From positions 558,001-622,000 of the forward strand of contig NZ_JAPPUY010000003.1 in assembly GCF_026712245.1 (NCBI RefSeq): DNA of 64,000 nt, given 5' to 3'. Position 1 is the first letter of the stretch; every line of letters starts with the position of its first letter. The notes under the pieces were generated by a model. It made no database searches. It saw only the letters and a program-made list of their open reading frames with translations, and was not told the DNA's origin. Shown piece by piece: positions 1-64,000 of this stretch. Position numbers and translations under genes: made by a program. The stretch is from Roseateles hydrophilus. GTDB lineage: Bacteria; Pseudomonadota; Gammaproteobacteria; Burkholderiales; Burkholderiaceae_C.

Positions 1-589
1 CATCGCGGCTGCTGAGCGTGCCGCGCTCAGTCGGGGCCATGGCGGCGCCGCTGCGGGCGACGGTGTGCCACTGCGCGAGTGGCAGGTCCAGCGTGGTCTG
101 CAGCGCGAGGTCGCCGTCCGTCACGTCCAGCACCACGCGCACCGGCGCCCGCCCGCCGGGCCAGGTGGGCGTGACGGTGAGGCGCTGCACCTGCGTGCGC
201 TCGCCCTGGCGGGGCTGGGCGTGCAGGGCGCGCGGTGTGCGGCCCGTGGGGTCCAGCTCGACCAGCGCGTCCACCCACTGCAGCGGCTCGCGGGTCGTCA
301 GCTGCCGGGCGGCCGGCTGGCCGTTCATCACCTGCAGCTGCTGCACCGGCGGCGGCGCGGGCGGCGCGGTGCGGGTGACGACGCCGGCCCCGCGCGGCGA
401 CACGCTGCCGGCCGTGCCCACGACCACGGCGCCGTCCCGCACGCCGGCCTGCGCGGCCGGTGGCAGCAGGGTGTCCACCCAGCGCCATTCCACCTGCAGC
501 GGCACGGCCGGCGGCGCGGCCACGGCGGGCCCCGCCAGCCAGGGCAGGGCCGCCAGCGCGGTCAGGGCGGTCAGTGAGCGGCGCTTCAT
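1..589 (-). CDS. Exported protein of unknown function (3' part beyond window)
   Basis: The leftward frame is open from an ATG at 589 to the window edge, giving 196 residues without a stop; the C-terminus is missing. The N-terminus (MKRRSLTALTALAALPWLAGPAVA) is a signal peptide with a probable cleavage after AVA near residue 25. The mature part is rich in Pro, Gln, Arg and Val and holds motifs such as EWRWVDTLLPP and QLQVMNGQPA, suggesting a beta-rich periplasmic protein, but I recognise no family. It lies 10 nt after the EamA transporter stop and is probably the last or next gene of the same leftward unit. The reading frame was translated by hand through the whole stretch. Confidence 0.7.
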   Translation of the reverse strand, partial: MKRRSLTALTALAALPWLAGPAVAAPPAVPLQVEWRWVDTLLPPAAQAGVRDGAVVVGTAGSVSPRGAGVVTRTAPPAPPPVQQLQVMNGQPAARQLTTREPLQWVDALVELDPTGRTPRALHAQPRQGERTQVQRLTVTPTWPGGRAPVRVVLDVTDGDLALQTTLDLPLAQWHTVARSGAAMAPTERGTLSSRD

Positions 590-599
590 GGCGGCCAGC

Positions 600-1496
600 T
601 TAGCCGGCAGTGGCGGGCGCGCGCCGGCCCAAAAGCCGGGCGCCGAACAGGTTGATCAGCAGACCACCCAGCACCAGGGCCGCCGCGCCCAGCTTCCACG
701 CGGGCAGTGGCTCGCCCAGCCACAGGCTGCTGGCGCCCATGCCGAACACCGGCACCAGCAGTGCCAGCGGCACGATGCGCGCGGCCGGGTGGCGCGTCAG
801 CAGCCAGGCCCAGCAGCCGTAGCCGAACAGCGTGTTGGCCACCGTCTGCCACAGCACGGCGGCCCAGGTGCCGGCGTCGGCGCTGGCCAGCGCGGCGCTG
901 ATGCGCCCGGGCCCGTCCACCAGCAGCGCCAGCAGCAGCAGGGGCGGCACGGCGAAGGCGCTGCTCCACACCACATAGGCCAGCATGTTGACCCGCCCCG
1001 CGCGCTTGCCGACGAGGTTGCCGCAGGCCCAGGACAGCGCGGCGGCGAGCACCAGGCCCAGGCCCAGCGGCGTGGTCGTGCCGTCGGTGTGGGCGGCGAT
1101 GAGGGCGATGCCCGCCACGGCCATCGCCAGCCCCAGCCACTGGCTGGCCAGCACGCGCTCGCCGGCCACGCGCACGGCCAGCAGCAGCGTGAAGAACACC
1201 TGGGTCTGGATGACCAGCGAGGCCAGGCCGGGCGAGATCTCGCTGCGCATGGCGAAGTACAGCAGGCCGAACTGGCCGGTCGCGACAAACAGGCCGTAGC
1301 CGGCCAGGTTGCGCCAGCCCACGGGCGGGCGGGCCAGGAAGAAGCAGGCCGGCACGAAGGCCAGGGCAAAGCGCAGCACGGCCAGCGTCATGGGCGGCAT
1401 GACGGCGAGCGCGTACTTGATGACGACGAAGTTGCTGCCCCAGATGGCGACGACAGCGAGAGCGAGCAGCAGGTGGCGCAGCGGCAGGGCGGGCAT
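600..1496 (-). CDS. EamA/DMT family exporter, EamA (O-acetylserine/cysteine exporter)-like
   Basis: This 298-residue inner-membrane protein has about ten hydrophobic helices arranged as two EamA repeats. The N-terminal WGSNFVVIKYAL, the ARPPVGW loop, the ISPGLASLVIQTQVFFT stretch and SWACGNLVGK in the second repeat closely resemble E. coli EamA (YdeD), which exports O-acetylserine and cysteine. Substrate assignment is by resemblance only; DMT exporters diverge readily in substrate. The gene follows the diguanylate cyclase by 18 nt and precedes the exported protein by 10 nt, so the three are probably co-transcribed leftwards. Confidence 0.85.
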   Translation of the reverse strand: MPALPLRHLLLALAVVAIWGSNFVVIKYALAVMPPMTLAVLRFALAFVPACFFLARPPVGWRNLAGYGLFVATGQFGLLYFAMRSEISPGLASLVIQTQVFFTLLLAVRVAGERVLASQWLGLAMAVAGIALIAAHTDGTTTPLGLGLVLAAALSWACGNLVGKRAGRVNMLAYVVWSSAFAVPPLLLLALLVDGPGRISAALASADAGTWAAVLWQTVANTLFGYGCWAWLLTRHPAARIVPLALLVPVFGMGASSLWLGEPLPAWKLGAAALVLGGLLINLFGARLLGRRAPATAG

Positions 1497-1514
1497 GCGA
1501 AGGGGCGGCGGCCG

Positions 1515-2636
1515 TCAGGCGTCGCTGGCGCAGATGCGGTCGCGGCCGGCGGCCTTGGCCTGGTAGAGCAGCTGGTCGGCGCGCTCCAGCGTGTCGGACA
1601 ACGCCTCATGGCGGCGGTGCTCGGTGAGGCCGATGGAGACGGTCACCGACAGCTGCGCGCCGTCGTCGGTGTCGATGCGCAGCGCGGCCGTCTGCTGGCG
1701 CAGCCGCTCCATGCCCACCAGCGCGAGCGGCATGGCGGTGTCGGGCAGCAGCACGAGGAACTCCTCACCGCCCCAGCGGGCGATGACGTCGGTGGCGCGC
1801 AGCGCGGCCTGGCCCGCGTGGGCGAAGGCGCGCAGCACGGCGTCGCCGGCGGCGTGGCCGTGCTGGTCGTTGACGCGCTTGAAGTGGTCCAGATCCAGCA
1901 GCGCGATGCAGAAGCCGTGGCCGTGGCGCAGCGAGCGCTGCAGCGCCTGCTCCATCAGTGCGCTGACCTGGCGGCGGTTGGGCAGGCCGGTGAGGTCGTC
2001 CCGCGTGGCGATGGCGCTCAGCTGGGCGAGCGCGCGTTCCAGCTCCTCGCGCTGCGCGGCCAGCCGGTAGCGGATGCGGCTGAGCTTGGCGGTCAGTGTC
2101 GCCACGGCCGGCAGCATGATGGCCAGCATCAGGAAGTGGCCCAGCTCGGCCTCGACGGTGTAGATCTGCGGCTGCAGCCGCGTCATGCTCACCATGATGG
2201 CGCCGAACAAGGCCAACGCGTAGGCGCACAGCGTGTAGGCGCTGCGGGCGCGCAGCTGGAACATGCCGAACATCAGGATCAGCGTCAGCACCGGGAAGGC
2301 GCCGCCGCGCAGCAGGCCGGCCTGGGCGTAGCCGGTGGCAGCCGAGGTGATGGCAAAGGCGATCTGCACCGCGGTCAGCGACGGGTCGGCGAAGCGCCGC
2401 GACCAGCCGCTGCGGATGGCCGCATACAGCGCTGCCATGCCGCCGAGCGACAGGGCCGTCCAGGTCCACAGCGGCCAGCCGGGCTGGACGTCGGCCACGC
2501 GCACGGCGTAGTGCAGCATGTAGGCGCAGAACACCATCAAGGCCATGGCCAGCGAGGTCTGGCGCAGGCGCACACGCTGCAGCTTGTCCGTGCCCAGCCA
2601 GACATCACCCAGTCGTTGGAACAGCGACATTGCCAT
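1515..2636 (-). CDS. Membrane-bound diguanylate cyclase (GGDEF domain)
   Basis: 373 residues. The N-terminal half (about 25-185) holds five or six hydrophobic helices with no family I can name. A short charged linker leads to a C-terminal GGDEF domain (about 205-370). The signature DDLTGLPNRR is at 213-222, the active-site loop GGEEF at 289-293, and the product-inhibition I-site RATD at 280-283, five residues ahead of GGEEF as in feedback-inhibited enzymes. It should therefore make cyclic di-GMP from two GTP and be inhibited by product. No EAL domain is present. ATG codons at 2636 and 2630 are both possible starts. Confidence 0.9.
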   Translation of the reverse strand: MAMSLFQRLGDVWLGTDKLQRVRLRQTSLAMALMVFCAYMLHYAVRVADVQPGWPLWTWTALSLGGMAALYAAIRSGWSRRFADPSLTAVQIAFAITSAATGYAQAGLLRGGAFPVLTLILMFGMFQLRARSAYTLCAYALALFGAIMVSMTRLQPQIYTVEAELGHFLMLAIMLPAVATLTAKLSRIRYRLAAQREELERALAQLSAIATRDDLTGLPNRRQVSALMEQALQRSLRHGHGFCIALLDLDHFKRVNDQHGHAAGDAVLRAFAHAGQAALRATDVIARWGGEEFLVLLPDTAMPLALVGMERLRQQTAALRIDTDDGAQLSVTVSIGLTEHRRHEALSDTLERADQLLYQAKAAGRDRICASDA

Positions 2637-2715
2637 GCGCCTAGCCTAACCCCTGCGCGGGGGCCGGGTCTTGCCACTTGCGCAGGACTTGCTCACCTGC
2701 GGCCGCGCGGCGGCA

Positions 2716-3213
2716 TCAGGTCTGCAGGTGCGCCAGCGGCAGCGCGCCGCCGGCCTTGACCTCGCCCAGCGAGAAGCTGGTGTGGATGTCCTTCACGTTG
2801 GGCAGCTTCAGCAGCGTGTTGATGGAGAAGCGCGAGAAGGCGTCCAGGTCCGTCGCCATGACCTGTAGCTCGAAGGTGCCGGCGCCGGAGATGTAGTGGC
2901 AGGCGATGACCTCGGGCAGGCGGCGGATCTCGTCCTCCAGCGCCTTGGTGGCCGACGCGGCGCTGCGCTCGGTGTCAACGCGCACGAAGGCCAGAACGCC
3001 CAGGCCGATGCGGCGGCGGTCCAGCTCGGCACGGTAGCCGGTGATGTAACCCTGCTCCTCCAGCCACTTCACGCGCCGCCAGGTGGGCGCGGCCGACAGG
3101 CCGATGCGCTGGGCCAGCTCGGCGTTGGACTGCCGTGCGTCACGCTGCAGCTCGGCCAGGATGGCGATGTGGTAGCGGTCCAAGTCGTCGGGCGTGGGTC
3201 CTGTAGTGCTCAT
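2716..3213 (-). CDS. Lrp/AsnC family transcriptional regulator
   Basis: 165 residues with the classic layout: an N-terminal winged HTH (about 10-60; DLDRYHIAILAELQRDARQSNAELAQRIGLS) and a C-terminal RAM/ligand domain (about 70-150; VIACHYISGAGTFELQV). It is divergent from the indolepyruvate ferredoxin oxidoreductase gene with a 217-bp shared intergenic region. By analogy with Lrp-type regulators beside aromatic amino-acid catabolic genes, it may respond to an aromatic amino acid and control that enzyme; this is inference from position. Confidence 0.9.
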   Translation of the reverse strand: MSTTGPTPDDLDRYHIAILAELQRDARQSNAELAQRIGLSAAPTWRRVKWLEEQGYITGYRAELDRRRIGLGVLAFVRVDTERSAASATKALEDEIRRLPEVIACHYISGAGTFELQVMATDLDAFSRFSINTLLKLPNVKDIHTSFSLGEVKAGGALPLAHLQT

Positions 3214-3430
3214 GGTTTGCCCTGAGAGGCGGTGTTGCGATCAATATTGTTCTCCAAGTGAGAAATGAAAAAAGGAAATTGCCGGATGGCGGTTGATTGA
3301 GCGAAGAAGAGAAAGCATCCGGCGCCCTGCTTTTCCTACACTGGCCGGCCGGGCCGAGTTGCACCACACTGGCCCGCAGCCCGCGCTGCCGCCTCACAAG
3401 GGCCGCACGCCAGCCAACCTGGAGCCCCGC
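3214..3430. promoter_or_regulatory. Divergent promoter region between lrp-like and ior genes
   Basis: The 217-bp spacer contains an AT-rich island around 3236-3285 (with ATCAATATTG and GAAATGAAAAAAGGAAA) that stands out against the roughly 70% GC surroundings. Lrp proteins prefer AT-rich bendable sites, so this is the likely operator and promoter zone. No exact -35/-10 pair is assigned. A GGAG sits 6 nt before the ATG at 3431. Confidence 0.4.
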
Positions 3431-6400
3431 ATGAACGCACCGCTGCCCGAGCACATCCTGAAGTCGCTTCAGAACGTCACACTCGACGACAAATACGCCC
3501 TGGACACCGGACGGGCCTTCATGAGCGGCGTGCAGGCCCTGGTGCGCCTGCCCATGCTGCAGCGCACGCGCGATGCGATGGCCGGGCTGAACACCGCCGG
3601 CTTCATCAGCGGCTACCGCGGCTCGCCGCTGGGCACGTACGACCAGGCGCTGTGGCAGGCCAAGAAGCACCTGGCCAAGCAGAACATCGTGTTCCAGCCG
3701 GGCGTGAACGAGGAACTCGGCGCCACCGCCGTGTGGGGCACGCAGCAGCTGGACCTGTTCCCCGAGAAGGCCAAGTTCGATGGCGTCTTCGGCCTCTGGT
3801 ACGGCAAGGGCCCGGGCGTGGACCGCTGCATCGACGTGTTCAAGCACGCCAACATGGCGGGCACGTCCAAGCACGGCGGCGTCATCGCCATCGCCGGTGA
3901 CGACCACATCGCCAAGAGCTCCACCGCGGCCCACCAGAGCGACCACGTCTTCAAGGCGGTCGGCTTCCCGACCTTCTTCCCGAGCAGCGTGCAGGACATC
4001 CTGGACATGGGCCTGCATGCGTTCGCGATGAGCCGCTTCTCCGGCCTGTGGGCGGGCATGAAAACCATCCAGGAGATCGTCGAGTCGTCGGCCTCGGTCA
4101 GCGTGGACCCCGACCGCGTCAACATCATCCTGCCCGAGGACTTCGTCGTGCCGCCGGGCGGCCTGCACATCCGCTGGCCCGACCCGCCGCTGGAGCAGGA
4201 AGCGCGGATGATGAACTTCAAGTGGTATGCCGCGCTGGCCTACATCCGCGCCAACCGCCTGAACTACAACGTCATCGAAGGTCCGAACGACCGCTTCGGC
4301 ATCATCACCAGCGGCAAGGCCTACAACGACACCCGCCAGGCGCTGCACGACCTGGGCCTGGACGACGACACCTGCCGGCGCATCGGCATCCGCCTGCACA
4401 AGGTCAACGTGGTGTGGCCGCTGGAAGCCCAGGTGGCGCGCGAGTTCGCGAAGGGCCTGCAGGAGATCCTGGTCGTCGAAGAGAAGCGCCAGATCATCGA
4501 ATACCAGGTCAAGGAAGAGCTCTACAACTGGCGCTCGGACGTGCGGCCCAACGTGCTCGGCAAGTTCGACGCCGGTGACGGCGAGGGCGGCGAGTGGAGC
4601 GTGCCCAACCCCAGCGACCACTGGCTGCTGCGCCCGCAGGCCGACCTGACGCCGGCCATCATCGCCCGCGCCATCACCAAGCGCCTGAAGAAACTGGGTG
4701 TGGACAGCGACATCGTCGCCCGCCTGGATGCGCGCATGGCCGTCATCGATGCCAAGGAGGCGTCGCTGAAGGCCGAGGAAAAGACCGCCGGCGGCGCCGA
4801 CCGCACGCCGTGGTTCTGCTCGGGCTGCCCGCACAACACCAGCACCCGCGTGCCCGAGGGCTCGCGCGCTGTGGGCGGCATCGGCTGCCACTACATGGTG
4901 ACCTGGATGCCCGGCCGCAACACGGCCACCTTCACGCAGATGGGCGGCGAGGGCGTGCCCTGGACGGGCCAGGCGCCGTTCACCAACGAGAAGCACATCT
5001 TCAGCAACCTCGGTGACGGCACCTACTTCCACAGCGGCAGCCTGGCCATCCGCCAGAGCATCGCGTCGGGCGTCAACATCACCTACAAGATCCTCTACAA
5101 CGACGCGGTCGCCATGACCGGCGGCCAGACGGTGGGCGAGCGCCCCGAGGGCCACACGGTGCTGCAGATCATGAACAGCGTGATCTCGGAGGGCGTGAAG
5201 AAGCTGGTCATCGTCACGGACGACCCGGCCAAGTACGAAGGCGTGGCGCTGGCCCCCGGTGTGACCGTGCACCACCGCGACGAACTGGACGACATCCAGC
5301 GCCAGTTCCGCGAGATCGAGGGCACGACGGCCATCATCTACGACCAGACCTGCGCCACCGAGAAGCGCCGCCGCCGCAAGCGCGGCAAGATGGTGGACCC
5401 GGCCAAGCGCGTCGTCATCAACGAGCTGGTCTGCGAGGGCTGCGGCGACTGCTCGGTGCAGTCCAACTGCCTGTCCATCGAGCCGCTGGAGACCGACTTC
5501 GGCCGCAAGCGCCAGATCAACCAGAACACCTGCAACAAGGACTACTCCTGCGTGAAGGGCTTCTGCCCCAGCTTCGTCACCGTCGAGGGCGGCGAGTTGA
5601 AGAAGCCCAAGAAGGAAGGCCGCAAGAGCCCGTTCGACACGGCGCTGGGCGTGCTGCCACTGCCGGTCATCCCGAACGCGGAAGAAGCCTGGGGCATCGT
5701 CGTTGCCGGCGTGGGCGGCACGGGCGTCATCACCATCGGCCAGCTGCTGGGCATGGCCGCGCACCTGGAAGGCAAGGGCGTCATCACGCAGGACGCCGCC
5801 GGCCTGGCCCAGAAGGGCGGCGCGACCTGGAGCCATATCCAGATCGCCAACACGCCCGAGGCCATCCACTGCACCAAGGTCGGCACGGCCGAGGCGCGTC
5901 TCGTCATCGCCTGCGACGCCATCGTGGCCGCCAACAAGGCGACGCTGGCCGTCATGCGCGAAGGCCGCACCTTCGTCGCGCTGAACACGCACGGCTCGCC
6001 GACGGCAACCCTCGTGAACGACGCGAACTGGAGCTTCCCCGGCGCCGCCTGCGAGCAGGCCGTGGCCAAGGCCGTGGGCGTGGAACACTTCGGCTCGTTC
6101 GATGCCGAGGAGGTGGCCGTCAAGCTGCTGGGCGACTCGCTCTACACCAACCCGTTGATGCTGGGCTTTGCGTGGCAGCGCGGCCGCATCCCGCTGAGCT
6201 ACGACGCGCTGATGCGCGCCATCGAGCTCAACGGCGTGCAGGTCGACAACAACAAGGCCGCCTTCGAATGGGGCCGCCGCTGCGCGCACGACCTGAAGGC
6301 CGTGCAGGCGCTGTATGCAGCGCAGGCCGTCATCCAGCTCGTGAAGCGCCAGAGCCTGGACGAGATGGTTGCCAAGCGCGTGGACTTCCTCACCGGCTAC

Positions 6401-6973
6401 CAGAACGCCGCCTACGCGGCCGAGTACAAGGCCTTCGTCGACAAGGTGCGCGCCGCCGAAGCCAAGCTGGGCGCCAAGACCACGCTGACCGAGGCCGTGG
6501 CCCGCTACCTGTTCAAGCTGATGGCCTACAAGGACGAGTACGAGGTGGCGCGCCTGCACACCGACGCGGCGTTCACGGCCAAGGTGGCCGGCATGTTCGA
6601 GGGCGACTACAAGCTGGTGCACCACCTCGCGCCGCCGCTGCTGTCCAAGACCAACGCCAACGGCGAGCTGGTGAAGCGGCCGTTCGGCGGCTGGGTGCGC
6701 CCGGCGTTCGCGCTGCTGGCCAAGATGAAGGGCCTGCGCGGCACGGCCTTTGACGTCTTCGGCCACACCGAGGAGCGCAAGATGGAGCGCCGCTGGATCG
6801 TGGACTACCGCGCCGGTGTCGAGAAGGCGCTGGCCGGCCTGAGTGCCGAGTCGCTGCCCACGGCTGTCGAGCTGGCCCGCGTGCCGGAAGACATCCGCGG
6901 CTACGGCCACGTGAAGGCCCGCCACGAGCACGCCGCCAAGGCCAAGTGGGACGCGCTGATCGCGAAGCTCTGA
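3431..6973 (+). CDS. Indolepyruvate ferredoxin oxidoreductase, fused subunits
   Basis: 1180 residues from the ATG at 3431, which has GGAG upstream; the frame is open further back but that part is not protein-like. The fused enzyme oxidatively decarboxylates aryl-pyruvates from transaminated aromatic amino acids to aryl-acetyl-CoA, passing electrons to ferredoxin. The thiamine diphosphate motif GDGTYFHSG lies near residue 528. A ferredoxin-like Cys cluster CEGCGDCSVQSNC is near 668-680 with more Cys at about 700-712 (CNKDYSCVKGFC). The C-terminal gamma-type domain starts near 757 (VVAGVGGTGVITIGQLLG). Length matches the large proteobacterial one-chain form. The adjacent Lrp-type regulator fits amino-acid control. 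Confidence 0.92.
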   Translation: MNAPLPEHILKSLQNVTLDDKYALDTGRAFMSGVQALVRLPMLQRTRDAMAGLNTAGFISGYRGSPLGTYDQALWQAKKHLAKQNIVFQPGVNEELGATAVWGTQQLDLFPEKAKFDGVFGLWYGKGPGVDRCIDVFKHANMAGTSKHGGVIAIAGDDHIAKSSTAAHQSDHVFKAVGFPTFFPSSVQDILDMGLHAFAMSRFSGLWAGMKTIQEIVESSASVSVDPDRVNIILPEDFVVPPGGLHIRWPDPPLEQEARMMNFKWYAALAYIRANRLNYNVIEGPNDRFGIITSGKAYNDTRQALHDLGLDDDTCRRIGIRLHKVNVVWPLEAQVAREFAKGLQEILVVEEKRQIIEYQVKEELYNWRSDVRPNVLGKFDAGDGEGGEWSVPNPSDHWLLRPQADLTPAIIARAITKRLKKLGVDSDIVARLDARMAVIDAKEASLKAEEKTAGGADRTPWFCSGCPHNTSTRVPEGSRAVGGIGCHYMVTWMPGRNTATFTQMGGEGVPWTGQAPFTNEKHIFSNLGDGTYFHSGSLAIRQSIASGVNITYKILYNDAVAMTGGQTVGERPEGHTVLQIMNSVISEGVKKLVIVTDDPAKYEGVALAPGVTVHHRDELDDIQRQFREIEGTTAIIYDQTCATEKRRRRKRGKMVDPAKRVVINELVCEGCGDCSVQSNCLSIEPLETDFGRKRQINQNTCNKDYSCVKGFCPSFVTVEGGELKKPKKEGRKSPFDTALGVLPLPVIPNAEEAWGIVVAGVGGTGVITIGQLLGMAAHLEGKGVITQDAAGLAQKGGATWSHIQIANTPEAIHCTKVGTAEARLVIACDAIVAANKATLAVMREGRTFVALNTHGSPTATLVNDANWSFPGAACEQAVAKAVGVEHFGSFDAEEVAVKLLGDSLYTNPLMLGFAWQRGRIPLSYDALMRAIELNGVQVDNNKAAFEWGRRCAHDLKAVQALYAAQAVIQLVKRQSLDEMVAKRVDFLTGYQNAAYAAEYKAFVDKVRAAEAKLGAKTTLTEAVARYLFKLMAYKDEYEVARLHTDAAFTAKVAGMFEGDYKLVHHLAPPLLSKTNANGELVKRPFGGWVRPAFALLAKMKGLRGTAFDVFGHTEERKMERRWIVDYRAGVEKALAGLSAESLPTAVELARVPEDIRGYGHVKARHEHAAKAKWDALIAKL

Positions 6974-7036
6974 GCACGAAGCGCGCCTCGTCCATGCGGG
7001 AAGCCGGCGGCGTCGTGCCGCTGGCAGCATGGACCC

Positions 7037-7969
7037 ATGTCTGATCGCCCCGCACCCGCACCCGCACCCGCGCCGCGCCAGTTGATGGTCGGCCTGCTGC
7101 TCGCCGTGCTGGGGGCCATCGGCTTTTCCGGCAAGGCCATCATCGTCAAGCTGGCCTACCGCCATGGCGTCGATGCCGTCACGCTGCTGATGTGGCGCAT
7201 GCTGCTGGCGCTGCCGTTCTTTCTGGCCATCGCGTGGTGGGCCGGCCGCGGCAAGCCCGCGCTGACGCGCCAGGACTGGCGCGACATCGCCGTGCTGGGC
7301 TTCACCGGCTACTACCTGGCCAGCTACCTCGACTTCGCCGGCCTGGCCTACATCTCGGCCAGCCTGGAGCGGCTGATCCTGTACCTGAACCCGACGCTGG
7401 TGCTGCTGATCTCGGTGTTGTGGTTCAAGCACCGGCTGCAGGCGCGCCAGGTGGTCGCGATGGCGATCAGCTACGCGGGCGTGGTGGCAGTGTTCGCGCA
7501 TGAGCTGAGCTTCGAGGGCCACCACACGGCCATCGGCACGGCGCTGGTGTTCGCCAGCGCGGTCAGCTACGCGGTCTACCTGTCGCTCAGCGGCAAGGTG
7601 GTGCAGCGCCTGGGCTCGCTGCGGCTGGCCGGCCTGGCCAGCACGGTGGCCTGCGTGCTGTGCATCGCGCAGTTCCTGTTGCTCAAGCCCGCCAGCAGCT
7701 TCCGGGTGCCCGAGCCGGTGCTGTGGCTGTCGCTGCTGAACGCGACAGCCTGCACCGTGGCGCCGGTGCTGATGGTGATGATGGCCATCGCCCGCATCGG
7801 CGCACCGCTGTCTTCTCAGGTGGGCATGGTGGGCCCGATGAGCACGCTGATCATGGGCGTGCTCATCCTGGGCGAGCCCATGAACCTGTGGATCGTGGCG
7901 GGCACGGTGCTGGTGCTTGGCGGCGTCTTCGTCGTCAGCCGCGCGGCGCGCCCGCGCTCACCCGCTTAG
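7037..7969 (+). CDS. EamA/DMT family transporter
   Basis: 310 residues with about ten transmembrane helices in two EamA repeats, after a short Pro-Ala N-terminal tail (residues 4-14, alternating PA). Typical motifs are GAIGFSGKAIIVKLAY in helix 1 and the second-repeat GTALVFASAVSYAVYLSLSGK. It is distinct from the EamA-like gene at 600-1496. The substrate cannot be told from sequence. It lies 63 nt after the oxidoreductase on the same strand and overlaps the 3' end of the converging dctM gene by 4 bp (7966-7969). Confidence 0.85.
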   Translation: MSDRPAPAPAPAPRQLMVGLLLAVLGAIGFSGKAIIVKLAYRHGVDAVTLLMWRMLLALPFFLAIAWWAGRGKPALTRQDWRDIAVLGFTGYYLASYLDFAGLAYISASLERLILYLNPTLVLLISVLWFKHRLQARQVVAMAISYAGVVAVFAHELSFEGHHTAIGTALVFASAVSYAVYLSLSGKVVQRLGSLRLAGLASTVACVLCIAQFLLLKPASSFRVPEPVLWLSLLNATACTVAPVLMVMMAIARIGAPLSSQVGMVGPMSTLIMGVLILGEPMNLWIVAGTVLVLGGVFVVSRAARPRSPA

Positions 7970-10125
7970 CCGTACAGCACCTTGGGCAGCCACAGCCCGA
8001 TCTCGGGCCACACGTACAGCAGCACGATGGCGATGACCTGGATGGCCATGAAGGGCAGCATGCCGGCAAAGATCTGGTTCAGCGTCACATGCGGCGGGCT
8101 GACGCCCTTCAGGTAGAACGCCGCCATCGCCACGGGCGGGCTCAGGAAGGCGGTCTGCAGGTTCAGTGCGACGAGCAGGCCGAAGAACAGCGGGTCCACG
8201 CCGAAGTGGTCCAGCAGCGGGATGAAGATGGGCATGAAGATCACGATGATCTCGGTCCACTCCAGCGGCCAGCCCAGGATGAAGATGATGAGCTGGCTGA
8301 GGATGAGGAACTCGGTCTTGCTGAGCTGCATGCCCAGCACCCATTTCTCCACCAACTCCTGCCCGCCCAGCAGCGCGAACGCGGCCGAGAAGATGGCTGA
8401 GCCGACGAACAGCCAGCACACCATGGCGCTGGTCTTGGCGGTCAGGAAGACGGACTCCTTCACCTCGGTCTGCAGCCGCGCCTGGCGGTAGGCCAGCATG
8501 GCCCACAGCAGCACGCCACCTGCCGCGATGGCGCCCAGGCCGGCGCTGACGGGCTGGGCCGCCAGCCCCTCCTTGTGCGCGATGAACCAGCCCAGGCAGC
8601 CGAAGAAGGGCAGCCACAGCAGCAGCCAGACGATGAACACCGGCCGGCGCTCGCCCGGCCCGCGCTTGTTGATGACGGCGTAGATGGCCGCCAGCACATA
8701 GCCGCCGAACGCACCGACGGCGGCCGCCTCGGTGGGCGTGGCCAGGCCGAACACGATGGAGCCGAGCACGGCCAGGATCATCACCAGCAGCGGGAAGAAG
8801 CTGGTCAGCAGCAGCTTGAAGATCTCCAGCCGCTGGAAGGTCAGCACCGCGTAGAAGGCCAGCAGCACGCCGCCCGTGATGGCCCAGCCCAGCCAGCCGC
8901 GGCCGGGGTCAGGGCTTGCCGCGGCTGATGCGGCGGGCGCGGCGGGTTCGGCGACGGCGGCGGGCTCGCTGACGCTGGCGGCCGGCTGGGCGCCGGGCGG
9001 CTCGGCGATGCCGGCGGCTTCGCTGGCGGGGTCCGCGGGCGGCTCGGCCAGCGCGCCGGTGTCCGCCGGGGGCTCGGCCAAGCCGCTGCTGTCTGCTGGC
9101 GGCTCAGCCAGGCCACCGGTCTCGGCGGGCGCCGTGGCCGGGGCGTCCGCGCCCATGACCTGCGGCGCCTCGTCGGCCGGGGCTGGTGCGGGCTGCGGGC
9201 TGTGCGCGTGCAGCCAGCCCACCGCAGCGATGAACAGCACCAGCGCCACCGGCAGCAGCGCCACGCCCAGCTGGCGCAGCACGGGCGCCTTGGCCGGCTC
9301 GCGGGCCAGCGCCTGCAGCAGCGCCGGCAGGGCGGCGCGCGGGCGGCCGCCGCTCAGTCGCTCGGCCAGCGGCGGCAGCGGCACGAAGCGCGCCTCGGCC
9401 GACAGCGGCGGCATCAGCGCCGGCTTGAGCTTGGCCAGCAGCACGACGTAGACCACATACAGCCCGGCCAGCATCAGCCCGGGGAAGAAGGCGCCCGCAT
9501 ACAACTGCACCACCGACACGCCGGCCGTGGCGCCGTAGACGATGAGCATGACGGACGGCGGGATCAGGATGCCCAGGCAGCCGCCGGCCGTGATGGCGCC
9601 GGCCGACACGCGCACGTCGTAGCCGCCCTTGAGCATCTGCGGCAGCGCGAGCAGACCCATCAGTGTGACGACCGCACCGACGATGCCGGTGGCCGTCGCG
9701 AAGATGGCGCAGGTGAAGATGGTGGCCACCGCTAGCGAGCCCGGCACCCGCGCCATGGCCAGGTGCATGCTCTTGAAGAGCTTCTCGATCAGGTTGGCCC
9801 GCTCGACGAGGTAGCCCATGAAGACGAACAGCGGGATGGAGATGAGCACGTCGTTGCCCATCACCTTGAAGGCGCTCTGCACCATCAGCGCCAGCGTCTT
9901 GCCGGTGTCGAAGTCGTAGGCCAGCCAGGTGAAAAGCATGCCCATGCCCATCAGCGTGAACGCCGTCGGGAAGCCCAGCATGATGGCCACCACCACCAGG
10001 GCCAGCATGGCCAGGCCGAGGTGGCCGCGCGTGAGCTGCTCGGCGCTGAGCAGCACGAAGCCCGTGCCGGCGATGATCAGCGCCATCAGCACGAAGCCGA
10101 ACCACAGTTCCTTGCGGACTTTCAT
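7966..10125 (-). CDS. dctM: TRAP transporter large permease, DctM family, with long insertion
   Basis: 719 residues from the ATG at 10125, which overlaps the dctQ stop as ATGA. It is the ion-coupled channel subunit of a TRAP uptake system. The N-terminal DctM part includes GFPTAFTLMGMG and GYDVRVSAGAITAGGCLGILIPPSVMLIVYG; the C-terminal part holds FGLATPTEAAAVGAFGGY and the final helices. Typical DctM proteins have roughly 430 residues. Here extra sequence separates the halves, including a Pro/Ala/Glu-rich stretch at about residues 315-412 with at least three imperfect copies of GLAEPPAD. A start further upstream (10224) would run through dctQ and is rejected. Confidence 0.88.
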   Translation of the reverse strand: MKVRKELWFGFVLMALIIAGTGFVLLSAEQLTRGHLGLAMLALVVVAIMLGFPTAFTLMGMGMLFTWLAYDFDTGKTLALMVQSAFKVMGNDVLISIPLFVFMGYLVERANLIEKLFKSMHLAMARVPGSLAVATIFTCAIFATATGIVGAVVTLMGLLALPQMLKGGYDVRVSAGAITAGGCLGILIPPSVMLIVYGATAGVSVVQLYAGAFFPGLMLAGLYVVYVVLLAKLKPALMPPLSAEARFVPLPPLAERLSGGRPRAALPALLQALAREPAKAPVLRQLGVALLPVALVLFIAAVGWLHAHSPQPAPAPADEAPQVMGADAPATAPAETGGLAEPPADSSGLAEPPADTGALAEPPADPASEAAGIAEPPGAQPAASVSEPAAVAEPAAPAASAAASPDPGRGWLGWAITGGVLLAFYAVLTFQRLEIFKLLLTSFFPLLVMILAVLGSIVFGLATPTEAAAVGAFGGYVLAAIYAVINKRGPGERRPVFIVWLLLWLPFFGCLGWFIAHKEGLAAQPVSAGLGAIAAGGVLLWAMLAYRQARLQTEVKESVFLTAKTSAMVCWLFVGSAIFSAAFALLGGQELVEKWVLGMQLSKTEFLILSQLIIFILGWPLEWTEIIVIFMPIFIPLLDHFGVDPLFFGLLVALNLQTAFLSPPVAMAAFYLKGVSPPHVTLNQIFAGMLPFMAIQVIAIVLLYVWPEIGLWLPKVLYG

Positions 10126-10700
10126 CGGGCGGCTCCGTCGGCGTGGACCATCTGCTTGAGCTTGTCGACGTCGACTTCCTCGACGTCCTGTTCGCGGCTG
10201 GGCCACTCGCCGGCCTGCAGGCATTGCACGCAGCGCACGATCTCCACCAGCCCCTGCAGCAGCAGCAGCCCGCCGGCCAGCGGGATGACGGCCTTGAACG
10301 GGTAGACCGGCAGCGGCGTGGCGCTGAAGGTGGACTCGCGGATGGCCAGCGCGTCCTGGAAGAAGGTCCAGCCCGCCCAGGTCAGCGCGACGATGCCGGG
10401 CAGGAAGAACAGCAGGTACAGCGCCAGGTCGATGGCGGCCTGGGTGCGCGGCTGGAAGAAGCCGTACAGCACGTCGCCGCGCACGTGGCCGCTCTTGGCC
10501 AGCGTGTAGGCACCGGCCATCATGAACAGGGTGCCGTAGCCCATCAGCTGGGCGTCGAGGTTCCAGTCATGCGGGGCGTTGAGCAGATAGCGGGAGAACA
10601 CCTCCCAGCTGATCAGCAGCGTCAGCGCGACGATCAGCCAGGCGAAGGCCTGGCCGATCCAGGTGGACAGGCGATCCACCGCAAGCAGCAGTTGTTTCAT
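10122..10700 (-). CDS. dctQ: TRAP transporter small permease, DctQ family
   Basis: 192 residues with four hydrophobic helices (about 15-40, 50-70, 90-115, 135-160). The family-typical WIGQAFAWLIVALTLLISWEVFSRYLLNAP at the N-terminus and GHVRGDVLYGF in the middle identify DctQ. The charged C-terminal tail (EQDVEEVDVDKLKQM) is cytoplasmic. It starts 56 nt after dctP with a terminator-like hairpin between the two, and its stop overlaps the dctM start by 4 bp, so Q and M are translationally coupled. Confidence 0.88.
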   Translation of the reverse strand: MKQLLLAVDRLSTWIGQAFAWLIVALTLLISWEVFSRYLLNAPHDWNLDAQLMGYGTLFMMAGAYTLAKSGHVRGDVLYGFFQPRTQAAIDLALYLLFFLPGIVALTWAGWTFFQDALAIRESTFSATPLPVYPFKAVIPLAGGLLLLQGLVEIVRCVQCLQAGEWPSREQDVEEVDVDKLKQMVHADGAAR

Positions 10701-10717
10701 GGGCGACGGCAGTCAAG

Positions 10718-10742
10718 AAAAAAGGGGGCGCGCGGCCCCCTT
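10718..10742 (-). terminator. Intercistronic hairpin/T-run terminator between dctP and dctQ
   Basis: Perfect 8-bp arms AAGGGGGC (10722-10729) and GCCCCCTT (10735-10742) enclose a 5-nt loop. On the leftward strand the stem is followed by six T residues (10723-10718). It sits between the dctP stop and the dctQ start, where partial termination would give more binding protein than permease. Confidence 0.8.
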
Positions 10743-10755
10743 GTGGTCAGCGGTG

Positions 10756-11877
10756 TCAGGCCTTCTTGCCTGCCGCCCGGAAGTAGTGGTTGTAGGCCAT
10801 CTTGAAGTCCACCGTGTAGTCGTTCTGCCAGCCACCGGCGCGTGCGGCAAAGGCCTTCTGGCTGTCCAGGATCTTCTTGAACAGCGGGTTCTCGGCGGCC
10901 TTGGCGGCGGTGACCTTGTCCCAGGCGGCGAGCTGGGCGCGCAGCACGCTGTCGGGGGTCTTGTAGAACTTCACGCCGGCCTTCTTCAGCTCGTCGTAGT
11001 CCTTGCTGTTGCGCTCGATGGCCTTCCAGCTCATGTCGGCGCTGGACGCCTGCACCGCGTAGTCGATGACGGCCTTGAGCTCGGCCGGCAGGCCGTCGTA
11101 CTTGGCCTTGTTGAACAGGATCTCGAACTGCTCGCCGCTCTGGTGGAAGCTCTGCAGCATGCAGTTCTTCACCACGTCGGGGAAGCCCAGCACTCGGTCG
11201 CTGGAGGCGTTGTTGAACTCGGCCGCGTCGATGAGGCCGCGGTCCAGCGCCGGCACGATCTCGCCGCCCGGCAGCGGGTTGACGGCCGCACCCAGCTCCT
11301 TGAACACGTCCACCGCCAGGCCCACGGTGCGGAACTTCAGGCCCTTCAGGTCCTCGGGCTTGGCCACCGGCTTCTTGAACCAGCCCAACGGCTGCGTGGG
11401 CATGGGGCCGTACAGGAAGGACACGACGTCGATGTTCAGCGCCGCGTAGACCTCGGCCAGCAGCGCCTTGCCGCCGCCGTAGTTGTGCCAGGCCAGCACC
11501 ATGTTCGGGTCCATGCCGAAGGCCGGGCCCGAGCCCCACAGGGCCAGCGCGTTGTTCTTGCCGTAGTGGTAGGCCACGACGCCGTGGCCGCCGTCCAGCG
11601 TGCCCTTGTTGACCGCGTCCAGCAACTGGAAGGCAGGCACCACCGAGCCCGAGGGCAGCACCTCGATCTTGAGGCGGCCGCCGGCCATGTCGTTCACCTT
11701 TTTGGCGAAGTCCTGCGCGTACTCGTGGAAGATGTCTTTCGCCGGCCAGGTGGACTGGAAGCGCAGCGTGGTGGTCTGCGCGGTGGCGATCATGGGGGCC
11801 GCCAGGGCACCCGCCCCGGCGGTGGTGGCCGCTGCCGTCTTGATGAAGCGACGACGTGCGCTGGGTTTCTGGGTCAT
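10756..11877 (-). CDS. dctP: TRAP transporter substrate-binding protein, DctP family
   Basis: 373 residues from the ATG at 11877, chosen because GGAG lies 9 nt upstream; an in-frame ATG at 11892 has no good ribosome-binding site. A twin-arginine-like leader (RRRFIKTAAATTAGAGALAAP) is followed by a periplasmic binding domain starting TTLRFQSTWPAKDIFHEYA. Family features include LDAVNKGTLDGGHG, LKGLKFRTVG and the LIDAAEFNNASSD segment in the ligand pocket. The subfamily is that of TRAP systems for organic or keto acids; the ligand is unknown. It is the first gene of the dctPQM unit. Confidence 0.9.
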   Translation of the reverse strand: MTQKPSARRRFIKTAAATTAGAGALAAPMIATAQTTTLRFQSTWPAKDIFHEYAQDFAKKVNDMAGGRLKIEVLPSGSVVPAFQLLDAVNKGTLDGGHGVVAYHYGKNNALALWGSGPAFGMDPNMVLAWHNYGGGKALLAEVYAALNIDVVSFLYGPMPTQPLGWFKKPVAKPEDLKGLKFRTVGLAVDVFKELGAAVNPLPGGEIVPALDRGLIDAAEFNNASSDRVLGFPDVVKNCMLQSFHQSGEQFEILFNKAKYDGLPAELKAVIDYAVQASSADMSWKAIERNSKDYDELKKAGVKFYKTPDSVLRAQLAAWDKVTAAKAAENPLFKKILDSQKAFAARAGGWQNDYTVDFKMAYNHYFRAAGKKA

Positions 11878-12106
11878 TGGGCTTGTCTCCATCGGTGTAG
11901 TGGGAATGCGCCTCGAACAGAACAGAACAACCTCGGCGGCCGGCGCGGGCCGCGCCCTGAATGTCTGGCCCCGGGGCTGCGGCGCGCAACTGGGTCAAAC
12001 CCCCGCGAAGCCCCGCGGCGGGCCCGGGCTGTTCAAAATCGCTGAACAATGGCGACAAGGCGGGTGAACCGCTGGCCAGCTTGTCGGGAACACACTGCGA
12101 GCCATC
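11878..12106. promoter_or_regulatory. Divergent intergenic region dctP / cytochrome b561 with repeated GAACA half-sites
   Basis: This spacer holds three tandem GAACA units (11915-11930, GAACAGAACAGAACAA), a palindrome TGTTCA-N7-TGAACA (12030-12048) and a further GAACA at 12088-12092. The arrangement suggests a binding site for a dimeric regulator, but no family is named and the repeats could be chance. No clear -35/-10 pair was assigned. Confidence 0.35.
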
Positions 12107-12643
12107 ATGAGCACTGCCACCCGCTACACCCCCATCGCCATCGTGCTGCACTGGTTGCTGGCCCTGGCCATCGTTGGCGCCTTCGGTGTCGGGCTCTACA
12201 TGACGGAGCTGCCGTTCTCGCCCGCGCGTCTCAAGCTGTACAACTGGCACAAGTGGGCCGGCGTCACCATCCTCGCGCTGTCGGCGCTGCGGCTGCTGTG
12301 GCGCCTCACGCACCGCCCGCCGGCCGATGCGCCCATGCCCGCCTGGCAGGCCAAGGCCGCCCACGCCGTGCATCACCTGCTTTACGTGCTGTTCTTTGCT
12401 GTGCCGCTGGCCGGCTGGGCCTACAGCTCGGCGGCGGGCTATCCCATCGTGTGGTTCGGCGTGCTGCCGCTGCCCGACTTCGTGCCCAAGGACCCCGGCC
12501 TGGCCGACACCTTCAAGCTGCTGCACAAGCTCTCGGCCTACGGCCTGGCGCTGCTGGTGCTGGCCCATGTGGGCGGCGCCATCAAGCACCACTTCATCGA
12601 CCGCGACGGCCTGCTCGCCCGCATGGGCATCGGCCGCGCCTGA
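12107..12643 (+). CDS. Cytochrome b561 family protein
   Basis: 178 residues with four membrane helices. TRYTPIAIVLHWLLALAIVGAFGVGLYM at the N-terminus with its HW motif, YNWHKWAG, HAVHHLLYVLFFAVPLAGW and the HVGGAIKHHFIDRDG end supply the heme-ligating histidines typical of bacterial b561 (CybB). It would move electrons between the quinone pool and periplasmic acceptors, possibly also superoxide. It starts a three-gene rightward unit with two YceI proteins, a pairing common in proteobacteria. Confidence 0.9.
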   Translation: MSTATRYTPIAIVLHWLLALAIVGAFGVGLYMTELPFSPARLKLYNWHKWAGVTILALSALRLLWRLTHRPPADAPMPAWQAKAAHAVHHLLYVLFFAVPLAGWAYSSAAGYPIVWFGVLPLPDFVPKDPGLADTFKLLHKLSAYGLALLVLAHVGGAIKHHFIDRDGLLARMGIGRA

Positions 12644-12657
12644 CCCCAGGATTCACC

Positions 12658-13194
12658 ATGAAACGACTGCTTTCCGCGCTGCTGATCGCCACCACCGCGC
12701 TGGCCGCGCAGGCTGCCGCCACGCTGCAGCCCGCCAAGAGCGAGCTGGCCTTCACCTTCAAGCAGATGGGCGTGCCGGTGGACGGCAAGTTCACGAAGTT
12801 CGAGGCCCAGCTGGACTTCGATGCCAAGAAGCCCGAGGCCGGCAAGATCGCCTTCACGGTGGACCTGGGCAGCGTGTCGCTGGGCGACGCCAGCTTCGAC
12901 GCCGAGGTGGCCAAGGCCCCGTGGTTCGACACCAAACGCAACGGCCGCGCCACCTTCGTGTCCACCGCCATCAAGCCCAGCGGCCCCGGCAAGTACGACG
13001 TGGCCGGCAAGCTGACCATCAAGGGCGCCGTGCGCGACGTGGTCGTGCCCATCACGCTGGCCAATGGCGTGGCCGCCGGCAGCGTGGCCATCAAGCGCCT
13101 GGACTACAAGATCGGTGACGGCGAATGGGCCGACACCTCCATGGTGGCCAACGACGTGACCGTCAAGTTCAAGTTGTCCTTCGCCGGCCTCTGA
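12658..13194 (+). CDS. YceI family periplasmic protein (first copy)
   Basis: 178 residues from the ATG at 12658, 15 nt after the b561 stop. A Sec signal peptide (MKRLLSALLIATTALAAQAA) precedes a YceI lipocalin-like domain: FTFKQMGVPVDGKFTKFEAQLDFD, a VDLGSVSLGD core and WFDTKRNGRATFVSTAIKP. YceI proteins bind isoprenoid-type lipids such as polyprenyl pyrophosphate or quinones in the periplasm. This copy lacks the usual DP.H start seen in the second copy and is more diverged. It belongs with b561 and the next gene. Confidence 0.88.
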   Translation: MKRLLSALLIATTALAAQAAATLQPAKSELAFTFKQMGVPVDGKFTKFEAQLDFDAKKPEAGKIAFTVDLGSVSLGDASFDAEVAKAPWFDTKRNGRATFVSTAIKPSGPGKYDVAGKLTIKGAVRDVVVPITLANGVAAGSVAIKRLDYKIGDGEWADTSMVANDVTVKFKLSFAGL

Positions 13195-13243
13195 GCCGCC
13201 TTTCTTTCCTTCCGTCCTTCCCTCACCCCCGGAGACCCTCCCC

Positions 13244-13810
13244 ATGAAGCACACCCTGCTGCTTGCCTCCCTGTTTGCCGCCGCTGGCGCCGCTCAGGCC
13301 CAGAGCGCCACCTACGCCATCGACCCGACCCACACCCAGGTCTTCTTCGAGGCCAAGCATTTCGGTGTCAGCACCAACCGCGGCCGCTGGGTGCAGAAGG
13401 AAGGCACGGTCACGCTGGACAAGGCCGCCAAGACCGGCAAGGTCGACCTGACCATCGACATGGCCTCGGTCTCCACCGGCATCGGCCCCTTCGACGGTCA
13501 CCTGAAGAGCAAGGACTTCTTCGCCGTGGAGCAGCACCCGACGGCCAAGTTCGTCGGCGAGCAGTTCACCTTCAACGGTGACAAGGTCGTCAGCGTCGCC
13601 GGCACGCTGACCATGCTGGGCAAGGCCAACCCCGTCACGCTGACGGCCAGCAGCTTCGGCTGCTACGAGAACCCGCGCCTGAAGCGCGAGGTCTGCGGTG
13701 GCGACTTCGAGACCACCATCCAGCGCAGCCAGTGGGGCATGACCTACGGCCTGCCGGGCATCCCCGACAGCGTGCGCCTGCTGATCCAGGTCGAAGCCAT
13801 CAAGCAGTAA
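13244..13810 (+). CDS. YceI family periplasmic protein (second copy)
   Basis: 188 residues with a Sec signal peptide (MKHTLLLASLFAAAGAAQAQ) and a complete YceI domain: YAIDPTHTQVFFEAKHFGVSTNRGRW, GKVDLTIDMASVSTGIGPFDGHLKSKDFF and FVGEQFTFNGDKV. This is the canonical member of the pair and the last gene before a strong terminator at 13832. The first copy shares the fold but little sequence, so this is an old duplication or independent recruitment. Confidence 0.9.
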   Translation: MKHTLLLASLFAAAGAAQAQSATYAIDPTHTQVFFEAKHFGVSTNRGRWVQKEGTVTLDKAAKTGKVDLTIDMASVSTGIGPFDGHLKSKDFFAVEQHPTAKFVGEQFTFNGDKVVSVAGTLTMLGKANPVTLTASSFGCYENPRLKREVCGGDFETTIQRSQWGMTYGLPGIPDSVRLLIQVEAIKQ

Positions 13811-13831
13811 ACCTGCTGCTGGATTGCGCCC

Positions 13832-13863
13832 AAGCCCGCCGCCCGGCGGGCTTTCGCGTTTCT
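13832..13863 (+). terminator. Rho-independent terminator after the b561-YceI-YceI unit
   Basis: Perfect 9-bp arms AAGCCCGCC (13832-13840) and GGCGGGCTT (13845-13853) with loop GCCC, followed by TCGCGTTT. It lies 22 nt after the second YceI stop. Confidence 0.75.
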
Positions 13864-14045
13864 GGCGTGACGTATTCACGGGCGCGCGGCGGCGGCCCGG
13901 CGCGCGCCGTGCGGCCTGTCGGGCGCTCGTGCAGTTCGTCAACGGCGACGGCCGGCGCGTCGCTTCGGCCGCGCCCGCCCGCACCGGCCTGCGTACAGTG
14001 TCCCCAACGACACCGAATCACCCCGGCCCCACCGCCCTCCCGGTC

Positions 14046-15461
14046 ATGACTCCCTCCTTCACCCCCAGCCCCCAGCAGAAGCTCTGGATCGAGCGCTGGC
14101 AGCGCTTCTCCAGCGCGGCGGTGCGCTACTTCCACCTCTATGCCGGCTGGCTGGTCGGCATCAGCTGGAAGCGCTTTGCGTTGCTGTCCGTGGCGCTGCT
14201 GATCGCTGTCAACATCCTGCAGGAGCTGCCCCCGTTTACCTGGCGGGTGAGCGAGCAGATCGAGCGCTCGGACAGCGCCGAGAAGGCGCGGCGCCAGGCC
14301 CGCAAGGCGGCCGAGCAGGCGGTGGAGCAGGCCAAGAAGGCGGCCGAGCAGGCGCGCAAGAGCACGAGCAAGGTGCCCTACGAGGTCAAGATCGACGAGC
14401 GCGGCGTGCACATCCGCCCCGCCCAGCCGGCCTCGGCCGCCAGCGCGGCGGCCAGCGCCGCAGCGACGGACGCCCCCACCATCGAGATCGAGTTCCCCAA
14501 GAGCATGCGGGCCGACGACATCCGCGAGGCGCTGGAGCAGGCCAAGGACAAGCTGGAGGCGCTCAAGCAGGAGGCCGAGGAGGTCAATGACCTGCAGGAC
14601 GAGGTGGCCCAGGCGCAGCGCGCGCTGGAAGAGCTGGTGGCCAGCCAGGCCGAGGAGACGGCCGAGTCCCGCACCCGCGTGACCGTGGTGCGCCTGGGCG
14701 ATTCGCTCAACGAACTGGCGGTGCTGTGGATCCTGGCGTCGGCCGTCATCAAGGGCATGTACAAGGGCCGCATCCAGGCCGAGGTCAAGGCGGCGCAGGC
14801 CACCGAGAGCGCCGAGGCCGAGGCGCTGAAGCGCCAGGTGATCGAAGCCCGCATGGCCGCCATGCAGGCCCAGGTGGAGCCGCACTTCCTGTTCAACACG
14901 CTGGCCAGCATCGACCACCTCATCGAGGTCGATCCGCCCACTGCCAGCAAGATGCAGAAGAACCTCATCGCGCTGCTGCGGGCCTCCATGCCCACCATGC
15001 GCGAGGCCAACGCCACCGCCACCCGCGACCTGGGCCGTGAGCTGGCCGTCATCCGGCCCTACCTCGAGATCCTGAAGATGCGCATGGAAGAGCGCCTGCA
15101 GACCGAGATCGACGTGCCCGAGGGCCTGATGTCGGCCGAGTTCCCGCCCATGATGATCCAGGGCCTGGTGGAGAACGCCATCAAGCACGGCCTGGAACCC
15201 AAGGCCGAGGGCGGCAAGCTGACCGTCAAGGCCGAGATCCTGCACGGCAAGCTGGCCGTCACCGTGGCCGACACCGGCCTGGGCTTCGGTCGCGCCGCCA
15301 CCTCCGGCACCGGCGTGGGCCTGGCCAACATCCGCGAGCGCCTGCAGCTGCTGCACGGCGCCAAGGCCAGCGTCACCGTCACCGAGAACCAACCCACCGG
15401 CACCGTCGTCACCATCACCGTGCCCTATCGCAGTCGCAACGAAGAAGGAGCGTCCGTATGA
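14046..15461 (+). CDS. LytS-type sensor histidine kinase
   Basis: 471 residues from the ATG at 14046; the frame extends back to 13824 through non-protein-like sequence. A membrane helix near 40-60 (RFALLSVALLIAVNIL) is followed by an Ala/Glu/Lys-rich coiled-coil-like region (about 75-200) and a second helix near 225-240. The His-kinase core of the LytS/YehU type has its phosphoacceptor in EPHFLFNTLASIDHLIE (His280) and ATP-binding motifs VENAIKHGLEPK and GTGVGLANIRERL. It overlaps the next small membrane gene as ATGA, and its partner LytTR regulator follows, so the three form one signalling operon. Confidence 0.9.
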   Translation: MTPSFTPSPQQKLWIERWQRFSSAAVRYFHLYAGWLVGISWKRFALLSVALLIAVNILQELPPFTWRVSEQIERSDSAEKARRQARKAAEQAVEQAKKAAEQARKSTSKVPYEVKIDERGVHIRPAQPASAASAAASAAATDAPTIEIEFPKSMRADDIREALEQAKDKLEALKQEAEEVNDLQDEVAQAQRALEELVASQAEETAESRTRVTVVRLGDSLNELAVLWILASAVIKGMYKGRIQAEVKAAQATESAEAEALKRQVIEARMAAMQAQVEPHFLFNTLASIDHLIEVDPPTASKMQKNLIALLRASMPTMREANATATRDLGRELAVIRPYLEILKMRMEERLQTEIDVPEGLMSAEFPPMMIQGLVENAIKHGLEPKAEGGKLTVKAEILHGKLAVTVADTGLGFGRAATSGTGVGLANIRERLQLLHGAKASVTVTENQPTGTVVTITVPYRSRNEEGASV

Positions 15462-15856
15462 AAACCGCGTTCAAGATCCTGTTCGCCCTCACCGCACTGA
15501 TGGTGCTGCTGGCCCTGTTGGCCGGTGCCACGCTGCTGACGCAGGACTTCACCGACATGCATGTCGTCATCAACGATGAGGAGGTCTTCCTCAGCGGCAT
15601 GGGCGACTGGCTGGGCGCGGGGCTGGGCCTGCTGATCAGCGGCGTCGTGTGCCTCGTCGTCGTGCCGCTGGTGCTGCTGCTGGGCGTGGCGCTGCCGCTG
15701 CTCATCGTGGGCGGCGTGGTGGCCGCCGTGATCGCCATGGCGCTGGGCGTGGGCGCCGTGCTGGGCTCGCCGCTCATCCTGCTGGCCCTGCTGCTGTTCG
15801 TCGTGCTGCGTAACCGCAGCCGTGCCAACGCCGCGCGTTCGGCGGCCTCGGTCTGA
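15458..15856 (+). CDS. Small membrane protein within a LytS/LytTR operon
   Basis: 132 residues; the ATG overlaps the kinase stop (ATGA). A signal-anchor-like N-terminus (FKILFALTALMVLLALLAGATLL) is followed by an acidic loop with DMHVVINDEEVFLSGMGDW and then very hydrophobic sequence with two or three helices (about 55-125). No known family is recognised. Its place between a kinase and its response regulator suggests a sensory or accessory role for the kinase, which is inference. Confidence 0.75.
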   Translation: MKTAFKILFALTALMVLLALLAGATLLTQDFTDMHVVINDEEVFLSGMGDWLGAGLGLLISGVVCLVVVPLVLLLGVALPLLIVGGVVAAVIAMALGVGAVLGSPLILLALLLFVVLRNRSRANAARSAASV

Positions 15857-15872
15857 TCTAGCATCCGGCGCC

Positions 15873-16697
15873 ATGAGCAACACACCCATCCGCGCCGTGC
15901 TGGCCGACGACGAACGACTGATGCGCGAGCAGCTGCGCGCCCGGCTCACCGAGGTCTGGCCCGAGCTGGACATCGTGGCCGAAGGCAAGAACGGCCTGGA
16001 GGCCGTCGAGCTGGTCAAGGAGCACAAGCCTGACCTCGTGTTCCTGGACATCCGCATGCCCGGCCTGACGGGCGTGGAGGCGGCCAAGCAGATCGCGCAG
16101 CTGCCCGATGACGACGACTGGCTCGTGCCCGAGATCGTCTTCATCACCGCCTACGACCAGTACGCCGTCGAGGCCTTCGAGCAGGGTGTGGCCGACTATG
16201 TGCTCAAGCCCGCCGAGCGCGACCGCCTGCAGCTGACGGTGGCCCGCATCAAGAAGCGCCTGGCCCAGCGCGACGCGCCGTCCGCCGACTTCAGCGACAG
16301 CGCCCCGGCGCCTCTGCAGCAGTTGCTGCACAAGCTGTCTAGCCAGATGAACCCGGCCGCCGCCAAGCCGCAGTACCTGCAGTGGATCCAGGCCACCGTG
16401 GGCCAGGCCATCCAGATGATTCCGGTGGAGGATGTGCTGTTCTTCATCAGCGACGAGAAGTACACCCGTGTGCAGACGGCCAAGATCGAGGCCCTGATCC
16501 GCAAGCCCATCAAGGAGCTGGTGGACGAGCTGGACCCGCAGCTGTTCTGGCAGATCCACCGCTCCACGCTCGTCAACGCCCGCGCCATCGACGGCATCAC
16601 GCGCGACTTCCGCGGCCGCCAGCTGGTGGGCGTGAAGGGCCTGACCGAGAAGCTGGAAGTCAGCCGCAGCTACACGCACCTGTTCAAGGGCATGTGA
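15873..16697 (+). CDS. LytTR family response regulator
   Basis: 274 residues from the ATG at 15873. A receiver domain (about 5-125) carries DDE at 12-14, the phosphorylatable Asp59 (LVFLDIRMPG) and the Lys of VADYVLKPAER. The C-terminal LytTR DNA-binding domain (about 170-272) has IPVEDVLFFISDEKYTRVQTA, WQIHRSTLVNARAIDGI and LEVSRSYTHLFKGM. This architecture matches LytR/AlgR/YehT regulators; the partner kinase is two genes upstream. Its targets are unknown. Confidence 0.92.
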   Translation: MSNTPIRAVLADDERLMREQLRARLTEVWPELDIVAEGKNGLEAVELVKEHKPDLVFLDIRMPGLTGVEAAKQIAQLPDDDDWLVPEIVFITAYDQYAVEAFEQGVADYVLKPAERDRLQLTVARIKKRLAQRDAPSADFSDSAPAPLQQLLHKLSSQMNPAAAKPQYLQWIQATVGQAIQMIPVEDVLFFISDEKYTRVQTAKIEALIRKPIKELVDELDPQLFWQIHRSTLVNARAIDGITRDFRGRQLVGVKGLTEKLEVSRSYTHLFKGM

Positions 16698-17017
16698 AGC
16701 TGCCGCATGGCGCGGGTTGGGCGCAGGCGCGCGGGCAGACCTAATGCTTCGTGTCCCCCGGCCCGCTGCGCGGACCTCCTCCTTTACCTTCGCATCAGGC
16801 CTACCCGCACTCCTGCTCAGCGTTGTAGTCGGTCTTCTCCGCGAAACACAGATGGTGGAGAAGCCGCGTCCAGGCGCACAACGGGCTCGTCGAGGGTCAG
16901 TATGCATGCGCGAACATGTTGGGGTTGCCACCCCAACCTACCGAGCTAGCCGTGGGGTACTAGTCGTTGGGGTTCACTGCGTTCACCCCTACCTACTGCG
17001 GGGGGATGTGGCAGCGG
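16698..17017. other. Gene-free 320-bp spacer with REP-like palindromes
   Basis: No convincing coding sequence is present between the LytTR regulator and the converging HEPN-like gene. Base composition is less GC-rich than the flanks. The only structure seen is the hairpin pair described at 16918-17000. Confidence 0.6.
16918..17000. repeat. REP-like double hairpin
   Basis: The first palindrome is GTTGGGGT-tgcc-ACCCCAAC (16918-16937, perfect 8-bp arms). A second related one reads GTTGGGGT, 11 nt, ACCCCTAC (about 16966-16993). Short GTTGGGGT...ACCCCAAC palindromes of this kind recur between genes in many proteobacteria, so this is probably an extragenic repeat rather than a terminator; there is no T-run. 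Confidence 0.5.
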
Positions 17018-17716
17018 TCAGGTCTCGCCGCGTTCATAGAAGCGATCAAAGAGTTGTTGTCCCCACTGAAAGGACGGATCTTCGGCAACACCGGCGTCAA
17101 GGAACTTAGCGAGATCAACCGCGAGTCGCGCGACAGGGTTCTCAGCGAAGAACTGTTCAGCTCGGTCTTGGGCAGCTTCTGAGTCACTGGGCCTATTGCC
17201 GGCGGCACTCATGAGAGCTGGAGAAGCCTTGTTGTGTACGACGAGATTGCGCACGGCTTTGCACTGGAGTGCAGCGTTGCGCAGCCGCGCTGCTACAGAA
17301 ACCCCAAGCAATGGAAGAAGGACGTCAATCTTCGTGTCGAAGTCCGATCCGCGCAGGGCGTCGGTGATGGTCCCGGCAGAGAAGCCGCGAATTCGGAGAA
17401 GTATGCGGATCAAGGCATTGACTTCGCCCTCGATCAAAGTGAACAGAAGTACGACACCCGACTTTGCTTCACCCTCATTCAGGCAGTGCTCGATTAGCCG
17501 CATCTCCTCTTCAACTCTAGTGACCAGAATCTCAAACGCGTCGTCGTGCGATTTTCCAAGGCCAATCAATGCGTCAAAGAATTTTTCCCGCGTAACGGTT
17601 TCTGGATCGATGCGGCCGCTGTGAATCATCCGGGCGAGCGGCAGGATCACCATGGCAAAGAGCATGTGGCTTTGCTCTGCCTTGGATACGAACTCAACAA
17701 CGTTGTCCGTGGGCAT
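17018..17716 (-). CDS. HEPN-like domain protein (candidate RNase/toxin or defence gene)
   Basis: 232 residues from ATG 17716, 17 nt after the telA stop. It is almost wholly helical. The stretch LFTLIEGEVNALIRILLRIRG, then DFDTKIDVLLPLLG, then KAVRNLVVHNK looks like a HEPN four-helix domain. RNLVVH (Arg156-His161) fits the R-x4-6-H catalytic motif, here in the common R-N-x3-H form, of HEPN ribonucleases. Assignment is by motif and helix pattern only. The gene is visibly less GC-rich than its neighbours, suggesting transfer. No antitoxin-like partner (MNT or similar) is adjacent. No good Shine-Dalgarno is seen, so the start is uncertain. Confidence 0.6.
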   Translation of the reverse strand: MPTDNVVEFVSKAEQSHMLFAMVILPLARMIHSGRIDPETVTREKFFDALIGLGKSHDDAFEILVTRVEEEMRLIEHCLNEGEAKSGVVLLFTLIEGEVNALIRILLRIRGFSAGTITDALRGSDFDTKIDVLLPLLGVSVAARLRNAALQCKAVRNLVVHNKASPALMSAAGNRPSDSEAAQDRAEQFFAENPVARLAVDLAKFLDAGVAEDPSFQWGQQLFDRFYERGET

Positions 17717-17733
17717 GCTGGCAAAGATGACGT

Positions 17734-18930
17734 TTAAAGCCTCACCGGCCCCGCCACACCCCCACCCGCCACCGCCTCTCGCGCCTGCTGCTGCCGCGTC
17801 CGGTCCACATAGCTGTCCGCCCGCTGCAGCTGCGCCTCGATGAGCTTGTTGTTGGCGCCCATCGTCGCAATCGCCTTGGACCGGAAGTTGTCCATCGCGT
17901 CCATGGCCTGGAAGGTCTGGTCGAACATGGACTGGATCTGCTCGATGCCCAGCATGGGGTTGGACGCGAACTCGGCCGTCTGGTCGACGTGCTGGTTCAG
18001 CGCCTGGCCGGTCTGGTTGATGAGGTTGCCGATGGTCGCGTTGACGCCTTGCAGCATCTTCATGACCTCGATCTGGTTGCCGGTGGCGCGCGCCACCGTC
18101 TGCGCGACGGCCAGCGCGCTCATGCCGGTGGTGGCCACGCGGTCGCAGCCGATCATCATTTCGCGGCCGGTCTTCTTCAGCACGTCCAGCGCCAGGTAGC
18201 CATTCACGCAGACGGCCTGCTGGGTCTGGATGTCGGCGAGGTTCTGGCGCGCGTAGAACAGCACTTCCTGCTCCAGCGCCTTGGCCTTCAGCGGGTCGGT
18301 GCCTTTCAGCTGCTCCACGCGCTCGGCCAGCCGCGTGTCCAGCGTGCGGGCGAAGCGGGCGGCGGCGGCGAGGGACTGCATCGCGTCCCACAGCTTGGTG
18401 CGCGTGGCCTCGATGTCGATGACGTCCTTCTGGATGCCGTCCTTGGCCGCGTAGAGCTGCGTCATGCTGGTCTGCAGCTGGCTGGCGGCGCTCTCGAACT
18501 TGCGGAAGTAGGCCTCCAGCTTGTTGCCGAACGGGATCAGCCCCAGCAGCTTGCGCGGCTGCAGCAGGTCGCCGTCCTTGCCGGGGTTCAGCTCGTCCAG
18601 CTGCGCGCGGATGGCGTTGATGGCCTGGTAGGCCGGCGTGTCCGTCGCGCCGACAAAGTTGCGCTGCATCAGGCTGCCTTGCATCAGGCTGGCGGCGAGG
18701 CTGATCTCCTGGCGGCCGAGCTGGAAGGCGCTGTCGAGCTTCTGCTTGAACGGCTCGCTGTGCAGGTCTTCCTTCTCCAGCGCGTCGATGAATCGGCGCA
18801 CCTGCTCGTCGACCTGGTTGGCGAGTTCGGGCTTCAGCGGCACGGCCTCGACGGCCTGCGGCGCCTCGACCGGCGTGATGACCTCCGGCGGCGTCAGCGT
18901 GAAGGCGGGCTTGGTGGTGATGTCGCTCAT
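17734..18930 (-). CDS. telA: TelA family toxic anion resistance protein
   Basis: 398 residues, soluble and helix-rich throughout. It carries the TelA/YaaN hallmarks: PFGNKLEAYFRKFESAASQLQ, AAKDGIQKDVIDIEATRTKLWDAMQ, the LEQEVLFYARQNLADIQTQQAVCVNGYLALDVLKKTGREMM core and NLINQTGQALNQHVDQTAEFASNPMLGIEQIQSMFDQTFQAMD. TelA members are linked to tellurite and other envelope or anion stress, but the biochemical activity is unknown. The start overlaps the preceding XpaC-like gene as ATGA, so the two are coupled. A Pro-rich N-terminal tail (about 1-30) precedes the domain. Confidence 0.9.
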   Translation of the reverse strand: MSDITTKPAFTLTPPEVITPVEAPQAVEAVPLKPELANQVDEQVRRFIDALEKEDLHSEPFKQKLDSAFQLGRQEISLAASLMQGSLMQRNFVGATDTPAYQAINAIRAQLDELNPGKDGDLLQPRKLLGLIPFGNKLEAYFRKFESAASQLQTSMTQLYAAKDGIQKDVIDIEATRTKLWDAMQSLAAAARFARTLDTRLAERVEQLKGTDPLKAKALEQEVLFYARQNLADIQTQQAVCVNGYLALDVLKKTGREMMIGCDRVATTGMSALAVAQTVARATGNQIEVMKMLQGVNATIGNLINQTGQALNQHVDQTAEFASNPMLGIEQIQSMFDQTFQAMDAMDNFRSKAIATMGANNKLIEAQLQRADSYVDRTRQQQAREAVAGGGVAGPVRL

Positions 18931-19577
18931 GGGTGCTTGGCTCCGAACTTCTGTTTGAGGAATTCGCTGTGGCGCAGGAAGGCCTGAGCGTCCTGCCCGG
19001 CCAGGTCATCGCCCAGCTGCTCGACCTTGGCCTCCAGCTCGGTCAGCACACCTTCGAAGGTGGCCTGCGCCGTCATGCCGTTGCTGAGCAGCTTCTTGGT
19101 CGCGAACTGCGGTGGGATGCTGAGGTAGGTGTTCAGCGCATCGGGCAGGTAGCTGATGGCGATGTGGCGCGCATGGAAGCTCTCCTGCAGCGGCAACTGG
19201 CCCTTGCTGCGCTCCCACTGGTCCAGCAGGCCTTCGAGCTTGCCGCACAGGTTCTGGATGCGCGTGGCCAGGGCACCGGGGATGCGGTTGCCGGGGTTGT
19301 GCTCGGTGAGCCGCCGCACGCCGGACAGCGCCCGGCCCATGGCCTCGCGGGCGTCGCCCTCGTCCTTGAACTGCAGCGCCTCCCACTCGGCTTCCTTGAA
19401 GCTGGGCCATCCCCACCACAGCGCGCCGACGACGAGGCCGCCCGCGTAGCCCAGCGCAGCCACGCCGAGGCCCAGGCCGGCCAACAGGCCTAGCGCCTTC
19501 AGCACCAGCACGCCGGTAGCGGCGAGCAGGCCGCACCAGTTGGCCGGTGCGTTGAGCCATCGAAACAAGGCGCTCAT
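18927..19577 (-). CDS. XpaC-like membrane protein of the telA operon
   Basis: 216 residues. Two adjacent hydrophobic stretches (about 12-32 and 36-55) are followed by a soluble helical domain (about 60-216) with YLPDALNTYLSIPPQFATKK and LSNGMTAQATFEGVLTELEAKVEQL. The topology, the YLPDALNTYL motif and the link to telA resemble XpaC (5-bromo-4-chloroindolyl phosphate hydrolysis) family proteins, which pair with TelA in firmicutes; this match is from memory. It is coupled by 4-bp overlaps at both ends (19574-19577 and 18927-18930). Confidence 0.65.
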   Translation of the reverse strand: MSALFRWLNAPANWCGLLAATGVLVLKALGLLAGLGLGVAALGYAGGLVVGALWWGWPSFKEAEWEALQFKDEGDAREAMGRALSGVRRLTEHNPGNRIPGALATRIQNLCGKLEGLLDQWERSKGQLPLQESFHARHIAISYLPDALNTYLSIPPQFATKKLLSNGMTAQATFEGVLTELEAKVEQLGDDLAGQDAQAFLRHSEFLKQKFGAKHP

Positions 19578-21217
19578 TGGTAGCTGCGAATGTCTTTGAA
19601 CACCGCGTAGAGCGGCGTCTTGCGCGCGTCGAACACGCGGCCGCCGGTGATGGACACCAGCTGCTTCAGGTCGCCCTCGGCGGCGTCGCCGTACAGCACC
19701 ATGAAGACGGGGATGCCGCGCACGTCCTCGGGCAGTTGCTCGTAAGCCTGCTTGAATGCATCGAGGTTGCGGCCCACGGTGTTCTTGCCGTCGGTGAAGG
19801 CGACCACCGAGTACTGATAGTCGGGGTTGAGCTTGCGCTGCTCCAGCATGTGGTTGAGCGCGGCCAGCACCGAGTCGTACAGCGCCGTGCCGCCGGCCAT
19901 GCGCAGGCTGTCGGCGCTGTCACGCACTCGTTGCAGCTCGGCTTTCTTGGCGTCGGTGTCGGCCTGCGGCGCCACACCCTTGGCGACCCGCGTGCCGGCC
20001 GGGATCTCGAACAGCACCGGCTCGCGCGGCCGGTCGCTGAAGGGCAGGAACCACAGCTTCTCGCGGTTGGTCAGCTTGGCAACGCGGCCGGTCAGCGACA
20101 CGTCGGCGCCAGCCAGGTAGTGAATCGCTTCGACGAGCTGCTCGCGCCGCTGGCCCTGCATGCTGCCGCTGGTGTCCAGCACGAAGGTGCTGGCGATGGG
20201 CTTGCGGAACTCGTTCAAGTAGGCGTCAATGAGGCCGTCGGCCAGCTGGCGGTCGGGCGAGAACGGCAGCTCCACCTGGAAGCCGCGCGCGGGCAGCAGG
20301 TCGGCGACCTGCGCGGCCAGCTCGGCCTTCATCGGCCGGCGCAGTGTCTGGCGTGCCAGCCACAGCTGGGCCGTGTCGCCCTTGAGGTACTCGACGACCT
20401 TCAGGTAGTCGGCGCGTTTGGCGTCGTTCAGCAGCATGAACGGGTAGTCGGCTGTCGACACGCCTTCGAACGGGTAGATCAGGTGCAGCTTCTCGCGCAG
20501 CTTGCCGCTGGCGTTCAGGCTGAGCAGCCAGCTCTCGTAGTTGATGAAGGCGTTGGCGCGCGTGCCCTGCTGCCTGGTGAACTGCTCGGCGAGATACGTG
20601 GAGTTGTCGCCCACGATCTTGTAGCCGGTCAGGAAGTCGGCAATCGCCTGGCGGTCCACGTCCGCGGCGGTCAGCGCCTCGCCCTTGCCACCGGCAGCCG
20701 CCACCACGCCCAGCAGCGCCATGAAGCCCTGGTTGCTGGTGGCCGGGTTGCTCAGTGCGTAGCGCAGCTCGCCGCGCTTGGCGGCCTTGGTGATGTCAGC
20801 CCAGGTCAGCTTGGCGTCGGGCTTGTTCCAGCCGAAGCGCGCCGCGTCGCTTTCGCTGACGCCCACCGCGATGGGCGACAGCATGATCTTTTCCTGCAGC
20901 TTCACGCGCCCTTGGCCGGCGGCGTCGCTGAGCAGGTACTTGGCGTTGGCGAACCAGGCGGCGTCGGCGGTCGATCCGCTCAGCACCTCCTGCGTGCTCT
21001 CCATCGTGCCGCCGAAGCGGAAATGCACGGCCACGCCGGTGGCCGCCTCGATCTGCGCGGCCAGCGGCTCCAGGTCCTTGAGGTCGCTGGTGGCCAGCAC
21101 CTGCAGCGTCGTCTTCGGGGCGGCAGGCGCTGCGGCGGGGGGCGCCGGCTCGTCACGCCTGCTGCAGGCGGTGAGCGCGGCGGCGGCCAGCAGCACGAGG
21201 GCGAGGCGTCGCATCAT
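19574..21217 (-). CDS. Lipoprotein with solute-binding-like domain fused to a VWA domain
   Basis: 547 residues. A lipoprotein signal (MRRLALVLLAAAALTAC) gives lipidation at the Cys near residue 18. The first half (about 35-300) looks like a family 1 periplasmic binding protein: LQVLATSDLKDLEPLAAQIEAATGV and VHFRFGGTMESTQEVLSGSTADAAWFAN. The second half is a VWA domain with a MIDAS motif DTSGS (about 345-349, FVLDTSGSMQG) followed by ALNHMLEQR and FTDGKNTVGRN. It would bind a ligand and a metal-dependent partner at the envelope. Coupled by ATGA overlaps to both neighbours. Confidence 0.85.
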   Translation of the reverse strand: MMRRLALVLLAAAALTACSRRDEPAPPAAAPAAPKTTLQVLATSDLKDLEPLAAQIEAATGVAVHFRFGGTMESTQEVLSGSTADAAWFANAKYLLSDAAGQGRVKLQEKIMLSPIAVGVSESDAARFGWNKPDAKLTWADITKAAKRGELRYALSNPATSNQGFMALLGVVAAAGGKGEALTAADVDRQAIADFLTGYKIVGDNSTYLAEQFTRQQGTRANAFINYESWLLSLNASGKLREKLHLIYPFEGVSTADYPFMLLNDAKRADYLKVVEYLKGDTAQLWLARQTLRRPMKAELAAQVADLLPARGFQVELPFSPDRQLADGLIDAYLNEFRKPIASTFVLDTSGSMQGQRREQLVEAIHYLAGADVSLTGRVAKLTNREKLWFLPFSDRPREPVLFEIPAGTRVAKGVAPQADTDAKKAELQRVRDSADSLRMAGGTALYDSVLAALNHMLEQRKLNPDYQYSVVAFTDGKNTVGRNLDAFKQAYEQLPEDVRGIPVFMVLYGDAAEGDLKQLVSITGGRVFDARKTPLYAVFKDIRSYQ

Positions 21218-22338
21218 TGGTTCATCTCCCGGCTCACGGTGTCGATCATCTCGAACATCAGGTCGAAGCCCGGCGGGTCCACCACCTGGCGCAGCTGCGT
21301 GTCCACGGCCAGGCCGGCCTGCTGGGCCGTGGCGGCAAATGCGGCCGGGTCGCCGGTGCGAAAGCCCAGCTCCAGCGCAATGGCCTGCAGCGCCTTGTTC
21401 GTGGCCAGCAGCTCGGCCAGCTTGCGGCCGCGCTCGTTCATGGCCACGATGACCAGCTTGTTGACGATGGTGGGCTGCGGGTACATCAGCACCATCTCCG
21501 GCCGCAGCCCGCCGCCGGCCTTCTGCGCCTGGGCCAGCATCTGGCTCTCGTAGATGAAGGCCAGCGGCGTCTTGCCCATGCCGATGGACAGGTAGTCATC
21601 GAAGGCGCCGTTGACGTAGTTCTCCTGGAAGCCCTGGCGCTTGAACAGCTCGGCCAGCGTCAGCGCCAGCTCGTTGCCGCGCGCGCGGTCGCTGACGACC
21701 TCGCCATTGAGCGCCTGCGAGGTCAGCGCCAGGTACATCGCCGCCGAGTTGCTGCGGCGGATGTCTGTCGTCGACACCAGCACGCTGCGCGACACGGCGT
21801 AGTCGCCGCTGTCCTTCAGGTCACGCCAGCGCTTCTTGGCCAGCATGGCCTCGGTCAGCTTCTCCATGTCCAGGCCGTAGACCTTGGGCGCCATGGGCTG
21901 GGCCATGCGGTTGGCGACGAGGATCCTGGCCACCGGCTCCCAGGACGCCACCACCAGCGGCGTGTGGAAGGGGGAGCTCTGCGTGGCCGGCTTGTTGGCC
22001 TTGCGCGCGGCGTCCAGGATCATGTTGGCGGCCACCACGCCGCTGGCGAAGAAGAAGTCCGGCGCCTCGGCCAGCTTGCCCGCCATGTCGCGGCTGCCCA
22101 CGCGCTGGGCCTGCACCGGCAGGCGCTCGGCCGCCAGCAGGCGGGCCACCCGCTCGTCCTTGAAGAACGGGTCCATCTCCACGGTCACCAGGCCCTTGAG
22201 CGGCGCGGTCTGCGCGATGACGGTCTGCTCGTGCTCGAGCGCCTGGGTCTGCTGGTTGTTGCGCAGCGCCCAGAACAGTGCGCTGCCGAACAAGGCCAGC
22301 ACGACCAGCGTGCCGGCGATGCGCTTGGGGGTGTTCAT
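21214..22338 (-). CDS. Membrane-anchored solute-binding-like protein, first gene of the telA operon
   Basis: 374 residues from the ATG at 22338 (GGAGG and GAGACAAGCCC upstream); a longer frame to 22404 lacks support. A single N-terminal helix (GTLVVLALFGSALFWAL) anchors the protein. The rest resembles a periplasmic binding fold: VTVEMDPFFKDERVARLLA, FFFASGVVAANMILDAARK, LVVASWEPVARILVANRMA, FIYESQMLAQAQ and MVLMYPQPTIVNKLV. It may be a paralogue of the binding half of the next protein. Ligand unknown. It heads a fully overlapping operon with the VWA lipoprotein, XpaC-like protein and TelA. Confidence 0.7.
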   Translation of the reverse strand: MNTPKRIAGTLVVLALFGSALFWALRNNQQTQALEHEQTVIAQTAPLKGLVTVEMDPFFKDERVARLLAAERLPVQAQRVGSRDMAGKLAEAPDFFFASGVVAANMILDAARKANKPATQSSPFHTPLVVASWEPVARILVANRMAQPMAPKVYGLDMEKLTEAMLAKKRWRDLKDSGDYAVSRSVLVSTTDIRRSNSAAMYLALTSQALNGEVVSDRARGNELALTLAELFKRQGFQENYVNGAFDDYLSIGMGKTPLAFIYESQMLAQAQKAGGGLRPEMVLMYPQPTIVNKLVIVAMNERGRKLAELLATNKALQAIALELGFRTGDPAAFAATAQQAGLAVDTQLRQVVDPPGFDLMFEMIDTVSREMNQ

Positions 22339-22501
22339 CGGGCTTGTCTCGCCTCCTGCCATGTGGACAGGTGCGGAGTGTGCCCCCTCCCGGGGTACAG
22401 CCAAAAGTCAGGCCAGGGCAGGAATCACCTGAGGCCGGGCCTGAGCGTCCCTCATGCGGGACGCGCTTGCAGCGCTGCCGCTCCCGCGGCAGCGGCGGAG
22501 C

Positions 22502-23278
22502 TCACTTCTCGACGAATGCGCGCTCGATGACGTAGTCGCCCGGCGTCGTCGTGCTGCCTTCCTTGAAGCCGCGCACTTCCAGCATGGTCTGCATGTCCTT
22601 CAGCAGCGCCGGGCTGCCGCACAGCATGATGCGGTCGTTCTCCGGGTCCAGCGGCGGCAGGCCCAGGTCGGCCTGCAGCTTGCCGGTCTGGATCAGGTCG
22701 GTGATGCGGCCCATGTTCTTGTAGGACTCACGCGTCACGGTCGGGTAGTACATCAGCTGGTGGCTGGCGTACTCGCCGAGGAACTCGTGCTTGGGCAGGT
22801 CCACGGTGAGGTGGTCGTGGTAGGCCAGCTCGGCCACCTCGCGCACGCCGTGCACGATGATGACCTTCTCGAAGCGCTCGTACGTTTCCGGGTCGCGCAC
22901 GATGCTGATGAACGGCGCCAGGCCCGTGCCGCTGCCCAGCAGGTACAGGTTCTTGCCTGGCAGCAGGTAGTCGATCAGCAGCGTGCCCGTGGGCTTGCGG
23001 CCGACGATGATCTTGTCGCCCGGCTTGATGTGCTGCAGCTTGGAGGTCAGCGGGCCATCCGGCACCTTGATGCTCAGGAACTCGAGGTTCTCCTCGTAGT
23101 TGGCGCTGACGATGGAGTAGGCGCGCAGCAGCGGCTTCCCGTTGTCGCCGGTCAGGCCGATCATCGTGAAGTGGCCGTTGGAGAAACGCAGCGCCTGGTC
23201 GCGCGTGGTCGTGAAGCTGAACAGGCGGTCGGTCCAGTGATGGACGGTCAGGACGGTCTCTTCGTGGAAGGCACTCAT
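22502..23278 (-). CDS. fpr: Ferredoxin-NADP(+) reductase
   Basis: 258 residues from ATG 23278; the frame upstream to 23359 is not protein-like. FAD-binding motif RAYSIVSANYEENLEFLSIKV near 55-75 and NADP-binding LGSGTGLAPFISIVRDPETYERF near 113-135 define the bacterial Fpr subclass, which ends in a short aromatic-free tail (ERAFVEK). It exchanges electrons between NADPH and ferredoxin or flavodoxin and commonly belongs to oxidative-stress defence. It lies next to soxR on the same strand, 77 nt downstream, which fits redox control. Confidence 0.92.
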   Translation of the reverse strand: MSAFHEETVLTVHHWTDRLFSFTTTRDQALRFSNGHFTMIGLTGDNGKPLLRAYSIVSANYEENLEFLSIKVPDGPLTSKLQHIKPGDKIIVGRKPTGTLLIDYLLPGKNLYLLGSGTGLAPFISIVRDPETYERFEKVIIVHGVREVAELAYHDHLTVDLPKHEFLGEYASHQLMYYPTVTRESYKNMGRITDLIQTGKLQADLGLPPLDPENDRIMLCGSPALLKDMQTMLEVRGFKEGSTTTPGDYVIERAFVEK

Positions 23279-23355
23279 GGGCGCTCGCTGAGGTTCGGGT
23301 GACGGGTTAACCCGACATTTTCGCCGGGAACTGAGAAGCGGCAGTCGCGCAAGGG

Positions 23356-23853
23356 TCAACGCTCGGTTTCTATGCGCAGAAGCCTCGCGCCCACGCCGCT
23401 CGCGCCGGCCTCGTCCTGCGGGTTGTAGAGCGCGCAGGCCTTCAGCGACAGGCAGCCGCAGCCGATGCAGCCGGTGAGTCGCTCGCGCAGCTGTTGCAGC
23501 GCGGCGATGCGGGCATCCAGCAGCGGCGCCCAGCTGGCAGACAGGCGCGCCCAGTCGGCCTTGGTCGGTGTCCGACTGTCGGGCAGTGTGGCCAGCGCCG
23601 CCTTGATCTGCGGCAAGCTCAGCCCCACGGCCTGTGCCGCGCGGATGAAGGCCACGCGGCGCAGCACATGGCGCGGGTACTGGCGGTGGCCGCCGGGCGT
23701 GCGGCTACCGGCCAGCAGGCCCTCGGCCTCGTAGAAGCGCAGGGCGCTGGCCGCCACCCCGGCGCGCCGGGCCAGCTGGCTGATGGTCAGCGGCGCGCCC
23801 GCAGCCGGCCCGGCATCGCTGCTTGACTTCAAGTTAACTTCAACTTCGATCAT
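23356..23853 (-). CDS. soxR: Redox-sensitive MerR-family regulator SoxR
   Basis: 165 residues from ATG 23853 (an ATG at 23862 is also possible). The MerR HTH (about 22-60; LTISQLARRAGVAASALRFYEAEGLL) is followed by a dimerisation helix and the [2Fe-2S] cluster motif CIGCGCLSLKAC, Cys129, 132, 134 and 140, exactly the C-x2-C-x-C-x5-C spacing of SoxR. Oxidation of the cluster activates transcription from promoters with long spacers. The N-terminal codons (VEVNLK) overlap a SoxR box that serves the opposite gene, so the extreme N-terminus is unusual; no better downstream start is present. Confidence 0.92.
   Translation of the reverse strand: MIEVEVNLKSSSDAGPAAGAPLTISQLARRAGVAASALRFYEAEGLLAGSRTPGGHRQYPRHVLRRVAFIRAAQAVGLSLPQIKAALATLPDSRTPTKADWARLSASWAPLLDARIAALQQLRERLTGCIGCGCLSLKACALYNPQDEAGASGVGARLLRIETER
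23823..23853 (+). promoter_or_regulatory. SoxR box inside a long-spacer promoter
   Basis: TTGACT (23823-23828) and GATCAT (23848-23853) are separated by 19 bp, the over-long spacer typical of MerR/SoxR-activated promoters. The spacer contains TCAAGTTAACTT (23829-23840), identical to the core of the E. coli SoxR operator, inside a near-palindrome (TTCAAGTT/AACTTCAA, one mismatch). It points rightwards to the gene starting at 23884. Confidence 0.8.
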
Positions 23854-23883
23854 GGCGGCCATGTTCCCACGATTGGAGTTGCC

Positions 23884-24876
23884 ATGTTGATGACCCCCGC
23901 TGCCGCGCCCGCCACGCCGGCCCAGCTGCACCACCTGCTCGAGGCCGGCCAGGCCTGGTCCGCCACCTACCGTGGCCGCATGAGCAACCACCTGCCGATG
24001 GCCCAGCAGGCCTTGCTGGATCTGGGCGCCTCGGCCGAGCGGCTGCAGGCCTTCACCGAGGCGGAGGAGACGCATCTCGAGCCGCGTGATCCCGCGCGGC
24101 CGTCGCCCGTCGATGTCGCGCGTGACCTTGGCCGTCCGGACAGCGACGTTGCCTGGCGCGCGCATTTCGCCGGCCGTATCACCAAGCTCGGCTCACCTGC
24201 CGCGCTGCGCGAGGCCTTGCCGCTGCTGCTGCCGGGCGCCGGGGCGATCGCCTTCCACGGCCTGATCCGTACGGGCCACGCCGTGCTGGCCGGGCACGAC
24301 GGCGAACTGGCTGCGGGCCTGGCGCATTGGGCATCGAACGCCATGGCGCTGCCCACGGCCGACGGCGCGCCGCTGGCGCTGGCCGACTGGCTGCGGGCGC
24401 TGACGTCGCTGCCCCGCCCGGCTTACCCGGCCGGCAGCTTCATCAGCGACCGCATGCAGGCCGCGGGCGGCACGGCCGGCTTCGCATCCATCGCCGGACG
24501 GTTGCAGCACGGGCCCGGCACGCTGCGTGACCTCGCGCTGCTGGCTGCGCGCACCTATGCGGCCACCGGCAACTTCACCGTGCTGCACCTGCTGACCGCC
24601 TGCCACGCGATGACCGTGCTGCAGCCGGCGTGGCCCTCGCCCGAGCTGCCGCGCGGCTTCAGCGTCGCCGCCGCAGCCGGGCTGCTCGCCAGCGGCGCGG
24701 CGCCGTCATACGGGCTGGATGAGCTGCCCTGCCGTCCCTGGCCAGTGCTGATCACCGCCGCCTGCGAGCAGGACGACGCGCACGTCATCAAGCTCACCCA
24801 CGCCGCCTGGCGTCTGGACCGCCGGTGGCCGGACCCGGCCTGGCGTCGTGCCGTGCAGCGTGCCATTCCAGTTTGA
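23884..24876 (+). CDS. Questin oxidase-like protein (DUF4243 family)
   Basis: 330 residues. The motif YRGRMSNHLPMAQQALLDLGASAERLQAF near residues 28-57 is the signature of the questin oxidase-like family, named for the fungal Baeyer-Villiger-type enzyme GedK that opens an anthraquinone ring. Further conserved His-containing segments are FHGLIRTGHAVL (about 127) and FTVLHLLTACHAMTVL (about 235). The bacterial members' substrate is unknown; oxidation of a quinone-like compound is plausible. It starts about 30 nt after a SoxR-type promoter, so it is predicted to be induced by redox-cycling compounds. Confidence 0.8.
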   Translation: MLMTPAAAPATPAQLHHLLEAGQAWSATYRGRMSNHLPMAQQALLDLGASAERLQAFTEAEETHLEPRDPARPSPVDVARDLGRPDSDVAWRAHFAGRITKLGSPAALREALPLLLPGAGAIAFHGLIRTGHAVLAGHDGELAAGLAHWASNAMALPTADGAPLALADWLRALTSLPRPAYPAGSFISDRMQAAGGTAGFASIAGRLQHGPGTLRDLALLAARTYAATGNFTVLHLLTACHAMTVLQPAWPSPELPRGFSVAAAAGLLASGAAPSYGLDELPCRPWPVLITAACEQDDAHVIKLTHAAWRLDRRWPDPAWRRAVQRAIPV

Positions 24877-24903
24877 TGGAATGCAAATTCCAGTATGCTG
24901 GAG
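24865..24903. promoter_or_regulatory. Two direct operator-like repeats before the XRE-cupin gene
   Basis: ATTCCAGTTTGATGGAAT (24865-24882, palindromic ATTCCA/TGGAAT) is followed 22 bp on by ATTCCAGTATGCTGGAGG (24887-24904, inner TCCAG/CTGGA). Spacing of two helical turns suits side-by-side dimers. TTTGAT (24872) and TATGCT (24894) may be the promoter elements they cover, which suggests autorepression. Confidence 0.6.
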
Positions 24904-24905
24904 GA

Positions 24906-25478
24906 ATGAACGAAGGCATCTCCGAACTCATCGCTCGCCGCCTGCGCGAGTTGCGCGCGGCCGCCGGCCTGTCGCTGGACGCGCTGGCCCACAAGAGCGG
25001 CGTCAGCCGTTCCAACATCTCGCTGATCGAGCGCGGCCAGAGCAGCCCCACGGCCGTCGTGCTGGACAAGCTGTCGTCGGCGCTGGGTGTCAGCGTCGCG
25101 TCGCTGTTCGAGGCCGGCGAGGCGCCGGCCGCGCCGTCGCCGCTGGCCCGCGTGGCCGACCAGCCCGTCTGGCAGGACCCGGCCTCGGGCTATCTGCGCC
25201 GCAACGTGTCGCCGCCGGGCGTGTCGCCACTGCAGCTGGTGGACGTCGTCTTCCCGCCGGGCCAGCGCGTCGCCTTTGAAACGGCTGAGCGCGACAGCGA
25301 CATCCATCAGCTGATCTGGATGATCGACGGCGCCATGGACATCACCCACGGCGATACGCAGTGGCAACTGGCCGCCGGCGACTGCCTGGCGGTGCAGCTG
25401 AACGCGCCCATCCGCTTCTTCAACCCCGGCGCGCAGCCGGCCCGTTACCTCGTCGCCCTGACCGGAGCCCGGCCATGA
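24906..25478 (+). CDS. XRE-family regulator with C-terminal cupin domain
   Basis: 190 residues from the ATG at 24906, which has GGAGGA just before it. An N-terminal HTH_3 (about 5-62; LRELRAAAGLSLDALAHKSGVSRSNISLIERGQSSPTAVVLDKLS) is joined to a C-terminal cupin (about 105-185; WMIDGAMDITHGDTQWQLAAGDCLAVQLNAPIRFFNPG). HTH-cupin regulators sense small molecules such as amines or amino acids. Its stop overlaps the GNAT start by 4 bp, so it probably controls that gene and itself through the repeats at 24865-24904. Confidence 0.9.
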   Translation: MNEGISELIARRLRELRAAAGLSLDALAHKSGVSRSNISLIERGQSSPTAVVLDKLSSALGVSVASLFEAGEAPAAPSPLARVADQPVWQDPASGYLRRNVSPPGVSPLQLVDVVFPPGQRVAFETAERDSDIHQLIWMIDGAMDITHGDTQWQLAAGDCLAVQLNAPIRFFNPGAQPARYLVALTGARP

Positions 25479-25990
25479 CCATCCGTGAAATCGACGGCGC
25501 CGAGGCGCTGGCCCGCGTGGCTGAACTGGCCGAGGTGCTGCGCGACTGCGTGGAGGGCGGCGCGTCGGTGGGCTTCATGCTGCCGCTGGCCGAGGGGCGG
25601 CCGGAAGCCTTCTGGCGCCGCGTGGCCGCAGGCGTCGCGGCGGGCGAGCGCCACCTGTTCGTCGCCGAGGACGAGGCTGGCCGGATCTGGGGCACGGTGT
25701 CGCTGGTCATCGACATGCCCGACAACCAGCCGCACCGCGCCGATGTCTCCAAGATGCTGGTGCACCGCCGCGCGCGCCGGCAGGGCGTGGCCGAGCGCCT
25801 GCTGAAGGCGCTGGAGGCCAAGGCGTGCGAGCTGGGCAAGACGACGCTGGTGCTGGACACCGTCACGGGCAGCGACGCGTCGCGGCTTTATGAGCGGTTG
25901 GGGTGGCACAAGGCCGGTGACATTCCGAACTACGCGTTGATGCCCGACGGGCTGCCGTGCTCGACAAGCTACTACTTCAAGCCGCTCTGA
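25475..25990 (+). CDS. GNAT family N-acetyltransferase
   Basis: 171 residues from the ATG that overlaps the regulator stop (ATGA). The GNAT core is visible: HLFVAEDEAGRIWGTVSLVIDMPDNQPHRADVSKMLVHRRARRQGVAERLLKALEAKACELG includes the acetyl-CoA loop RARRQGVAERLL, and TLVLDTVTGSDASRLYERLGWHKAGDIPNYALMPDG is the C-terminal half. Such regulator-linked GNATs often act on small amines or toxic amino compounds; the substrate is unknown. The 3' end overlaps the converging AAA gene by 14 bp. Confidence 0.9.
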   Translation: MTIREIDGAEALARVAELAEVLRDCVEGGASVGFMLPLAEGRPEAFWRRVAAGVAAGERHLFVAEDEAGRIWGTVSLVIDMPDNQPHRADVSKMLVHRRARRQGVAERLLKALEAKACELGKTTLVLDTVTGSDASRLYERLGWHKAGDIPNYALMPDGLPCSTSYYFKPL

Positions 25991-28292
25991 AGCCGATGCC
26001 CCGCCGCTCGCGCACCTCGGGCTTGGCCCGATGCTCCGCCTCCAGCTGCGCCAGGAACTCGTCCGGCGTGAAGGCCTCGCCGAGGATCTCGACCTGATGC
26101 CGCACGGCGGCGAAGTCGCCATGCGCCAGGCAGTCCATCGCCGTGAGCCGTGAGCGCTGCTCGCCGGTGGGCGCCGCGCCGGCCTCGCGCTCGAACATCG
26201 TCAGCCGCTGTTCGGGCTTCAGCGCCTTGAAGCGGATCTTGAAGGCGAAGCGCCGCAGCGCGGCCTCGTCGAGGTCGTCGAACAGGTTGGTCGTGCAGAT
26301 GAACAGGCCGTTGAAGCGCTCCATGCCGGCCAGCATCTCGTTGACCTCGGACACCTCGTAGTTGCGCTCGGCATGCTTGCGGCTGCGCAGGAAGCTGTCG
26401 GCCTCGTCCAGCAGCAGCACGGCCCCTTCGGTCTGTGCCGTCTCGAACATACGGGCCATGTTCTGCTCGGTCTCGCCGACGAACTTGCTGGCGATGTCGC
26501 TGGCGCGCTTGACCATCAGTGGCCGACCCAGCGCCTGCGCGATGTGCTCGGCCAGTGCCGTCTTGCCGGTGCCGGGCGGGCCGTAGAAGCACAGCTGGCC
26601 CCGGCCCTTGTTGCGCAGCGCCTCGACGATGCGCGGGATCTCGAAGCGGCTTTCGCAGTTCAGCAGGTCCAGCGTGTATTGCGTGACGCAGGGGCGCGTG
26701 AGGCTGGCGCCATCGTCGCGGCCCAGTGCCTTGTCGGCGTTCAGCAGCTGCCGCTCGATGAGCTTCTCGGCGTCGCCTGCGTCGCCCGCCAGCTGGGCGA
26801 AGCGCACGGCGGTGCGGATCTGCGCCGGTGTCAGGCCGGGCCGCTCGGCCAGCTTGGCAACGAAGCCCTCGCTGACGGCTACGTCGCCCAGCGCTCGCGC
26901 CACCAGGCCGCGACGCGCGCCGGGCGGTGGCGACTTCAGCTCCAGGTGGTACTGGAAGCGGCGCCGGAAAGCCGGGTCGATCTGCTCGATGCGGTTGGTG
27001 ACCCAGATGACCGGCACCGGGTTGGTTTCCAGGATCTGGTTGACCCAGGCCTTGCCGCTGACGGAGTTGCCCACGCCGCCCTCGGCGCTGGCATCCAGCC
27101 GGCTCAGCAGCGAAGCCGTGTCGCTGGACAGCGGCGGGAACACGTCCTCCACCTCGTCGAACAGCAGCGCCACGTTGGCGCTGGCCTTCAGGAACACCTG
27201 GCTGATCTGCAGCGAGCGGTAGCGGTCGCGGCCGGACAGCGAATTGCCGTCGCGGTCGGCGTACTCGACTTCGTAGAGATCGAGGCCGGCCGCGGCGGCG
27301 GCCACCTTGGCCAGCTCAGTCTTGCCGGTGCCCGGCGGGCCGTACAGCAGCACGTTGACGCCGGTGGCATGCGTGGCCACCGCCCGGCGCAGCAGGCCTT
27401 GCAGCAGGGCGAGGTCTTCGCTGACGAACTGGAAGTCGTTCTCCGCCAGCGGGCTCTTGGCCGCCGGCCGCGTGAACACGGCCATCAGGTCGTGCGGGCC
27501 CTGGTATTCGCGCATCAGCACCGGCGGGAGTTGGTCGCTGACCTTCATCAGGTCGGCCAGGTCGGTGATGTTGTGCTCGGAGATCAGGTTCTCCACCATG
27601 CCGATGCGTTCGAGCCGCGAGCCGGCGCGCAGCGCCTCGGCCACCTCGCGCTCGTCCACGCCGGCCACCGCCGCGATGGCCGCGAAGGCTTCCTGGGCCG
27701 TGTTGACCTTGAACTCCACCAGCGCGCCGCGCAGCTCGCGCTGGTAGCGCGCCAGCGTGCCGTACAGCAGGATGGCGCGCTCGGCCGGGTTCAGCTGCAG
27801 CAGCTGGCCCAAGGCATCGATGTTCTTCTCCACCAGCGTGGACTCGCGCTTGAGCTGGCGGTCCAGGTGCTCGCAGGTGGTGGCCAGCAGGGCCATCATG
27901 TCCTTGGGGGCGTCCTTGACGTATTCGTCGAGGTAGAAGAACAGCGTGCCTTCGGAGAACGGGCCGCTCCATTGGCCGAAGCGGTCGAGGAAGGCTTCAT
28001 CGGAGAGCGCGTCATGCCCGCGCCACAGCTCGTTGCCGGCGCAGCGCTGCGCCAGGTAGCCGCGCAGTCGTTGCAGCACCCGGGTGGGCCAGACGAGGTG
28101 GCGGCCGGTGAAGGACAGCAGGCCGTTGAAGTCGCGGCGCAGGTTGAAGCGGCCGGCATGCTTGACCGTCAGCGTCAGCACGAACTGCGAGCACATGCGG
28201 TCCAGCACCGGCGCGCTGTCCAGGCCGGGGGATGGCAGCACGCGGGCGGCGGAGGCCCGGGGGGCTGTCTCTGCGGCGACTCGCTTGACCAT
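25977..28292 (-). CDS. Double-AAA domain ATPase
   Basis: 771 residues. An N-terminal helical region (about 30-290; LSDEAFLDRFGQWSGPFSEGTLFFYLDEYVKDAP and LQLNPAERAILLYGTLARYQRELRGAL) has no family I recognise. Two AAA modules follow: Walker A GPPGTGKTE near 316 with Walker B LLFDEVEDVF, and Walker A GPPGTGKTA near 570 with Walker B LLLDEADSFL, each with an arginine-containing tail (DPAFRRRFQYHLELK and DEAALRRFAFKIRFK). Tandem AAA modules suggest a hexameric remodelling or unfolding machine. No protease domain or partner gene is adjacent, so its target is unknown. It overlaps the GNAT gene tail-to-tail. Confidence 0.85.
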   Translation of the reverse strand: MVKRVAAETAPRASAARVLPSPGLDSAPVLDRMCSQFVLTLTVKHAGRFNLRRDFNGLLSFTGRHLVWPTRVLQRLRGYLAQRCAGNELWRGHDALSDEAFLDRFGQWSGPFSEGTLFFYLDEYVKDAPKDMMALLATTCEHLDRQLKRESTLVEKNIDALGQLLQLNPAERAILLYGTLARYQRELRGALVEFKVNTAQEAFAAIAAVAGVDEREVAEALRAGSRLERIGMVENLISEHNITDLADLMKVSDQLPPVLMREYQGPHDLMAVFTRPAAKSPLAENDFQFVSEDLALLQGLLRRAVATHATGVNVLLYGPPGTGKTELAKVAAAAAGLDLYEVEYADRDGNSLSGRDRYRSLQISQVFLKASANVALLFDEVEDVFPPLSSDTASLLSRLDASAEGGVGNSVSGKAWVNQILETNPVPVIWVTNRIEQIDPAFRRRFQYHLELKSPPPGARRGLVARALGDVAVSEGFVAKLAERPGLTPAQIRTAVRFAQLAGDAGDAEKLIERQLLNADKALGRDDGASLTRPCVTQYTLDLLNCESRFEIPRIVEALRNKGRGQLCFYGPPGTGKTALAEHIAQALGRPLMVKRASDIASKFVGETEQNMARMFETAQTEGAVLLLDEADSFLRSRKHAERNYEVSEVNEMLAGMERFNGLFICTTNLFDDLDEAALRRFAFKIRFKALKPEQRLTMFEREAGAAPTGEQRSRLTAMDCLAHGDFAAVRHQVEILGEAFTPDEFLAQLEAEHRAKPEVRERRGIGFRAA

Positions 28293-28456
28293 CGGTGGAC
28301 TCCTTGCGCGGCCTGCAGCGGCCGGTGTGGGCCATCTTGTATCAGGCTTCGCGGCGCCTCAGTGCGACTTCTTGCGCGCTTGTCGGGGGCATTGCACGAC
28401 GAACGAGGGATGTGCGTGCAGATCGTGCTGCATTGCCAGCTCACCGTTCAGGCATG

Positions 28457-28492
28457 AAAAAAGCGCGACCCGCCAACGGGCGGGTCGCGCTT
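28457..28492 (-). terminator. Strong rho-independent terminator after the DUF3567 gene
   Basis: Perfect 14-bp arms AAGCGCGACCCGCC (28461-28474) and GGCGGGTCGCGCTT (28479-28492) around a 4-nt loop, followed on the leftward strand by six T residues (28462-28457). It lies 25 nt after the stop of the 92-residue gene. Confidence 0.9.
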
Positions 28493-28517
28493 GGACAAGA
28501 AGGGCGCCTGGCGCGCG

Positions 28518-28796
28518 TCAGTGCATGACCACCGGCTGCTGGCCCATGCTGGCGTAGCGCTCGATGAAATCGTCGAGTTCGTCCTCGGACGGCTGGCGGT
28601 CGCCCATCAGCGCCTGCACGCCTTGCTGGAAGGACTCGGCCAGCGCACCCTCGATGAAGATCTCGCGGCGGGCGAACTTGTCGACGATCTCGAAGCCGCC
28701 GCGGTTGAGCTGCCGGCCTGGGTCGGTCTCGGCTTCCGTCAGAGGCACGTCGAACTGGACGACGATGAAGCTGTCGGAGTTGTAGAGCATGTGCAT
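28518..28796 (-). CDS. DUF3567 family protein
   Basis: 92 residues beginning MHMLYNSDSFIVVQFDV, with GGFEIVDKFARREIFIEGALAESFQQGVQALM in the centre and a Ser-Glu-Asp-rich region (SEDELDDFIERYASMGQQPVVMH) at the end. This start and the FEIVDK..REIFI block match DUF3567, a small soluble family confined to betaproteobacteria with no known function. GGAG precedes the start by a short gap. It forms its own transcription unit closed by the terminator at 28457-28492. Confidence 0.85.
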   Translation of the reverse strand: MHMLYNSDSFIVVQFDVPLTEAETDPGRQLNRGGFEIVDKFARREIFIEGALAESFQQGVQALMGDRQPSEDELDDFIERYASMGQQPVVMH

Positions 28797-28919
28797 GGTG
28801 TTCTCCTTGGGGCTTCAACTGCGGGTGGGTCGGGGCTTTTCAAGCCTTGCTGGCACAGATACTGGCAGAAGGGGCGCCTGTTCGCGGCATCCCCTCGCTT
28901 GACAAGGTGTAGCGAAGCG

Positions 28920-29816
28920 TCAGGAGTTCACGTCGATGAGCACGATTTCGTAACCCCGTGTCTCGGGGTCGCCTTGGCGCAGCCGCGCGGGCCAGTAGCC
29001 ACGCGCCGGGTCCAGCCACAGCTCGATGCCGGGGTCGTGTTCGCCCAGGCGCAGGCGCCGCAGATGCAGCAGGCCGGCGGCCTCGGGCTCGCTGTCCTGG
29101 GCCTCGAACACCCACTCGCGCAGCTCGCCACGCAGCCCGGCCACCCAGACTCGCCAGCGCCCGCCCGGCGTCGGCGCGGCCTGCACCAGGGCGGCCAGCT
29201 GCAGCCACCAGGACAGCCGGTCCTGCGCGCCCGCTGGCATCTCGTGGTTGGCCGTGCTGGCCGAGAAGCTGATGCGCTGGTCATCGAGGTCGAAGTTGAC
29301 GGCCTGCCGGTCGCGCCCGCCGCGCTGCAGCGCAAAGCGTTCCGGCGCCAGGCCGGCCGCGCCGGTGCGGCCCAGGCTTTCCAGCGCGGGCAGGGCGCGC
29401 TCGCCGATGCGGCGGGTCAGGCGCAGGCTGTAGCGGCCGTCGGCCTCGGGCCGCCAGTCCAGCTGCGCCTCGCCGTCCTGGCCGCCCTGGCGCAGCCGGT
29501 AGCGCCAGGAGGCCGGACCGGCCAGTTGCAGCAGCGGCCCGTGGGTGTCGGCCAGCGGTGTCGGCGGGGGCGGCGGCTCCGCGCGGGACGGTGTCGACGC
29601 TTGGGCAGGGCGCGCGGTGGCGGGCGGCACCGGCGCGGCGGGCTCGGGCAGCGCGACCGGCAGCACCGCGGGCGGCCGCACAGCGATGCTCACCGCGCGG
29701 GCGGGCGCTTCCTGCGCCGGGCGCTCGGACGGGCCGCCCAGCAGCGCCACATGCGCGAGCACGCTGGCCGCCAGCATCAGCCAGGCGGCGCGGGGCAGGG
29801 TGGGGCGAGCGCGCAT
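28920..29816 (-). CDS. DUF3108 family exported protein
   Basis: 298 residues from the ATG at 29816; the frame continues far upstream but only over the opposite FAH-like gene. An N-terminal hydrophobic helix (AAWLMLAASVLAHVALLG) anchors or exports the protein. A Pro/Ala-rich linker (about 30-90) leads to a beta-rich domain typical of DUF3108: WRYRLRQGGQDGEAQLDWRPEADGRYSLRL, ERFALQRGGRDRQAVNFDLDDQRISFSA and LWLDPARGYWPARLRQGD. Its role is unknown, presumably in the periplasm. It is divergent from 29850, only 33 bp away. Confidence 0.8.
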   Translation of the reverse strand: MRARPTLPRAAWLMLAASVLAHVALLGGPSERPAQEAPARAVSIAVRPPAVLPVALPEPAAPVPPATARPAQASTPSRAEPPPPPTPLADTHGPLLQLAGPASWRYRLRQGGQDGEAQLDWRPEADGRYSLRLTRRIGERALPALESLGRTGAAGLAPERFALQRGGRDRQAVNFDLDDQRISFSASTANHEMPAGAQDRLSWWLQLAALVQAAPTPGGRWRVWVAGLRGELREWVFEAQDSEPEAAGLLHLRRLRLGEHDPGIELWLDPARGYWPARLRQGDPETRGYEIVLIDVNS

Positions 29817-29849
29817 CGCACAATGCTGCCACTGCTTCCAAGATCCCCC

Positions 29850-30632
29850 ATGAAACTCGCCAGCTACGCCGACGGCTCGCGCGACGGCCACCTCGTCGTC
29901 GTGTCGCGCGACCTGTCCCAGGCCCACTACGCCACCGGCATCGCCACCCGCCTGCAGCAGGTGCTCGACGACTGGGGCTTCATCGCCCCGCAGCTGGAAG
30001 ACCTGGCCGTGCAGCTCAACCACGGCAAGCTGCGCCACGCCTTTCCGTTCGACCCCGACAAGTGCGTGGCGCCGCTGCCGCGCGCCAGCGGCTGGGCCGT
30101 GGTGGCGCGCGGGGGCAGCGTGCGCCGCGACGCCGGCCTGTTTGCCGGCCCGCACCAGCCGTTGCGCGCGCCGGCCCGGCCCGAGGCGGCGCTGGCCGCC
30201 ATCGCGGGCGACCTGGCCGCAGCCAGCGACACCGCCTCGGCCCTGGACGCGCTGCGCCTGCTGACGCTGGCCGTGGACTGGCGGCTGGACGACGAACTCA
30301 TCGCCACGCAGGCTGCGCCGCTGGCCGTCACACCGGACGAGCTGGGCGAGGCCTGGCGCACCGGCCGCGTGCAGGCGCGCCTGCATGTGCTGCACAACGG
30401 CGCCAAGCAGCCGGTGCAGGACATCGACGCCCAGCCCGGCGCCGCGCTGGCCCGCGTCGCGCGGCTGCGTGCGTTGCGGGCCGGCCAGGTGGTCGGCACC
30501 GCGTTGGACCTGCCCGACCTGCCCGACCTACCACTCGCCGCGGGCGACAGCCTGCACCTGGACCTCAAGACCGCCGACGGCGCCAGCCTGTTCGGCGCCA
30601 TCGACCTCGACATCGCCCCCGACGCCCCATGA
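29850..30632 (+). CDS. FAH-like protein lacking the usual catalytic middle
   Basis: 260 residues from ATG 29850. The N-terminus (KLASYADGSRDGHLVVVSRDLSQAHYATGIATRLQQVLDDWGFIAPQLEDL) and the block LNHGKLRHAFPFDPDKCVAPLPRASGW match fumarylacetoacetate hydrolase-family proteins of Burkholderiales. The C-terminal PLAVTPDELGEAWRTGRVQARLHVLHNG and LRALRAGQVVGTALDL also fit. The roughly 90-residue middle that carries the metal-binding acidic residues in active relatives is replaced by a short Ala-rich stretch, so hydrolase activity is doubtful. It is coupled by ATGA to the nucleoside hydrolase that follows. Confidence 0.75.
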   Translation: MKLASYADGSRDGHLVVVSRDLSQAHYATGIATRLQQVLDDWGFIAPQLEDLAVQLNHGKLRHAFPFDPDKCVAPLPRASGWAVVARGGSVRRDAGLFAGPHQPLRAPARPEAALAAIAGDLAAASDTASALDALRLLTLAVDWRLDDELIATQAAPLAVTPDELGEAWRTGRVQARLHVLHNGAKQPVQDIDAQPGAALARVARLRALRAGQVVGTALDLPDLPDLPLAAGDSLHLDLKTADGASLFGAIDLDIAPDAP

Positions 30633-31570
30633 CCCGCCAGCCCATCATCATCGACACCGACCCCGGCCAGGACGACGCCGTCGCCCTGCTGCTGGCCGCC
30701 GCCTCGCCCGAGCTGGAGCTGCTGGGCGTGACCACCGTGGCCGGCAACGTGCCCCTGCACCTGACCACGCTGAACGCGCGCAAGGTGCTGGAGCTGGCCG
30801 GCCGGCGCGACGTGCCCGTCTGCGTGGGCGCGGACCGGCCGCTGGACGTGCCGCTGGTGACGGCCGAGCATGTGCACGGCGACACCGGCCTCAACGGCGT
30901 GGACCTGCCCGAGCCCACGCTGGCCGTGGACCCGCGCCACGCGGTGGACTTCATCATCCAGACGCTGCGTGAGCGCGAGGCCGGCACCGTCACGCTGTGC
31001 CCGCTGGGCCCGCTGACCAACATCGCGCTGGCGCTGCGCCGCGCACCGGACATTGCTTCACGCATCAAGCGCATCGTGCTGATGGGCGGCGGCTTCTTTG
31101 AGGGCGGCAACGTCACGCCCGCAGCCGAGTTCAACATCTACGTCGACCCGCAGGCCGCGCATGAGGTCTTCACCAGCGGCGTGCCCATCACGATGGCGCC
31201 GCTGGACGTCACCCACGAGGTGCTGACGACCGCCAAGCGCATCGACGCGATCCGCGCGCTGCCCAACCGCGTGGGCGCCGTCGTCGCTGCGTGGATGGAG
31301 TTCTTCGAGCGCTACGACGAAGAGAAATACGGCCAGGACGGCGGCCCGCTGCACGACCCCTGCGTCATCGCCTGGCTGCTGCAGCCCGGCCTGTTCACCA
31401 GCCGCGACTGCAATGTGCGCGTCGAGACGCAGAGTGAACTCACGCGCGGCATGACCGTCATCGACTGGTGGGCCGTGACCGGCCTGCCGGCCAACGCCCA
31501 GGTGCTGCGGCACGCGGACGCCGACGGCTTCTTCGCGCTGCTGACCGAGCGGCTGGCGCAGCTGCCCTGA
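30629..31570 (+). CDS. Inosine/uridine-preferring nucleoside hydrolase family protein
   Basis: 313 residues from the ATG that overlaps the upstream stop. The calcium-binding signature DTDPGQDDA is at residues 9-17; VAGNVPLHLTTLNARKVLELAG, LCPLGPLTNIALALRRAP, LMGGGFFEGGNVTPAAEFNIYVDPQAAHEVF and HDPCVIAWLLQPGLF follow the IunH/Rih family closely. It should cleave the N-glycosidic bond of ribonucleosides for salvage. Base preference cannot be read from the sequence. It is translationally coupled to the FAH-like gene, an unusual partner. Confidence 0.92.
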   Translation: MTRQPIIIDTDPGQDDAVALLLAAASPELELLGVTTVAGNVPLHLTTLNARKVLELAGRRDVPVCVGADRPLDVPLVTAEHVHGDTGLNGVDLPEPTLAVDPRHAVDFIIQTLREREAGTVTLCPLGPLTNIALALRRAPDIASRIKRIVLMGGGFFEGGNVTPAAEFNIYVDPQAAHEVFTSGVPITMAPLDVTHEVLTTAKRIDAIRALPNRVGAVVAAWMEFFERYDEEKYGQDGGPLHDPCVIAWLLQPGLFTSRDCNVRVETQSELTRGMTVIDWWAVTGLPANAQVLRHADADGFFALLTERLAQLP

Positions 31571-31582
31571 CGCCCGCCGCGC

Positions 31583-34288
31583 TCACTGCAAGGAGCGCGT
31601 GACCAGCTTGAAGTCCGGGTCCTCGGGGAAGGGCTTCACGGTGAAGCCCAGGCCGCGCATCAGCTTCAGCATGTCGGCGTTGTTGGTCAGCACCAGGCCT
31701 TCGATCTCGGCCAGGCCCTTCTCGCGCGCGGCGTCGGTGATGCCTTCCATGAGCCGCGAGCCCAAGCCCTTGCCGCCGAAGTCGTCAGCCACCAGCAGGC
31801 TGAACTCGCAGCTGGTCTGGTCGGGGTTGGTGATGATGCGGCTCACGCCGACGATGCGCTCGCGCTCGTCGAAGCCACCGTCATCGCGCGCCGTGCGCTC
31901 GCAATAGACGGCCACCAGCGCCATCTCGCGGTCGTAGTCGATCAGCGTCAGGCGCGCGAGCAAGCCCGGCGGCAGCTCCTTGATCGCGCTGGCGAAGCGG
32001 AAGTAGCGGCTCTCGGGCTTCAAGCCGCGCACCAGATCCTGCAGCATCTGCGCGTCGTCGGGCCGTACCGGGCGCACCGTCACCTCGCCGCCACCGGCCA
32101 GCGGCCAGACCTGCTCGAAGCGGGCCGGGTAGGGCAGGATGGCCAGGTGCGGGTAGTCGAACGCGCGCGGCATGCCGGTCTGCGGGCCCGGTTGCAGCAC
32201 CACGCGGGCGTCCACCGCCACCGCGCCGGTCTCGTCGACGATGAGCGGGTTGATGTCCATCTCGCGCAGCTGCGGGAACTCGCACACCATTTCGCTGACG
32301 CGCAGCAGCACGCGTTCCAGCGCCTCCAGGTCGGCCGGCGGGCCACCGGCGCGGCCCTCGATCAGCGCCTCGGACACCCGCGCACGCTCGATCAGCCGGC
32401 GCGCGAGGAACTGGTTCAGCGGCGGCAGCTCCATCGCGCGGTCGGCAATGAGTTCGATCATGGTGCCGCCCGCGCCGAACACGATGGTGGGCCCGAAGGC
32501 CTCGTCAGTCACCAGGCCCACGCAGACCTCCTGGCCGCCGCGGCCGCGCTGGGCGCGGGCCATCTTCTGCACCGTCACGCCGTTGATGCGCGCCTGCGGC
32601 TGCAGCCGCTTCACGCGCGCCACCATCTCGTTGTAGGTGTCGCGCGCGGCCGAGCCGCTCTGGATGTTCAGCGCCACGCCCTGCACGTCGCTCTTGTGGG
32701 AGATGTCGGGCGAGTCGATCTTCAGCGCGACGGGGAAACCCATCTGCGTGGCCAGCATCATGGCCTCGTTGGCGCTGCGGGCCAGCACGGTCTGCGTGAC
32801 CGGGATGTGGAAGGCCGCCAGCAGCGCCTTGCTCTCCATCTCGGTCAGCGTGCGGCGGCGTTCGGCCAGCACGCTCTCGATCAGCAGGCGCGCGGCCTCC
32901 ACATCGGGCTGCGCCAGCGTGGACATGGGCGGCGGCGTCTGCAGCAGCAGCTGCTGGTTGGCGTAGAACGACGCGATGTTGCCGAAGGCGCCCACGGCAG
33001 CTTCCGGCGTGCGGAAGTTGGCGATGGCCGCGTCGTTCAGCACACGGCGCGCATCCAGCACCGAGGCGTCGCCCATCCAGCAGCCCAGCAGCGGCTTGGC
33101 CGTGGCGGCCTTGGCGGCGGCCACGGCACGCGCGATCTCGGTCGCATCCGAGCCGATCTGCGGTGCGTAGACCACCAGCAGGCCGTCCACCGACGCGTCC
33201 TGCGCGGCGGCCCGCACGGCGGCGCCGAAGTGCTCGGGCGTGGCCGCGGCCGACAGGTCGATCAGGTCGGTCAGCGAGGCCAGGTCGGCCAGTTGCGGGG
33301 CCAGCGTGCGCGCGGTGTCGGGCGACAGCTTGCCCAGCTGCAGGCCGATCTCGCTGACCCAGTCGGCTGCCAGCACGCCGGGGCCGCCGCCATTGGTGAT
33401 GATGGCCAGGCGCTTGCCCACCGGCCGGTAGCGCGCGGCCAGGCATTTGGCGGCCGAGAACAGCTCGACGAAGCTGCGCACGCGCACCGCGCCCGCACGG
33501 CGCAGTGCGGCGTCGAACACGTCGTCGCTGCCGACGATGGCGCGGCTGTGCGTCAGCGCGGCCTCGTTGCCGGCGCTACGCCGGCCGGCCTTCAGCACGA
33601 CGACCGGCTTGGCGTGCGCTGCCGAGCGCAGCGCGCTCATGAAGCGGCGCGAGTTGGAGATGCCTTCCAGGTAGACCACGATGCTCTGCGTGCGCGCGTC
33701 GGCGGCCAGGAAGTCCAGCACCTGGGCCAGGTCGACAGCGGCGTTCGGCCCCAGCGACACGACCTGGCTGAAGCCCACGCCGTTCTGGCGCGCCCAGTCC
33801 AGCATGGCCGAGGTCAGCGCGCCGGATTGCGACACCAGCGCCAGCGAGCCCTCGGCCGCCAGCGGCCCGGCGGCGCTGGCGTTGAGATTCAGATGCGGGC
33901 GCTGGAAGCCCAGGCAGTTTGGGCCCAGCAGGTGCACGCCCTCGCGGCGCGCGATGCGCTTGAGCTGCGCCGCCTGGGCGGGCTCGATGCCGTCGCTGAT
34001 GATGAGCGCGGAGCGGCACGCAATGCGGCAGGCCACCTCCAGCGCGGCGGCGATCTCGTCGTCGGGCAGTGCGATGACGGCCAGGTCGGCGCGCGAGCGC
34101 GCCAGCTCGCCCAGCGTGCCGGTGGTCTCGCCGTGCAGGAACTGCACTGGGTGCGGGCCTGGCGCGGCGGCCATCGCGGTGCGCAGCACGCGGGCCTGGC
34201 GTGTCTGGCGCTCAGGCTCGTCCGGCGGGCCGGCAAAGACGACCACGGAGCCGGGGGTGAACAGGGGGGTCAGGAAGTGGTTGTCCAT
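31583..34288 (-). CDS. PatZ-type protein lysine acetyltransferase (acyl-CoA synthetase-like with GNAT domain)
   Basis: 901 residues, close to E. coli PatZ/YfiQ (886). Domains in order: CoA-binding (about 15-140), succinyl-CoA-ligase-like (about 150-460), ATP-grasp (about 490-715; MGFPVALKIDSPDISHKSDVQGVALNI) and a C-terminal GNAT domain (about 735-900; LTLIDYDREMALVAVYCER and LVADDFGGKGLGSRLMEGITDAAREKG, with the Q/RxxGxG/A-type acetyl-CoA loop). PatZ enzymes acetylate lysines, for example of acetyl-CoA synthetase. It lies 9 nt after a zinc-dependent deacetylase gene on the same strand, so writer and eraser are probably co-transcribed. Confidence 0.88.
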   Translation of the reverse strand: MDNHFLTPLFTPGSVVVFAGPPDEPERQTRQARVLRTAMAAAPGPHPVQFLHGETTGTLGELARSRADLAVIALPDDEIAAALEVACRIACRSALIISDGIEPAQAAQLKRIARREGVHLLGPNCLGFQRPHLNLNASAAGPLAAEGSLALVSQSGALTSAMLDWARQNGVGFSQVVSLGPNAAVDLAQVLDFLAADARTQSIVVYLEGISNSRRFMSALRSAAHAKPVVVLKAGRRSAGNEAALTHSRAIVGSDDVFDAALRRAGAVRVRSFVELFSAAKCLAARYRPVGKRLAIITNGGGPGVLAADWVSEIGLQLGKLSPDTARTLAPQLADLASLTDLIDLSAAATPEHFGAAVRAAAQDASVDGLLVVYAPQIGSDATEIARAVAAAKAATAKPLLGCWMGDASVLDARRVLNDAAIANFRTPEAAVGAFGNIASFYANQQLLLQTPPPMSTLAQPDVEAARLLIESVLAERRRTLTEMESKALLAAFHIPVTQTVLARSANEAMMLATQMGFPVALKIDSPDISHKSDVQGVALNIQSGSAARDTYNEMVARVKRLQPQARINGVTVQKMARAQRGRGGQEVCVGLVTDEAFGPTIVFGAGGTMIELIADRAMELPPLNQFLARRLIERARVSEALIEGRAGGPPADLEALERVLLRVSEMVCEFPQLREMDINPLIVDETGAVAVDARVVLQPGPQTGMPRAFDYPHLAILPYPARFEQVWPLAGGGEVTVRPVRPDDAQMLQDLVRGLKPESRYFRFASAIKELPPGLLARLTLIDYDREMALVAVYCERTARDDGGFDERERIVGVSRIITNPDQTSCEFSLLVADDFGGKGLGSRLMEGITDAAREKGLAEIEGLVLTNNADMLKLMRGLGFTVKPFPEDPDFKLVTRSLQ

Positions 34289-34297
34289 GCGGAGACT

Positions 34298-35236
34298 CTA
34301 GTCGGCGCCGATCAGCACCTTGATGTGGGCAGCCGCACTGCGGGCGAGCGGGTTGAGCACGTAGCCGCCTTCGAGGCAGGAAATCACGCGGCCGCGGCAG
34401 TGGCGCCAGGCCACGTCCATCAGCTGGCGCGTGACCCAGGCGTAGTCGGCGTCGACGAGGCCGAGGTTGCCCATGTCATCCTCGCGGTGCGCGTCGAAGC
34501 CGGCGCTGATGTAGATCAGCTCCGGGCGGAAGGCCTCCAGCGCCGGCAGCCAGTGCGTGGTGACGGCTGCGCGGAAGGCCTCGCTGCCCGAGCGCGGTGG
34601 CAGGCCGACGTTGACGAGGTTGGTGGCATCGCGCAGCGAGCGTGCGTCCGGCCCGTTGAACGGGTACAGGCCGGTCTCGAAGATGCTGCACATCAGCACG
34701 CGCTCGTCGCCGGCCAGGATGTCCTCGCTGCCGTTGCCGTGGTGCACGTCGAAGTCGATCAGCGCGACGCGCTCAAGGCCGTGCACGTCCAGCGCGTGGC
34801 GTATGCCCACGGCGGTGTTGTTGAAGAAGCAGAAGCCCATGGCCGCGTCGCGCTCCGCATGGTGGCCGGGCGGGCGCACCGCGCAGAAGGCCGACGGCGC
34901 CTGTCCACCCAGCACCAGGTCGGTGGCCAGCACGGCGGCACCGGCCGCCCGCAGCGCGGCGGGCACGGTGAAGCGGTTCATGCGGGTGTCGGGGTCCACC
35001 TGCGCATAGCCCTCGGTGGGCGCGGCGGCCAGCGTGCGCCGCACGTGCAGTGCCGAATGCGCGCGCTCCAGCTGCGCCTCGGTGGCGCGCGGCGCGTCGT
35101 GCGGCACCATGTAGTCCAGCAGGCCCTGGATGAGCAGCATGTCGGCGATGGCGCCCAGCCGCTCGGGGCATTCCGGGTGGTCCGGCCCCATCTCGTGCCG
35201 GGCGCAGTCGGGGTGGCTGATGTAGACGGGCAGCAT
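34298..35236 (-). CDS. Histone deacetylase family (zinc-dependent) protein
   Basis: 312 residues. The class II-like HDAC fold is clear: HPECPERLGAI near 20, AVRPPGHHAERDAAMGFCFFNNTAVG with the His125-His126 pair, and the metal motif DFDVHHGNG with Asp163 and His165, then SAGFDAHREDDMGNLGLVD. ISCLEGGYVLNPLARS gives the C-terminal Gly-rich loop. Bacterial relatives deacetylate proteins (AcuC type) or acetylpolyamines. Position directly upstream of a PatZ-type acetyltransferase favours protein deacetylation. Confidence 0.9.
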   Translation of the reverse strand: MLPVYISHPDCARHEMGPDHPECPERLGAIADMLLIQGLLDYMVPHDAPRATEAQLERAHSALHVRRTLAAAPTEGYAQVDPDTRMNRFTVPAALRAAGAAVLATDLVLGGQAPSAFCAVRPPGHHAERDAAMGFCFFNNTAVGIRHALDVHGLERVALIDFDVHHGNGSEDILAGDERVLMCSIFETGLYPFNGPDARSLRDATNLVNVGLPPRSGSEAFRAAVTTHWLPALEAFRPELIYISAGFDAHREDDMGNLGLVDADYAWVTRQLMDVAWRHCRGRVISCLEGGYVLNPLARSAAAHIKVLIGAD

Positions 35237-35351
35237 GGTGTGGTGTTGTCTCCTGCAGCCAGCTTAGGCAGTGCGGCTGACGTGGCGCTTGACCCAGCGC
35301 AACACGGCGGCAGTGGCAACATGGGCGGACTGCGCTTTCTGGAGCATCGCC

Positions 35352-36023
35352 ATGCAACGCCGCTTCGCCCTTGCCGTCCTGCCCGCCTGGTGGGCGCTGC
35401 CCGCCCCGGTGTGGGCCCTCAGCGAGAGCGACGCCAACGCCGGCATCCGCGCGGCGCTGGAGCGGGGCGCGCAGGCGGCGGTGGCGCTGCTGGGCCGGCC
35501 CGACGGCTTCCTGGGCAACCCGCTGGTGAAGATCGAACTGCCCGGCGCCTTGAAGGACGCCGCCCGGCTGCTCAAGGCCACGGGCCAGGGCGCCAAGCTC
35601 GACGAGTTGGTCACCGCGATGAACCGCGCCGCCGAGGCCGCCGTGCCTGCCGCCAAGCCGCTGCTGACCCGGGCCGTCAAGGACATGAGCGTGGAGGACG
35701 GCCTGAAGATCCTCAAGGGCGGCGACGACGCCGTGACGACCTTCTTCGCCGACAAGACCCGCGAGCCGCTGAGCCAGCAGTTCCTGCCCATCGTCACCCG
35801 GGCCACCGAGCGTGTGGCGCTGGCGGACAAGTACAACGCCGTCGCCCGCAAGGCCTCCGGCCTGGGGCTCGTGCGGAGCGACGAGGCCAACATCCAGCAG
35901 TACGTGACGGGCAAGGCGCTGGACGGCCTGTTCCGCCTCATCGGCGAGGAGGAGAAGAAGATCCGCCGCGACCCGGTGGGCACCGGCAGCGCCCTGCTGA
36001 AGAAGGTTTTCGGCGGCCTGTAG
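35352..36023 (+). CDS. DUF4197 family exported protein
   Basis: 223 residues from the ATG at 35352, which has GGAG 7 nt upstream; the frame back to 35271 is not needed. A signal peptide (MQRRFALAVLPAWWALPAPVWA) is followed by the DUF4197 core: ESDANAGIRAALERGAQAAVALLGRPDGFLGNPLVKIELP, LKATGQGAKLDELVTAMNRAAEAAVPAAKPLL and VKDMSVEDGLKILKGGDDAVTTFF, ending LDGLFRLIGEEEKKIRRDPVGTGSALLKKVFG. The family is periplasmic, helical and of unknown function. It stands alone between divergent and convergent neighbours. Confidence 0.88.
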   Translation: MQRRFALAVLPAWWALPAPVWALSESDANAGIRAALERGAQAAVALLGRPDGFLGNPLVKIELPGALKDAARLLKATGQGAKLDELVTAMNRAAEAAVPAAKPLLTRAVKDMSVEDGLKILKGGDDAVTTFFADKTREPLSQQFLPIVTRATERVALADKYNAVARKASGLGLVRSDEANIQQYVTGKALDGLFRLIGEEEKKIRRDPVGTGSALLKKVFGGL

Positions 36024-36114
36024 GCGCTCGCTTTTCGGGGGATGGCGCAGTGGGCGGCCTGATCGCCGACAATCCCGCCCCTTGCCTGTTTGCTGCCGCT
36101 GCGTCGGCCTTGCG

Positions 36115-37080
36115 ATGAATTCCGATCTGCCTGATCCCGTCACCCCGTCCGAAGCACCGGCTGTCGAGGCGCCCGCACCCGCTCCCGAGGCCGCTGGCGC
36201 CCAGGAAGCGCTGACGCCGGAAGTGGCCGGCGAGGCCACGCCCGCGGCGGCTGATGCGCCCGCCAGCGCCCCGGCCGTGGACGCCACCGCCGAGCTGAAA
36301 GCCCTGTTCCCGGCGCTGTTCACCGGCAAGCCCAAGCCCGTCAAGCTGCGCATCCAGGCCGACATCCAGGAGCGCGCGCCGGGCAAGTTCAGCAAGGCCC
36401 AGCTCAGCGCCTTCCTGCGCCGGCACACCGGCAGCACCGGCTACCTGATCGCGCTGACGCAGGCCAAGACCCGTTTCGACCTCGACGGCAACCCTGCCGG
36501 CGAGATCAGCGAGGAGCACCTCACCGCCGCCAAGGACGAGCTGACCCGCCGCCGGGGCGCGCGCCAGGAGCGCGAGCACGCCGAGCAGGAGCGCCACCGC
36601 CTGGAGGCCCAGCAGCGTCGCAACCGCGCGCAGCTGTTGTGGGACTTCGAGCGCACGACGCTGACCGAGACCAACTTCTGCGTGCTCAAGGGCACCACGC
36701 CTGAAGAATTGCCGCGTCTGCTGGAGCTGGCCCGCAAGGAGCGCGCCGAGGCCCCGCCCGCGCCGCCGCGCCAGGAGCGTGACGGCCCGCGCCGCGATGA
36801 CCGCCGCCCCGGCGGTGGCCGGCCGGAAGGCCGCGGCCCGCGCCGCGCGGATCAGCGCCCGGAAGGCCGGCGCGACGCGTCGCGTGGCGACCGTCCCCCG
36901 CGCGGTGATCGCCCGCCGCGTGCGGAAGGCGGCCGCCCGCAGCAGCCCGGCCGCAAGCCGGTGCCGCAGCAGCCCGAGCAGCCGGTGCAGTCGCAGATGG
37001 CCCAGGCCCTGCAGGCCGCCCGTGCCGCCAAGGCCGAGCCGGCGGCTGACGCGCAGCCGCCCAAGGACGCGGCCGAGTAA
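36115..37080 (+). CDS. ProQ/FinO family RNA chaperone
   Basis: 321 residues from ATG 36115. A Pro/Ala-rich N-terminal arm (about 1-60) precedes the FinO domain (about 60-150): LKALFPALFTGKPKPVKLRIQADIQERAPGKFSKAQLSAFLRRHTGSTGYLIALTQAKTRFDLDG. A charged helical linker then leads to an Arg/Gly/Pro-rich tail (about 220-300) with repeated RGDRPP and RPEGR units, probably disordered and RNA-binding. ProQ proteins bind structured sRNAs and mRNA 3' ends. The stop abuts the converging aminopeptidase stop with no gap. Confidence 0.88.
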   Translation: MNSDLPDPVTPSEAPAVEAPAPAPEAAGAQEALTPEVAGEATPAAADAPASAPAVDATAELKALFPALFTGKPKPVKLRIQADIQERAPGKFSKAQLSAFLRRHTGSTGYLIALTQAKTRFDLDGNPAGEISEEHLTAAKDELTRRRGARQEREHAEQERHRLEAQQRRNRAQLLWDFERTTLTETNFCVLKGTTPEELPRLLELARKERAEAPPAPPRQERDGPRRDDRRPGGGRPEGRGPRRADQRPEGRRDASRGDRPPRGDRPPRAEGGRPQQPGRKPVPQQPEQPVQSQMAQALQAARAAKAEPAADAQPPKDAAE

Positions 37081-38463
37081 TCAGGCCGCCGCGTAGCGCT
37101 GCTCCAGATAGGCGAGCAGCGTGCGGATGGTCTGCGCCTCGCCGCCCACCGGGCGGCCGGGGCGCGGCGCGTCGTTCCACGCGAACAGGTCGATGTGCAG
37201 CCAGTCCTGCTGCGCCGGCAGGAAGTCCTCCAGGAACAGCGCCGCGTTGATGGCGCCGGCCAGCGCGCTCTTGCCCGTGTTGACGATGTCGCCCAGCGTG
37301 CTCTCGATGCCCGCGTGGTACGGCGCCCACAGCGGCATGTGCCACAGCGGGTCGTCCAGCTTCAGGCCCAGGTCGACGAGGTCGCGGGCCGTGTCCATGT
37401 GCTTGGCGAACAGCGCCGGCAGCTGGGCGCCCAGCGCCACGCGGGCCGCGCCGGTCAGCGTGGCCAGGTCGATGACGAGGTCGGGGTTGCCCTCGGCCGC
37501 GTAGGCCAGCGCGTCGCACAGGATGACGCGGCCCTCGGCGTCGGTGTTGCCGATCTCGATGTGCAGGCCCTTGCGCGTCTTGAGGACGTCGCCCGGCCGG
37601 TAGGCATTGCCCGCGATCGAGTTCTCGACGGCCGGGATCAGCAGTTGCAGCCGCACCGGCAGCTTGAAGGCCATGATGAGGCCGGCCAGCGCCAGCGCGT
37701 TGGCGGCGCCGCCCATGTCCTTCTTCATCTGGCGCATGCTGTCGCCGGGCTTGATGTTCAGGCCGCCGGTGTCGAAGCACACGCCCTTGCCGACCAACGC
37801 CAGCTTGGGGTGCTTGGGGTCGCCCCAGTGCATCTCGATCAGGCGAGGTGAGCGCGTGCTCGCACGGCCGACCGCGTGGATGCTGGGGAAGTTCTTTTTC
37901 AGCAGCGCGTCGCCGACGATCTCGGAGAACTTGGCGCCGTACTGCTTGGCCAGCGCCTTGGCGGCCGCCGACAGCTCGGCCGGGCCCATGTGCTCGGCCG
38001 GCGTGTTGACCAGGTCGCGCGTGGCCGCGATGGCCGTGGCCAGCGCCAGGCCGCGCTCGGCGTCCGGGCCCGGCTTGAGCCACAGCGTGGCCGGCTCGCG
38101 CTTGGCCGGCTTGTAGAGGTCGAAGCGGTAGCCGCCCAGCTCCCAGGACATGGCGGCAGCCTCGGGCTGCAGCGCCAGGCCGGCGCCGTCCAGCCGGTAC
38201 TCGCCGGCCGGCAGCGCCAGCGGCAGGCTGCTCAGCGCAAACGGGTGGGCGGCGTGCGCGACGCCGGCAAACACCTGGGCCAACTGGCCATCGGCGCCGG
38301 GCAGCAGCGCGTGGCTGTCGGCCGCGCCGACGAAGCCGACGGTGGCCAGCCAGGCGCGGGTGGCCTCGGGCAGCGTGGGGGCGAGGGCCTGGAAGGCGGC
38401 GCGGTCGACGACGGTGATGGGCGTGGCCTTGGCAGGCAGGGACTTCTTGAGCTGGACGGTCAT
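37081..38463 (-). CDS. M17 family leucyl aminopeptidase
   Basis: 460 residues from the ATG at 38463 (GGAAG upstream); in-frame ATGs at 38493 and 38517 are alternatives. The catalytic domain has the M17 metal motifs: VGKGVCFDTGGLNIKP with Lys and Asp ligands, MKKDMGGAANALALA and the signature NTDAEGRVIL. The C-terminus matches the family, including HMDTARDLVDLGLKLDDPLWHMPLW. It removes N-terminal residues from peptides in the cytoplasm using two divalent metals. The N-terminal domain is shorter than in E. coli PepA, as in the betaproteobacterial subgroup. Confidence 0.9.
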   Translation of the reverse strand: MTVQLKKSLPAKATPITVVDRAAFQALAPTLPEATRAWLATVGFVGAADSHALLPGADGQLAQVFAGVAHAAHPFALSSLPLALPAGEYRLDGAGLALQPEAAAMSWELGGYRFDLYKPAKREPATLWLKPGPDAERGLALATAIAATRDLVNTPAEHMGPAELSAAAKALAKQYGAKFSEIVGDALLKKNFPSIHAVGRASTRSPRLIEMHWGDPKHPKLALVGKGVCFDTGGLNIKPGDSMRQMKKDMGGAANALALAGLIMAFKLPVRLQLLIPAVENSIAGNAYRPGDVLKTRKGLHIEIGNTDAEGRVILCDALAYAAEGNPDLVIDLATLTGAARVALGAQLPALFAKHMDTARDLVDLGLKLDDPLWHMPLWAPYHAGIESTLGDIVNTGKSALAGAINAALFLEDFLPAQQDWLHIDLFAWNDAPRPGRPVGGEAQTIRTLLAYLEQRYAAA

Positions 38464-38619
38464 GGGACGCTTCCGGGAATTCGAGGTGTCCATTGTGTCG
38501 GGTCGACACGGATGCAAAGAAGTGTGTGGCGGCTGTCAACCGGGCCGCCGAACCCGGCGTTGTGCCTGCAATCGCGCGATATCCCCCCGCGAGACGGCCC
38601 GGTAACAGGCCAGACAGCC

Positions 38620-38802
38620 ATGAAGATGCAGACCCGTCAGGAACATTCGCACCGCCGCCTGCCCGCCCCCGAGATGGGCGCCGCCTGGAGTGCCGAGGAG
38701 TCGGTCGAGAAGGGCCGCAAGCACGAGGCCTTCGACGCCGGCTTCTACAGCGGCGAGCGCCGCGGGCTGGCCCGCGCGCTGCGGCTGGATCGCAAGCGCT
38801 GA
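38620..38802 (+). CDS. Small protein of unknown function (60 residues)
   Basis: MKMQTRQEHSHRRLPAPEMG begins a 60-residue protein rich in charged residues, with an AWSAEESVEKGRKHEAFDAG centre and a basic end (RALRLDRKR). No transmembrane segment or known domain is seen. Support comes from the ATG at 38620, the coding-like composition and the strong terminator 30 nt after the stop (38833-38870), which together define a monocistronic unit. A cytosolic nucleic-acid- or protein-binding role is possible but unproven. Confidence 0.6.
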   Translation: MKMQTRQEHSHRRLPAPEMGAAWSAEESVEKGRKHEAFDAGFYSGERRGLARALRLDRKR

Positions 38803-38832
38803 GCCGCACACCCCCATCCACCTTCCCCTGAA

Positions 38833-38870
38833 GCCCGCCCTCCGGCCCCGGACGGCGGGCCTTGTTTTGT
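38833..38870 (+). terminator. Rho-independent terminator after the 60-residue gene
   Basis: Outer arms GCCCGCC (38833-38839) and GGCGGGC (38854-38860) with an inner TCCGG/CCGGA pairing, followed by CTTGTTTTGT. It fits the rightward gene ending at 38802. Confidence 0.75.
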
Positions 38871-38928
38871 CCAGTGCTGCACGTCGGCCGGCTGCCACGG
38901 GCCGCAGCTGCGCAGAGAATGGGCGCCC

Positions 38929-39498
38929 ATGAAAGCCGCCCGCCGTTCCACCGCGTTCATTTCCGGCGCTCTGCTGTACTGCAGCTGCATCGCCGCTGCC
39001 ATGCAATACGCCTCCATCGGTCTGCCGAAGAGCTTCTACGTCCAGTTCGGTGGGCGCAACAGCCTGACCGTCATGCTGGGCGAGGCGGTGGCGGTGGCCG
39101 TGCTGGTGGCCGTGGTGGCCGTCGTGTGGGGCTATGTGACGCTGCGCCCCGAGCGGCGGCGCCACCGGCCCTACCTGGCCTGGATGATGTCGGGCGTGGG
39201 CCTGGCCTGGGCCGCGCTGCTGATTTTCGGCGCCTTCACCTTCGCGACGGCGCCGCGCTCCTACTCGGCGCCGCTGCAGACGCTGGTGCTGTCGTCCAAC
39301 GCGGCGCCCTTGTTCGGCGCGCTGAACATCGTCGGCGTGCTGCTGGGGGTGTGGGTGGCGGGCAAGCTGGCGCGGCGCAAGCAGCTCAGCCTGCCGTCGT
39401 CGCGCGCGCGTCGGCGCAGCAGCGCACCCGCGCAGCCCGTGCCGGCCGATGACGCGGAGTCCACGCAAGGCCCGGCCACCGTTCCCCCGCCACATTGA
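38929..39498 (+). CDS. Membrane protein of unknown function
   Basis: 189 residues with about four hydrophobic helices (near 10-28, 48-68, 82-102 and 122-142), each separated by short loops, and a basic, Ser/Ala/Pro-rich cytoplasmic-looking tail (145-189, with RRKQ and RARRRSS). No named family. The last codons overlap the next gene, whose TTG start lies at 39495, so the two are probably coupled, but the neighbour is a tRNA-modifying enzyme and gives no functional hint. Confidence 0.65.
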   Translation: MKAARRSTAFISGALLYCSCIAAAMQYASIGLPKSFYVQFGGRNSLTVMLGEAVAVAVLVAVVAVVWGYVTLRPERRRHRPYLAWMMSGVGLAWAALLIFGAFTFATAPRSYSAPLQTLVLSSNAAPLFGALNIVGVLLGVWVAGKLARRKQLSLPSSRARRRSSAPAQPVPADDAESTQGPATVPPPH

Positions 39499-40052
39499 CG
39501 ACGCGCCGCCCGCGCTGCTTGCGCTGTGAGCGGCCGCTGTCCACCTGCCTGTGCGCCACGCTGCCGGCGCCGCCGCTCGCGCACCGCACCGAGCTGCTGA
39601 TCCTGCAGCACCCGGCCGAGGCCGGCCATGCCAAGAACACCGCCCTGCTGCTGGCCCTGGGCCTGCAGCGGGTGCAGCTGCTGCGTGGCGAGGTATTTGA
39701 CGCCGCACTGGCCGTCCCCGGCACGGCGCTGCTGTACCCCGGCGACGGGGCCACCGCCGCTGCCGCACCCGCTGACGTGCGCCGGCTCGTGCTGCTGGAC
39801 GGCAGCTGGCGCCAGAGCCGCCGGCTGCTGGCCGCCAACCCCTGGCTGGCCGGGCTGCCGCGCCTGGCCCTGCCGGCGCAGCCCGGCCGCTACGCCATCC
39901 GCCGCGCGCACCGGCCTGGCCAGCTGTCGACGCTGGAGGCCGGCCTGCACGCGCTGACGCTGCTGGAGGGCGAGCCCTTCTCGCCGCTGTGGGCCGCGTT
40001 CGACGCCTTTGTCCAAGCCGGCCTTTACAGAAGGGCAATGGGATTGGCCTAG
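39495..40052 (+). CDS. DTW-domain tRNA-uridine aminocarboxypropyltransferase
   Basis: 185 residues. The start is a TTG at 39495 that overlaps the previous stop; no in-frame ATG lies nearby. A Cys-rich N-terminus (CLRCERPLSTCLC) probably binds zinc. LILQHPAEAGHAKNTALLL is the SAM-binding block typical of DTW proteins, and the signature itself reads DGSW (LLDGSWRQSRRLL) instead of DTW. YAIRRAHRPGQLSTLEAGLHAL closes the domain. The family (TapT/TuaA) adds the acp group to uridine in the tRNA variable loop using SAM. The TTG start may lower translation. Confidence 0.85.
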   Translation: MTTRRPRCLRCERPLSTCLCATLPAPPLAHRTELLILQHPAEAGHAKNTALLLALGLQRVQLLRGEVFDAALAVPGTALLYPGDGATAAAAPADVRRLVLLDGSWRQSRRLLAANPWLAGLPRLALPAQPGRYAIRRAHRPGQLSTLEAGLHALTLLEGEPFSPLWAAFDAFVQAGLYRRAMGLA

Positions 40053-40061
40053 GATTTCCGC

Positions 40062-42155
40062 ATGGCTTTCCTGTTGCGATCGTTTTTCTCCGCCCTCCTG
40101 ACCGTGCCCCTGGTGGCGCTGGCCGCCCCGCCCCAGGCGGCCACCGAGCATGTGAAGGCGCGGCTGGTGCCCGCCCAGGCCTCGGTGGCGCCGGGCCAGC
40201 GCTTCACGGTGGCGCTGGAGCAGGACATCAAGTCGCACTGGCACACCTACTGGATCAACCCGGGCGACTCCGGCCAGGCGACGACGATCGAATGGCGCGG
40301 CGCGCAGGGCGGCGCCATCCAGTGGCCCACGCCGGCCGTGCAGCCCATCGGCCCCCTGGTCAATTACGGCTACGAGGGCCGGGTGGCCCTGCTGGTGGAC
40401 GTGACCGTGCCGGCCGACGCCAAGGCGGGCGGCCGCTTCCAGCCGGAGGCGGACGTGCGTTGGCTGGTGTGCAAGGACGTCTGCATCCCCGAGCAGGTGA
40501 CGCTGGGCCTGGACCTGCCGGTGGTCGCCGCCGAGGCGCAGGCCCAGGCCGGCGCGGAGGCGGCGCAGATCGCTGAATGGCGCCGCGCCATCCCGCAGCC
40601 GGCGCCGTTCACGGTGCAGCTCAAGCCGGCGGCCCAGGGCGTGCAGCTCAGCGGCCCGACGGCCGGCGTCACGCGGGCCTACTTCTTTGCCGACACCTGG
40701 GGCGCCGTCACCCACAGCGCGCCGCAGCCGCTGAAGGCGCAGGCCGACGGCTGGACGCTGGACCTCACGGCCGGGGAAGACCCCGTCAAGCCGGGGCGGC
40801 CGCTGTCCGGCGTGGTGACGCTGACAACGGCGGCCGGCACGCAGGCCTGGACGGTGTCCGCCCCCATGCCCGAGGGCGCCGGCCAGGGCCCGGCCCCGGG
40901 TGCTGCGCTGGTCGAGGTGCCCGCGCCGGCCGCCGCTGCCCCCGAGAGCAGCCTGGGCCTGTTGCCGGCGCTGGCGCTGGCCCTGCTGGGCGGCCTGATC
41001 CTCAATCTCATGCCCTGCGTGTTCCCGGTGCTGTCCATCAAGGCGCTGGCGCTGGTCAAGCAGGGCGACCACAAGGCCGAGGGCCTGGCCTACACGGCCG
41101 GCGTGCTGCTGAGCTTTGCGGCGCTGGCGGCCGTGCTGATCGCGCTGCGGGCCGGCGGCCAGCAGGTGGGCTGGGGCTTCCAGTTCCACTCGCCGGTGTT
41201 CGTCGGCGTGGTGGCCTACCTGCTGTTCCTCGTCGGCCTGAACCTGTCGGGCCTGTTCGACATCGGCGGCAGCTTCACCGGCGTGGGCACCAGCCTGGCG
41301 TCCCGGCAGGGCCTGGCGGGCAGCTTTTTCACCGGCGTGCTGGCGGCCGTGGTGGCCACGCCCTGCACGGCGCCCTTCATGGGCGCCGCGCTGGCGTTCG
41401 CGCTGAGCCAGCCGGCACTGGTGATGCTGGCCGTGTTCCTGGCGCTGGGCCTGGGCCTGGCGCTGCCCTTCCTGGTGCTGGCCTTCTGGCCGGCGGCGCA
41501 GCGCTGGCTGCCGCGGCCGGGGCTGTGGATGGACACCTTCAAGCAGGCACTGGCCTTCCCGATGTATGCCGCCGTCGTGTGGCTGCTGTGGGTGCTGGCG
41601 CAGCAGGCCGGGCCGGACGGCGTGGCGCTGACGCTGGGCGGGCTGCTGCTGATCGCCTTCGGGCTGTGGTGGCGCCGTGTCAGCGGCTCCCCGGTCGTGG
41701 GCACCGCCGCTGCGGTGATCGGCATCGTGCTGGCGCTGGCGCTGACAACGGCGCTGCGCCCTGTGGAGGGGTCGCCCGCGGCGGCCTCGGCCACGCACGA
41801 GGCCTACAGCGCCGAGCGCCTGGCTGAGCTGCGCGCGCAGAACAAGCCGGTCTTCGTCAACATGACGGCGGCGTGGTGCATCTCCTGCCTGGTCAACGAG
41901 CGCGTGGCGCTGTCCCGCCCCGAGGTGCAGCAGGCCTTCGCCCAGGGCGGCGTGGCCTACCTCAAGGGCGACTGGACGCGGGAAGACCCCGCCATCACCG
42001 CCGTGCTGAAGGCGCATGGCCGCTCCGGCGTGCCGCTGTATCTGTACTACGCGCCCGGCGCCGCCGAGGCGCAGGTGCTGCCGCAGATCCTGACCCCCGG
42101 CCTGGTCATCGAGGCCATCTCTTCCGCCACCCCTGCTTCCCGGAGTTCGACATGA
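40062..42155 (+). CDS. Thiol:disulfide interchange protein of the DsbD/ScsB type
   Basis: 697 residues. A signal peptide leads to a periplasmic domain with the Cys pair LVCKDVCIPE (about 137 and 141). Eight helices (about 300-560) form the electron-transfer channel, with conserved cysteines in LMPCVFP (about 318) and VATPCTAPFMG (about 434). The C-terminal thioredoxin-like domain has the active site WCISC (about 605-609). It passes reducing power from cytoplasmic thioredoxin to periplasmic proteins. The N-terminal domain (HWHTYWINPGDSGQATTIEW) is of ScsB type. The redoxin gene that follows is coupled by ATGA and may be a client. Confidence 0.9.
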   Translation: MAFLLRSFFSALLTVPLVALAAPPQAATEHVKARLVPAQASVAPGQRFTVALEQDIKSHWHTYWINPGDSGQATTIEWRGAQGGAIQWPTPAVQPIGPLVNYGYEGRVALLVDVTVPADAKAGGRFQPEADVRWLVCKDVCIPEQVTLGLDLPVVAAEAQAQAGAEAAQIAEWRRAIPQPAPFTVQLKPAAQGVQLSGPTAGVTRAYFFADTWGAVTHSAPQPLKAQADGWTLDLTAGEDPVKPGRPLSGVVTLTTAAGTQAWTVSAPMPEGAGQGPAPGAALVEVPAPAAAAPESSLGLLPALALALLGGLILNLMPCVFPVLSIKALALVKQGDHKAEGLAYTAGVLLSFAALAAVLIALRAGGQQVGWGFQFHSPVFVGVVAYLLFLVGLNLSGLFDIGGSFTGVGTSLASRQGLAGSFFTGVLAAVVATPCTAPFMGAALAFALSQPALVMLAVFLALGLGLALPFLVLAFWPAAQRWLPRPGLWMDTFKQALAFPMYAAVVWLLWVLAQQAGPDGVALTLGGLLLIAFGLWWRRVSGSPVVGTAAAVIGIVLALALTTALRPVEGSPAAASATHEAYSAERLAELRAQNKPVFVNMTAAWCISCLVNERVALSRPEVQQAFAQGGVAYLKGDWTREDPAITAVLKAHGRSGVPLYLYYAPGAAEAQVLPQILTPGLVIEAISSATPASRSST

Positions 42156-42763
42156 CGACGCTGCTTCGCCGTTCCCTGATCGCCGCTGCCCTCGCTGCAC
42201 CGCTGCTGGCCGGTGCCAATGTCAACGTGGACGCCCCGGCGCCGGCCTTCACGGCCACCACCGCCGACGGCAAGACCGTGAACCTCGCCGACTTCAAGGG
42301 CAAGACCGTGGTGCTGGAGTGGACCAACCACGACTGCCCCTTCGTCAAGAAGCACTACGGCAGCGGCAACATGCAGGCGCAGCAGAAGGACGCCGCCGCC
42401 CAGGGCGTGGTCTGGCTGCAGGTGATCTCGTCCGCGCCCGGCCAGCAAGGCCATGTGGACGGCGCCACCGCGAAGAAACTCAACACCGACCGCGGCGCCG
42501 CGCCCGCCGCCACGCTGCTGGACCCGACGGGTGCGCTGGGCAAGCTGTACGGCGCGCAGACCACGCCGCACATGTACGTCATCAAGGGTGACGGCACGCT
42601 GGCCTACAAGGGCGGCATCGACAGCATCGCCAGCGCCAAGGCCGACGACATCGCCAAGGCCGAGCCCTACGTGAAGCTGGCGCTGGCCGATGTGGCGGCC
42701 GGCAAGAAGGTCGAGAAGGCCAGCACCCGGCCCTACGGCTGCAGCGTCAAGTACGGCGGCTGA
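42152..42763 (+). CDS. Exported redoxin/peroxiredoxin-like protein
   Basis: 203 residues from an ATG overlapping the dsbD-like stop. A signal peptide (LRRSLIAAALAAPLLAG) precedes a thioredoxin-fold domain: PAFTATTADGKTVNLADFKGKTVVLEWTNHDCPFVKKHYG with one Cys in place of a CxxC, QVISSAPGQQGHVDG, and TPHMYVIKGDGTLAYKGGIDS. A Cys near the C-terminus (YGCSVKYGG) might be the resolving residue. Coupling to DsbD suggests its Cys is kept reduced in the periplasm. It is of the AhpC/TSA-related type and not a TlpA with CxxC. Confidence 0.88.
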   Translation: MTTLLRRSLIAAALAAPLLAGANVNVDAPAPAFTATTADGKTVNLADFKGKTVVLEWTNHDCPFVKKHYGSGNMQAQQKDAAAQGVVWLQVISSAPGQQGHVDGATAKKLNTDRGAAPAATLLDPTGALGKLYGAQTTPHMYVIKGDGTLAYKGGIDSIASAKADDIAKAEPYVKLALADVAAGKKVEKASTRPYGCSVKYGG

Positions 42764-42772
42764 GCGCGCGCA

Positions 42773-43327
42773 TCACGGTTCGGCCGCCAGCCGCCGCACC
42801 GTGACCCAGACGCGGCCGCTGTTGTTGCAGTGCATGGGCCACACGTCGTTGGCGAAGAAGTTCACCGGCCCGTACTGCGCCACCACCAGCGTCAGCCCCG
42901 GGGCGCCAATGCGTACCGGGGGCCCGCCGTCCTGGGCCAGGCCCGCCACCATGTAGTTCTCGGTCGGCAGCCGCTTCAGGCTGCTGAACCAGCGCATGAG
43001 CCGGTTGTCGGCGCCGTTGTCACCCTGCCGGGGATCGACGGGATCGCGGCCCGCGTCACGCCAGGTCTGCTGGGCCGGCAGCTCGACGCGGTAGCGGTCG
43101 CCCGGTGCGAGCACCAGCGGCAGCGGTGTGTTGCGCTGTGCGGAATCGACCCGCAGGCTGCAGGTCTGCCCCACCGGCAGGCGTTCGCCCGATGCGCAGG
43201 CCGGCGCGGGCGGTGGCTTGTCGTCGGGCGGCGCGCTGGTGGCGCACGCGCCCAGCAGGGCCAGCGCGGCCAGCGCGGCAAGTGTCGGGCGTGGCAGCGG
43301 GCGCGAGGGCCGGGCGGTGTCAGCCAC
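42773..43327 (-). CDS. Putative lipoprotein of unknown function
   Basis: 184 residues from a GTG at 43327 with GGGAG about 8 nt upstream; a longer frame to 43696 lies inside the neighbouring hydrolase gene and is rejected. A lipoprotein signal (LAALAALALLGAC) gives a lipidated Cys near residue 29. The mature part has CASGERLPVGQTCSLRVDSAQ and VWPMHCNNSGRVWVTVRRL, with paired cysteines, but no family is recognised. The start overlaps the alpha/beta hydrolase stop by 8 bp, so both are co-translated. Confidence 0.65.
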   Translation of the reverse strand: MADTARPSRPLPRPTLAALAALALLGACATSAPPDDKPPPAPACASGERLPVGQTCSLRVDSAQRNTPLPLVLAPGDRYRVELPAQQTWRDAGRDPVDPRQGDNGADNRLMRWFSSLKRLPTENYMVAGLAQDGGPPVRIGAPGLTLVVAQYGPVNFFANDVWPMHCNNSGRVWVTVRRLAAEP

Positions 43328-44366
43328 CGTCGGACTCCCGGGGCACGCCCACGTAGCAGGTGGTGCCGTCCGCATCGCACCCGGCCATGTAGACCTGGCG
43401 CGGGTACTCGCCGGCCTGGATGTCTGCCGCCGAGCCGAACATGCGGCTGAAGGCGGTGCGGGTCTTGTCGGCGATGCCGTTGTGCACGAAGTAGCCATGC
43501 CCGCCCAGGCCCACCGGCGAGCCGGTGAAGCACACGTAGCGCACGATGCCGTTGCGCACCAGCGTGCCGCCGGGGTCGGTGCCCAGCTTGACCTGCTGGC
43601 CGTCGACGATGCAGGCGCCCAGCAGCACCGAGTCGCCCTCGTTGTACGTGATGAAGACCTGGCCCTTGGGCCGCAGCCGGCCCACCCAGTCGCCATGCCC
43701 CGCCGCGCGCACGCAGGGGGCGATGAGCGCGACGTTCTGCGCCGCGCCCAGCGCCTCGCGGGCCGCCTCGATCTCCAGCGTGTACTGCAGGTAGTGGTTG
43801 CCCAGGCTGTGAGCGGCCACGCTGAAGGGCTGGGCGTTCGCCTGCAGCCGTGCGATGGCCATCAGCCGCAGCAGCCGCGCCAGCGCGTCCACCGAGTCCT
43901 GCGCGTTGTTCTTGGCCTGGCGGTAGCGGCGCGCCTTCTGCACGATGGGGCCGGCGGTGCGGTTGCTGGCGCGCACGTCGGCGAGGTCGTCCTCGCTGCC
44001 CGCGGTGTCGGCCACGCCCGGCAGCGTGTGGCCATCGGGCAGCAGGCCTTCCGATGGCCAGGAGAAGCCGATCACCTCGACGCCATAGATGTCTCCCAGC
44101 AGCGCGCAGCGCTCGAAGCACCGCTGCGGCGTGTTGTTGTTGCCGTGGATGTACAGCAGCACCCGGCGCGAGCCCTCGAAGCGCCGCCGCAGCGCGCTGA
44201 CGATGGCGTCGTCGCTGGCCTCGCTGGCGAGTGCCTGCAGCGACCATGCGCCGCCTTGCTCGCGGGCATCGGCCATGCTCAGCAGGGACTGCGCCGGCTC
44301 GAAGGCGCCGCTGAAGGCGGTGTCGCTGCCGCTGCCGCTCACGCGGCGGTTGGTGATGATGAGCAT
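43320..44366 (-). CDS. Alpha/beta hydrolase (DUF900-like)
   Basis: 348 residues from ATG 44366 with GGAGG 4 nt upstream. The fold is marked by VLLYIHGNNNTPQRCFERC (oxyanion HG motif, near residue 75) and the nucleophile elbow AAHSLGNHYL (Ser near 170). VEVIGFSWPSEG and VALIAPCVRAAGHGDWVGRL are typical of the DUF900 esterase-like group. No signal peptide is seen, so it is probably cytosolic. The C-terminal region is coupled to a small lipoprotein gene; substrate unknown. Confidence 0.8.
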   Translation of the reverse strand: MLIITNRRVSGSGSDTAFSGAFEPAQSLLSMADAREQGGAWSLQALASEASDDAIVSALRRRFEGSRRVLLYIHGNNNTPQRCFERCALLGDIYGVEVIGFSWPSEGLLPDGHTLPGVADTAGSEDDLADVRASNRTAGPIVQKARRYRQAKNNAQDSVDALARLLRLMAIARLQANAQPFSVAAHSLGNHYLQYTLEIEAAREALGAAQNVALIAPCVRAAGHGDWVGRLRPKGQVFITYNEGDSVLLGACIVDGQQVKLGTDPGGTLVRNGIVRYVCFTGSPVGLGGHGYFVHNGIADKTRTAFSRMFGSAADIQAGEYPRQVYMAGCDADGTTCYVGVPRESDGG

Positions 44367-44442
44367 GGCGCCTCCGGCCTCGTTGCAAGGGGCCGCCAGT
44401 GTTGAGGGGATGCGCCTTGGCGGCATCCTCAGGCTTGCGGAG

Positions 44443-45354
44443 TCAGAACACCGACAGCCCGGTCTTCGCGACAAACAGCTCCAGCGCCTGGCGCCCCAGC
44501 AGCGAGTTGCCGGTGGGGTCCAGCGCGGGCGACCACACGCACAGCGTGAGGTGGTCGGGCACAACGGCCACGATGCCGCCGCCCACGCCGCTCTTGCAGG
44601 GCAGGCCGATGCGGTAGGCGAACTCGCCGGCTGCGTCGTAGGTGCCACAGGTCAGCATCAGCGCGTTCACGCGGCGCGCCAGCGCCGGGCTCAGCACCGG
44701 CGTGCCGGCCAGCGGGTGGCGGCCGTCGCGGCACAGATAGCCCGCCGCGCAGGCCAGCTGCTCGCAGGTCATGCGAATAGCGCACTGGTTGAAGTAGACG
44801 TCCAGCACGGTGGTGACGTCGTTGTCCAGCGTGCCGAACCCCTTCATCAGATTGGCCAGCGCGGTGTTGCGAAAGCCCGTGTCGTGCTCGGACTGCGCGA
44901 CCTCGGCATCGATGTGGATCGGCTCGCCGCACAGCCGCGACAGCAGCGCCAGCAGCTCGGCCTTGCCGTCGCCCAGCGTGACGAGGCGGTCTGCCACCGC
45001 GATGGCGCCGGCATTGATGAAGGGGTTGCGCGGGATGCCGCGCTCCGTCTCCAGCTGCACCAGCGAATTGAACGGGCTGCCCGAGGGCTCGCGGCCGATG
45101 CGCGCCCACAGCGCCTCGCCCAGCGCCTGGATGGCCAGCGTCAGCGAGAACACCTTGGACACGCTCTGGATGGAGAAGGGCACGGCGCTGTCGCCGGCCT
45201 GGGCGGTCTGGCCGTCGCAGGTGCGCAGCGCAATGCCGAACTGCGCGGGCGACACCCGGGCCAGCGCCGGGATGTAGCGGGCCACCTGGCCGCCCTGGCC
45301 CAGCAGCGGGCGCAATTCGGCGTTGATCTGGTCGAGCACGAGCTGGAAGTCCAT
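44443..45354 (-). CDS. glsA: Glutaminase A
   Basis: 303 residues, a full-length beta-lactamase-like glutaminase. Catalytic Ser and Lys lie in FSIQSVSKVFSLTLA (Ser64-x2-Lys67), with FINAGAIAVADRL, SEHDTGFRNTALANLMK and TCGTYDAAGEFAYRIGLPCKSGVGGGIVAVVP as family hallmarks. It hydrolyses L-glutamine to glutamate and ammonia in the cytoplasm. It is 32 bp from the divergent methyltransferase gene and leaves a 76-bp gap after its stop before the hydrolase gene; no terminator was noted. Confidence 0.93.
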   Translation of the reverse strand: MDFQLVLDQINAELRPLLGQGGQVARYIPALARVSPAQFGIALRTCDGQTAQAGDSAVPFSIQSVSKVFSLTLAIQALGEALWARIGREPSGSPFNSLVQLETERGIPRNPFINAGAIAVADRLVTLGDGKAELLALLSRLCGEPIHIDAEVAQSEHDTGFRNTALANLMKGFGTLDNDVTTVLDVYFNQCAIRMTCEQLACAAGYLCRDGRHPLAGTPVLSPALARRVNALMLTCGTYDAAGEFAYRIGLPCKSGVGGGIVAVVPDHLTLCVWSPALDPTGNSLLGRQALELFVAKTGLSVF

Positions 45355-45386
45355 GCGGGTGATTCTGACCTTGAGAATGGCGCCCC

Positions 45387-46280
45387 ATGCAAGCCCTGCT
45401 CGACGCCATCGCCGCCGCCCCCGACCTGCCCACCGACGCCTGCCGCCTGTTCCACGGCCGCGGCGGCCGCTTCCCCGGCTGCGAGCACCTGGCGCTGGAT
45501 GTGTTCCCGCCCGTGCTGCTGCTGACGTCCTTCAAGCCGCTGGATGAGGCCGCGCTGGCCGCCGTCGCCACCGCCTTGACGGCGCGCTTCGGCGCCGCGC
45601 TGAGCTGGGTCTACCAATGCCGCGGCGAGGGCGCCGAGACGCGGCTGATGGCCGGCGCCGTGCCCGAGCCGCACATCGTCACCGAGGCCGGCGCGCGCTA
45701 CCTCGTGCACCTGCTGCGCGGGCAGAACCACGGCCTGTTCCTGGACATGGCCGCCGGCCGGCGCTGGGTGCGCGAGCACGTGAAGCCCGGCGCCAAGGTG
45801 CTGAACCTGTTTGCCTACAGCTGCGCGTTCTCGGTCGTCGCGCTGCAGGCGGGCGCGGCCGAGGTGGTCAACGTGGACATGGCGTCCGGGGCGCTGAGCA
45901 CCGGCCGCACCAACCATGAGTTGAATGGCGTGAAGGCGGGCGCCAAGTTCCTGGCCCACGACATCTTCAACTCCTGGGGCAAGCTGACGCGCGGCGGGCC
46001 GTATGACCTGGTGATCTGCGACCCGCCCAGCTTCCAGAAGGGCAGCTTCGTCGCCACCAAGGACTACGCGCGGCTGGCCCGCCGTCTGCCCGCGCTGCTG
46101 GCGCCCGGCGGCCACGCGCTGCTGTGCCTGAACGCGCCGGAGCTGGGCGAGGCCTTCCTGCGCGACGTGGTGGCCGAGCACGCGCCTGAGCTGCAGTTCG
46201 TCGGCCGCGTGGCCAATCCGGCGGTGTTCGAAGACGTGTCGCCCGACCGCAGCCTGAAAGTGCTGGCCTACCGGTTGTAA
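45387..46280 (+). CDS. Class I SAM-dependent methyltransferase (RlmI-like fold)
   Basis: 297 residues. The Rossmann core (about 120-290) has the SAM motif VLNLFAYSCAFSVVALQAGAAEVVNVDMASGAL and the catalytic-type motif DLVICDPPSFQKGSF, as in the RlmI/RlmK-type 23S rRNA cytosine methyltransferase family. The N-terminal 110 residues carry LFHGRGGRFPGCEHLALDVFPP, typical of a subgroup of unknown target. The PPSF motif suggests RNA methylation of a base. No partner genes help define the target. Confidence 0.85.
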   Translation: MQALLDAIAAAPDLPTDACRLFHGRGGRFPGCEHLALDVFPPVLLLTSFKPLDEAALAAVATALTARFGAALSWVYQCRGEGAETRLMAGAVPEPHIVTEAGARYLVHLLRGQNHGLFLDMAAGRRWVREHVKPGAKVLNLFAYSCAFSVVALQAGAAEVVNVDMASGALSTGRTNHELNGVKAGAKFLAHDIFNSWGKLTRGGPYDLVICDPPSFQKGSFVATKDYARLARRLPALLAPGGHALLCLNAPELGEAFLRDVVAEHAPELQFVGRVANPAVFEDVSPDRSLKVLAYRL

Positions 46281-46311
46281 GAAGTTCCGCAGCGCCGTCA
46301 CTACCTGCTGC

Positions 46312-46833
46312 ATGACCGCTGATTCATCGCAGGACGCGCTGTACCGCCAGGCCCTCGCCGCCCACGGCGCCGAGCTGGCGCGCTGTTGCGCCGGCTACGA
46401 GCGCGACCCTGCATTGCGCCAGGAACTGCAGCAGGAGCTGCACCTGGCGCTGTGGCAGAGCCTGGCCACCTTCCGTGGCGATTGCTCGCTGCGCACCTGG
46501 GTCTACCGCGTGGCCCACAACGTCGGCGCGCGCCATGTGCAGCAGCACGCGGGCAAGGCGCCCATGCTGGCGCTCGACGAGATCGAGCACCTGCCCGACG
46601 AGCGCCTGGACCCCGGCCACACCGAGCGCCGGCTGGACCTGCAGCGCGTGATGGCGCTGGTGCACCGGCTCGCAGCACTGGACCGCGAGCTGATGCTGCT
46701 CTACCTGGAAGGCTTGGACGCCGCCAGCATCGCCGACATCACCGGCCTCTCGGCCCGCAACGTCGCCACCAAGATCCACCGCATCAAGGCGCTGCTGGCC
46801 CGCCAGCTCGCCACACCGAGGAGTTCGCCATGA
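46312..46833 (+). CDS. ECF-type RNA polymerase sigma factor
   Basis: 173 residues. Region 2 (about 25-75; QQELHLALWQSLATFRGDCSLRTWVYRVAHNVGARHVQ) and region 4 (about 115-165; LAALDRELMLLYLEGLDAASIADITGLSARNVATKIHRIKALL) are both present. It lacks an obvious Cys-based anti-sigma partner; the next gene encodes a membrane protein coupled by ATGA that may fulfil that role. A beta-lactamase-fold hydrolase follows, so the unit may respond to an envelope signal. Confidence 0.9.
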   Translation: MTADSSQDALYRQALAAHGAELARCCAGYERDPALRQELQQELHLALWQSLATFRGDCSLRTWVYRVAHNVGARHVQQHAGKAPMLALDEIEHLPDERLDPGHTERRLDLQRVMALVHRLAALDRELMLLYLEGLDAASIADITGLSARNVATKIHRIKALLARQLATPRSSP

Positions 46834-47396
46834 GCCTGGACGACGACGCTGGCCTGCTGTGGCGCGAACAGGCCGTGCCAGCGCTTCAGCCGCTGCCCGC
46901 CGATGAGCTCGCTGCGCAGTCCCGCCAGCTGCGCCACAAGCTAGGCCGCCGCAACCGCCGCGAGACCCTCGCGGGCGGGCTGGTGGCGGTGGTGTTCCTG
47001 GCCTACGCCTGGATCTTTCCGCACTGGCTGACCAAGCTCGGCGCGCTGCTCAATGTGGCCGGCGTGGGCCTCATGCTGTGGCAGCTGCGGCGCCGCGCGT
47101 CGGTGCAGCCGCTGCCCGAGGCGCTGGGCGCCAGCCTGCTGCAGTTCCACCGTGCCGAGCTGGCCCGTCAGCGCGACGCGCTGAGCTCGGTCTGGCGCTG
47201 GTATGTGGCACCGATCGTGCCGGGGCTGGTGCTGTTCCTGTGCGGCCGGCAGATCGAGAACGGCCACTGGCAGGCCTGGCCGTTTGTCATCACCGCGCTG
47301 GTGTTGGCTGGCGTCGTGTGGATCAACCGGCGCGCCGCGCGCCAGCTGCAGCGCGAGATCGACGCGCTGGATCAACTGACGAAGGAGGCCCCATGA
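46830..47396 (+). CDS. Membrane protein coupled to the sigma factor (possible anti-sigma)
   Basis: 188 residues starting MSLDDDAGLLWREQAVPALQ, a short cytoplasmic domain that could contact the sigma factor. Two clusters of two helices follow (about 48-82 and 125-165), the first with LAGGLVAVVFLAYAWIFP. No zinc HxxxCxxC anti-sigma motif is present, so this role rests on gene order and ATGA overlaps at both ends (46830-46833 and 47393-47396). Confidence 0.65.
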   Translation: MSLDDDAGLLWREQAVPALQPLPADELAAQSRQLRHKLGRRNRRETLAGGLVAVVFLAYAWIFPHWLTKLGALLNVAGVGLMLWQLRRRASVQPLPEALGASLLQFHRAELARQRDALSSVWRWYVAPIVPGLVLFLCGRQIENGHWQAWPFVITALVLAGVVWINRRAARQLQREIDALDQLTKEAP

Positions 47397-49015
47397 AGCG
47401 CATCCCTCTGGCCGGCGCGCTGCTGGCCCTGTCCCCGGGGCTGCAAGCCGCGGGCAGCGCCGCCGATGTCGAGCGCCTGCTGGCGGCCCGCTTCGACGGC
47501 GACCGCACCGGCGCCTGCGTGCAGGCCGCCGTCATCGAGGCTGGCAAGGTCTGGCGCGCCCGCCGCTGCGCCGGCACGCGCCCCGACGGCGCGCCGGCGG
47601 CGGATGCGGCCTTCGAGATCGGCTCGGTCAGCAAGACCATGACGGCCGCACTGGTGGCCGGGCTGGTGGACAGCGGCCGCTGGTCGCTGGACGACCCCAT
47701 TACCCGCCATCTGCCCGAGGGCACGACCGTGCCGCGCCAGGGCGAGCGGCAGATCCTCGTGCGCGACCTGGTGACCCACACCAGCGGCCTGCCCGCGCTG
47801 CCGGCCGACCTGCAGGGCGGCACCCAGGCCGACCCCTACGCCCGGCTCACCGAGGCCGGCCTGCTCGCGTCGCTGGGCAAGCAGGTGCTCCTGTTCCCCA
47901 CTGGCAGCCAGGCTGCGTACTCCAACTTCGGCATGATGGTGTTGTCGCTGGCCGTGGCCCGCAGCCTGGGCGGCGACCTGGAGGCCGCGCTGCGCGAGCA
48001 GCTGTTCCAGCCGCTGGGCATGGGCACGGCCCACGTTGCCAAGCCCCTGGGGGCCGCTGCCGCGCAAGGCCACCTGCCCGACGGCACACAGGCGCCGGGC
48101 TGGACGGTCGCCACCAACCTGGCCGGTTTCGGCATGGTCAAGGCCACGCTGGACGACATGGTGGCCTACGCCCGCGGCCAGCTGGGTGAGGGCCCGCCGG
48201 CCTTGGCGGCGCAGCTGCGCCGCACCCAGCAACCGCTGGCCCAGGGCTATGGCATGAACTGGATGCTGCGCCGCGTGCAGGGGCGCGATCTGGTCATGCA
48301 TGAAGGCGGCACCGGCGGCTTCTCGTCGCTCGTGGCGCTGGAGCCGGGCGCGCAGCGGGCGGTCGTCGTGCTGGCCGACACGGCGCTGGCCGACCTGGGC
48401 GGCCTGGGCGACATCGGCTTCGCGCTGCTGGGCCTGGACATGCGGCTGCAGCCACGCCGCCCCGTGGAGCCGCCGGCCGCGCTGCGCCAGGCGCTGGCCG
48501 GGGACTACGCGTTGGGCCCCTTGCGTCTGACGATCTGGGAGCGCGACGGCCGGCTGCTGGCCCAGGTGCCGGGTCAGTCCGCCTTCGAGCTGCGCCATGA
48601 CAGCCGAGGCGACTTCTACCCGCTGGGCTTCTCCGCGCTGCTGCGCCCCGAGCCGCCCGGGGCCGGCCAGCCCGTGGCGCGCTTCACGTGGCAGCAGGGC
48701 GGCGGCGCGGTGCTGGCCCGCCGCGTGGGGCGGGTGGAGGCGCCGCCCACCATCACCCACCCGGCCTGGCGCGACTGGGCCGGCGAGTTCCAGCTGGCGC
48801 CGCAGTTCAGCCTCAAGGTGTTCGAGCGCGACGGCCAACTGATGGTGCAGGGCAGCGGTCAGCCCGCCATCGCGGCCGAGGTGACGGGGCCGGACCGCAT
48901 CGAGATCAAGACGGTGGGCGCGGTCGTCGAGTTTGAGCGTGATGCCGCAGGCAAGGTCACGGCGGCCGTGCTGCTGCAGGGCGGGCAGCGGCTGCGCGGG
49001 AGCAGGGTGCCTTAG
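47393..49015 (+). CDS. Serine hydrolase of the beta-lactamase/class C PBP type
   Basis: 540 residues from ATG 47393, with GGAGG 5 nt upstream. A signal peptide (KRIPLAGALLALSPGLQAAG) precedes the catalytic domain with the SxxK motif SVSK (Ser78 to Lys81), the YxN motif YSN (176-178) and HEGG (His303), matching AmpC-like and esterase-type serine hydrolases. The last 170 residues form a beta-rich extension with two similar blocks (LAGDYALGPLRLTIWERDGRLLAQVPGQ and WAGEFQLAPQFSLKVFERDGQLMVQGSGQ). It acts in the periplasm on a peptide or ester. It is the final gene of the sigma unit. Confidence 0.88.
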   Translation: MKRIPLAGALLALSPGLQAAGSAADVERLLAARFDGDRTGACVQAAVIEAGKVWRARRCAGTRPDGAPAADAAFEIGSVSKTMTAALVAGLVDSGRWSLDDPITRHLPEGTTVPRQGERQILVRDLVTHTSGLPALPADLQGGTQADPYARLTEAGLLASLGKQVLLFPTGSQAAYSNFGMMVLSLAVARSLGGDLEAALREQLFQPLGMGTAHVAKPLGAAAAQGHLPDGTQAPGWTVATNLAGFGMVKATLDDMVAYARGQLGEGPPALAAQLRRTQQPLAQGYGMNWMLRRVQGRDLVMHEGGTGGFSSLVALEPGAQRAVVVLADTALADLGGLGDIGFALLGLDMRLQPRRPVEPPAALRQALAGDYALGPLRLTIWERDGRLLAQVPGQSAFELRHDSRGDFYPLGFSALLRPEPPGAGQPVARFTWQQGGGAVLARRVGRVEAPPTITHPAWRDWAGEFQLAPQFSLKVFERDGQLMVQGSGQPAIAAEVTGPDRIEIKTVGAVVEFERDAAGKVTAAVLLQGGQRLRGSRVP

Positions 49016-49023
49016 TGTTGCTG

Positions 49024-49080
49024 TCTCAACGTGAAAGTGAGCGGACGCCCAAGGCCGTCCGATCCAATGGCAGCTTGAGG
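49024..49080 (-). repeat. attC site of cassette 3 (diverged)
   Basis: A 57-bp site in leftward reading ending in GTTGAGA, with inner arms GGACGGCC and GGGCGTCC (7 of 8 pairs). Its 5' end reads CCTCAAG, an imperfect complement of the cassette 3 core GTTGACG, so it has decayed or come from another family. It is the outermost site, next to the host hydrolase gene. Confidence 0.6.
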
Positions 49081-49090
49081 CGCAATTCGC

Positions 49091-49402
49091 TCATCCGCGA
49101 GGAATCAGGTCGACTACGGCCCAGCGGCCATCGTTCTTCCTGGTCACAACAGTGAAGCAAGCTGATTCCGGGCCACAGAGAACAAACAACGCCTGGCCTG
49201 AGAAGTCGCCATCTTTGAATTCAAACGCAGCAAGTCTCTTCAGTGCCACGGACTCGGCTTGGACGCCTAGCTTCGTCGCCACTGCGACCCGACCAATCTC
49301 GTATGGCGCAGAGTTCAAGATCCAGACCTGCCCCAGCGCGACGATCGCAACGAACATTGCGGCAACGAAAGTCAAAGTCCCGAAGAACTTCTTCTTTGTC
49401 AT
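49091..49402 (-). CDS. Cassette 3: small membrane-anchored protein of unknown function
   Basis: 103 residues from ATG 49402 (MTKKKFFGTLTFVAAMFVAIVALGQ), with one helix at about 6-26 and a short positively charged N-terminus, so the rest is probably periplasmic. The soluble part (PYEIGRVAVATKLGVQAESVALKRLAAFEFKDGDFSGQALFVLCGPESACFTVVTRKNDGRWAVVDLIP) has two Cys in CGPESAC and the shape of a small alpha-beta domain. No known family recognised. An upstream ATG at 49432 is less likely because the hydrophobic N-terminus then begins late. Confidence 0.65.
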   Translation of the reverse strand: MTKKKFFGTLTFVAAMFVAIVALGQVWILNSAPYEIGRVAVATKLGVQAESVALKRLAAFEFKDGDFSGQALFVLCGPESACFTVVTRKNDGRWAVVDLIPRG

Positions 49403-49436
49403 GCCGGCCCATGGTCGAGTAAACGCTGGCATTGCG

Positions 49437-49493
49437 CGTCAACGTCGTAGTTCAGCGGGCGCCGAAGGCGTCCGCTGCAAAGAGTGGTTAAGC
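49437..49493 (-). repeat. attC site of cassette 2
   Basis: 57 bp. The leftward reading starts with GCTTAAC, a perfect RYYYAAC box that includes the gene's TAA stop, and ends in GTTGACG. The inner part GCAGCGGACGCC...GGCGCCCGCTG forms a stem with one mismatch and a TTC loop, and it matches the attC of cassette 1 over about 39 of 40 bases. Confidence 0.8.
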
Positions 49494-50072
49494 GGCCGGT
49501 GCAAGACGATGCGATTGCAGCTTGGCCAACAGGAACGGGAGTTCCGATAGGGGAAACATTGCACCCTTGTTAAGGGCTCGCCCTCCCGCAATGACATTGA
49601 CTATGTACCGCAGATCGGGACAGTAGTTGAGATAAAGGCTCGTGCTACCAGGGGGATCGAAAGTCACACCCACCGAAAGCACCTCATATTTGCACTGCCC
49701 AACTTTGGTTCGTTGCCTACTGTGAACCTTGATGGCTGTCTTTTCGACTCTTTGAACCTTCCCCGAGAAGGCGACTTCCATTTCGTATTCGTGCTCATCG
49801 CCCACCTCAAGAGGAAAGAGGGTCGCAAGATCTGTCAGCGGCCTACGTGTGATCTCGCTGCCGGTGCTACCACTTTGTAGTGTGATAAGGCCCATGTAGA
49901 GGATTTCATCATCAGCATTACCGGACTTCCGATAGCGAGTTACCTTTGTGAGGTCGTTCTCCATGAATCGGACCTCGGCCAGCCCAGCGGGCAGATGGCT
50001 CACCACGAAGCCGTCAGCAGTTCCCTCGTACGAGGGGCAAAAGAGGGCCGTGGATGTGTCTTGATTGGCCAT
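49488..50072 (-). CDS. Cassette 2: unknown protein (194 residues)
   Basis: MANQDTSTALFCPSYEGTADG begins a mostly beta-rich soluble protein without signal peptide or membrane helix. Notable segments are VGDEHEYEMEVAFSGKVQRVEKTAIKVHSRQRTKVGQCKYEVLSVGVTFDPPG and LYLNYCPDLRYIVNVIAGGRALNKG. No family is recognised. Its TAA stop is part of the attC GCTTAAC box, so gene and recombination site are interlocked. The composition is lower in GC than the chromosome. It may be an immunity or effector-type protein, but nothing in the sequence shows this. Confidence 0.7.
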   Translation of the reverse strand: MANQDTSTALFCPSYEGTADGFVVSHLPAGLAEVRFMENDLTKVTRYRKSGNADDEILYMGLITLQSGSTGSEITRRPLTDLATLFPLEVGDEHEYEMEVAFSGKVQRVEKTAIKVHSRQRTKVGQCKYEVLSVGVTFDPPGSTSLYLNYCPDLRYIVNVIAGGRALNKGAMFPLSELPFLLAKLQSHRLAPAA

Positions 50073-50103
50073 TGGTTTATTGGGACTAGGTAACTTCGGA
50101 GCC

Positions 50104-50160
50104 GCTTAACGTCGTAGATCAGCGGGCGCCGAAGGCGTCCGCTGCAGCGACCAGTTATGG
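50104..50160 (-). repeat. attC site of cassette 1
   Basis: 57 bp. The leftward reading starts with CCATAAC and ends in GTTAAGC, a good GTTRRRY box. The core CAGCGGACGCC-TTC-GGCGCCCGCTG folds with one mismatch. The end of the site carries the core of cassette 2. Confidence 0.8.
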
Positions 50161-50184
50161 CGCGACCCAGTTGCAGCACAGTTC

Positions 50185-50559
50185 CTAGTCTTCATTCCAA
50201 TTGATCCAGTCCGGCTTTGCTCCGGCGTTCTCAAAAAAGTACGCCATGGCTTTGTAGCACTGCTCAATGTCGATGCACCAGGAGCGCGGATATTCGTCAA
50301 CCTGCCCGTTGCACAGCCGGAAGGTCGCCGTGCCTGGACGATGGACAGACGAACGGGAAGAGAAGCCGCTATCGCCTTCTTGCCGCAGGTACATGAGCCA
50401 CGCGTCATCGTCGTTCCTCAGCATGCAAAGAGACCGCCCGTTGGGCGCGAACGCCCATAGCTCGAATTCCTTGGCCTGCTCAACGCGATCAAGCAAACGC
50501 CCCACTTCCTCCGGGGACGACGGGTGCAACTCCTCTCCGTTGAAACTGAAGGCGATCAT
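50185..50559 (-). CDS. Cassette 1: Imm1-like immunity protein
   Basis: 124 residues. SPEEVGRLLDRVEQ near residue 15 and the C-terminal block FRLCNGQVDEYPRSWCIDIEQCYKAMAYFFENAGAKPDWINW follow the pattern of Imm1 family immunity proteins: a Gly-x-x-x-E-[YF]-P turn, a helix and a final Pro-x-x-x-x-W. Imm1 proteins neutralise polymorphic toxins, often deaminases. No toxin gene is nearby, so it would act as an orphan immunity gene against foreign toxins. The match is from memory of the family pattern. Only about 8 nt separate the cassette core from the ATG, so it may be translated leaderless or from attI. Confidence 0.6.
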   Translation of the reverse strand: MIAFSFNGEELHPSSPEEVGRLLDRVEQAKEFELWAFAPNGRSLCMLRNDDDAWLMYLRQEGDSGFSSRSSVHRPGTATFRLCNGQVDEYPRSWCIDIEQCYKAMAYFFENAGAKPDWINWNED

Positions 50560-50566
50560 CTAAGCG

Positions 50567-50677
50567 CCATAACGTGTTTTCGGGAGACAGCCGACGCCGC
50601 CTAAGCAGGCGGGCTGCGCCCTAAAAACGAAGCCGCACCCGCGCGCAAGTGCTTGATTCATCGAAGCCCTCCTTGGC
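50567..50677 (-). other. attI region of the integron
   Basis: The first cassette begins at GTTATGG (50573-50567 on the leftward strand), so the attI recombination site lies just beyond, towards intI. The stretch holds an imperfect palindrome centred near 50615 (CAGCC-c-GCCT-gctt-AGGC...CGGCTG), which could be an integrase-binding arm or the remnant of another attC. A cassette promoter Pc would be expected here or in intI but is not assigned. Confidence 0.55.
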
Positions 50678-51820
50678 TTGGCTGTAGTTTTATACAGTAT
50701 TGAATTTCCAGCAAAAGCGGCGCGCCGTTACAAGTTCTCGACGAGGCTGGGCGCCCGCTTGGAGGCCGATGATGCAGCCCTGTTGCCTGCGTTGCCACCT
50801 CGCAAACACCTGCGGCCCAAACGCGCGGTTGAACTGCCGCCATTGCGCTCAACGCGGGTGCTGGACCAACTGCGTGAACGCCTCCGGCTGATGCACTACA
50901 GCCTGCGCACGGAGGAGGTGTATGCCTACTGGGTCAAGGCTTTCATCCGCTTCCACGGTCTGCGGCACCCAGCTGAATTGGGTGGGCCGGAGGTGGAAGC
51001 CTTTCTGACCCATCTGGCGGACGCACGCTCGGTGGCCCCCTCGACGCACAACCAGGCGCTGTCGGCGCTGCTGTTCTTCTATGGCAAGGTGCTGGGCCTC
51101 GATCTGCCGTGGCTGAAGGAGATCGGTCATCCGCAGCAGCATCGCAGGCTGCCGGTGGTATTGACCGTGGAGGAGGTGCGCCAGGTGCTTGGGGGGCTTG
51201 ACGGTGAGCATGGGCTGCTGGCACGGCTGCTCTACGGTACCGGCCTGCGCATCAGCGAGGCACTTCAGTTGCGGGTCAAGGACATCGACTTCGGCCTGCA
51301 TGCCCTGATCGTGCGCGAAGGCAAGGGCGCGAAAGACCGTGTTGTCATGCTGCCCCAGTCGCTCGTGGCCGACTTGCGCGAACAACTGGCCAGGGCCCGC
51401 CTCGTATGGGCCGGCGATGTGGAAGCTGGCGTCGCAGGCGTCGAACTGCCTCACGCACTGGAGCGCAAATACCCCCGCATGGGCGCGAGCTGGCCCTGGT
51501 TCTGGGTGTTCCCGCAAGACCACCATGCCACCGACCCGCGCAGCGGCGTCGTGCGCCGCCATCATCTGTATGACCAGACCTTCCAGCGCGCGTTCAAGCG
51601 TGCCGTTCAGGCCGCCGGCATCGCCAAGCCGGCCACGCCGCACACGTTGCGGCACTGCTTCGCGACGCACCTGCTGCAGTCAGGTAACGACATCCGCACC
51701 GTGCAGGAGCTGCTCGGCCATTCAGATGTGGCGACCACGATGATCTACACGCATGTGCTCAAGCTGGGCGGTGGCGCGGTGCGCTCGCCGCTGGACGCGC
51801 TGGGCATGCCAGCCGCCTGA
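50678..51820 (+). CDS. intI: Integron integrase (IntI-type tyrosine recombinase)
   Basis: The open frame has 380 residues. [33 protein letters not shown] is the IntI N-terminal SAM-like domain. The catalytic set is present: Arg in [43 protein letters not shown]. The IntI-specific extra patch is there too ([40 protein letters not shown]). The first in-frame start, TTG at 50678, lies upstream of a LexA box, so the true start is probably further in; the domain needs a start before about 50850, and TTG 50759, TTG 50783 and GTG codons are candidates. No ATG occurs before 50894. Confidence 0.9.
50682..50697 (+). promoter_or_regulatory. LexA (SOS) box at the intI promoter
   Basis: CTGT (50682-50685), 8 bp, ACAG (50694-50697) is a perfect LexA operator frame, and TACAGT (50693-50698) can serve as the -10. 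LexA control of integron integrases is established in other integrons. Confidence 0.8.
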
Positions 51821-51867
51821 CGCAGGGCGCCAACCGGCTGGGCAAGGCCCGCGACTGACGGGCCCCG

Positions 51868-53319
51868 TCAGGCCAGCTTGCTCAGGTCGGCCAGCAACTT
51901 CTCGCGGCTCCTGGCGTCGCTCACCGCTTCGCCCAGCCGGTTGAAGAACACGGCCCGGCTGTCCGTGTCGCTGGCGGCGCGCTTGACGAGCACCTTGGCG
52001 ATCGGCCCCACGTGCTGGGCCAGCAGGGGCACGGCCTTGTCCAGCACGGCATCGGTCAGCGGGCCGCCGATCGTGGTGGCACCGGCAGAGGAGCCCGCCG
52101 AGCCCCCGGTGGCGCGCGAGCCGGCCGTGGGTGGCGTGCCGGCGGTGCCGCCGGCCGTCCTCGTGCCGCCGCCGGTGACCTGGCTGGCCTGGCCCAGGAA
52201 GAGGTCGCGGGCGCGCGGGTCGGCCACCTGCTCGGCCAGCCGCGCATACAACTCGCCGAGCTCGTGGCACTCGCGGGCTGCGCGCCGCACCAGCACGCTG
52301 GCCAGCGGGCCGACGTGTTTGGCCAGCGTCTGCTCGGCCTGCAGCAGAACGGCCTTGTCCCAGTGCGAAGGCGGCGGCGCGCCGCTGGACGCGCTGGACA
52401 CCGAGGGCGGCGCCAGCGTGGGCGTCAGCGGCGAACGTGCCGGGCGGGGCGGCGCCATCAGCAGCGTCTGCTCCCAGGCGGAGTCGTCCACGCTGCTGCC
52501 CACGGCGCTGAGCAGCGCCTGGCGGAACTCGAAGGTGGTTGCGAAGCGGTCGGTGGGGCGCTTGGCCAGCGCGCGCGCGACGATGGCGTCGAACCAGCCC
52601 GGTCGGTCGGCCCCTTCGACGATGGAGGGCGGCTCGGGCGCCTCGTTGACGACCTTGTACATCAGCGCCTCGGTCGTGCCCGTGAAGGGCGCGCGGCCGG
52701 TGAGCAGCTGGTAGAGCACGACGCCGGCACCGTAGATGTCCACGCGCCGGTCCATGGGCTTGCCCAGGAACTGCTCGGGCGCCATGTGGCTGGGCGTGCC
52801 CACCATGTAGTGGGTCTGCGTGAGGTGCTGGGTCTCGATGCGCGCGATGCCGAAGTCGGCCACCTTGAGCCGGCCGCTGCCCATCATGATGATGTTGGCG
52901 GGCTTGATGTCGCGGTGCCACACGCCCTTGTCGTGCGCATGGCCCAGCGCGCCGAGCAGCTGGCTCATGATGCCGACGATGTCGGTGTCGGTGAAGCGCA
53001 CCTTGGCCGTCAGGTAGCTCGCCAGCGAGCGGCCCTCGACGAACTCCATCGCGATGTAGGCCACCTGCTGGTCGCGGCCGTAGTCGTACACGGCGACGAT
53101 GCCCGGGTGGCCCAGCCGGCCGGCGGCCTGCGCCTCGTTGCGAAAGCGCGAGGCCGGCGCGCCGGGGCTGTCGTCCTCGACGTCCAGGCCGGTGCGGATG
53201 GTCTTGAGCGCGACGGTGCGCTGGATGTCGGGGTCGAAGCCCTTGTAGACGACGCCCATCGCGCCCTCACCGAGCACCTCGGTGATGCGGTACTTGCCCA
53301 GCTGCGTGGGATGCGTCAT
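51868..53319 (-). CDS. Ser/Thr protein kinase with tandem C-terminal repeat
   Basis: 483 residues. The kinase domain (about 9-270) is complete: Gly loop LGEGAMGVVYKG, Lys39, Glu62, HRDIKPAN with Asp137, DFG at 155-157 and APE at 180-182. After a Pro/Ser/Ala-rich linker the tail has two related blocks: about 325-390 (LLQAEQTLAKHVGPLASVLVRRAARECHELGELYARLAEQVAD) and about 420-483 (VLDKAVPLLAQHVGPIAKVLVKRAASDTDSRAVFFNRLGEAVSD). Only the linker is membrane-neutral; no transmembrane helix is seen, so it is cytosolic. The heme-sensor gene lies 106 nt upstream on the same strand. Confidence 0.9.
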   Translation of the reverse strand: MTHPTQLGKYRITEVLGEGAMGVVYKGFDPDIQRTVALKTIRTGLDVEDDSPGAPASRFRNEAQAAGRLGHPGIVAVYDYGRDQQVAYIAMEFVEGRSLASYLTAKVRFTDTDIVGIMSQLLGALGHAHDKGVWHRDIKPANIIMMGSGRLKVADFGIARIETQHLTQTHYMVGTPSHMAPEQFLGKPMDRRVDIYGAGVVLYQLLTGRAPFTGTTEALMYKVVNEAPEPPSIVEGADRPGWFDAIVARALAKRPTDRFATTFEFRQALLSAVGSSVDDSAWEQTLLMAPPRPARSPLTPTLAPPSVSSASSGAPPPSHWDKAVLLQAEQTLAKHVGPLASVLVRRAARECHELGELYARLAEQVADPRARDLFLGQASQVTGGGTRTAGGTAGTPPTAGSRATGGSAGSSAGATTIGGPLTDAVLDKAVPLLAQHVGPIAKVLVKRAASDTDSRAVFFNRLGEAVSDARSREKLLADLSKLA

Positions 53320-53425
53320 GTCAGCCCCTCGGCCCGCGGGTACGCGGCCCGGCCCCCCAGGGGGGCGCGGTCCGGCTTGGGAGCGGCCAGGCGCTCGGCC
53401 CGCAGGGGTGGGGTTGGCGACGGCA

Positions 53426-54298
53426 TCAGGCGTCCAGCAGCTTCATGGCCTGCACGACCGAGGCGCGCATGCGGGAGAACGAGTCGGACAGCGTGGCGAT
53501 CTCGTCGCGGCCGCTGGTCTTGAATTCGGGCGCGTCCAGGTCGCCCTGGCTGACGCGGTCGGCCAGCGCCGACAGCCGCGTGACCGGGCGCACCACCAGC
53601 AGCCACACCATCAGGTTGAGCACGACGCCGACGACGACGAACACGCCCACCAGCGCGGTGATGAAGACCTTGAACACGTTGTCCGCGCGCTGCAGCGGCA
53701 CGCCCAGCGGCACGGAGACGATCTGCGCGCCGATGACTTCGTTGAGGTTCCAGCCGAAGCCGTTGGCCGGGCCGTACTTGGCCACCATGGTGGCGGGCGC
53801 GGCTTCCACGCTGCTGTGGCAGGCCAGGCAGGCCGGGTCGGTGATGCGCAGCGGGCGGGCGATGTAGAGCGCCGGGCCGGCGGGCGTGTCGCGCATGCCC
53901 ACGGTTTCCTTCAGGTCGGCCGCGCTGCGGAACTGGCCCACGATGTCGGCCTCCCAGCTGGTGGCGCGGTCGCGCGGGTTGGTGGGGTTGAGCGCGGCTT
54001 CCTTGTAGGCGAACTCGGGGTGCTTGGCCAGCAGCGTGTTCAGCACTTCGGTCGCGGCGTAGCTGGGCACGGTCTGCGGCAGGAACTCGTGCGCCATCTG
54101 CGCGGTCAGCAGCGGCTTGACCTGGGTGTTGGTGTAGTTGCGCACCGCCAGCGCCTTCTCCATCAGCATCTGCGCGCTGTTGACGACCTCCTGCTTGGCG
54201 TTGTCCTGCAGCAGCTGGCGGGCGATGTAGCCGCTCAGCGCAATGCCCAGGCTCATCACCAGCAGATAGACCAGATTGAACTTGACCAGCAGTTTCAT
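53426..54298 (-). CDS. Tll0287-like (DUF3365) heme-c sensor with HAMP domain
   Basis: 290 residues. A signal-anchor helix (LVYLLVMSLGIALSGYIA) is followed by a periplasmic domain (about 35-200) with one c-type heme motif CLACH (Cys157, Cys160, His161), typical of the Tll0287-like sensory family. A second helix (about 208-235) leads to a HAMP domain (RPVTRLSALADRVSQGDLDAPEF) and a short coiled end. No kinase or methyl-accepting output domain follows, so signalling probably goes to a partner, and the Ser/Thr kinase downstream is the obvious candidate. It may sense redox or NO/CO. Confidence 0.85.
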   Translation of the reverse strand: MKLLVKFNLVYLLVMSLGIALSGYIARQLLQDNAKQEVVNSAQMLMEKALAVRNYTNTQVKPLLTAQMAHEFLPQTVPSYAATEVLNTLLAKHPEFAYKEAALNPTNPRDRATSWEADIVGQFRSAADLKETVGMRDTPAGPALYIARPLRITDPACLACHSSVEAAPATMVAKYGPANGFGWNLNEVIGAQIVSVPLGVPLQRADNVFKVFITALVGVFVVVGVVLNLMVWLLVVRPVTRLSALADRVSQGDLDAPEFKTSGRDEIATLSDSFSRMRASVVQAMKLLDA

Positions 54299-54488
54299 GT
54301 CGCTCCCCGAGAGGGCGGCAATGTTAGGGCCCTGGGGTGTCGGCGGCGGTGGGGATATGCACCGGCGCTCGGTGTTGACGAGTCCCAGAAAAACAGGTCA
54401 AGCGCCCGGCGGCGGCGCGGGTGCGGCCGGGCCGGGTGGACAGCCCGGCGTCAGCGCGCAGGCGGGTGTGGCGCCATACTGCCGCCCC

Positions 54489-55157
54489 ATGCGCATCCTG
54501 CTCGTCGAGGACGACGACCAACTCGTCGAAACCACCGCCCGCGCGCTGCGCTCGCAGGGCTGGGTGGTGGACTGCACCGCCCGTGGCGAGCCCGTGCCGC
54601 GCTCGCTGCGCGAGGACGCCTACGACCTGCTCATCCTGGACATCGGCCTGGCCGGCATCGACGGCTTCGAGACGCTGCGCCGCGTGCGGGCCGAGGACCT
54701 GCCGGTGCCGGTGCTCATCCTGACTGCGCGCGACGCCGTGGAGGACCGCGTGCGCGGCCTGGAGGGCGGGGCGGACGACTACCTCGTCAAGCCCTTCGCG
54801 CTGACCGAGCTCATCGCCCGTGCCCGCGCGCTGGTGCGGCGCAGCCAGGCGCGCACCAGCAACCAGCTGCAGCTGGCGCGGCTGCGGGTGGACATGGAGG
54901 CCCGCCGCGCCTTCATCGACGGCGAGCCGCTGCCGCTGTCGGCCCGCGAATGGGATGTGCTGGGTTTCCTGATGACGCGCGCCGGCAAGGTGGTGCCCAA
55001 GGAGCACATCGCCATGGCCAGCAATGCCTGGGAGCAGGGCGTCAGCGACAACGCCATCGAGGTCTGCCTGTCGCGGCTGCGCGCCAAGATCGAGCCTGCC
55101 GGCGTGCAGCTGCGCACGGTGCGCGGGCTGGGCTACCTGCTCGAAGAAGTCGCCTGA
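54489..55157 (+). CDS. OmpR-family response regulator (QseB/TctD-like)
   Basis: 222 residues from ATG 54489. Receiver domain with DD at 8-9, phosphoacceptor Asp51 (LLILDIGLAG) and Lys101 (DDYLVKPF). C-terminal winged helix (about 130-220; LPLSAREWDVLGFLMTRAGKVVPKEHIAM and NAIEVCLSRLRAKIEPAGVQLRTVRGLGYLLEE). The histidine kinase follows with a 1-bp overlap (TGATG). It resembles QseB/TctD regulators controlling transport or adaptation; targets are not visible. Confidence 0.92.
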   Translation: MRILLVEDDDQLVETTARALRSQGWVVDCTARGEPVPRSLREDAYDLLILDIGLAGIDGFETLRRVRAEDLPVPVLILTARDAVEDRVRGLEGGADDYLVKPFALTELIARARALVRRSQARTSNQLQLARLRVDMEARRAFIDGEPLPLSAREWDVLGFLMTRAGKVVPKEHIAMASNAWEQGVSDNAIEVCLSRLRAKIEPAGVQLRTVRGLGYLLEEVA

Positions 55158-56530
55158 TGGCGGCCGCCCGGCCGCGCGCCAGCCTGCAGCGCCGGCTGTT
55201 CGGCTGGCTGATGCTGCCGCTGCTGGTGGTGCTGCCGCTGCTGGGCTGGGCGCTGTACCAGCAGGTGTGGCGCAGTGCGCAGGGCTGGCTGGACGACGGC
55301 CTGGAAGACACCGCACTGACGCTGGCCGGCCAGATCGACCGGCGCGGCGGCACGCTGCGCGTGGATGTCAGCGCCACGATGGACCGCGTGCTGCGCTTTG
55401 ACCGGCAGGACGATGTGTTCTACGTCGTGCTCGGCCCGGCCGGCGAGGTGCTGCAGGGCGATGCCGGCCTGGTGGACGTGCAGCCCCGGCCCCAGCCGCT
55501 GCCGGCCGGCAGCACCGTGTACAGCAATGTGCGCCTGCGTGAGCGGGCGCTGCGCCTGGTGCAGCTGGGCCGGGCCTGCGGCGAGGGTGCCTGCCAGGTG
55601 CTGGTGGCCGAGACGCTGCACAAGCGCGACACGCTGCGCCGCGAGATCGGCGCCCATGTGGTGATGAACGGCCTGGGCCTGGCGCTGCTGCTGGCGCTGG
55701 CAGGCTGGTGGGCGGTGCGCCGGGGCTTGTTGCCGCTGACCGGCCTGAGCGCCGAGGTGGAGCGCCGCGACCTGCACCGCCTGTCGCCGCTGACGGCCAC
55801 GCTGCCGCGCGAGCTGGTGCCCTTGCAGGCCGCGTTCAACCGGTTGTTCGAGCGGCTGTCGCTGGCGGCCGGCACGCAGCGCGAGTTCCTGGCCGATGCG
55901 GCCCACCAGCTGCGCACGCCGCTGACCTCGCTGCAGACCGAGATCGAGCTGGCCATGCTGGAGCCGCACGACGCCCGCATGGACCCGCTGCTGGAGCGGC
56001 TGCGCCAGCGCGTCGTGCGCAGCGCGCGGCTGGCGCAGCAGCTGCTGTCGCTGGCGCGCACCGAGGAGCGCAGCGTGGACCTCGGCCAGCCGCTGGACCT
56101 GCGCGACGTGGCCACCGAAAGCGGGCAGGACTGGGCCCACCGCGCGCTGCCGGCGGGCATGGACCTGGGCTTCGAACTGGCGCCCGCGCCGGCACGGGGC
56201 CATGCCCTGCTGCTGCGCGAGGCGCTGGAGAACCTCATTCACAACGCCGTCAGCTATGCCGGCGCGGGCGCGCGCATCACGGTGCGCTGCGGCAGCACGG
56301 GCGCCAGGACTTGGATGGAGGTCGAGGACAACGGCCCCGGCATCCCGCCCGCCGAACGCCCGGCGGCCATGCAGCGCTTCCGCCGCGGCGGCCAGGCCAG
56401 CGGCACCGGCAGCGGCCTGGGCCTGGCGATTGCGGCCGACATCGCGGCCCGCCACGGCGGCCGGCTGGACCTGCTGGACACCCACGGTGGCCCCGGCCTG
56501 CGCGCGCGCATCAGCCTGCCGGCGGCCTGA
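55157..56530 (+). CDS. Two-component sensor histidine kinase (QseC/TctE-like)
   Basis: 457 residues. Two helices (about 15-36 and 170-190) flank a periplasmic sensor of about 130 residues with one Cys pair (ACGEGAC). HAMP is weak. The H-box reads EFLADAAHQLRTPLTSLQTEIELAM, and ATP motifs LIHNAVSYAGAGA, VEDNGPGIPPAE and GSGLGLAIAADIAARHGG are complete, so it should phosphorylate the upstream regulator. Sensor sequence is not typical of a known ligand class. Confidence 0.9.
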   Translation: MAAARPRASLQRRLFGWLMLPLLVVLPLLGWALYQQVWRSAQGWLDDGLEDTALTLAGQIDRRGGTLRVDVSATMDRVLRFDRQDDVFYVVLGPAGEVLQGDAGLVDVQPRPQPLPAGSTVYSNVRLRERALRLVQLGRACGEGACQVLVAETLHKRDTLRREIGAHVVMNGLGLALLLALAGWWAVRRGLLPLTGLSAEVERRDLHRLSPLTATLPRELVPLQAAFNRLFERLSLAAGTQREFLADAAHQLRTPLTSLQTEIELAMLEPHDARMDPLLERLRQRVVRSARLAQQLLSLARTEERSVDLGQPLDLRDVATESGQDWAHRALPAGMDLGFELAPAPARGHALLLREALENLIHNAVSYAGAGARITVRCGSTGARTWMEVEDNGPGIPPAERPAAMQRFRRGGQASGTGSGLGLAIAADIAARHGGRLDLLDTHGGPGLRARISLPAA

Positions 56531-56597
56531 ATTGGCGGGTCCGCGCTGCGCTATTCGGCGCCAGGGCCGGCCGGGGCCGCCCTAGCATGGGGTTCTC

Positions 56598-57152
56598 ATG
56601 CACCGTCCCGCCTTTCGCCCCGCGCTGCTGCTGGCCCTGCTGCTGGCCGGCTGCGGCGCGCCCAGCCAGCACCTGCCCATGACCGTCACGCCGGTCGAGG
56701 CGCTGCAGATCCGCGGCTGGGTGCCGCAGGCGCTGCGCGGCAGCGTGGGCGTGGCGGCCGTGCAGGGCGGCCAGGAGACCGGGCGCTGGTGGGGTTCCAA
56801 GGTCAGTGCGGTCGCGCTGCAACTGGCGCTGGAGGAATCGCTGCTGGGCGTGGGCATGCGGGCGCTGGCGCCCGAGCCGGCCCCGCGCTACGAGCTCAAG
56901 GCCGAGCTGGTGCAGCTGGACCAGCCGCTGGTGCCCGCGCTCGGCGTCACCGTCGGCACGGCCGTGCGCTACACGCTGACCGACACGGCCGCCGGCCGCG
57001 TGCTCTACCAGCGCCGCATCGCCAACACCGAGGACGCCGGCTTCACCGAGGCCATGCTGTCGCCGCCCGAGCGGCTGCGCATCGCCAACGAGCGCGCGCT
57101 GCGCGCCAACATCGCGCTGCTGCTGCGCGACCTCGTCACGCTGCAGCCCTGA
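56598..57152 (+). CDS. Outer-membrane lipoprotein of unknown function
   Basis: 184 residues. The signal peptide ends LLLAGC, giving a lipidated Cys near residue 19. The mature domain contains YELKAELVQLDQPLVPALGVTVGTAVRYTLTDTAAGRVLYQRRIANTEDAGFTEAML and ends with a helical RLRIANERALRANIALLLRDLV; it recalls small lipoproteins that assist transport or assembly but I cannot place it in a family. Starts 67 nt after the kinase, same strand. Function unknown. Confidence 0.7.
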   Translation: MHRPAFRPALLLALLLAGCGAPSQHLPMTVTPVEALQIRGWVPQALRGSVGVAAVQGGQETGRWWGSKVSAVALQLALEESLLGVGMRALAPEPAPRYELKAELVQLDQPLVPALGVTVGTAVRYTLTDTAAGRVLYQRRIANTEDAGFTEAMLSPPERLRIANERALRANIALLLRDLVTLQP

Positions 57153-57177
57153 GACAGCGTACGCAGAGCCGGCGCGT

Positions 57178-57972
57178 TCAAAGCCGGCGATGCGCCAGCG
57201 CCGGCAGCTGCTGGCGCACCTGGGCCAGCCGGGCGGGGTCCACCTCGGCCACGGCCAGCCCTTCGCCCTCGGGCACCACGGCCAGCACCTCGCCCCAGGG
57301 GTCCACCACCATGCTGTGGCCCCAGGTGCGGCGGCCGTTGGGGTGGGTGCCACCCTGGGCCGGCGCGATGACGTAGGCCTGGTTCTCCACCGCGCGGGCG
57401 CGCAGCAGCAGCTCCCAGTGCTTCTCGCCCGTCGTGTAGGTGAAGGCGGCCGGCACGGCCAGCAGCTCGCAGGGCGCGTAGGCGCGGTACAGCTCCGGGA
57501 AGCGCAGGTCGTAGCAGACCGACAGCCCCGTGCGCAGCCCGCCCGCGTCGAAGGCGGTGGGCGCGCTGCCGGCCTCCAGCACGCGGGCCTCGTCGTAGCT
57601 CTCGCGGCCGTTGTCGAACGCGAACAGGTGCATCTTGTCGTAGCGCGCCACCTGCTCTCCGCTGGGCGAGAACACCAGCGTCGTGTTGCGAACGCGGTCC
57701 GGTGTGGCAGCGCGGATGGGCAGCGTGCCGCCGATGATCCACAGGCCCAGCTCGCGCGCGGCCTGCGCCAGCATGGCCTGCATCGGGCCCTCGCCCAGCG
57801 GCTCGGCGATGGCGAGCTTGTCGCCGTCATGCTGGCCGATCAGGCAGAAGTACTCGGGCAGCGCGGCCAGTTGCGCGCCCTGCGCGGCGGCGGCTTCGAG
57901 CAGCCGGCGGGCGGCGCTCAGGTTGGCGGCCACATCGGGGCCGGAGACCATCTGGAGGGCGGCGATCTTCAT
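57178..57972 (-). CDS. Nitrilase/carbon-nitrogen hydrolase (Nit-like amidase)
   Basis: 264 residues. The nitrilase triad is complete: Glu40 (LALPEYFC), Lys113 (YDKMHLFAFD) and Cys153 (SVCYDLRFPELYR). The extra MHLF and CYDLRFPE contexts place it with the Nit1/deaminated glutathione amidase subgroup, which breaks down damaged glutathione. It has no signal peptide. It is leftward and lies 9 nt after the YhdP stop, so it is probably co-transcribed with YhdP. Confidence 0.9.
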   Translation of the reverse strand: MKIAALQMVSGPDVAANLSAARRLLEAAAAQGAQLAALPEYFCLIGQHDGDKLAIAEPLGEGPMQAMLAQAARELGLWIIGGTLPIRAATPDRVRNTTLVFSPSGEQVARYDKMHLFAFDNGRESYDEARVLEAGSAPTAFDAGGLRTGLSVCYDLRFPELYRAYAPCELLAVPAAFTYTTGEKHWELLLRARAVENQAYVIAPAQGGTHPNGRRTWGHSMVVDPWGEVLAVVPEGEGLAVAEVDPARLAQVRQQLPALAHRRL

Positions 57973-57981
57973 GCGCGGATG

Positions 57982-60900
57982 TTAGGGGCCGCTGGCCGCC
58001 CGGGCCGGGCCGTCGACCTTCTCGACCTTGGGCTCGTCCCAGCTGCCGGTGATGTGGAACTCGCGCGTGCTGGCCGCGGCCATCGGGCGGCTCAGCAGCA
58101 TCTGCGCGAGGAAGGCGCCCAGCGCCACGGCCGGGTTGATGGCCGCGTAGGCCAGCGACGCGCCGCCCGCCGACACCTCCGGCACGACGACGACGCGCAG
58201 CTTCTGCGTCTCGGCGGCCAGGTCGGTGCTGCCCTCCACCAGCACGGCGGCCTGCAGGCCGCGGATGCGGATGTTGTCGCTGCGCGCCACGCCGGCGGCG
58301 ATCTTCACGTCGCCCGTCACGCCGTCGAAGGTGAAGCCCTCGGCGAACACGTCGCGGAAGTCCAGCAGGAAGCGCCGCGGCAGCGACTGCAGGCTCAGCA
58401 CGCCCAGCAGACGGCCCACGCCGGGCTCGGCCTTCAGGAAGGTGCCGGTGTCCAGCCGCACGTTCAGCGCGCCGGCCATGCTGGGGTAGTGCGGGTCCAG
58501 CGGCGAGCCGTCCCAGCCCACCTGGCCGGCCAGCTGCCCCTTGCCGCCGCGCAAGGCCTCGCCCTGGCCCAGCCGCGCCAGCAGGCGGCCGGCGTCGGCG
58601 ATGTCCAGCGTCCAGTCCAGCTGCGTGCGCGCGGCGCCGACGCGCTCGCCCCAGTGGCCGCTGGCGTTGAGGGTGGCATCGGGCGAGCTGATCTGCAGCT
58701 TGTGCAGCAGCCAGTCGCGTGCGGCGGCCGGCGCCTGCGCGCGCACCTCCAGCCGGCCCAGGCGCTTGCCGCGCAGCTCGAAGTCGTCCACCTCGATGTC
58801 CAGCGACGGCAGCGGGTGGGCCGATGCGGCCGGGCGGCCGGGCTCCATCAGCTCGCTGACCGACTGCGCCTCCGAGCGCGGCAGCGACAGCCGTTCCAGC
58901 CGCGCCTGCACGGTGTCGATGCGGTCGCCGCGCACGCCGCGCAGTTCGATGCGGCCCTTGAGCTGCTCGGCGTCGACATCGAGCCGCCAGTTCGCGCCGT
59001 CGCGCGCGACGCTGGCCGCCACGCGGCCCAGCTGGCGGCCGGCAATCTTCAGCGCCTGGCTGCGCAGCGCGATCTGGCTGGGCAGCAGGCCGTCGTCGGC
59101 GCCGTCGCCGCTGCCACCGGTGGCGGCGCCGCCCAGCGTGGCGAAGCGCTGCTGCCAGGCGTCCAGATCCAGCGCGGCGACGTTGGCCTGCAGCAGCACG
59201 CCGGCTGCCGGCAGCGCGGGCAGCTTGTCCTGCACGGCCAGCGCGCCGCGCAGCACCTGCGAGCTGGCGCCCGACACGTCGCGCTGCAGCTGGGCCTGCA
59301 GCAGCGGCGCACCGGCGCTGCCCACCTCCAGCCGGATCTCGTCGCGGCCCGCGCCGGTGGGCGTGATCAGCAGGCGCAGCGGCAGCGCCGCCTCGGCCGC
59401 CTTGCGCCCGGGCGCGGGCAGGTCCAGCGCCATGCCCTGCAGGTTGCTGGCCACGCTGAGCTCGGGCTGGCCGTCACGCGGCACGGCGAGCTGGAAGCGG
59501 TACGCCGCCTGGCCGCTGGCCGCCTGCGCCAGCCGCGCAACGGCGCCCAGCTCGGGCGTGCGCCGCAGGCCATCGGCCGTGGCCTGGCCCTGCACGGCAA
59601 AGCGCAGGCCCCCCTCGCGCAGCGAGCCGCCCTCCAGCCCGGCGTCGCCGCCCAGCAGGCGGGCCGTCATGCCGGCGAGCTGCAGGCTTTTCTGGTCGAA
59701 GTCGATGCGGCCGCGCGCATTGCCCAGCGCCGGCAGGTCGGGGCGCAGCTTCAGGTCCACGCCGCCCAGCTGCAGCTGGCCCTTGACGGTGGTGCGGGCG
59801 GTGTCGTCCAGCGGGATGCTCAGGCCCAGCTTCAGGCCCACGGGGCCCTGGGCGGTGGTGGTGCTCAGCGGGTGGCCCAGCCATTCGTCCAGCGGCGAGG
59901 TGCGCATGAAGCGCAGCAGGTCGGTGCCCTGGCCGCGGCCGTTGCCGTCCAGCTGCAGCACGCGGGCATGGTGCAGGTCCTTGATGCCGCCGTTCACGCC
60001 GGTCAACTCGTAGCCCAGCACCTTGGCGCGGCCGTCCTTGATGGCCATGCCGCCGCGCTCGAAGACGAGCTCGGCGTCCACGCCCTCCATCACCGGCCAG
60101 TTGCCGCCGACGTCGCTGTGCGGCACATAGGCCAGCGTGACGCCGCGTGCCTGCATGGACACGCGGAACTGGCCGCTGGCCTTGGGCGTGTCGAACGGGA
60201 ACTCGGCCAGCTCGCCCTTGAGCCTCACCTGGATGTTGCGCGCCTCGCCGCCGAGCAGCGCGCGGCTGATGTAGCTGCGCGTGGCGGGCAGGCGCAGCGG
60301 GATGTAGCGCGCCACACGCATGGCGTCGGCGCGCTGGGCGCGGCCGCTCAGGTCCAGGAAGCCGGCCGTCGTGGCGCCGGCCGGGCGGCGCCAGGCGATG
60401 TCGAACTCGCCGCTGAGGTCGGGGGTGTTGAGTTTCAGGTCGCGCAGGCGCAGCTCCACCTCGCCCGCGCTGCGCGCCGTGGGCTGGGGCAGTTTCCAGC
60501 TGAGCTGGGTGTCCAGCCGCGTGATGGGCAGGCGCGGGTCTTCCAGCAGCCCCGGCAGCACGACCTCGCCGTCACGCACCGACAGCCGCGCCGTGCCGCC
60601 GCGCTCGGTGGCCTCCAGCGCCAGGCTGGCACCGCGCAGGCCCGGGCGGGCCGGGCGGTCGGCGGGGTCGGCCGTGCCGGCGGCCGCGGCCAACCCGTCC
60701 AGCTGCGCCTTGACGCGGTAGCTGCTCGGTGCGTGCACGGCGCCCTGCCACTGGCCCGACAGCGCGGTCAGCACGCCCTGCGGTGCCAGCTCGGCCAGCA
60801 GCTTGTGGGCCCGCTCGCCCAGCGGCAGGCGTTGGGCGATCTGCGCCATCAGCGCGAAGTCCAGCCGCTGCGCGCTGACCTCGCCGCCCAGCACCGTGTC

Positions 60901-62013
60901 GCCCGGGCCGAGCTGCAGCGTGACGCCCCAGTCCGAGCGCGGCCAGGTCACGCCGCTGCCGTCCGGCGCCGAGCTGACGAACCCCAGCTGGCGCGCCTGC
61001 AGGCTGAGCCTGTCCTTCGCTCGCGCCAGCTCCAGGCGGCCTTCGATGTGGTCCAGGTCCAGCTCCGGCGCACTCTCCAGCACGCGCATGCGCACGGCGC
61101 GCAGCGCCAGGTCCAGTGTCGCGCCGACGGGCTCGCCCTGCTTGATCTGGGCCCAGGCGCGCACGGCGCCGTCGCCCTCGCTGAGCTGGAAGGGCAGGTC
61201 CACATGGCGGCGCAGCTGGCGCAGGTCGGCACGCGGCAGCTCGGCGAACAGCTCGCCGCTCCAGTGCTGGAACTCGGCCGGGCGCTTCAGCACGCGTTGC
61301 GTGAACTGGCCGCGCAGCGTGAAGCGCTGGCCCCAGTCGGCGGGTGGCGTGGCGTCCAGGCGCAGCTGGTGGCGGCGCAGGCTGTTGCGCAGGATGAAGT
61401 TCAGGTCCGACAGCTCCAGCGGCTGCGTGCCGGCGCGCTTCTCGTCGATCCAGCGCACGCGCCCGCCGATGATGGCCAGCTCGGGCTGGCTGAACAGCCA
61501 GTCCATGCCGGCCTCGGTGGTGCCGGTGTCGGCGCTGCGGCTGTCGTCCAGCCCCAGCCCGCCGATGAAGATACGGCCCGCCGCGTCGCGGCGGATGACG
61601 AGCTCCGGCGCATCCACCAGCAGCTGCGAGAAGCGCGGCTGCAGCAGCACCAGCGACTGGGCCGACAGCACCGCCGACACGCGCGGCAGCGTCAGCGCCG
61701 GGCGGCCGCTGGCGTCCAGCACGCGCACATCGCCCAGCTCCATGCGCGGCATCCAGCCGCCGGATTCGACGGCGATGCGCCCGATGCGCAGCTCTACCCC
61801 CAATGCCTTTGAGGCTTCCCGCTCCAGCCAGGGCCGCCACTCATTGGCCTGCGGGAGAATGCCCCAGTGCAACACCGCCCAAGCCACGACCGTGAGGCCC
61901 CACACCAGCGCGAGCACCCAAAGTGCCAGGCGCAGCACGCGCCAGCACAGGCGCAGCGGCCAGCGCGCGGCGCGGTTGCAGTGGTGGAGGGCGGCCGAGA
62001 AGAAGTCAGACAC
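57982..62013 (-). CDS. YhdP family AsmA-like protein
   Basis: 1343 residues from a GTG at 62013 (VSDFFSAALHHCNRAARWPL); an ATG at 62097 leaves only 14 bp to glnE and adds low-complexity sequence. One N-terminal membrane helix (about 20-40; LALWVLALVWGLTVVAWAVLHW) is followed by a huge periplasmic beta-taco domain with repeats such as VSAVLSAQSLVLLQPRFSQLLVDAPELVIRRDAAGRIFIGGLGL and a C-terminal FYLSGA/AsmA_2-type part. YhdP carries phospholipid between the inner and outer membranes in E. coli. It is divergent from glnE, the usual context in betaproteobacteria. Confidence 0.9.
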   Translation of the reverse strand: MSDFFSAALHHCNRAARWPLRLCWRVLRLALWVLALVWGLTVVAWAVLHWGILPQANEWRPWLEREASKALGVELRIGRIAVESGGWMPRMELGDVRVLDASGRPALTLPRVSAVLSAQSLVLLQPRFSQLLVDAPELVIRRDAAGRIFIGGLGLDDSRSADTGTTEAGMDWLFSQPELAIIGGRVRWIDEKRAGTQPLELSDLNFILRNSLRRHQLRLDATPPADWGQRFTLRGQFTQRVLKRPAEFQHWSGELFAELPRADLRQLRRHVDLPFQLSEGDGAVRAWAQIKQGEPVGATLDLALRAVRMRVLESAPELDLDHIEGRLELARAKDRLSLQARQLGFVSSAPDGSGVTWPRSDWGVTLQLGPGDTVLGGEVSAQRLDFALMAQIAQRLPLGERAHKLLAELAPQGVLTALSGQWQGAVHAPSSYRVKAQLDGLAAAAGTADPADRPARPGLRGASLALEATERGGTARLSVRDGEVVLPGLLEDPRLPITRLDTQLSWKLPQPTARSAGEVELRLRDLKLNTPDLSGEFDIAWRRPAGATTAGFLDLSGRAQRADAMRVARYIPLRLPATRSYISRALLGGEARNIQVRLKGELAEFPFDTPKASGQFRVSMQARGVTLAYVPHSDVGGNWPVMEGVDAELVFERGGMAIKDGRAKVLGYELTGVNGGIKDLHHARVLQLDGNGRGQGTDLLRFMRTSPLDEWLGHPLSTTTAQGPVGLKLGLSIPLDDTARTTVKGQLQLGGVDLKLRPDLPALGNARGRIDFDQKSLQLAGMTARLLGGDAGLEGGSLREGGLRFAVQGQATADGLRRTPELGAVARLAQAASGQAAYRFQLAVPRDGQPELSVASNLQGMALDLPAPGRKAAEAALPLRLLITPTGAGRDEIRLEVGSAGAPLLQAQLQRDVSGASSQVLRGALAVQDKLPALPAAGVLLQANVAALDLDAWQQRFATLGGAATGGSGDGADDGLLPSQIALRSQALKIAGRQLGRVAASVARDGANWRLDVDAEQLKGRIELRGVRGDRIDTVQARLERLSLPRSEAQSVSELMEPGRPAASAHPLPSLDIEVDDFELRGKRLGRLEVRAQAPAAARDWLLHKLQISSPDATLNASGHWGERVGAARTQLDWTLDIADAGRLLARLGQGEALRGGKGQLAGQVGWDGSPLDPHYPSMAGALNVRLDTGTFLKAEPGVGRLLGVLSLQSLPRRFLLDFRDVFAEGFTFDGVTGDVKIAAGVARSDNIRIRGLQAAVLVEGSTDLAAETQKLRVVVVPEVSAGGASLAYAAINPAVALGAFLAQMLLSRPMAAASTREFHITGSWDEPKVEKVDGPARAASGP

Positions 62014-62111
62014 GTTGTCGGGGAAGCGGGGAGGCGGCGCGCGCGGGAGGGCTTGTTCGGCGCTTCCTCGCGCACCTGGTAACCGGCCGGCAGGCAATCT
62101 AGCACAGCGAC

Positions 62112-64000
62112 ATGAGCGAACTGTTTCCCGTTTTTGCTGAGCACAGCCGCTATGTGCAGCGTGTGCGCCGCCGTTATGCGGCCGACCTGGCGCTGCTGCC
62201 GCCGGGGCTGCCGGACCGCGAGGTCATCGCCGCGCTGATTGACACGCTGCAGCCCGCCCGGCCGCTGGCCAGCGCGCTGCGCGTGGCCCGCCACCTGGTG
62301 CTGGAGCGGCTGGCGGTGCTGGACATCGAGCAGGGCGCCAGCGTGGCCGAGGTCACGCTGGCCATGACGCACCTGGCCGAGGTCACGCTGGACAAGGCGC
62401 TGGCCGCGGCCCGCGCCGAGCTGGACGGCATCCACGGCGCGCCGCGCACGGCCGACGGGCGCGACATCGCGTTCTGGGTGGTCGGCATGGGCAAGCTGGG
62501 CGCGCGTGAGCTGAACGTGTCGTCCGACATCGACCTCATCTACGTCTACGAGGACGATGGCGAGACGCACGGCCCCCGCCCGGTCAGTGCCCATGAGTAC
62601 TTCGCCCATGTCGCCAAGAAGCTCTACGCGCTGATCGGCGACGTGACCGACGACGGCCAGGTGTTCCGCGTCGACCTGGCGCTGCGCCCCAACGGCAAGA
62701 GCGGCCCGCCGGTCGTGAGCCTGGGCATGCTGGAGGAGTACTTCCTCGTGCAGGGCCGCGAGTGGGAGCGCTTTGCGTGGTTGAAGAGCCGCGTCGTCGC
62801 GCCGCTGACCGGCCTGGGCGGGCCGGCCGACCCGCGCACGCTGGGGCTGCGCGACCTCGTGACGCCCTTCGTCTACCGCCGCTACCTGGACTACGGTGTC
62901 TTCGAAGGCCTGCGCCAGCTGCACGGCAAGATCCGCAGCGAGGCCAAGGCCCGCGCCGCCGGCCGCCCCGAGCGCGCCAACGACGTGAAGCTGTCGCGTG
63001 GCGGCATCCGCGAGATCGAGTTCATCGTGCAGCTGCTGCAGGTGGTGCGCGGCGGCCAGTTCCCCGAGATCCGCACGCGCTCCACCGTCAAGGCGCTGGG
63101 TCGCCTGGCCGAGCTTGGCCTGATGATGCACGAGACCGCCGCCAAGCTGGCCGACGCCTACGTCATCCTGCGCCGCGTGGAGCACCGCATCCAGTTCCTG
63201 GATGACCAGCAGACCCACTGCCTGCCGCAGGCCGATGCGGACCTGGCGTGGATTGCGGCCTCCATGGGCCTGGTGTGCTCGCGCGAGAGCTGTGAGCTGT
63301 TCGTGTTGCTGGGCGAGGTGCGCGAGCTGGTGGCCACCGAGTTCGACGCGCTGCTGCACGGCGCGCCGCAGCAGGCCGGCAGCTGCACCGGCGGCAACTG
63401 CGGCGGGCCCAAGCCCACCGTGGACGGCGAGGACTTTTTGCAGCGCCTGCCCGACGCGCTGGCCACGGCGGTGCGCACACTGGCCGAGACGCCGCGCGTG
63501 CAGGGCCTGCGCGAGGAGTCGCGCCAGCGCCTGGCCAAGCTGTTCTACCGCGCGGCGCAGGCGGTCGAGGCAGACGAATGCTCGCTGGACGCCGCCGTGC
63601 GCTTCGTCGACTGGGTGGAGCCGCTGCTGCGCCGCGAGAGCTACCTGGCCCTGCTTGTCGAGCGCCCCGCCGTGCAGCAGCGCCTGCTGCATCTGCTGGG
63701 CCTGGCGCGCTGGCCCATGCGCTACCTGATGCAGCACCCTGGCGTCATCGATGAGCTGGCCGACCCGCTGCTGCTGAATGCCCGCTTCGACCGCGACGCC
63801 TTCCTCGCCGACCTGCGCGACCGCGAGCAGGGCTGGGCCCGCAGCGGGCAGGCCGACGAGGAGGCGCTGCTGGACACCCTGCGCCGCGCCCACCATGCCG
63901 AGGTGTTCCGCACGCTGGTGCGCGATGTCGAGGGCCGCATCACCGTCGAGCAGGTGGCCGACGACCTGTCCCTGCTGGCTGACGCCGTGCTGCAGGTTGC
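62112..64000 (+). CDS. glnE: Glutamine synthetase adenylyltransferase (GlnE), 3' end beyond window
   Basis: ATG 62112 opens a 629-residue frame that reaches the window edge without a stop; full GlnE has roughly 900-950 residues, so the C-terminal adenylyl-transferase half is cut. The present part holds the N-terminal de-adenylylase nucleotidyltransferase domain: VGMGKLGARELNVSSDIDLIYVYEDD with the GS-x9-D-x-D type SDIDL motif, DDGQVFRVDLALRPNGKSGPPV and LSRGGIREIEFIVQLLQ. GlnE adds and removes AMP on glutamine synthetase under control of PII. It is divergent from yhdP. Confidence 0.95.
   Translation, partial: MSELFPVFAEHSRYVQRVRRRYAADLALLPPGLPDREVIAALIDTLQPARPLASALRVARHLVLERLAVLDIEQGASVAEVTLAMTHLAEVTLDKALAAARAELDGIHGAPRTADGRDIAFWVVGMGKLGARELNVSSDIDLIYVYEDDGETHGPRPVSAHEYFAHVAKKLYALIGDVTDDGQVFRVDLALRPNGKSGPPVVSLGMLEEYFLVQGREWERFAWLKSRVVAPLTGLGGPADPRTLGLRDLVTPFVYRRYLDYGVFEGLRQLHGKIRSEAKARAAGRPERANDVKLSRGGIREIEFIVQLLQVVRGGQFPEIRTRSTVKALGRLAELGLMMHETAAKLADAYVILRRVEHRIQFLDDQQTHCLPQADADLAWIAASMGLVCSRESCELFVLLGEVRELVATEFDALLHGAPQQAGSCTGGNCGGPKPTVDGEDFLQRLPDALATAVRTLAETPRVQGLREESRQRLAKLFYRAAQAVEADECSLDAAVRFVDWVEPLLRRESYLALLVERPAVQQRLLHLLGLARWPMRYLMQHPGVIDELADPLLLNARFDRDAFLADLRDREQGWARSGQADEEALLDTLRRAHHAEVFRTLVRDVEGRITVEQVADDLSLLADAVLQV

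Follow-up and report, generated by a model that had tools for sequence, protein, structure and literature searches.

The window, by which we mean the whole 64,000-nucleotide stretch of DNA analysed here, sits in a 744-kb contig of the 4.77-Mb genome of a betaproteobacterium of the Roseateles/Pelomonas group and carries a small chromosomal integron with three cassettes. The integrase gene (intI) is an open frame of intact length at 50678..51820 on the plus strand. To its left, and reading leftward on the minus strand, lie cassette 1 (463 bp, 50110..50572), cassette 2 (667 bp, 49443..50109) and cassette 3 (413 bp, 49030..49442), with their 57-bp sites attC1 (50104..50160), attC2 (49437..49493) and attC3 (49024..49080), all on the minus strand. 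The attI region (50573..50675, minus strand, right-hand limit approximate) adjoins intI, and an alignment of 22 sequences shows it conserved up to the junction where cassette 1 is joined at the core. This is the arrangement that the first-pass annotation of the DNA had proposed, and the family models bear it out: the intI frame matched the integron integrase models TIGR02249 with 473.1 bits (cut-off 265) and NF011946 with 550.6 bits (cut-off 435), and it has a solved structural relative in IntI4 (entry 2a3v, 282 bits). The best match by score in our genome collection came from Roseateles cellulosilyticus P8 (80% identity, residues 1-376), and two Burkholderiales MAGs matched at 84% (residues 36-376) and 83% (residues 38-375).

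The attC sites were scored with a covariance model made from 32 sites of relatives that we chose ourselves (up to 72 bp, none from the window, repeats of the same locus dropped by hand), with a structure that was set by hand and towards which the pair counts are therefore biased. On the expected bottom strand, here the plus strand, attC1, attC2 and attC3 scored 55.1, 56.3 and 33.1 bits, while the opposite strand at the three places gave at most 11.2 bits and the next best score elsewhere in the 64 kb was 14.4 bits. The three sites behave as bottom-strand hairpins in a single orientation and so pass the fold and model check put forward earlier, attC3 only weakly. Its score falls below the 44.8-70.2 bits that full-length attC sites of relatives, which mostly served as seeds for the model, reach on their proper strand, and a motif finder that recovered attC1 and attC2 missed it; its R'' box ends in AAG instead of AAC. 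Folding of the bottom strands gave z-scores against shuffles of -3.1, -3.0 and -1.9. The top strands reach nearly the same stability (-2.4, -2.8 and -1.5), so orientation is taken from the covariance model and not from folding alone; the motif finder, too, gives the two strands similar scores. A scan of the window with Rfam at gathering thresholds gave no matches, and no tRNA was found in it.

The cassette ends tell how the array was probably put together. When each cassette start is compared with the end of the attC that belongs to it, 10 of 12 positions match in all three cases, GTT included. In cassettes 1 and 2 the complementarity of the cores is perfect over 10 bp, more than the 7 bp claimed for them before, and in cassette 3, which had been left out of that claim and also fits, both mismatches fall inside the R'' box. 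As a control, own start and end pairs from seven arrays agreed at 7 or more of the 9 free positions in 19 of 24 cases, versus 26 of 696 pairs that do not belong together (for the six arrays other than that of the window, the first cassettes were left out). These matches support the earlier proposal that the cassettes were inserted as circles. IntI would recombine circular cassettes into attI at 50573 through the folded bottom strand of the 57-bp attC, and three such events would have built the array; the attI junction, the attC sites and the matching ends are seen in the sequence, and from them we infer the reaction. That the locus is instead an isolated tyrosine recombinase with hairpins next to it by chance, as one might suspect from attC3 taken by itself (33.1 bits, fold z-score -1.9), is next to impossible given the matches to IntI-specific models, two sites above 55 bits of a type found in relatives, the correct order and orientation of the parts and the agreement of the cassette ends.

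Cassette contents

The open reading frame of cassette 1 (50185-50559, 124 aa) codes for a predicted member of the Imm1 immunity family, by a match to PF14430 over residues 8-122 (39.8 bits, gathering threshold 22.4). This family assignment is the only functional hint among the cassettes. A relative with 54% identity, in whose vicinity no attC was found, occurs in one other of the 299 family genomes, which sample a larger group evenly, and the single PHROGs match of the cassette proteins, a weak one, was also to cassette 1 (E 0.062). A literature search found nothing on Imm1 in integron gene cassettes, and in the part of PMC5361080 consulted immunity genes are not presented as cassettes of integrons.

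In cassette 2 the frame (49488-50072, 194 aa) has a stop codon that overlaps the R'' box of attC2. Its protein matched no family in profile searches, PADLOC or PHROGs, lacked relatives in the other 298 genomes of the family sample (among the 299 it is found in its own genome only) and gave no match against plasmids. Cassette 3 (frame 49091-49432, 113 aa) codes for a protein with a hydrophobic stretch near the N-terminus, noted by eye, and matched no family above cut-off. Relatives of it were found in two other genomes of the 299; one of them (L191, 43% identity) lies among five attC matches in a row, with scores of 26.0-48.0 bits, and the other has none nearby. PADLOC had no match for any of the cassette proteins, and the family searches agree with the first-pass annotation that none of the three cassettes is a resistance gene.

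Genomic place and attC sites elsewhere

The array ends 8 bp from a host gene for a serine hydrolase of the beta-lactamase family (PF00144, 47405..49015, plus strand, start approximate), exactly as annotated before, with the stop of the hydrolase at 49015 and attC3 starting at 49024. On the other side is a host gene for a protein kinase (PF00069, 51868..53319, minus strand) that is conserved in 17 of the 20 genomes of the genus, counting its own. The kinase and a methyltransferase gene (PF10672) are convergent and 12-4562 bp apart in all 16 genus relatives compared. Neither an integrase nor an attC site was found in this gap in any of the 16 (in L141 a contig end interrupts the stretch); the comparison with sister strains, which had been put forward as a check, therefore finds no integron at the spot and no distant strain with the same order of cassettes. 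In the window the gap also contains the hydrolase, along with genes for a sigma factor and a small membrane protein. In four other genomes of the 20 of the genus the hydrolase is found elsewhere, and in two of these four (L158, L159) the sigma-factor and membrane-protein genes are beside it.

The gap itself (46280-51868 in the window; L140-L155 in the 16 genus relatives) differs in content and measures 12-4562 bp in those relatives, and can be described as a variable spot. Site-specific insertion of the integron into the gap was considered and rejected, because lengths and frames differ among the 16 relatives and no integron boundary can be defined.

Sister species usually, though not necessarily, share the place of a chromosomal integron. 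The absence from the spot in all 16 relatives, and a downstream flank that is common to none of the 20 other integron loci (in a comparison of 21 loci with flanks of up to 6 kb, some of them shorter, and the array-end flanks left out; two pairs of loci do share theirs), are what might be expected of a mobile integron newly arrived on a transposon or plasmid. Against such an arrival, which we hold to be very improbable indeed, are the chromosomal genes on both sides within a 744-kb contig, the best integrase matches, which come from the same genus or order, attC sites of the type of those relatives, and the ORFs of 44000-57000, which on inspection by eye included no transposon gene. The long contig, the conserved neighbour genes and the lineage-type attC sites support the chromosomal integron of the first-pass annotation.

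More attC matches of the covariance model are present on two other contigs of the same genome. One of them carries a cluster without integrase (G000:C8:390600-393226, L186:4601-7227) with sites of 54.3, 31.7 and 27.9 bits that also holds the frame of an IS110-family transposase (PF02371 and PF01548). The other has attC-like sites of 27.0 to 44.5 bits at G000:C10:140578-140646 and G000:C10:164322-169073 (L187, L188), and no integrase match was found on it. A 55-residue remnant of an integron integrase, 82% identical to the IntI of the window, was located at G000:C7:50697-50861 (L002, L114) adjoining a large frame that by eye resembles RHS; repeats of at least 30 bp were absent from the region around the remnant (L114), and the covariance model gave no attC there.

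Across the genus, attC sites turn up oftener than integrases. Scoring 150 candidates per genome, with E-values that are rough, the covariance model found attC matches at E up to 0.01 in 20 of 20 genomes, versus integrase matches at E up to 1e-60 in 9 of 20 (own genome included in both counts). Decay of the integrase is common here, as 4 of the 12 intI matches of the genus, own one included, contain a stop. At three places in another genome (G002:C17:4353-4508, 6337-6492 and 4817-5027) adjacent attC matches of equal score start 99 or 154 bp apart, which suggests cassettes so short that they could hold hardly any coding sequence or none.

The integrase gene and its control region

The regions upstream of intI in 22 sequences, that of the window among them, align over attI, a LexA-type box and onward as far as the gene start. 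In the window the presumed promoter Pint (50678..50706, plus strand) consists of a -35 element TTGGCT (50678-50683), a 17-bp spacer and a -10 element TGAATT (50701-50706), and between both elements is a LexA-type (SOS) box CTGT-N8-ACAG at 50682..50697, also on the plus strand. The box has the exact form, as in 16 of the 23 relatives with a LexA box, and seeing it there we infer that transcription of intI would be under LexA/SOS control. The promoter elements are less usual: the -35 is TTGACT in 18 of these 23 relatives and the -10 is TAAATT in 17, and neither TTGGCT nor TGAATT occurs in any of the 23. A scan of 48950-51950 for the sigma-70 consensus found no promoter, neither Pc nor Pint. Promoter, LexA box and leader overlap the first ~30 codons of the intI frame, which are probably not coding, and the family models start to match only at codon 51-61.

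The start of the gene is where the window departs from its relatives. A GGAGG at 50761-50765 is followed by ATG codons at 50769 and 50772 (50761..50774 in all, plus strand), and both are out of the intI frame; the frame that they open runs for 40 or 39 codons to a stop at 50891. Of the 23 relatives with a LexA box, 22 have an in-frame ATG, L046 being the single exception; the window has none. Some of the 23 carry stops deeper in intI, so that not all are working genes, and L051, which has in-frame ATGs, was omitted from them for lack of a recognisable LexA box. By alignment and hand count, 23 bases separate the paired ATGs from the next conserved block in the window versus 24 in L034, L036 and L165. 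With this one base fewer just past the start codons, ribosomes at the good start site would yield a 40-codon out-of-frame peptide. The alternatives in frame are TTG codons only (50759, 50783 and 50792), and by a simple spacing test none of them is well spaced behind a ribosome-binding site. A programmed frameshift at this start was dropped as a candidate, no slippery sequence being seen by eye.

Out-of-frame ATGs behind the ribosome-binding site together with promoter variants seen in none of 23 relatives indicate that the integrase is probably made poorly or not at all. Our preferred reading, to which we give good if far from complete confidence, is that the integrase of this three-cassette integron was probably silenced at its start and that its array is likely frozen. 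With little or no integrase the array may by now have stopped changing while the remaining frame is still intact. The hint of an active integron in the first-pass annotation becomes doubtful for the same two reasons, the start ATGs and the promoter variants.

The one-base difference near the start may also be an assembly error. We regard as unlikely, although deserving of appreciable weight, that the integron is fully working, either with a start that is truly in frame or with an in-frame TTG that gives enough integrase. The long intact intI frame under strong constraint, the exact LexA-type box and the good attC1 and attC2 speak for a working integron; the shift at the start speaks against it, and the two promoter variants would in addition have to be harmless. 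Moreover, the genes of the kinase, a HAMP-domain protein, the methyltransferase and a glutaminase align with relatives over their full or almost full length in one frame, so that these four neighbours give no sign of general indel noise. A further reading, that the 40-codon frame is a retained upstream decoy and that a weak in-frame TTG gives integrase at a very low level on top of the SOS control, we find quite improbable.

Past the leader the rest of the reading frame is unbroken, and dN/dS of the intI core was 0.063-0.155 against eight relatives, a blunt test with dS at 1.09-3.10, near or beyond saturation; the coding core is still constrained, and its lack of relaxation counts against silencing. 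This constraint suggests that the loss of the start, if real, is recent or that some product is still made, and the integrase of the window has probably been caught soon after losing its start.

Comparison with known integrons

The closest comparison is with the integrons of R. cellulosilyticus P8 (L034, L041), whose integrases are 80% and 72% identical to that of the window and which have 57-bp attC sites of the same type and a comparable layout of attI and LexA box. Unlike the window, they are at other places in the genome and have the integrase ATG in frame, and one of the arrays has 14 attC sites by the motif finder (L170, a longer stretch around L041). That attC types are taxon-specific is established knowledge in the part of PMC8352920 consulted. 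A full-text search of the open-licence literature for integrons together with Roseateles found no paper on this group, to which the window adds a small integron with 57-bp attC sites.

The mobile integrons of clinical hosts have an arrangement of attI and LexA box similar to that of the window. Their integrases (for example that of L097, plasmid p8538-NDM-1) belong to the same family; however, they are only ~73% identical to the one found here, which, in contrast to them, is accompanied by attC sites of the genus type and by no resistance gene in its three cassettes. The clinical-host integrases compared at ~73% are those that we take to be class 1, and a clinical class 1 integron was accordingly rejected as a candidate, a near-identical integrase being expected of it.

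A better parallel to the state of the integrase is offered by chromosomal integrons with decayed integrases. Within the excerpts used, integrase inactivation is widespread in several Xanthomonas species (PMC12444791), and in a survey (PMC3108266) the integrases that look inactivated are put at 43% in one place and at 46% in another. The cases in these excerpts resemble the window in the inactivated or doubtful intI of a chromosomal array and in having attC clusters that lack an integrase at other places of the genome. The Xanthomonas integron, according to the same excerpt of PMC12444791, stays beside ilvD with few exceptions, whereas the place of the window integron is common to no relative compared. 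The locus is a real, ordinary integron of an already known kind.
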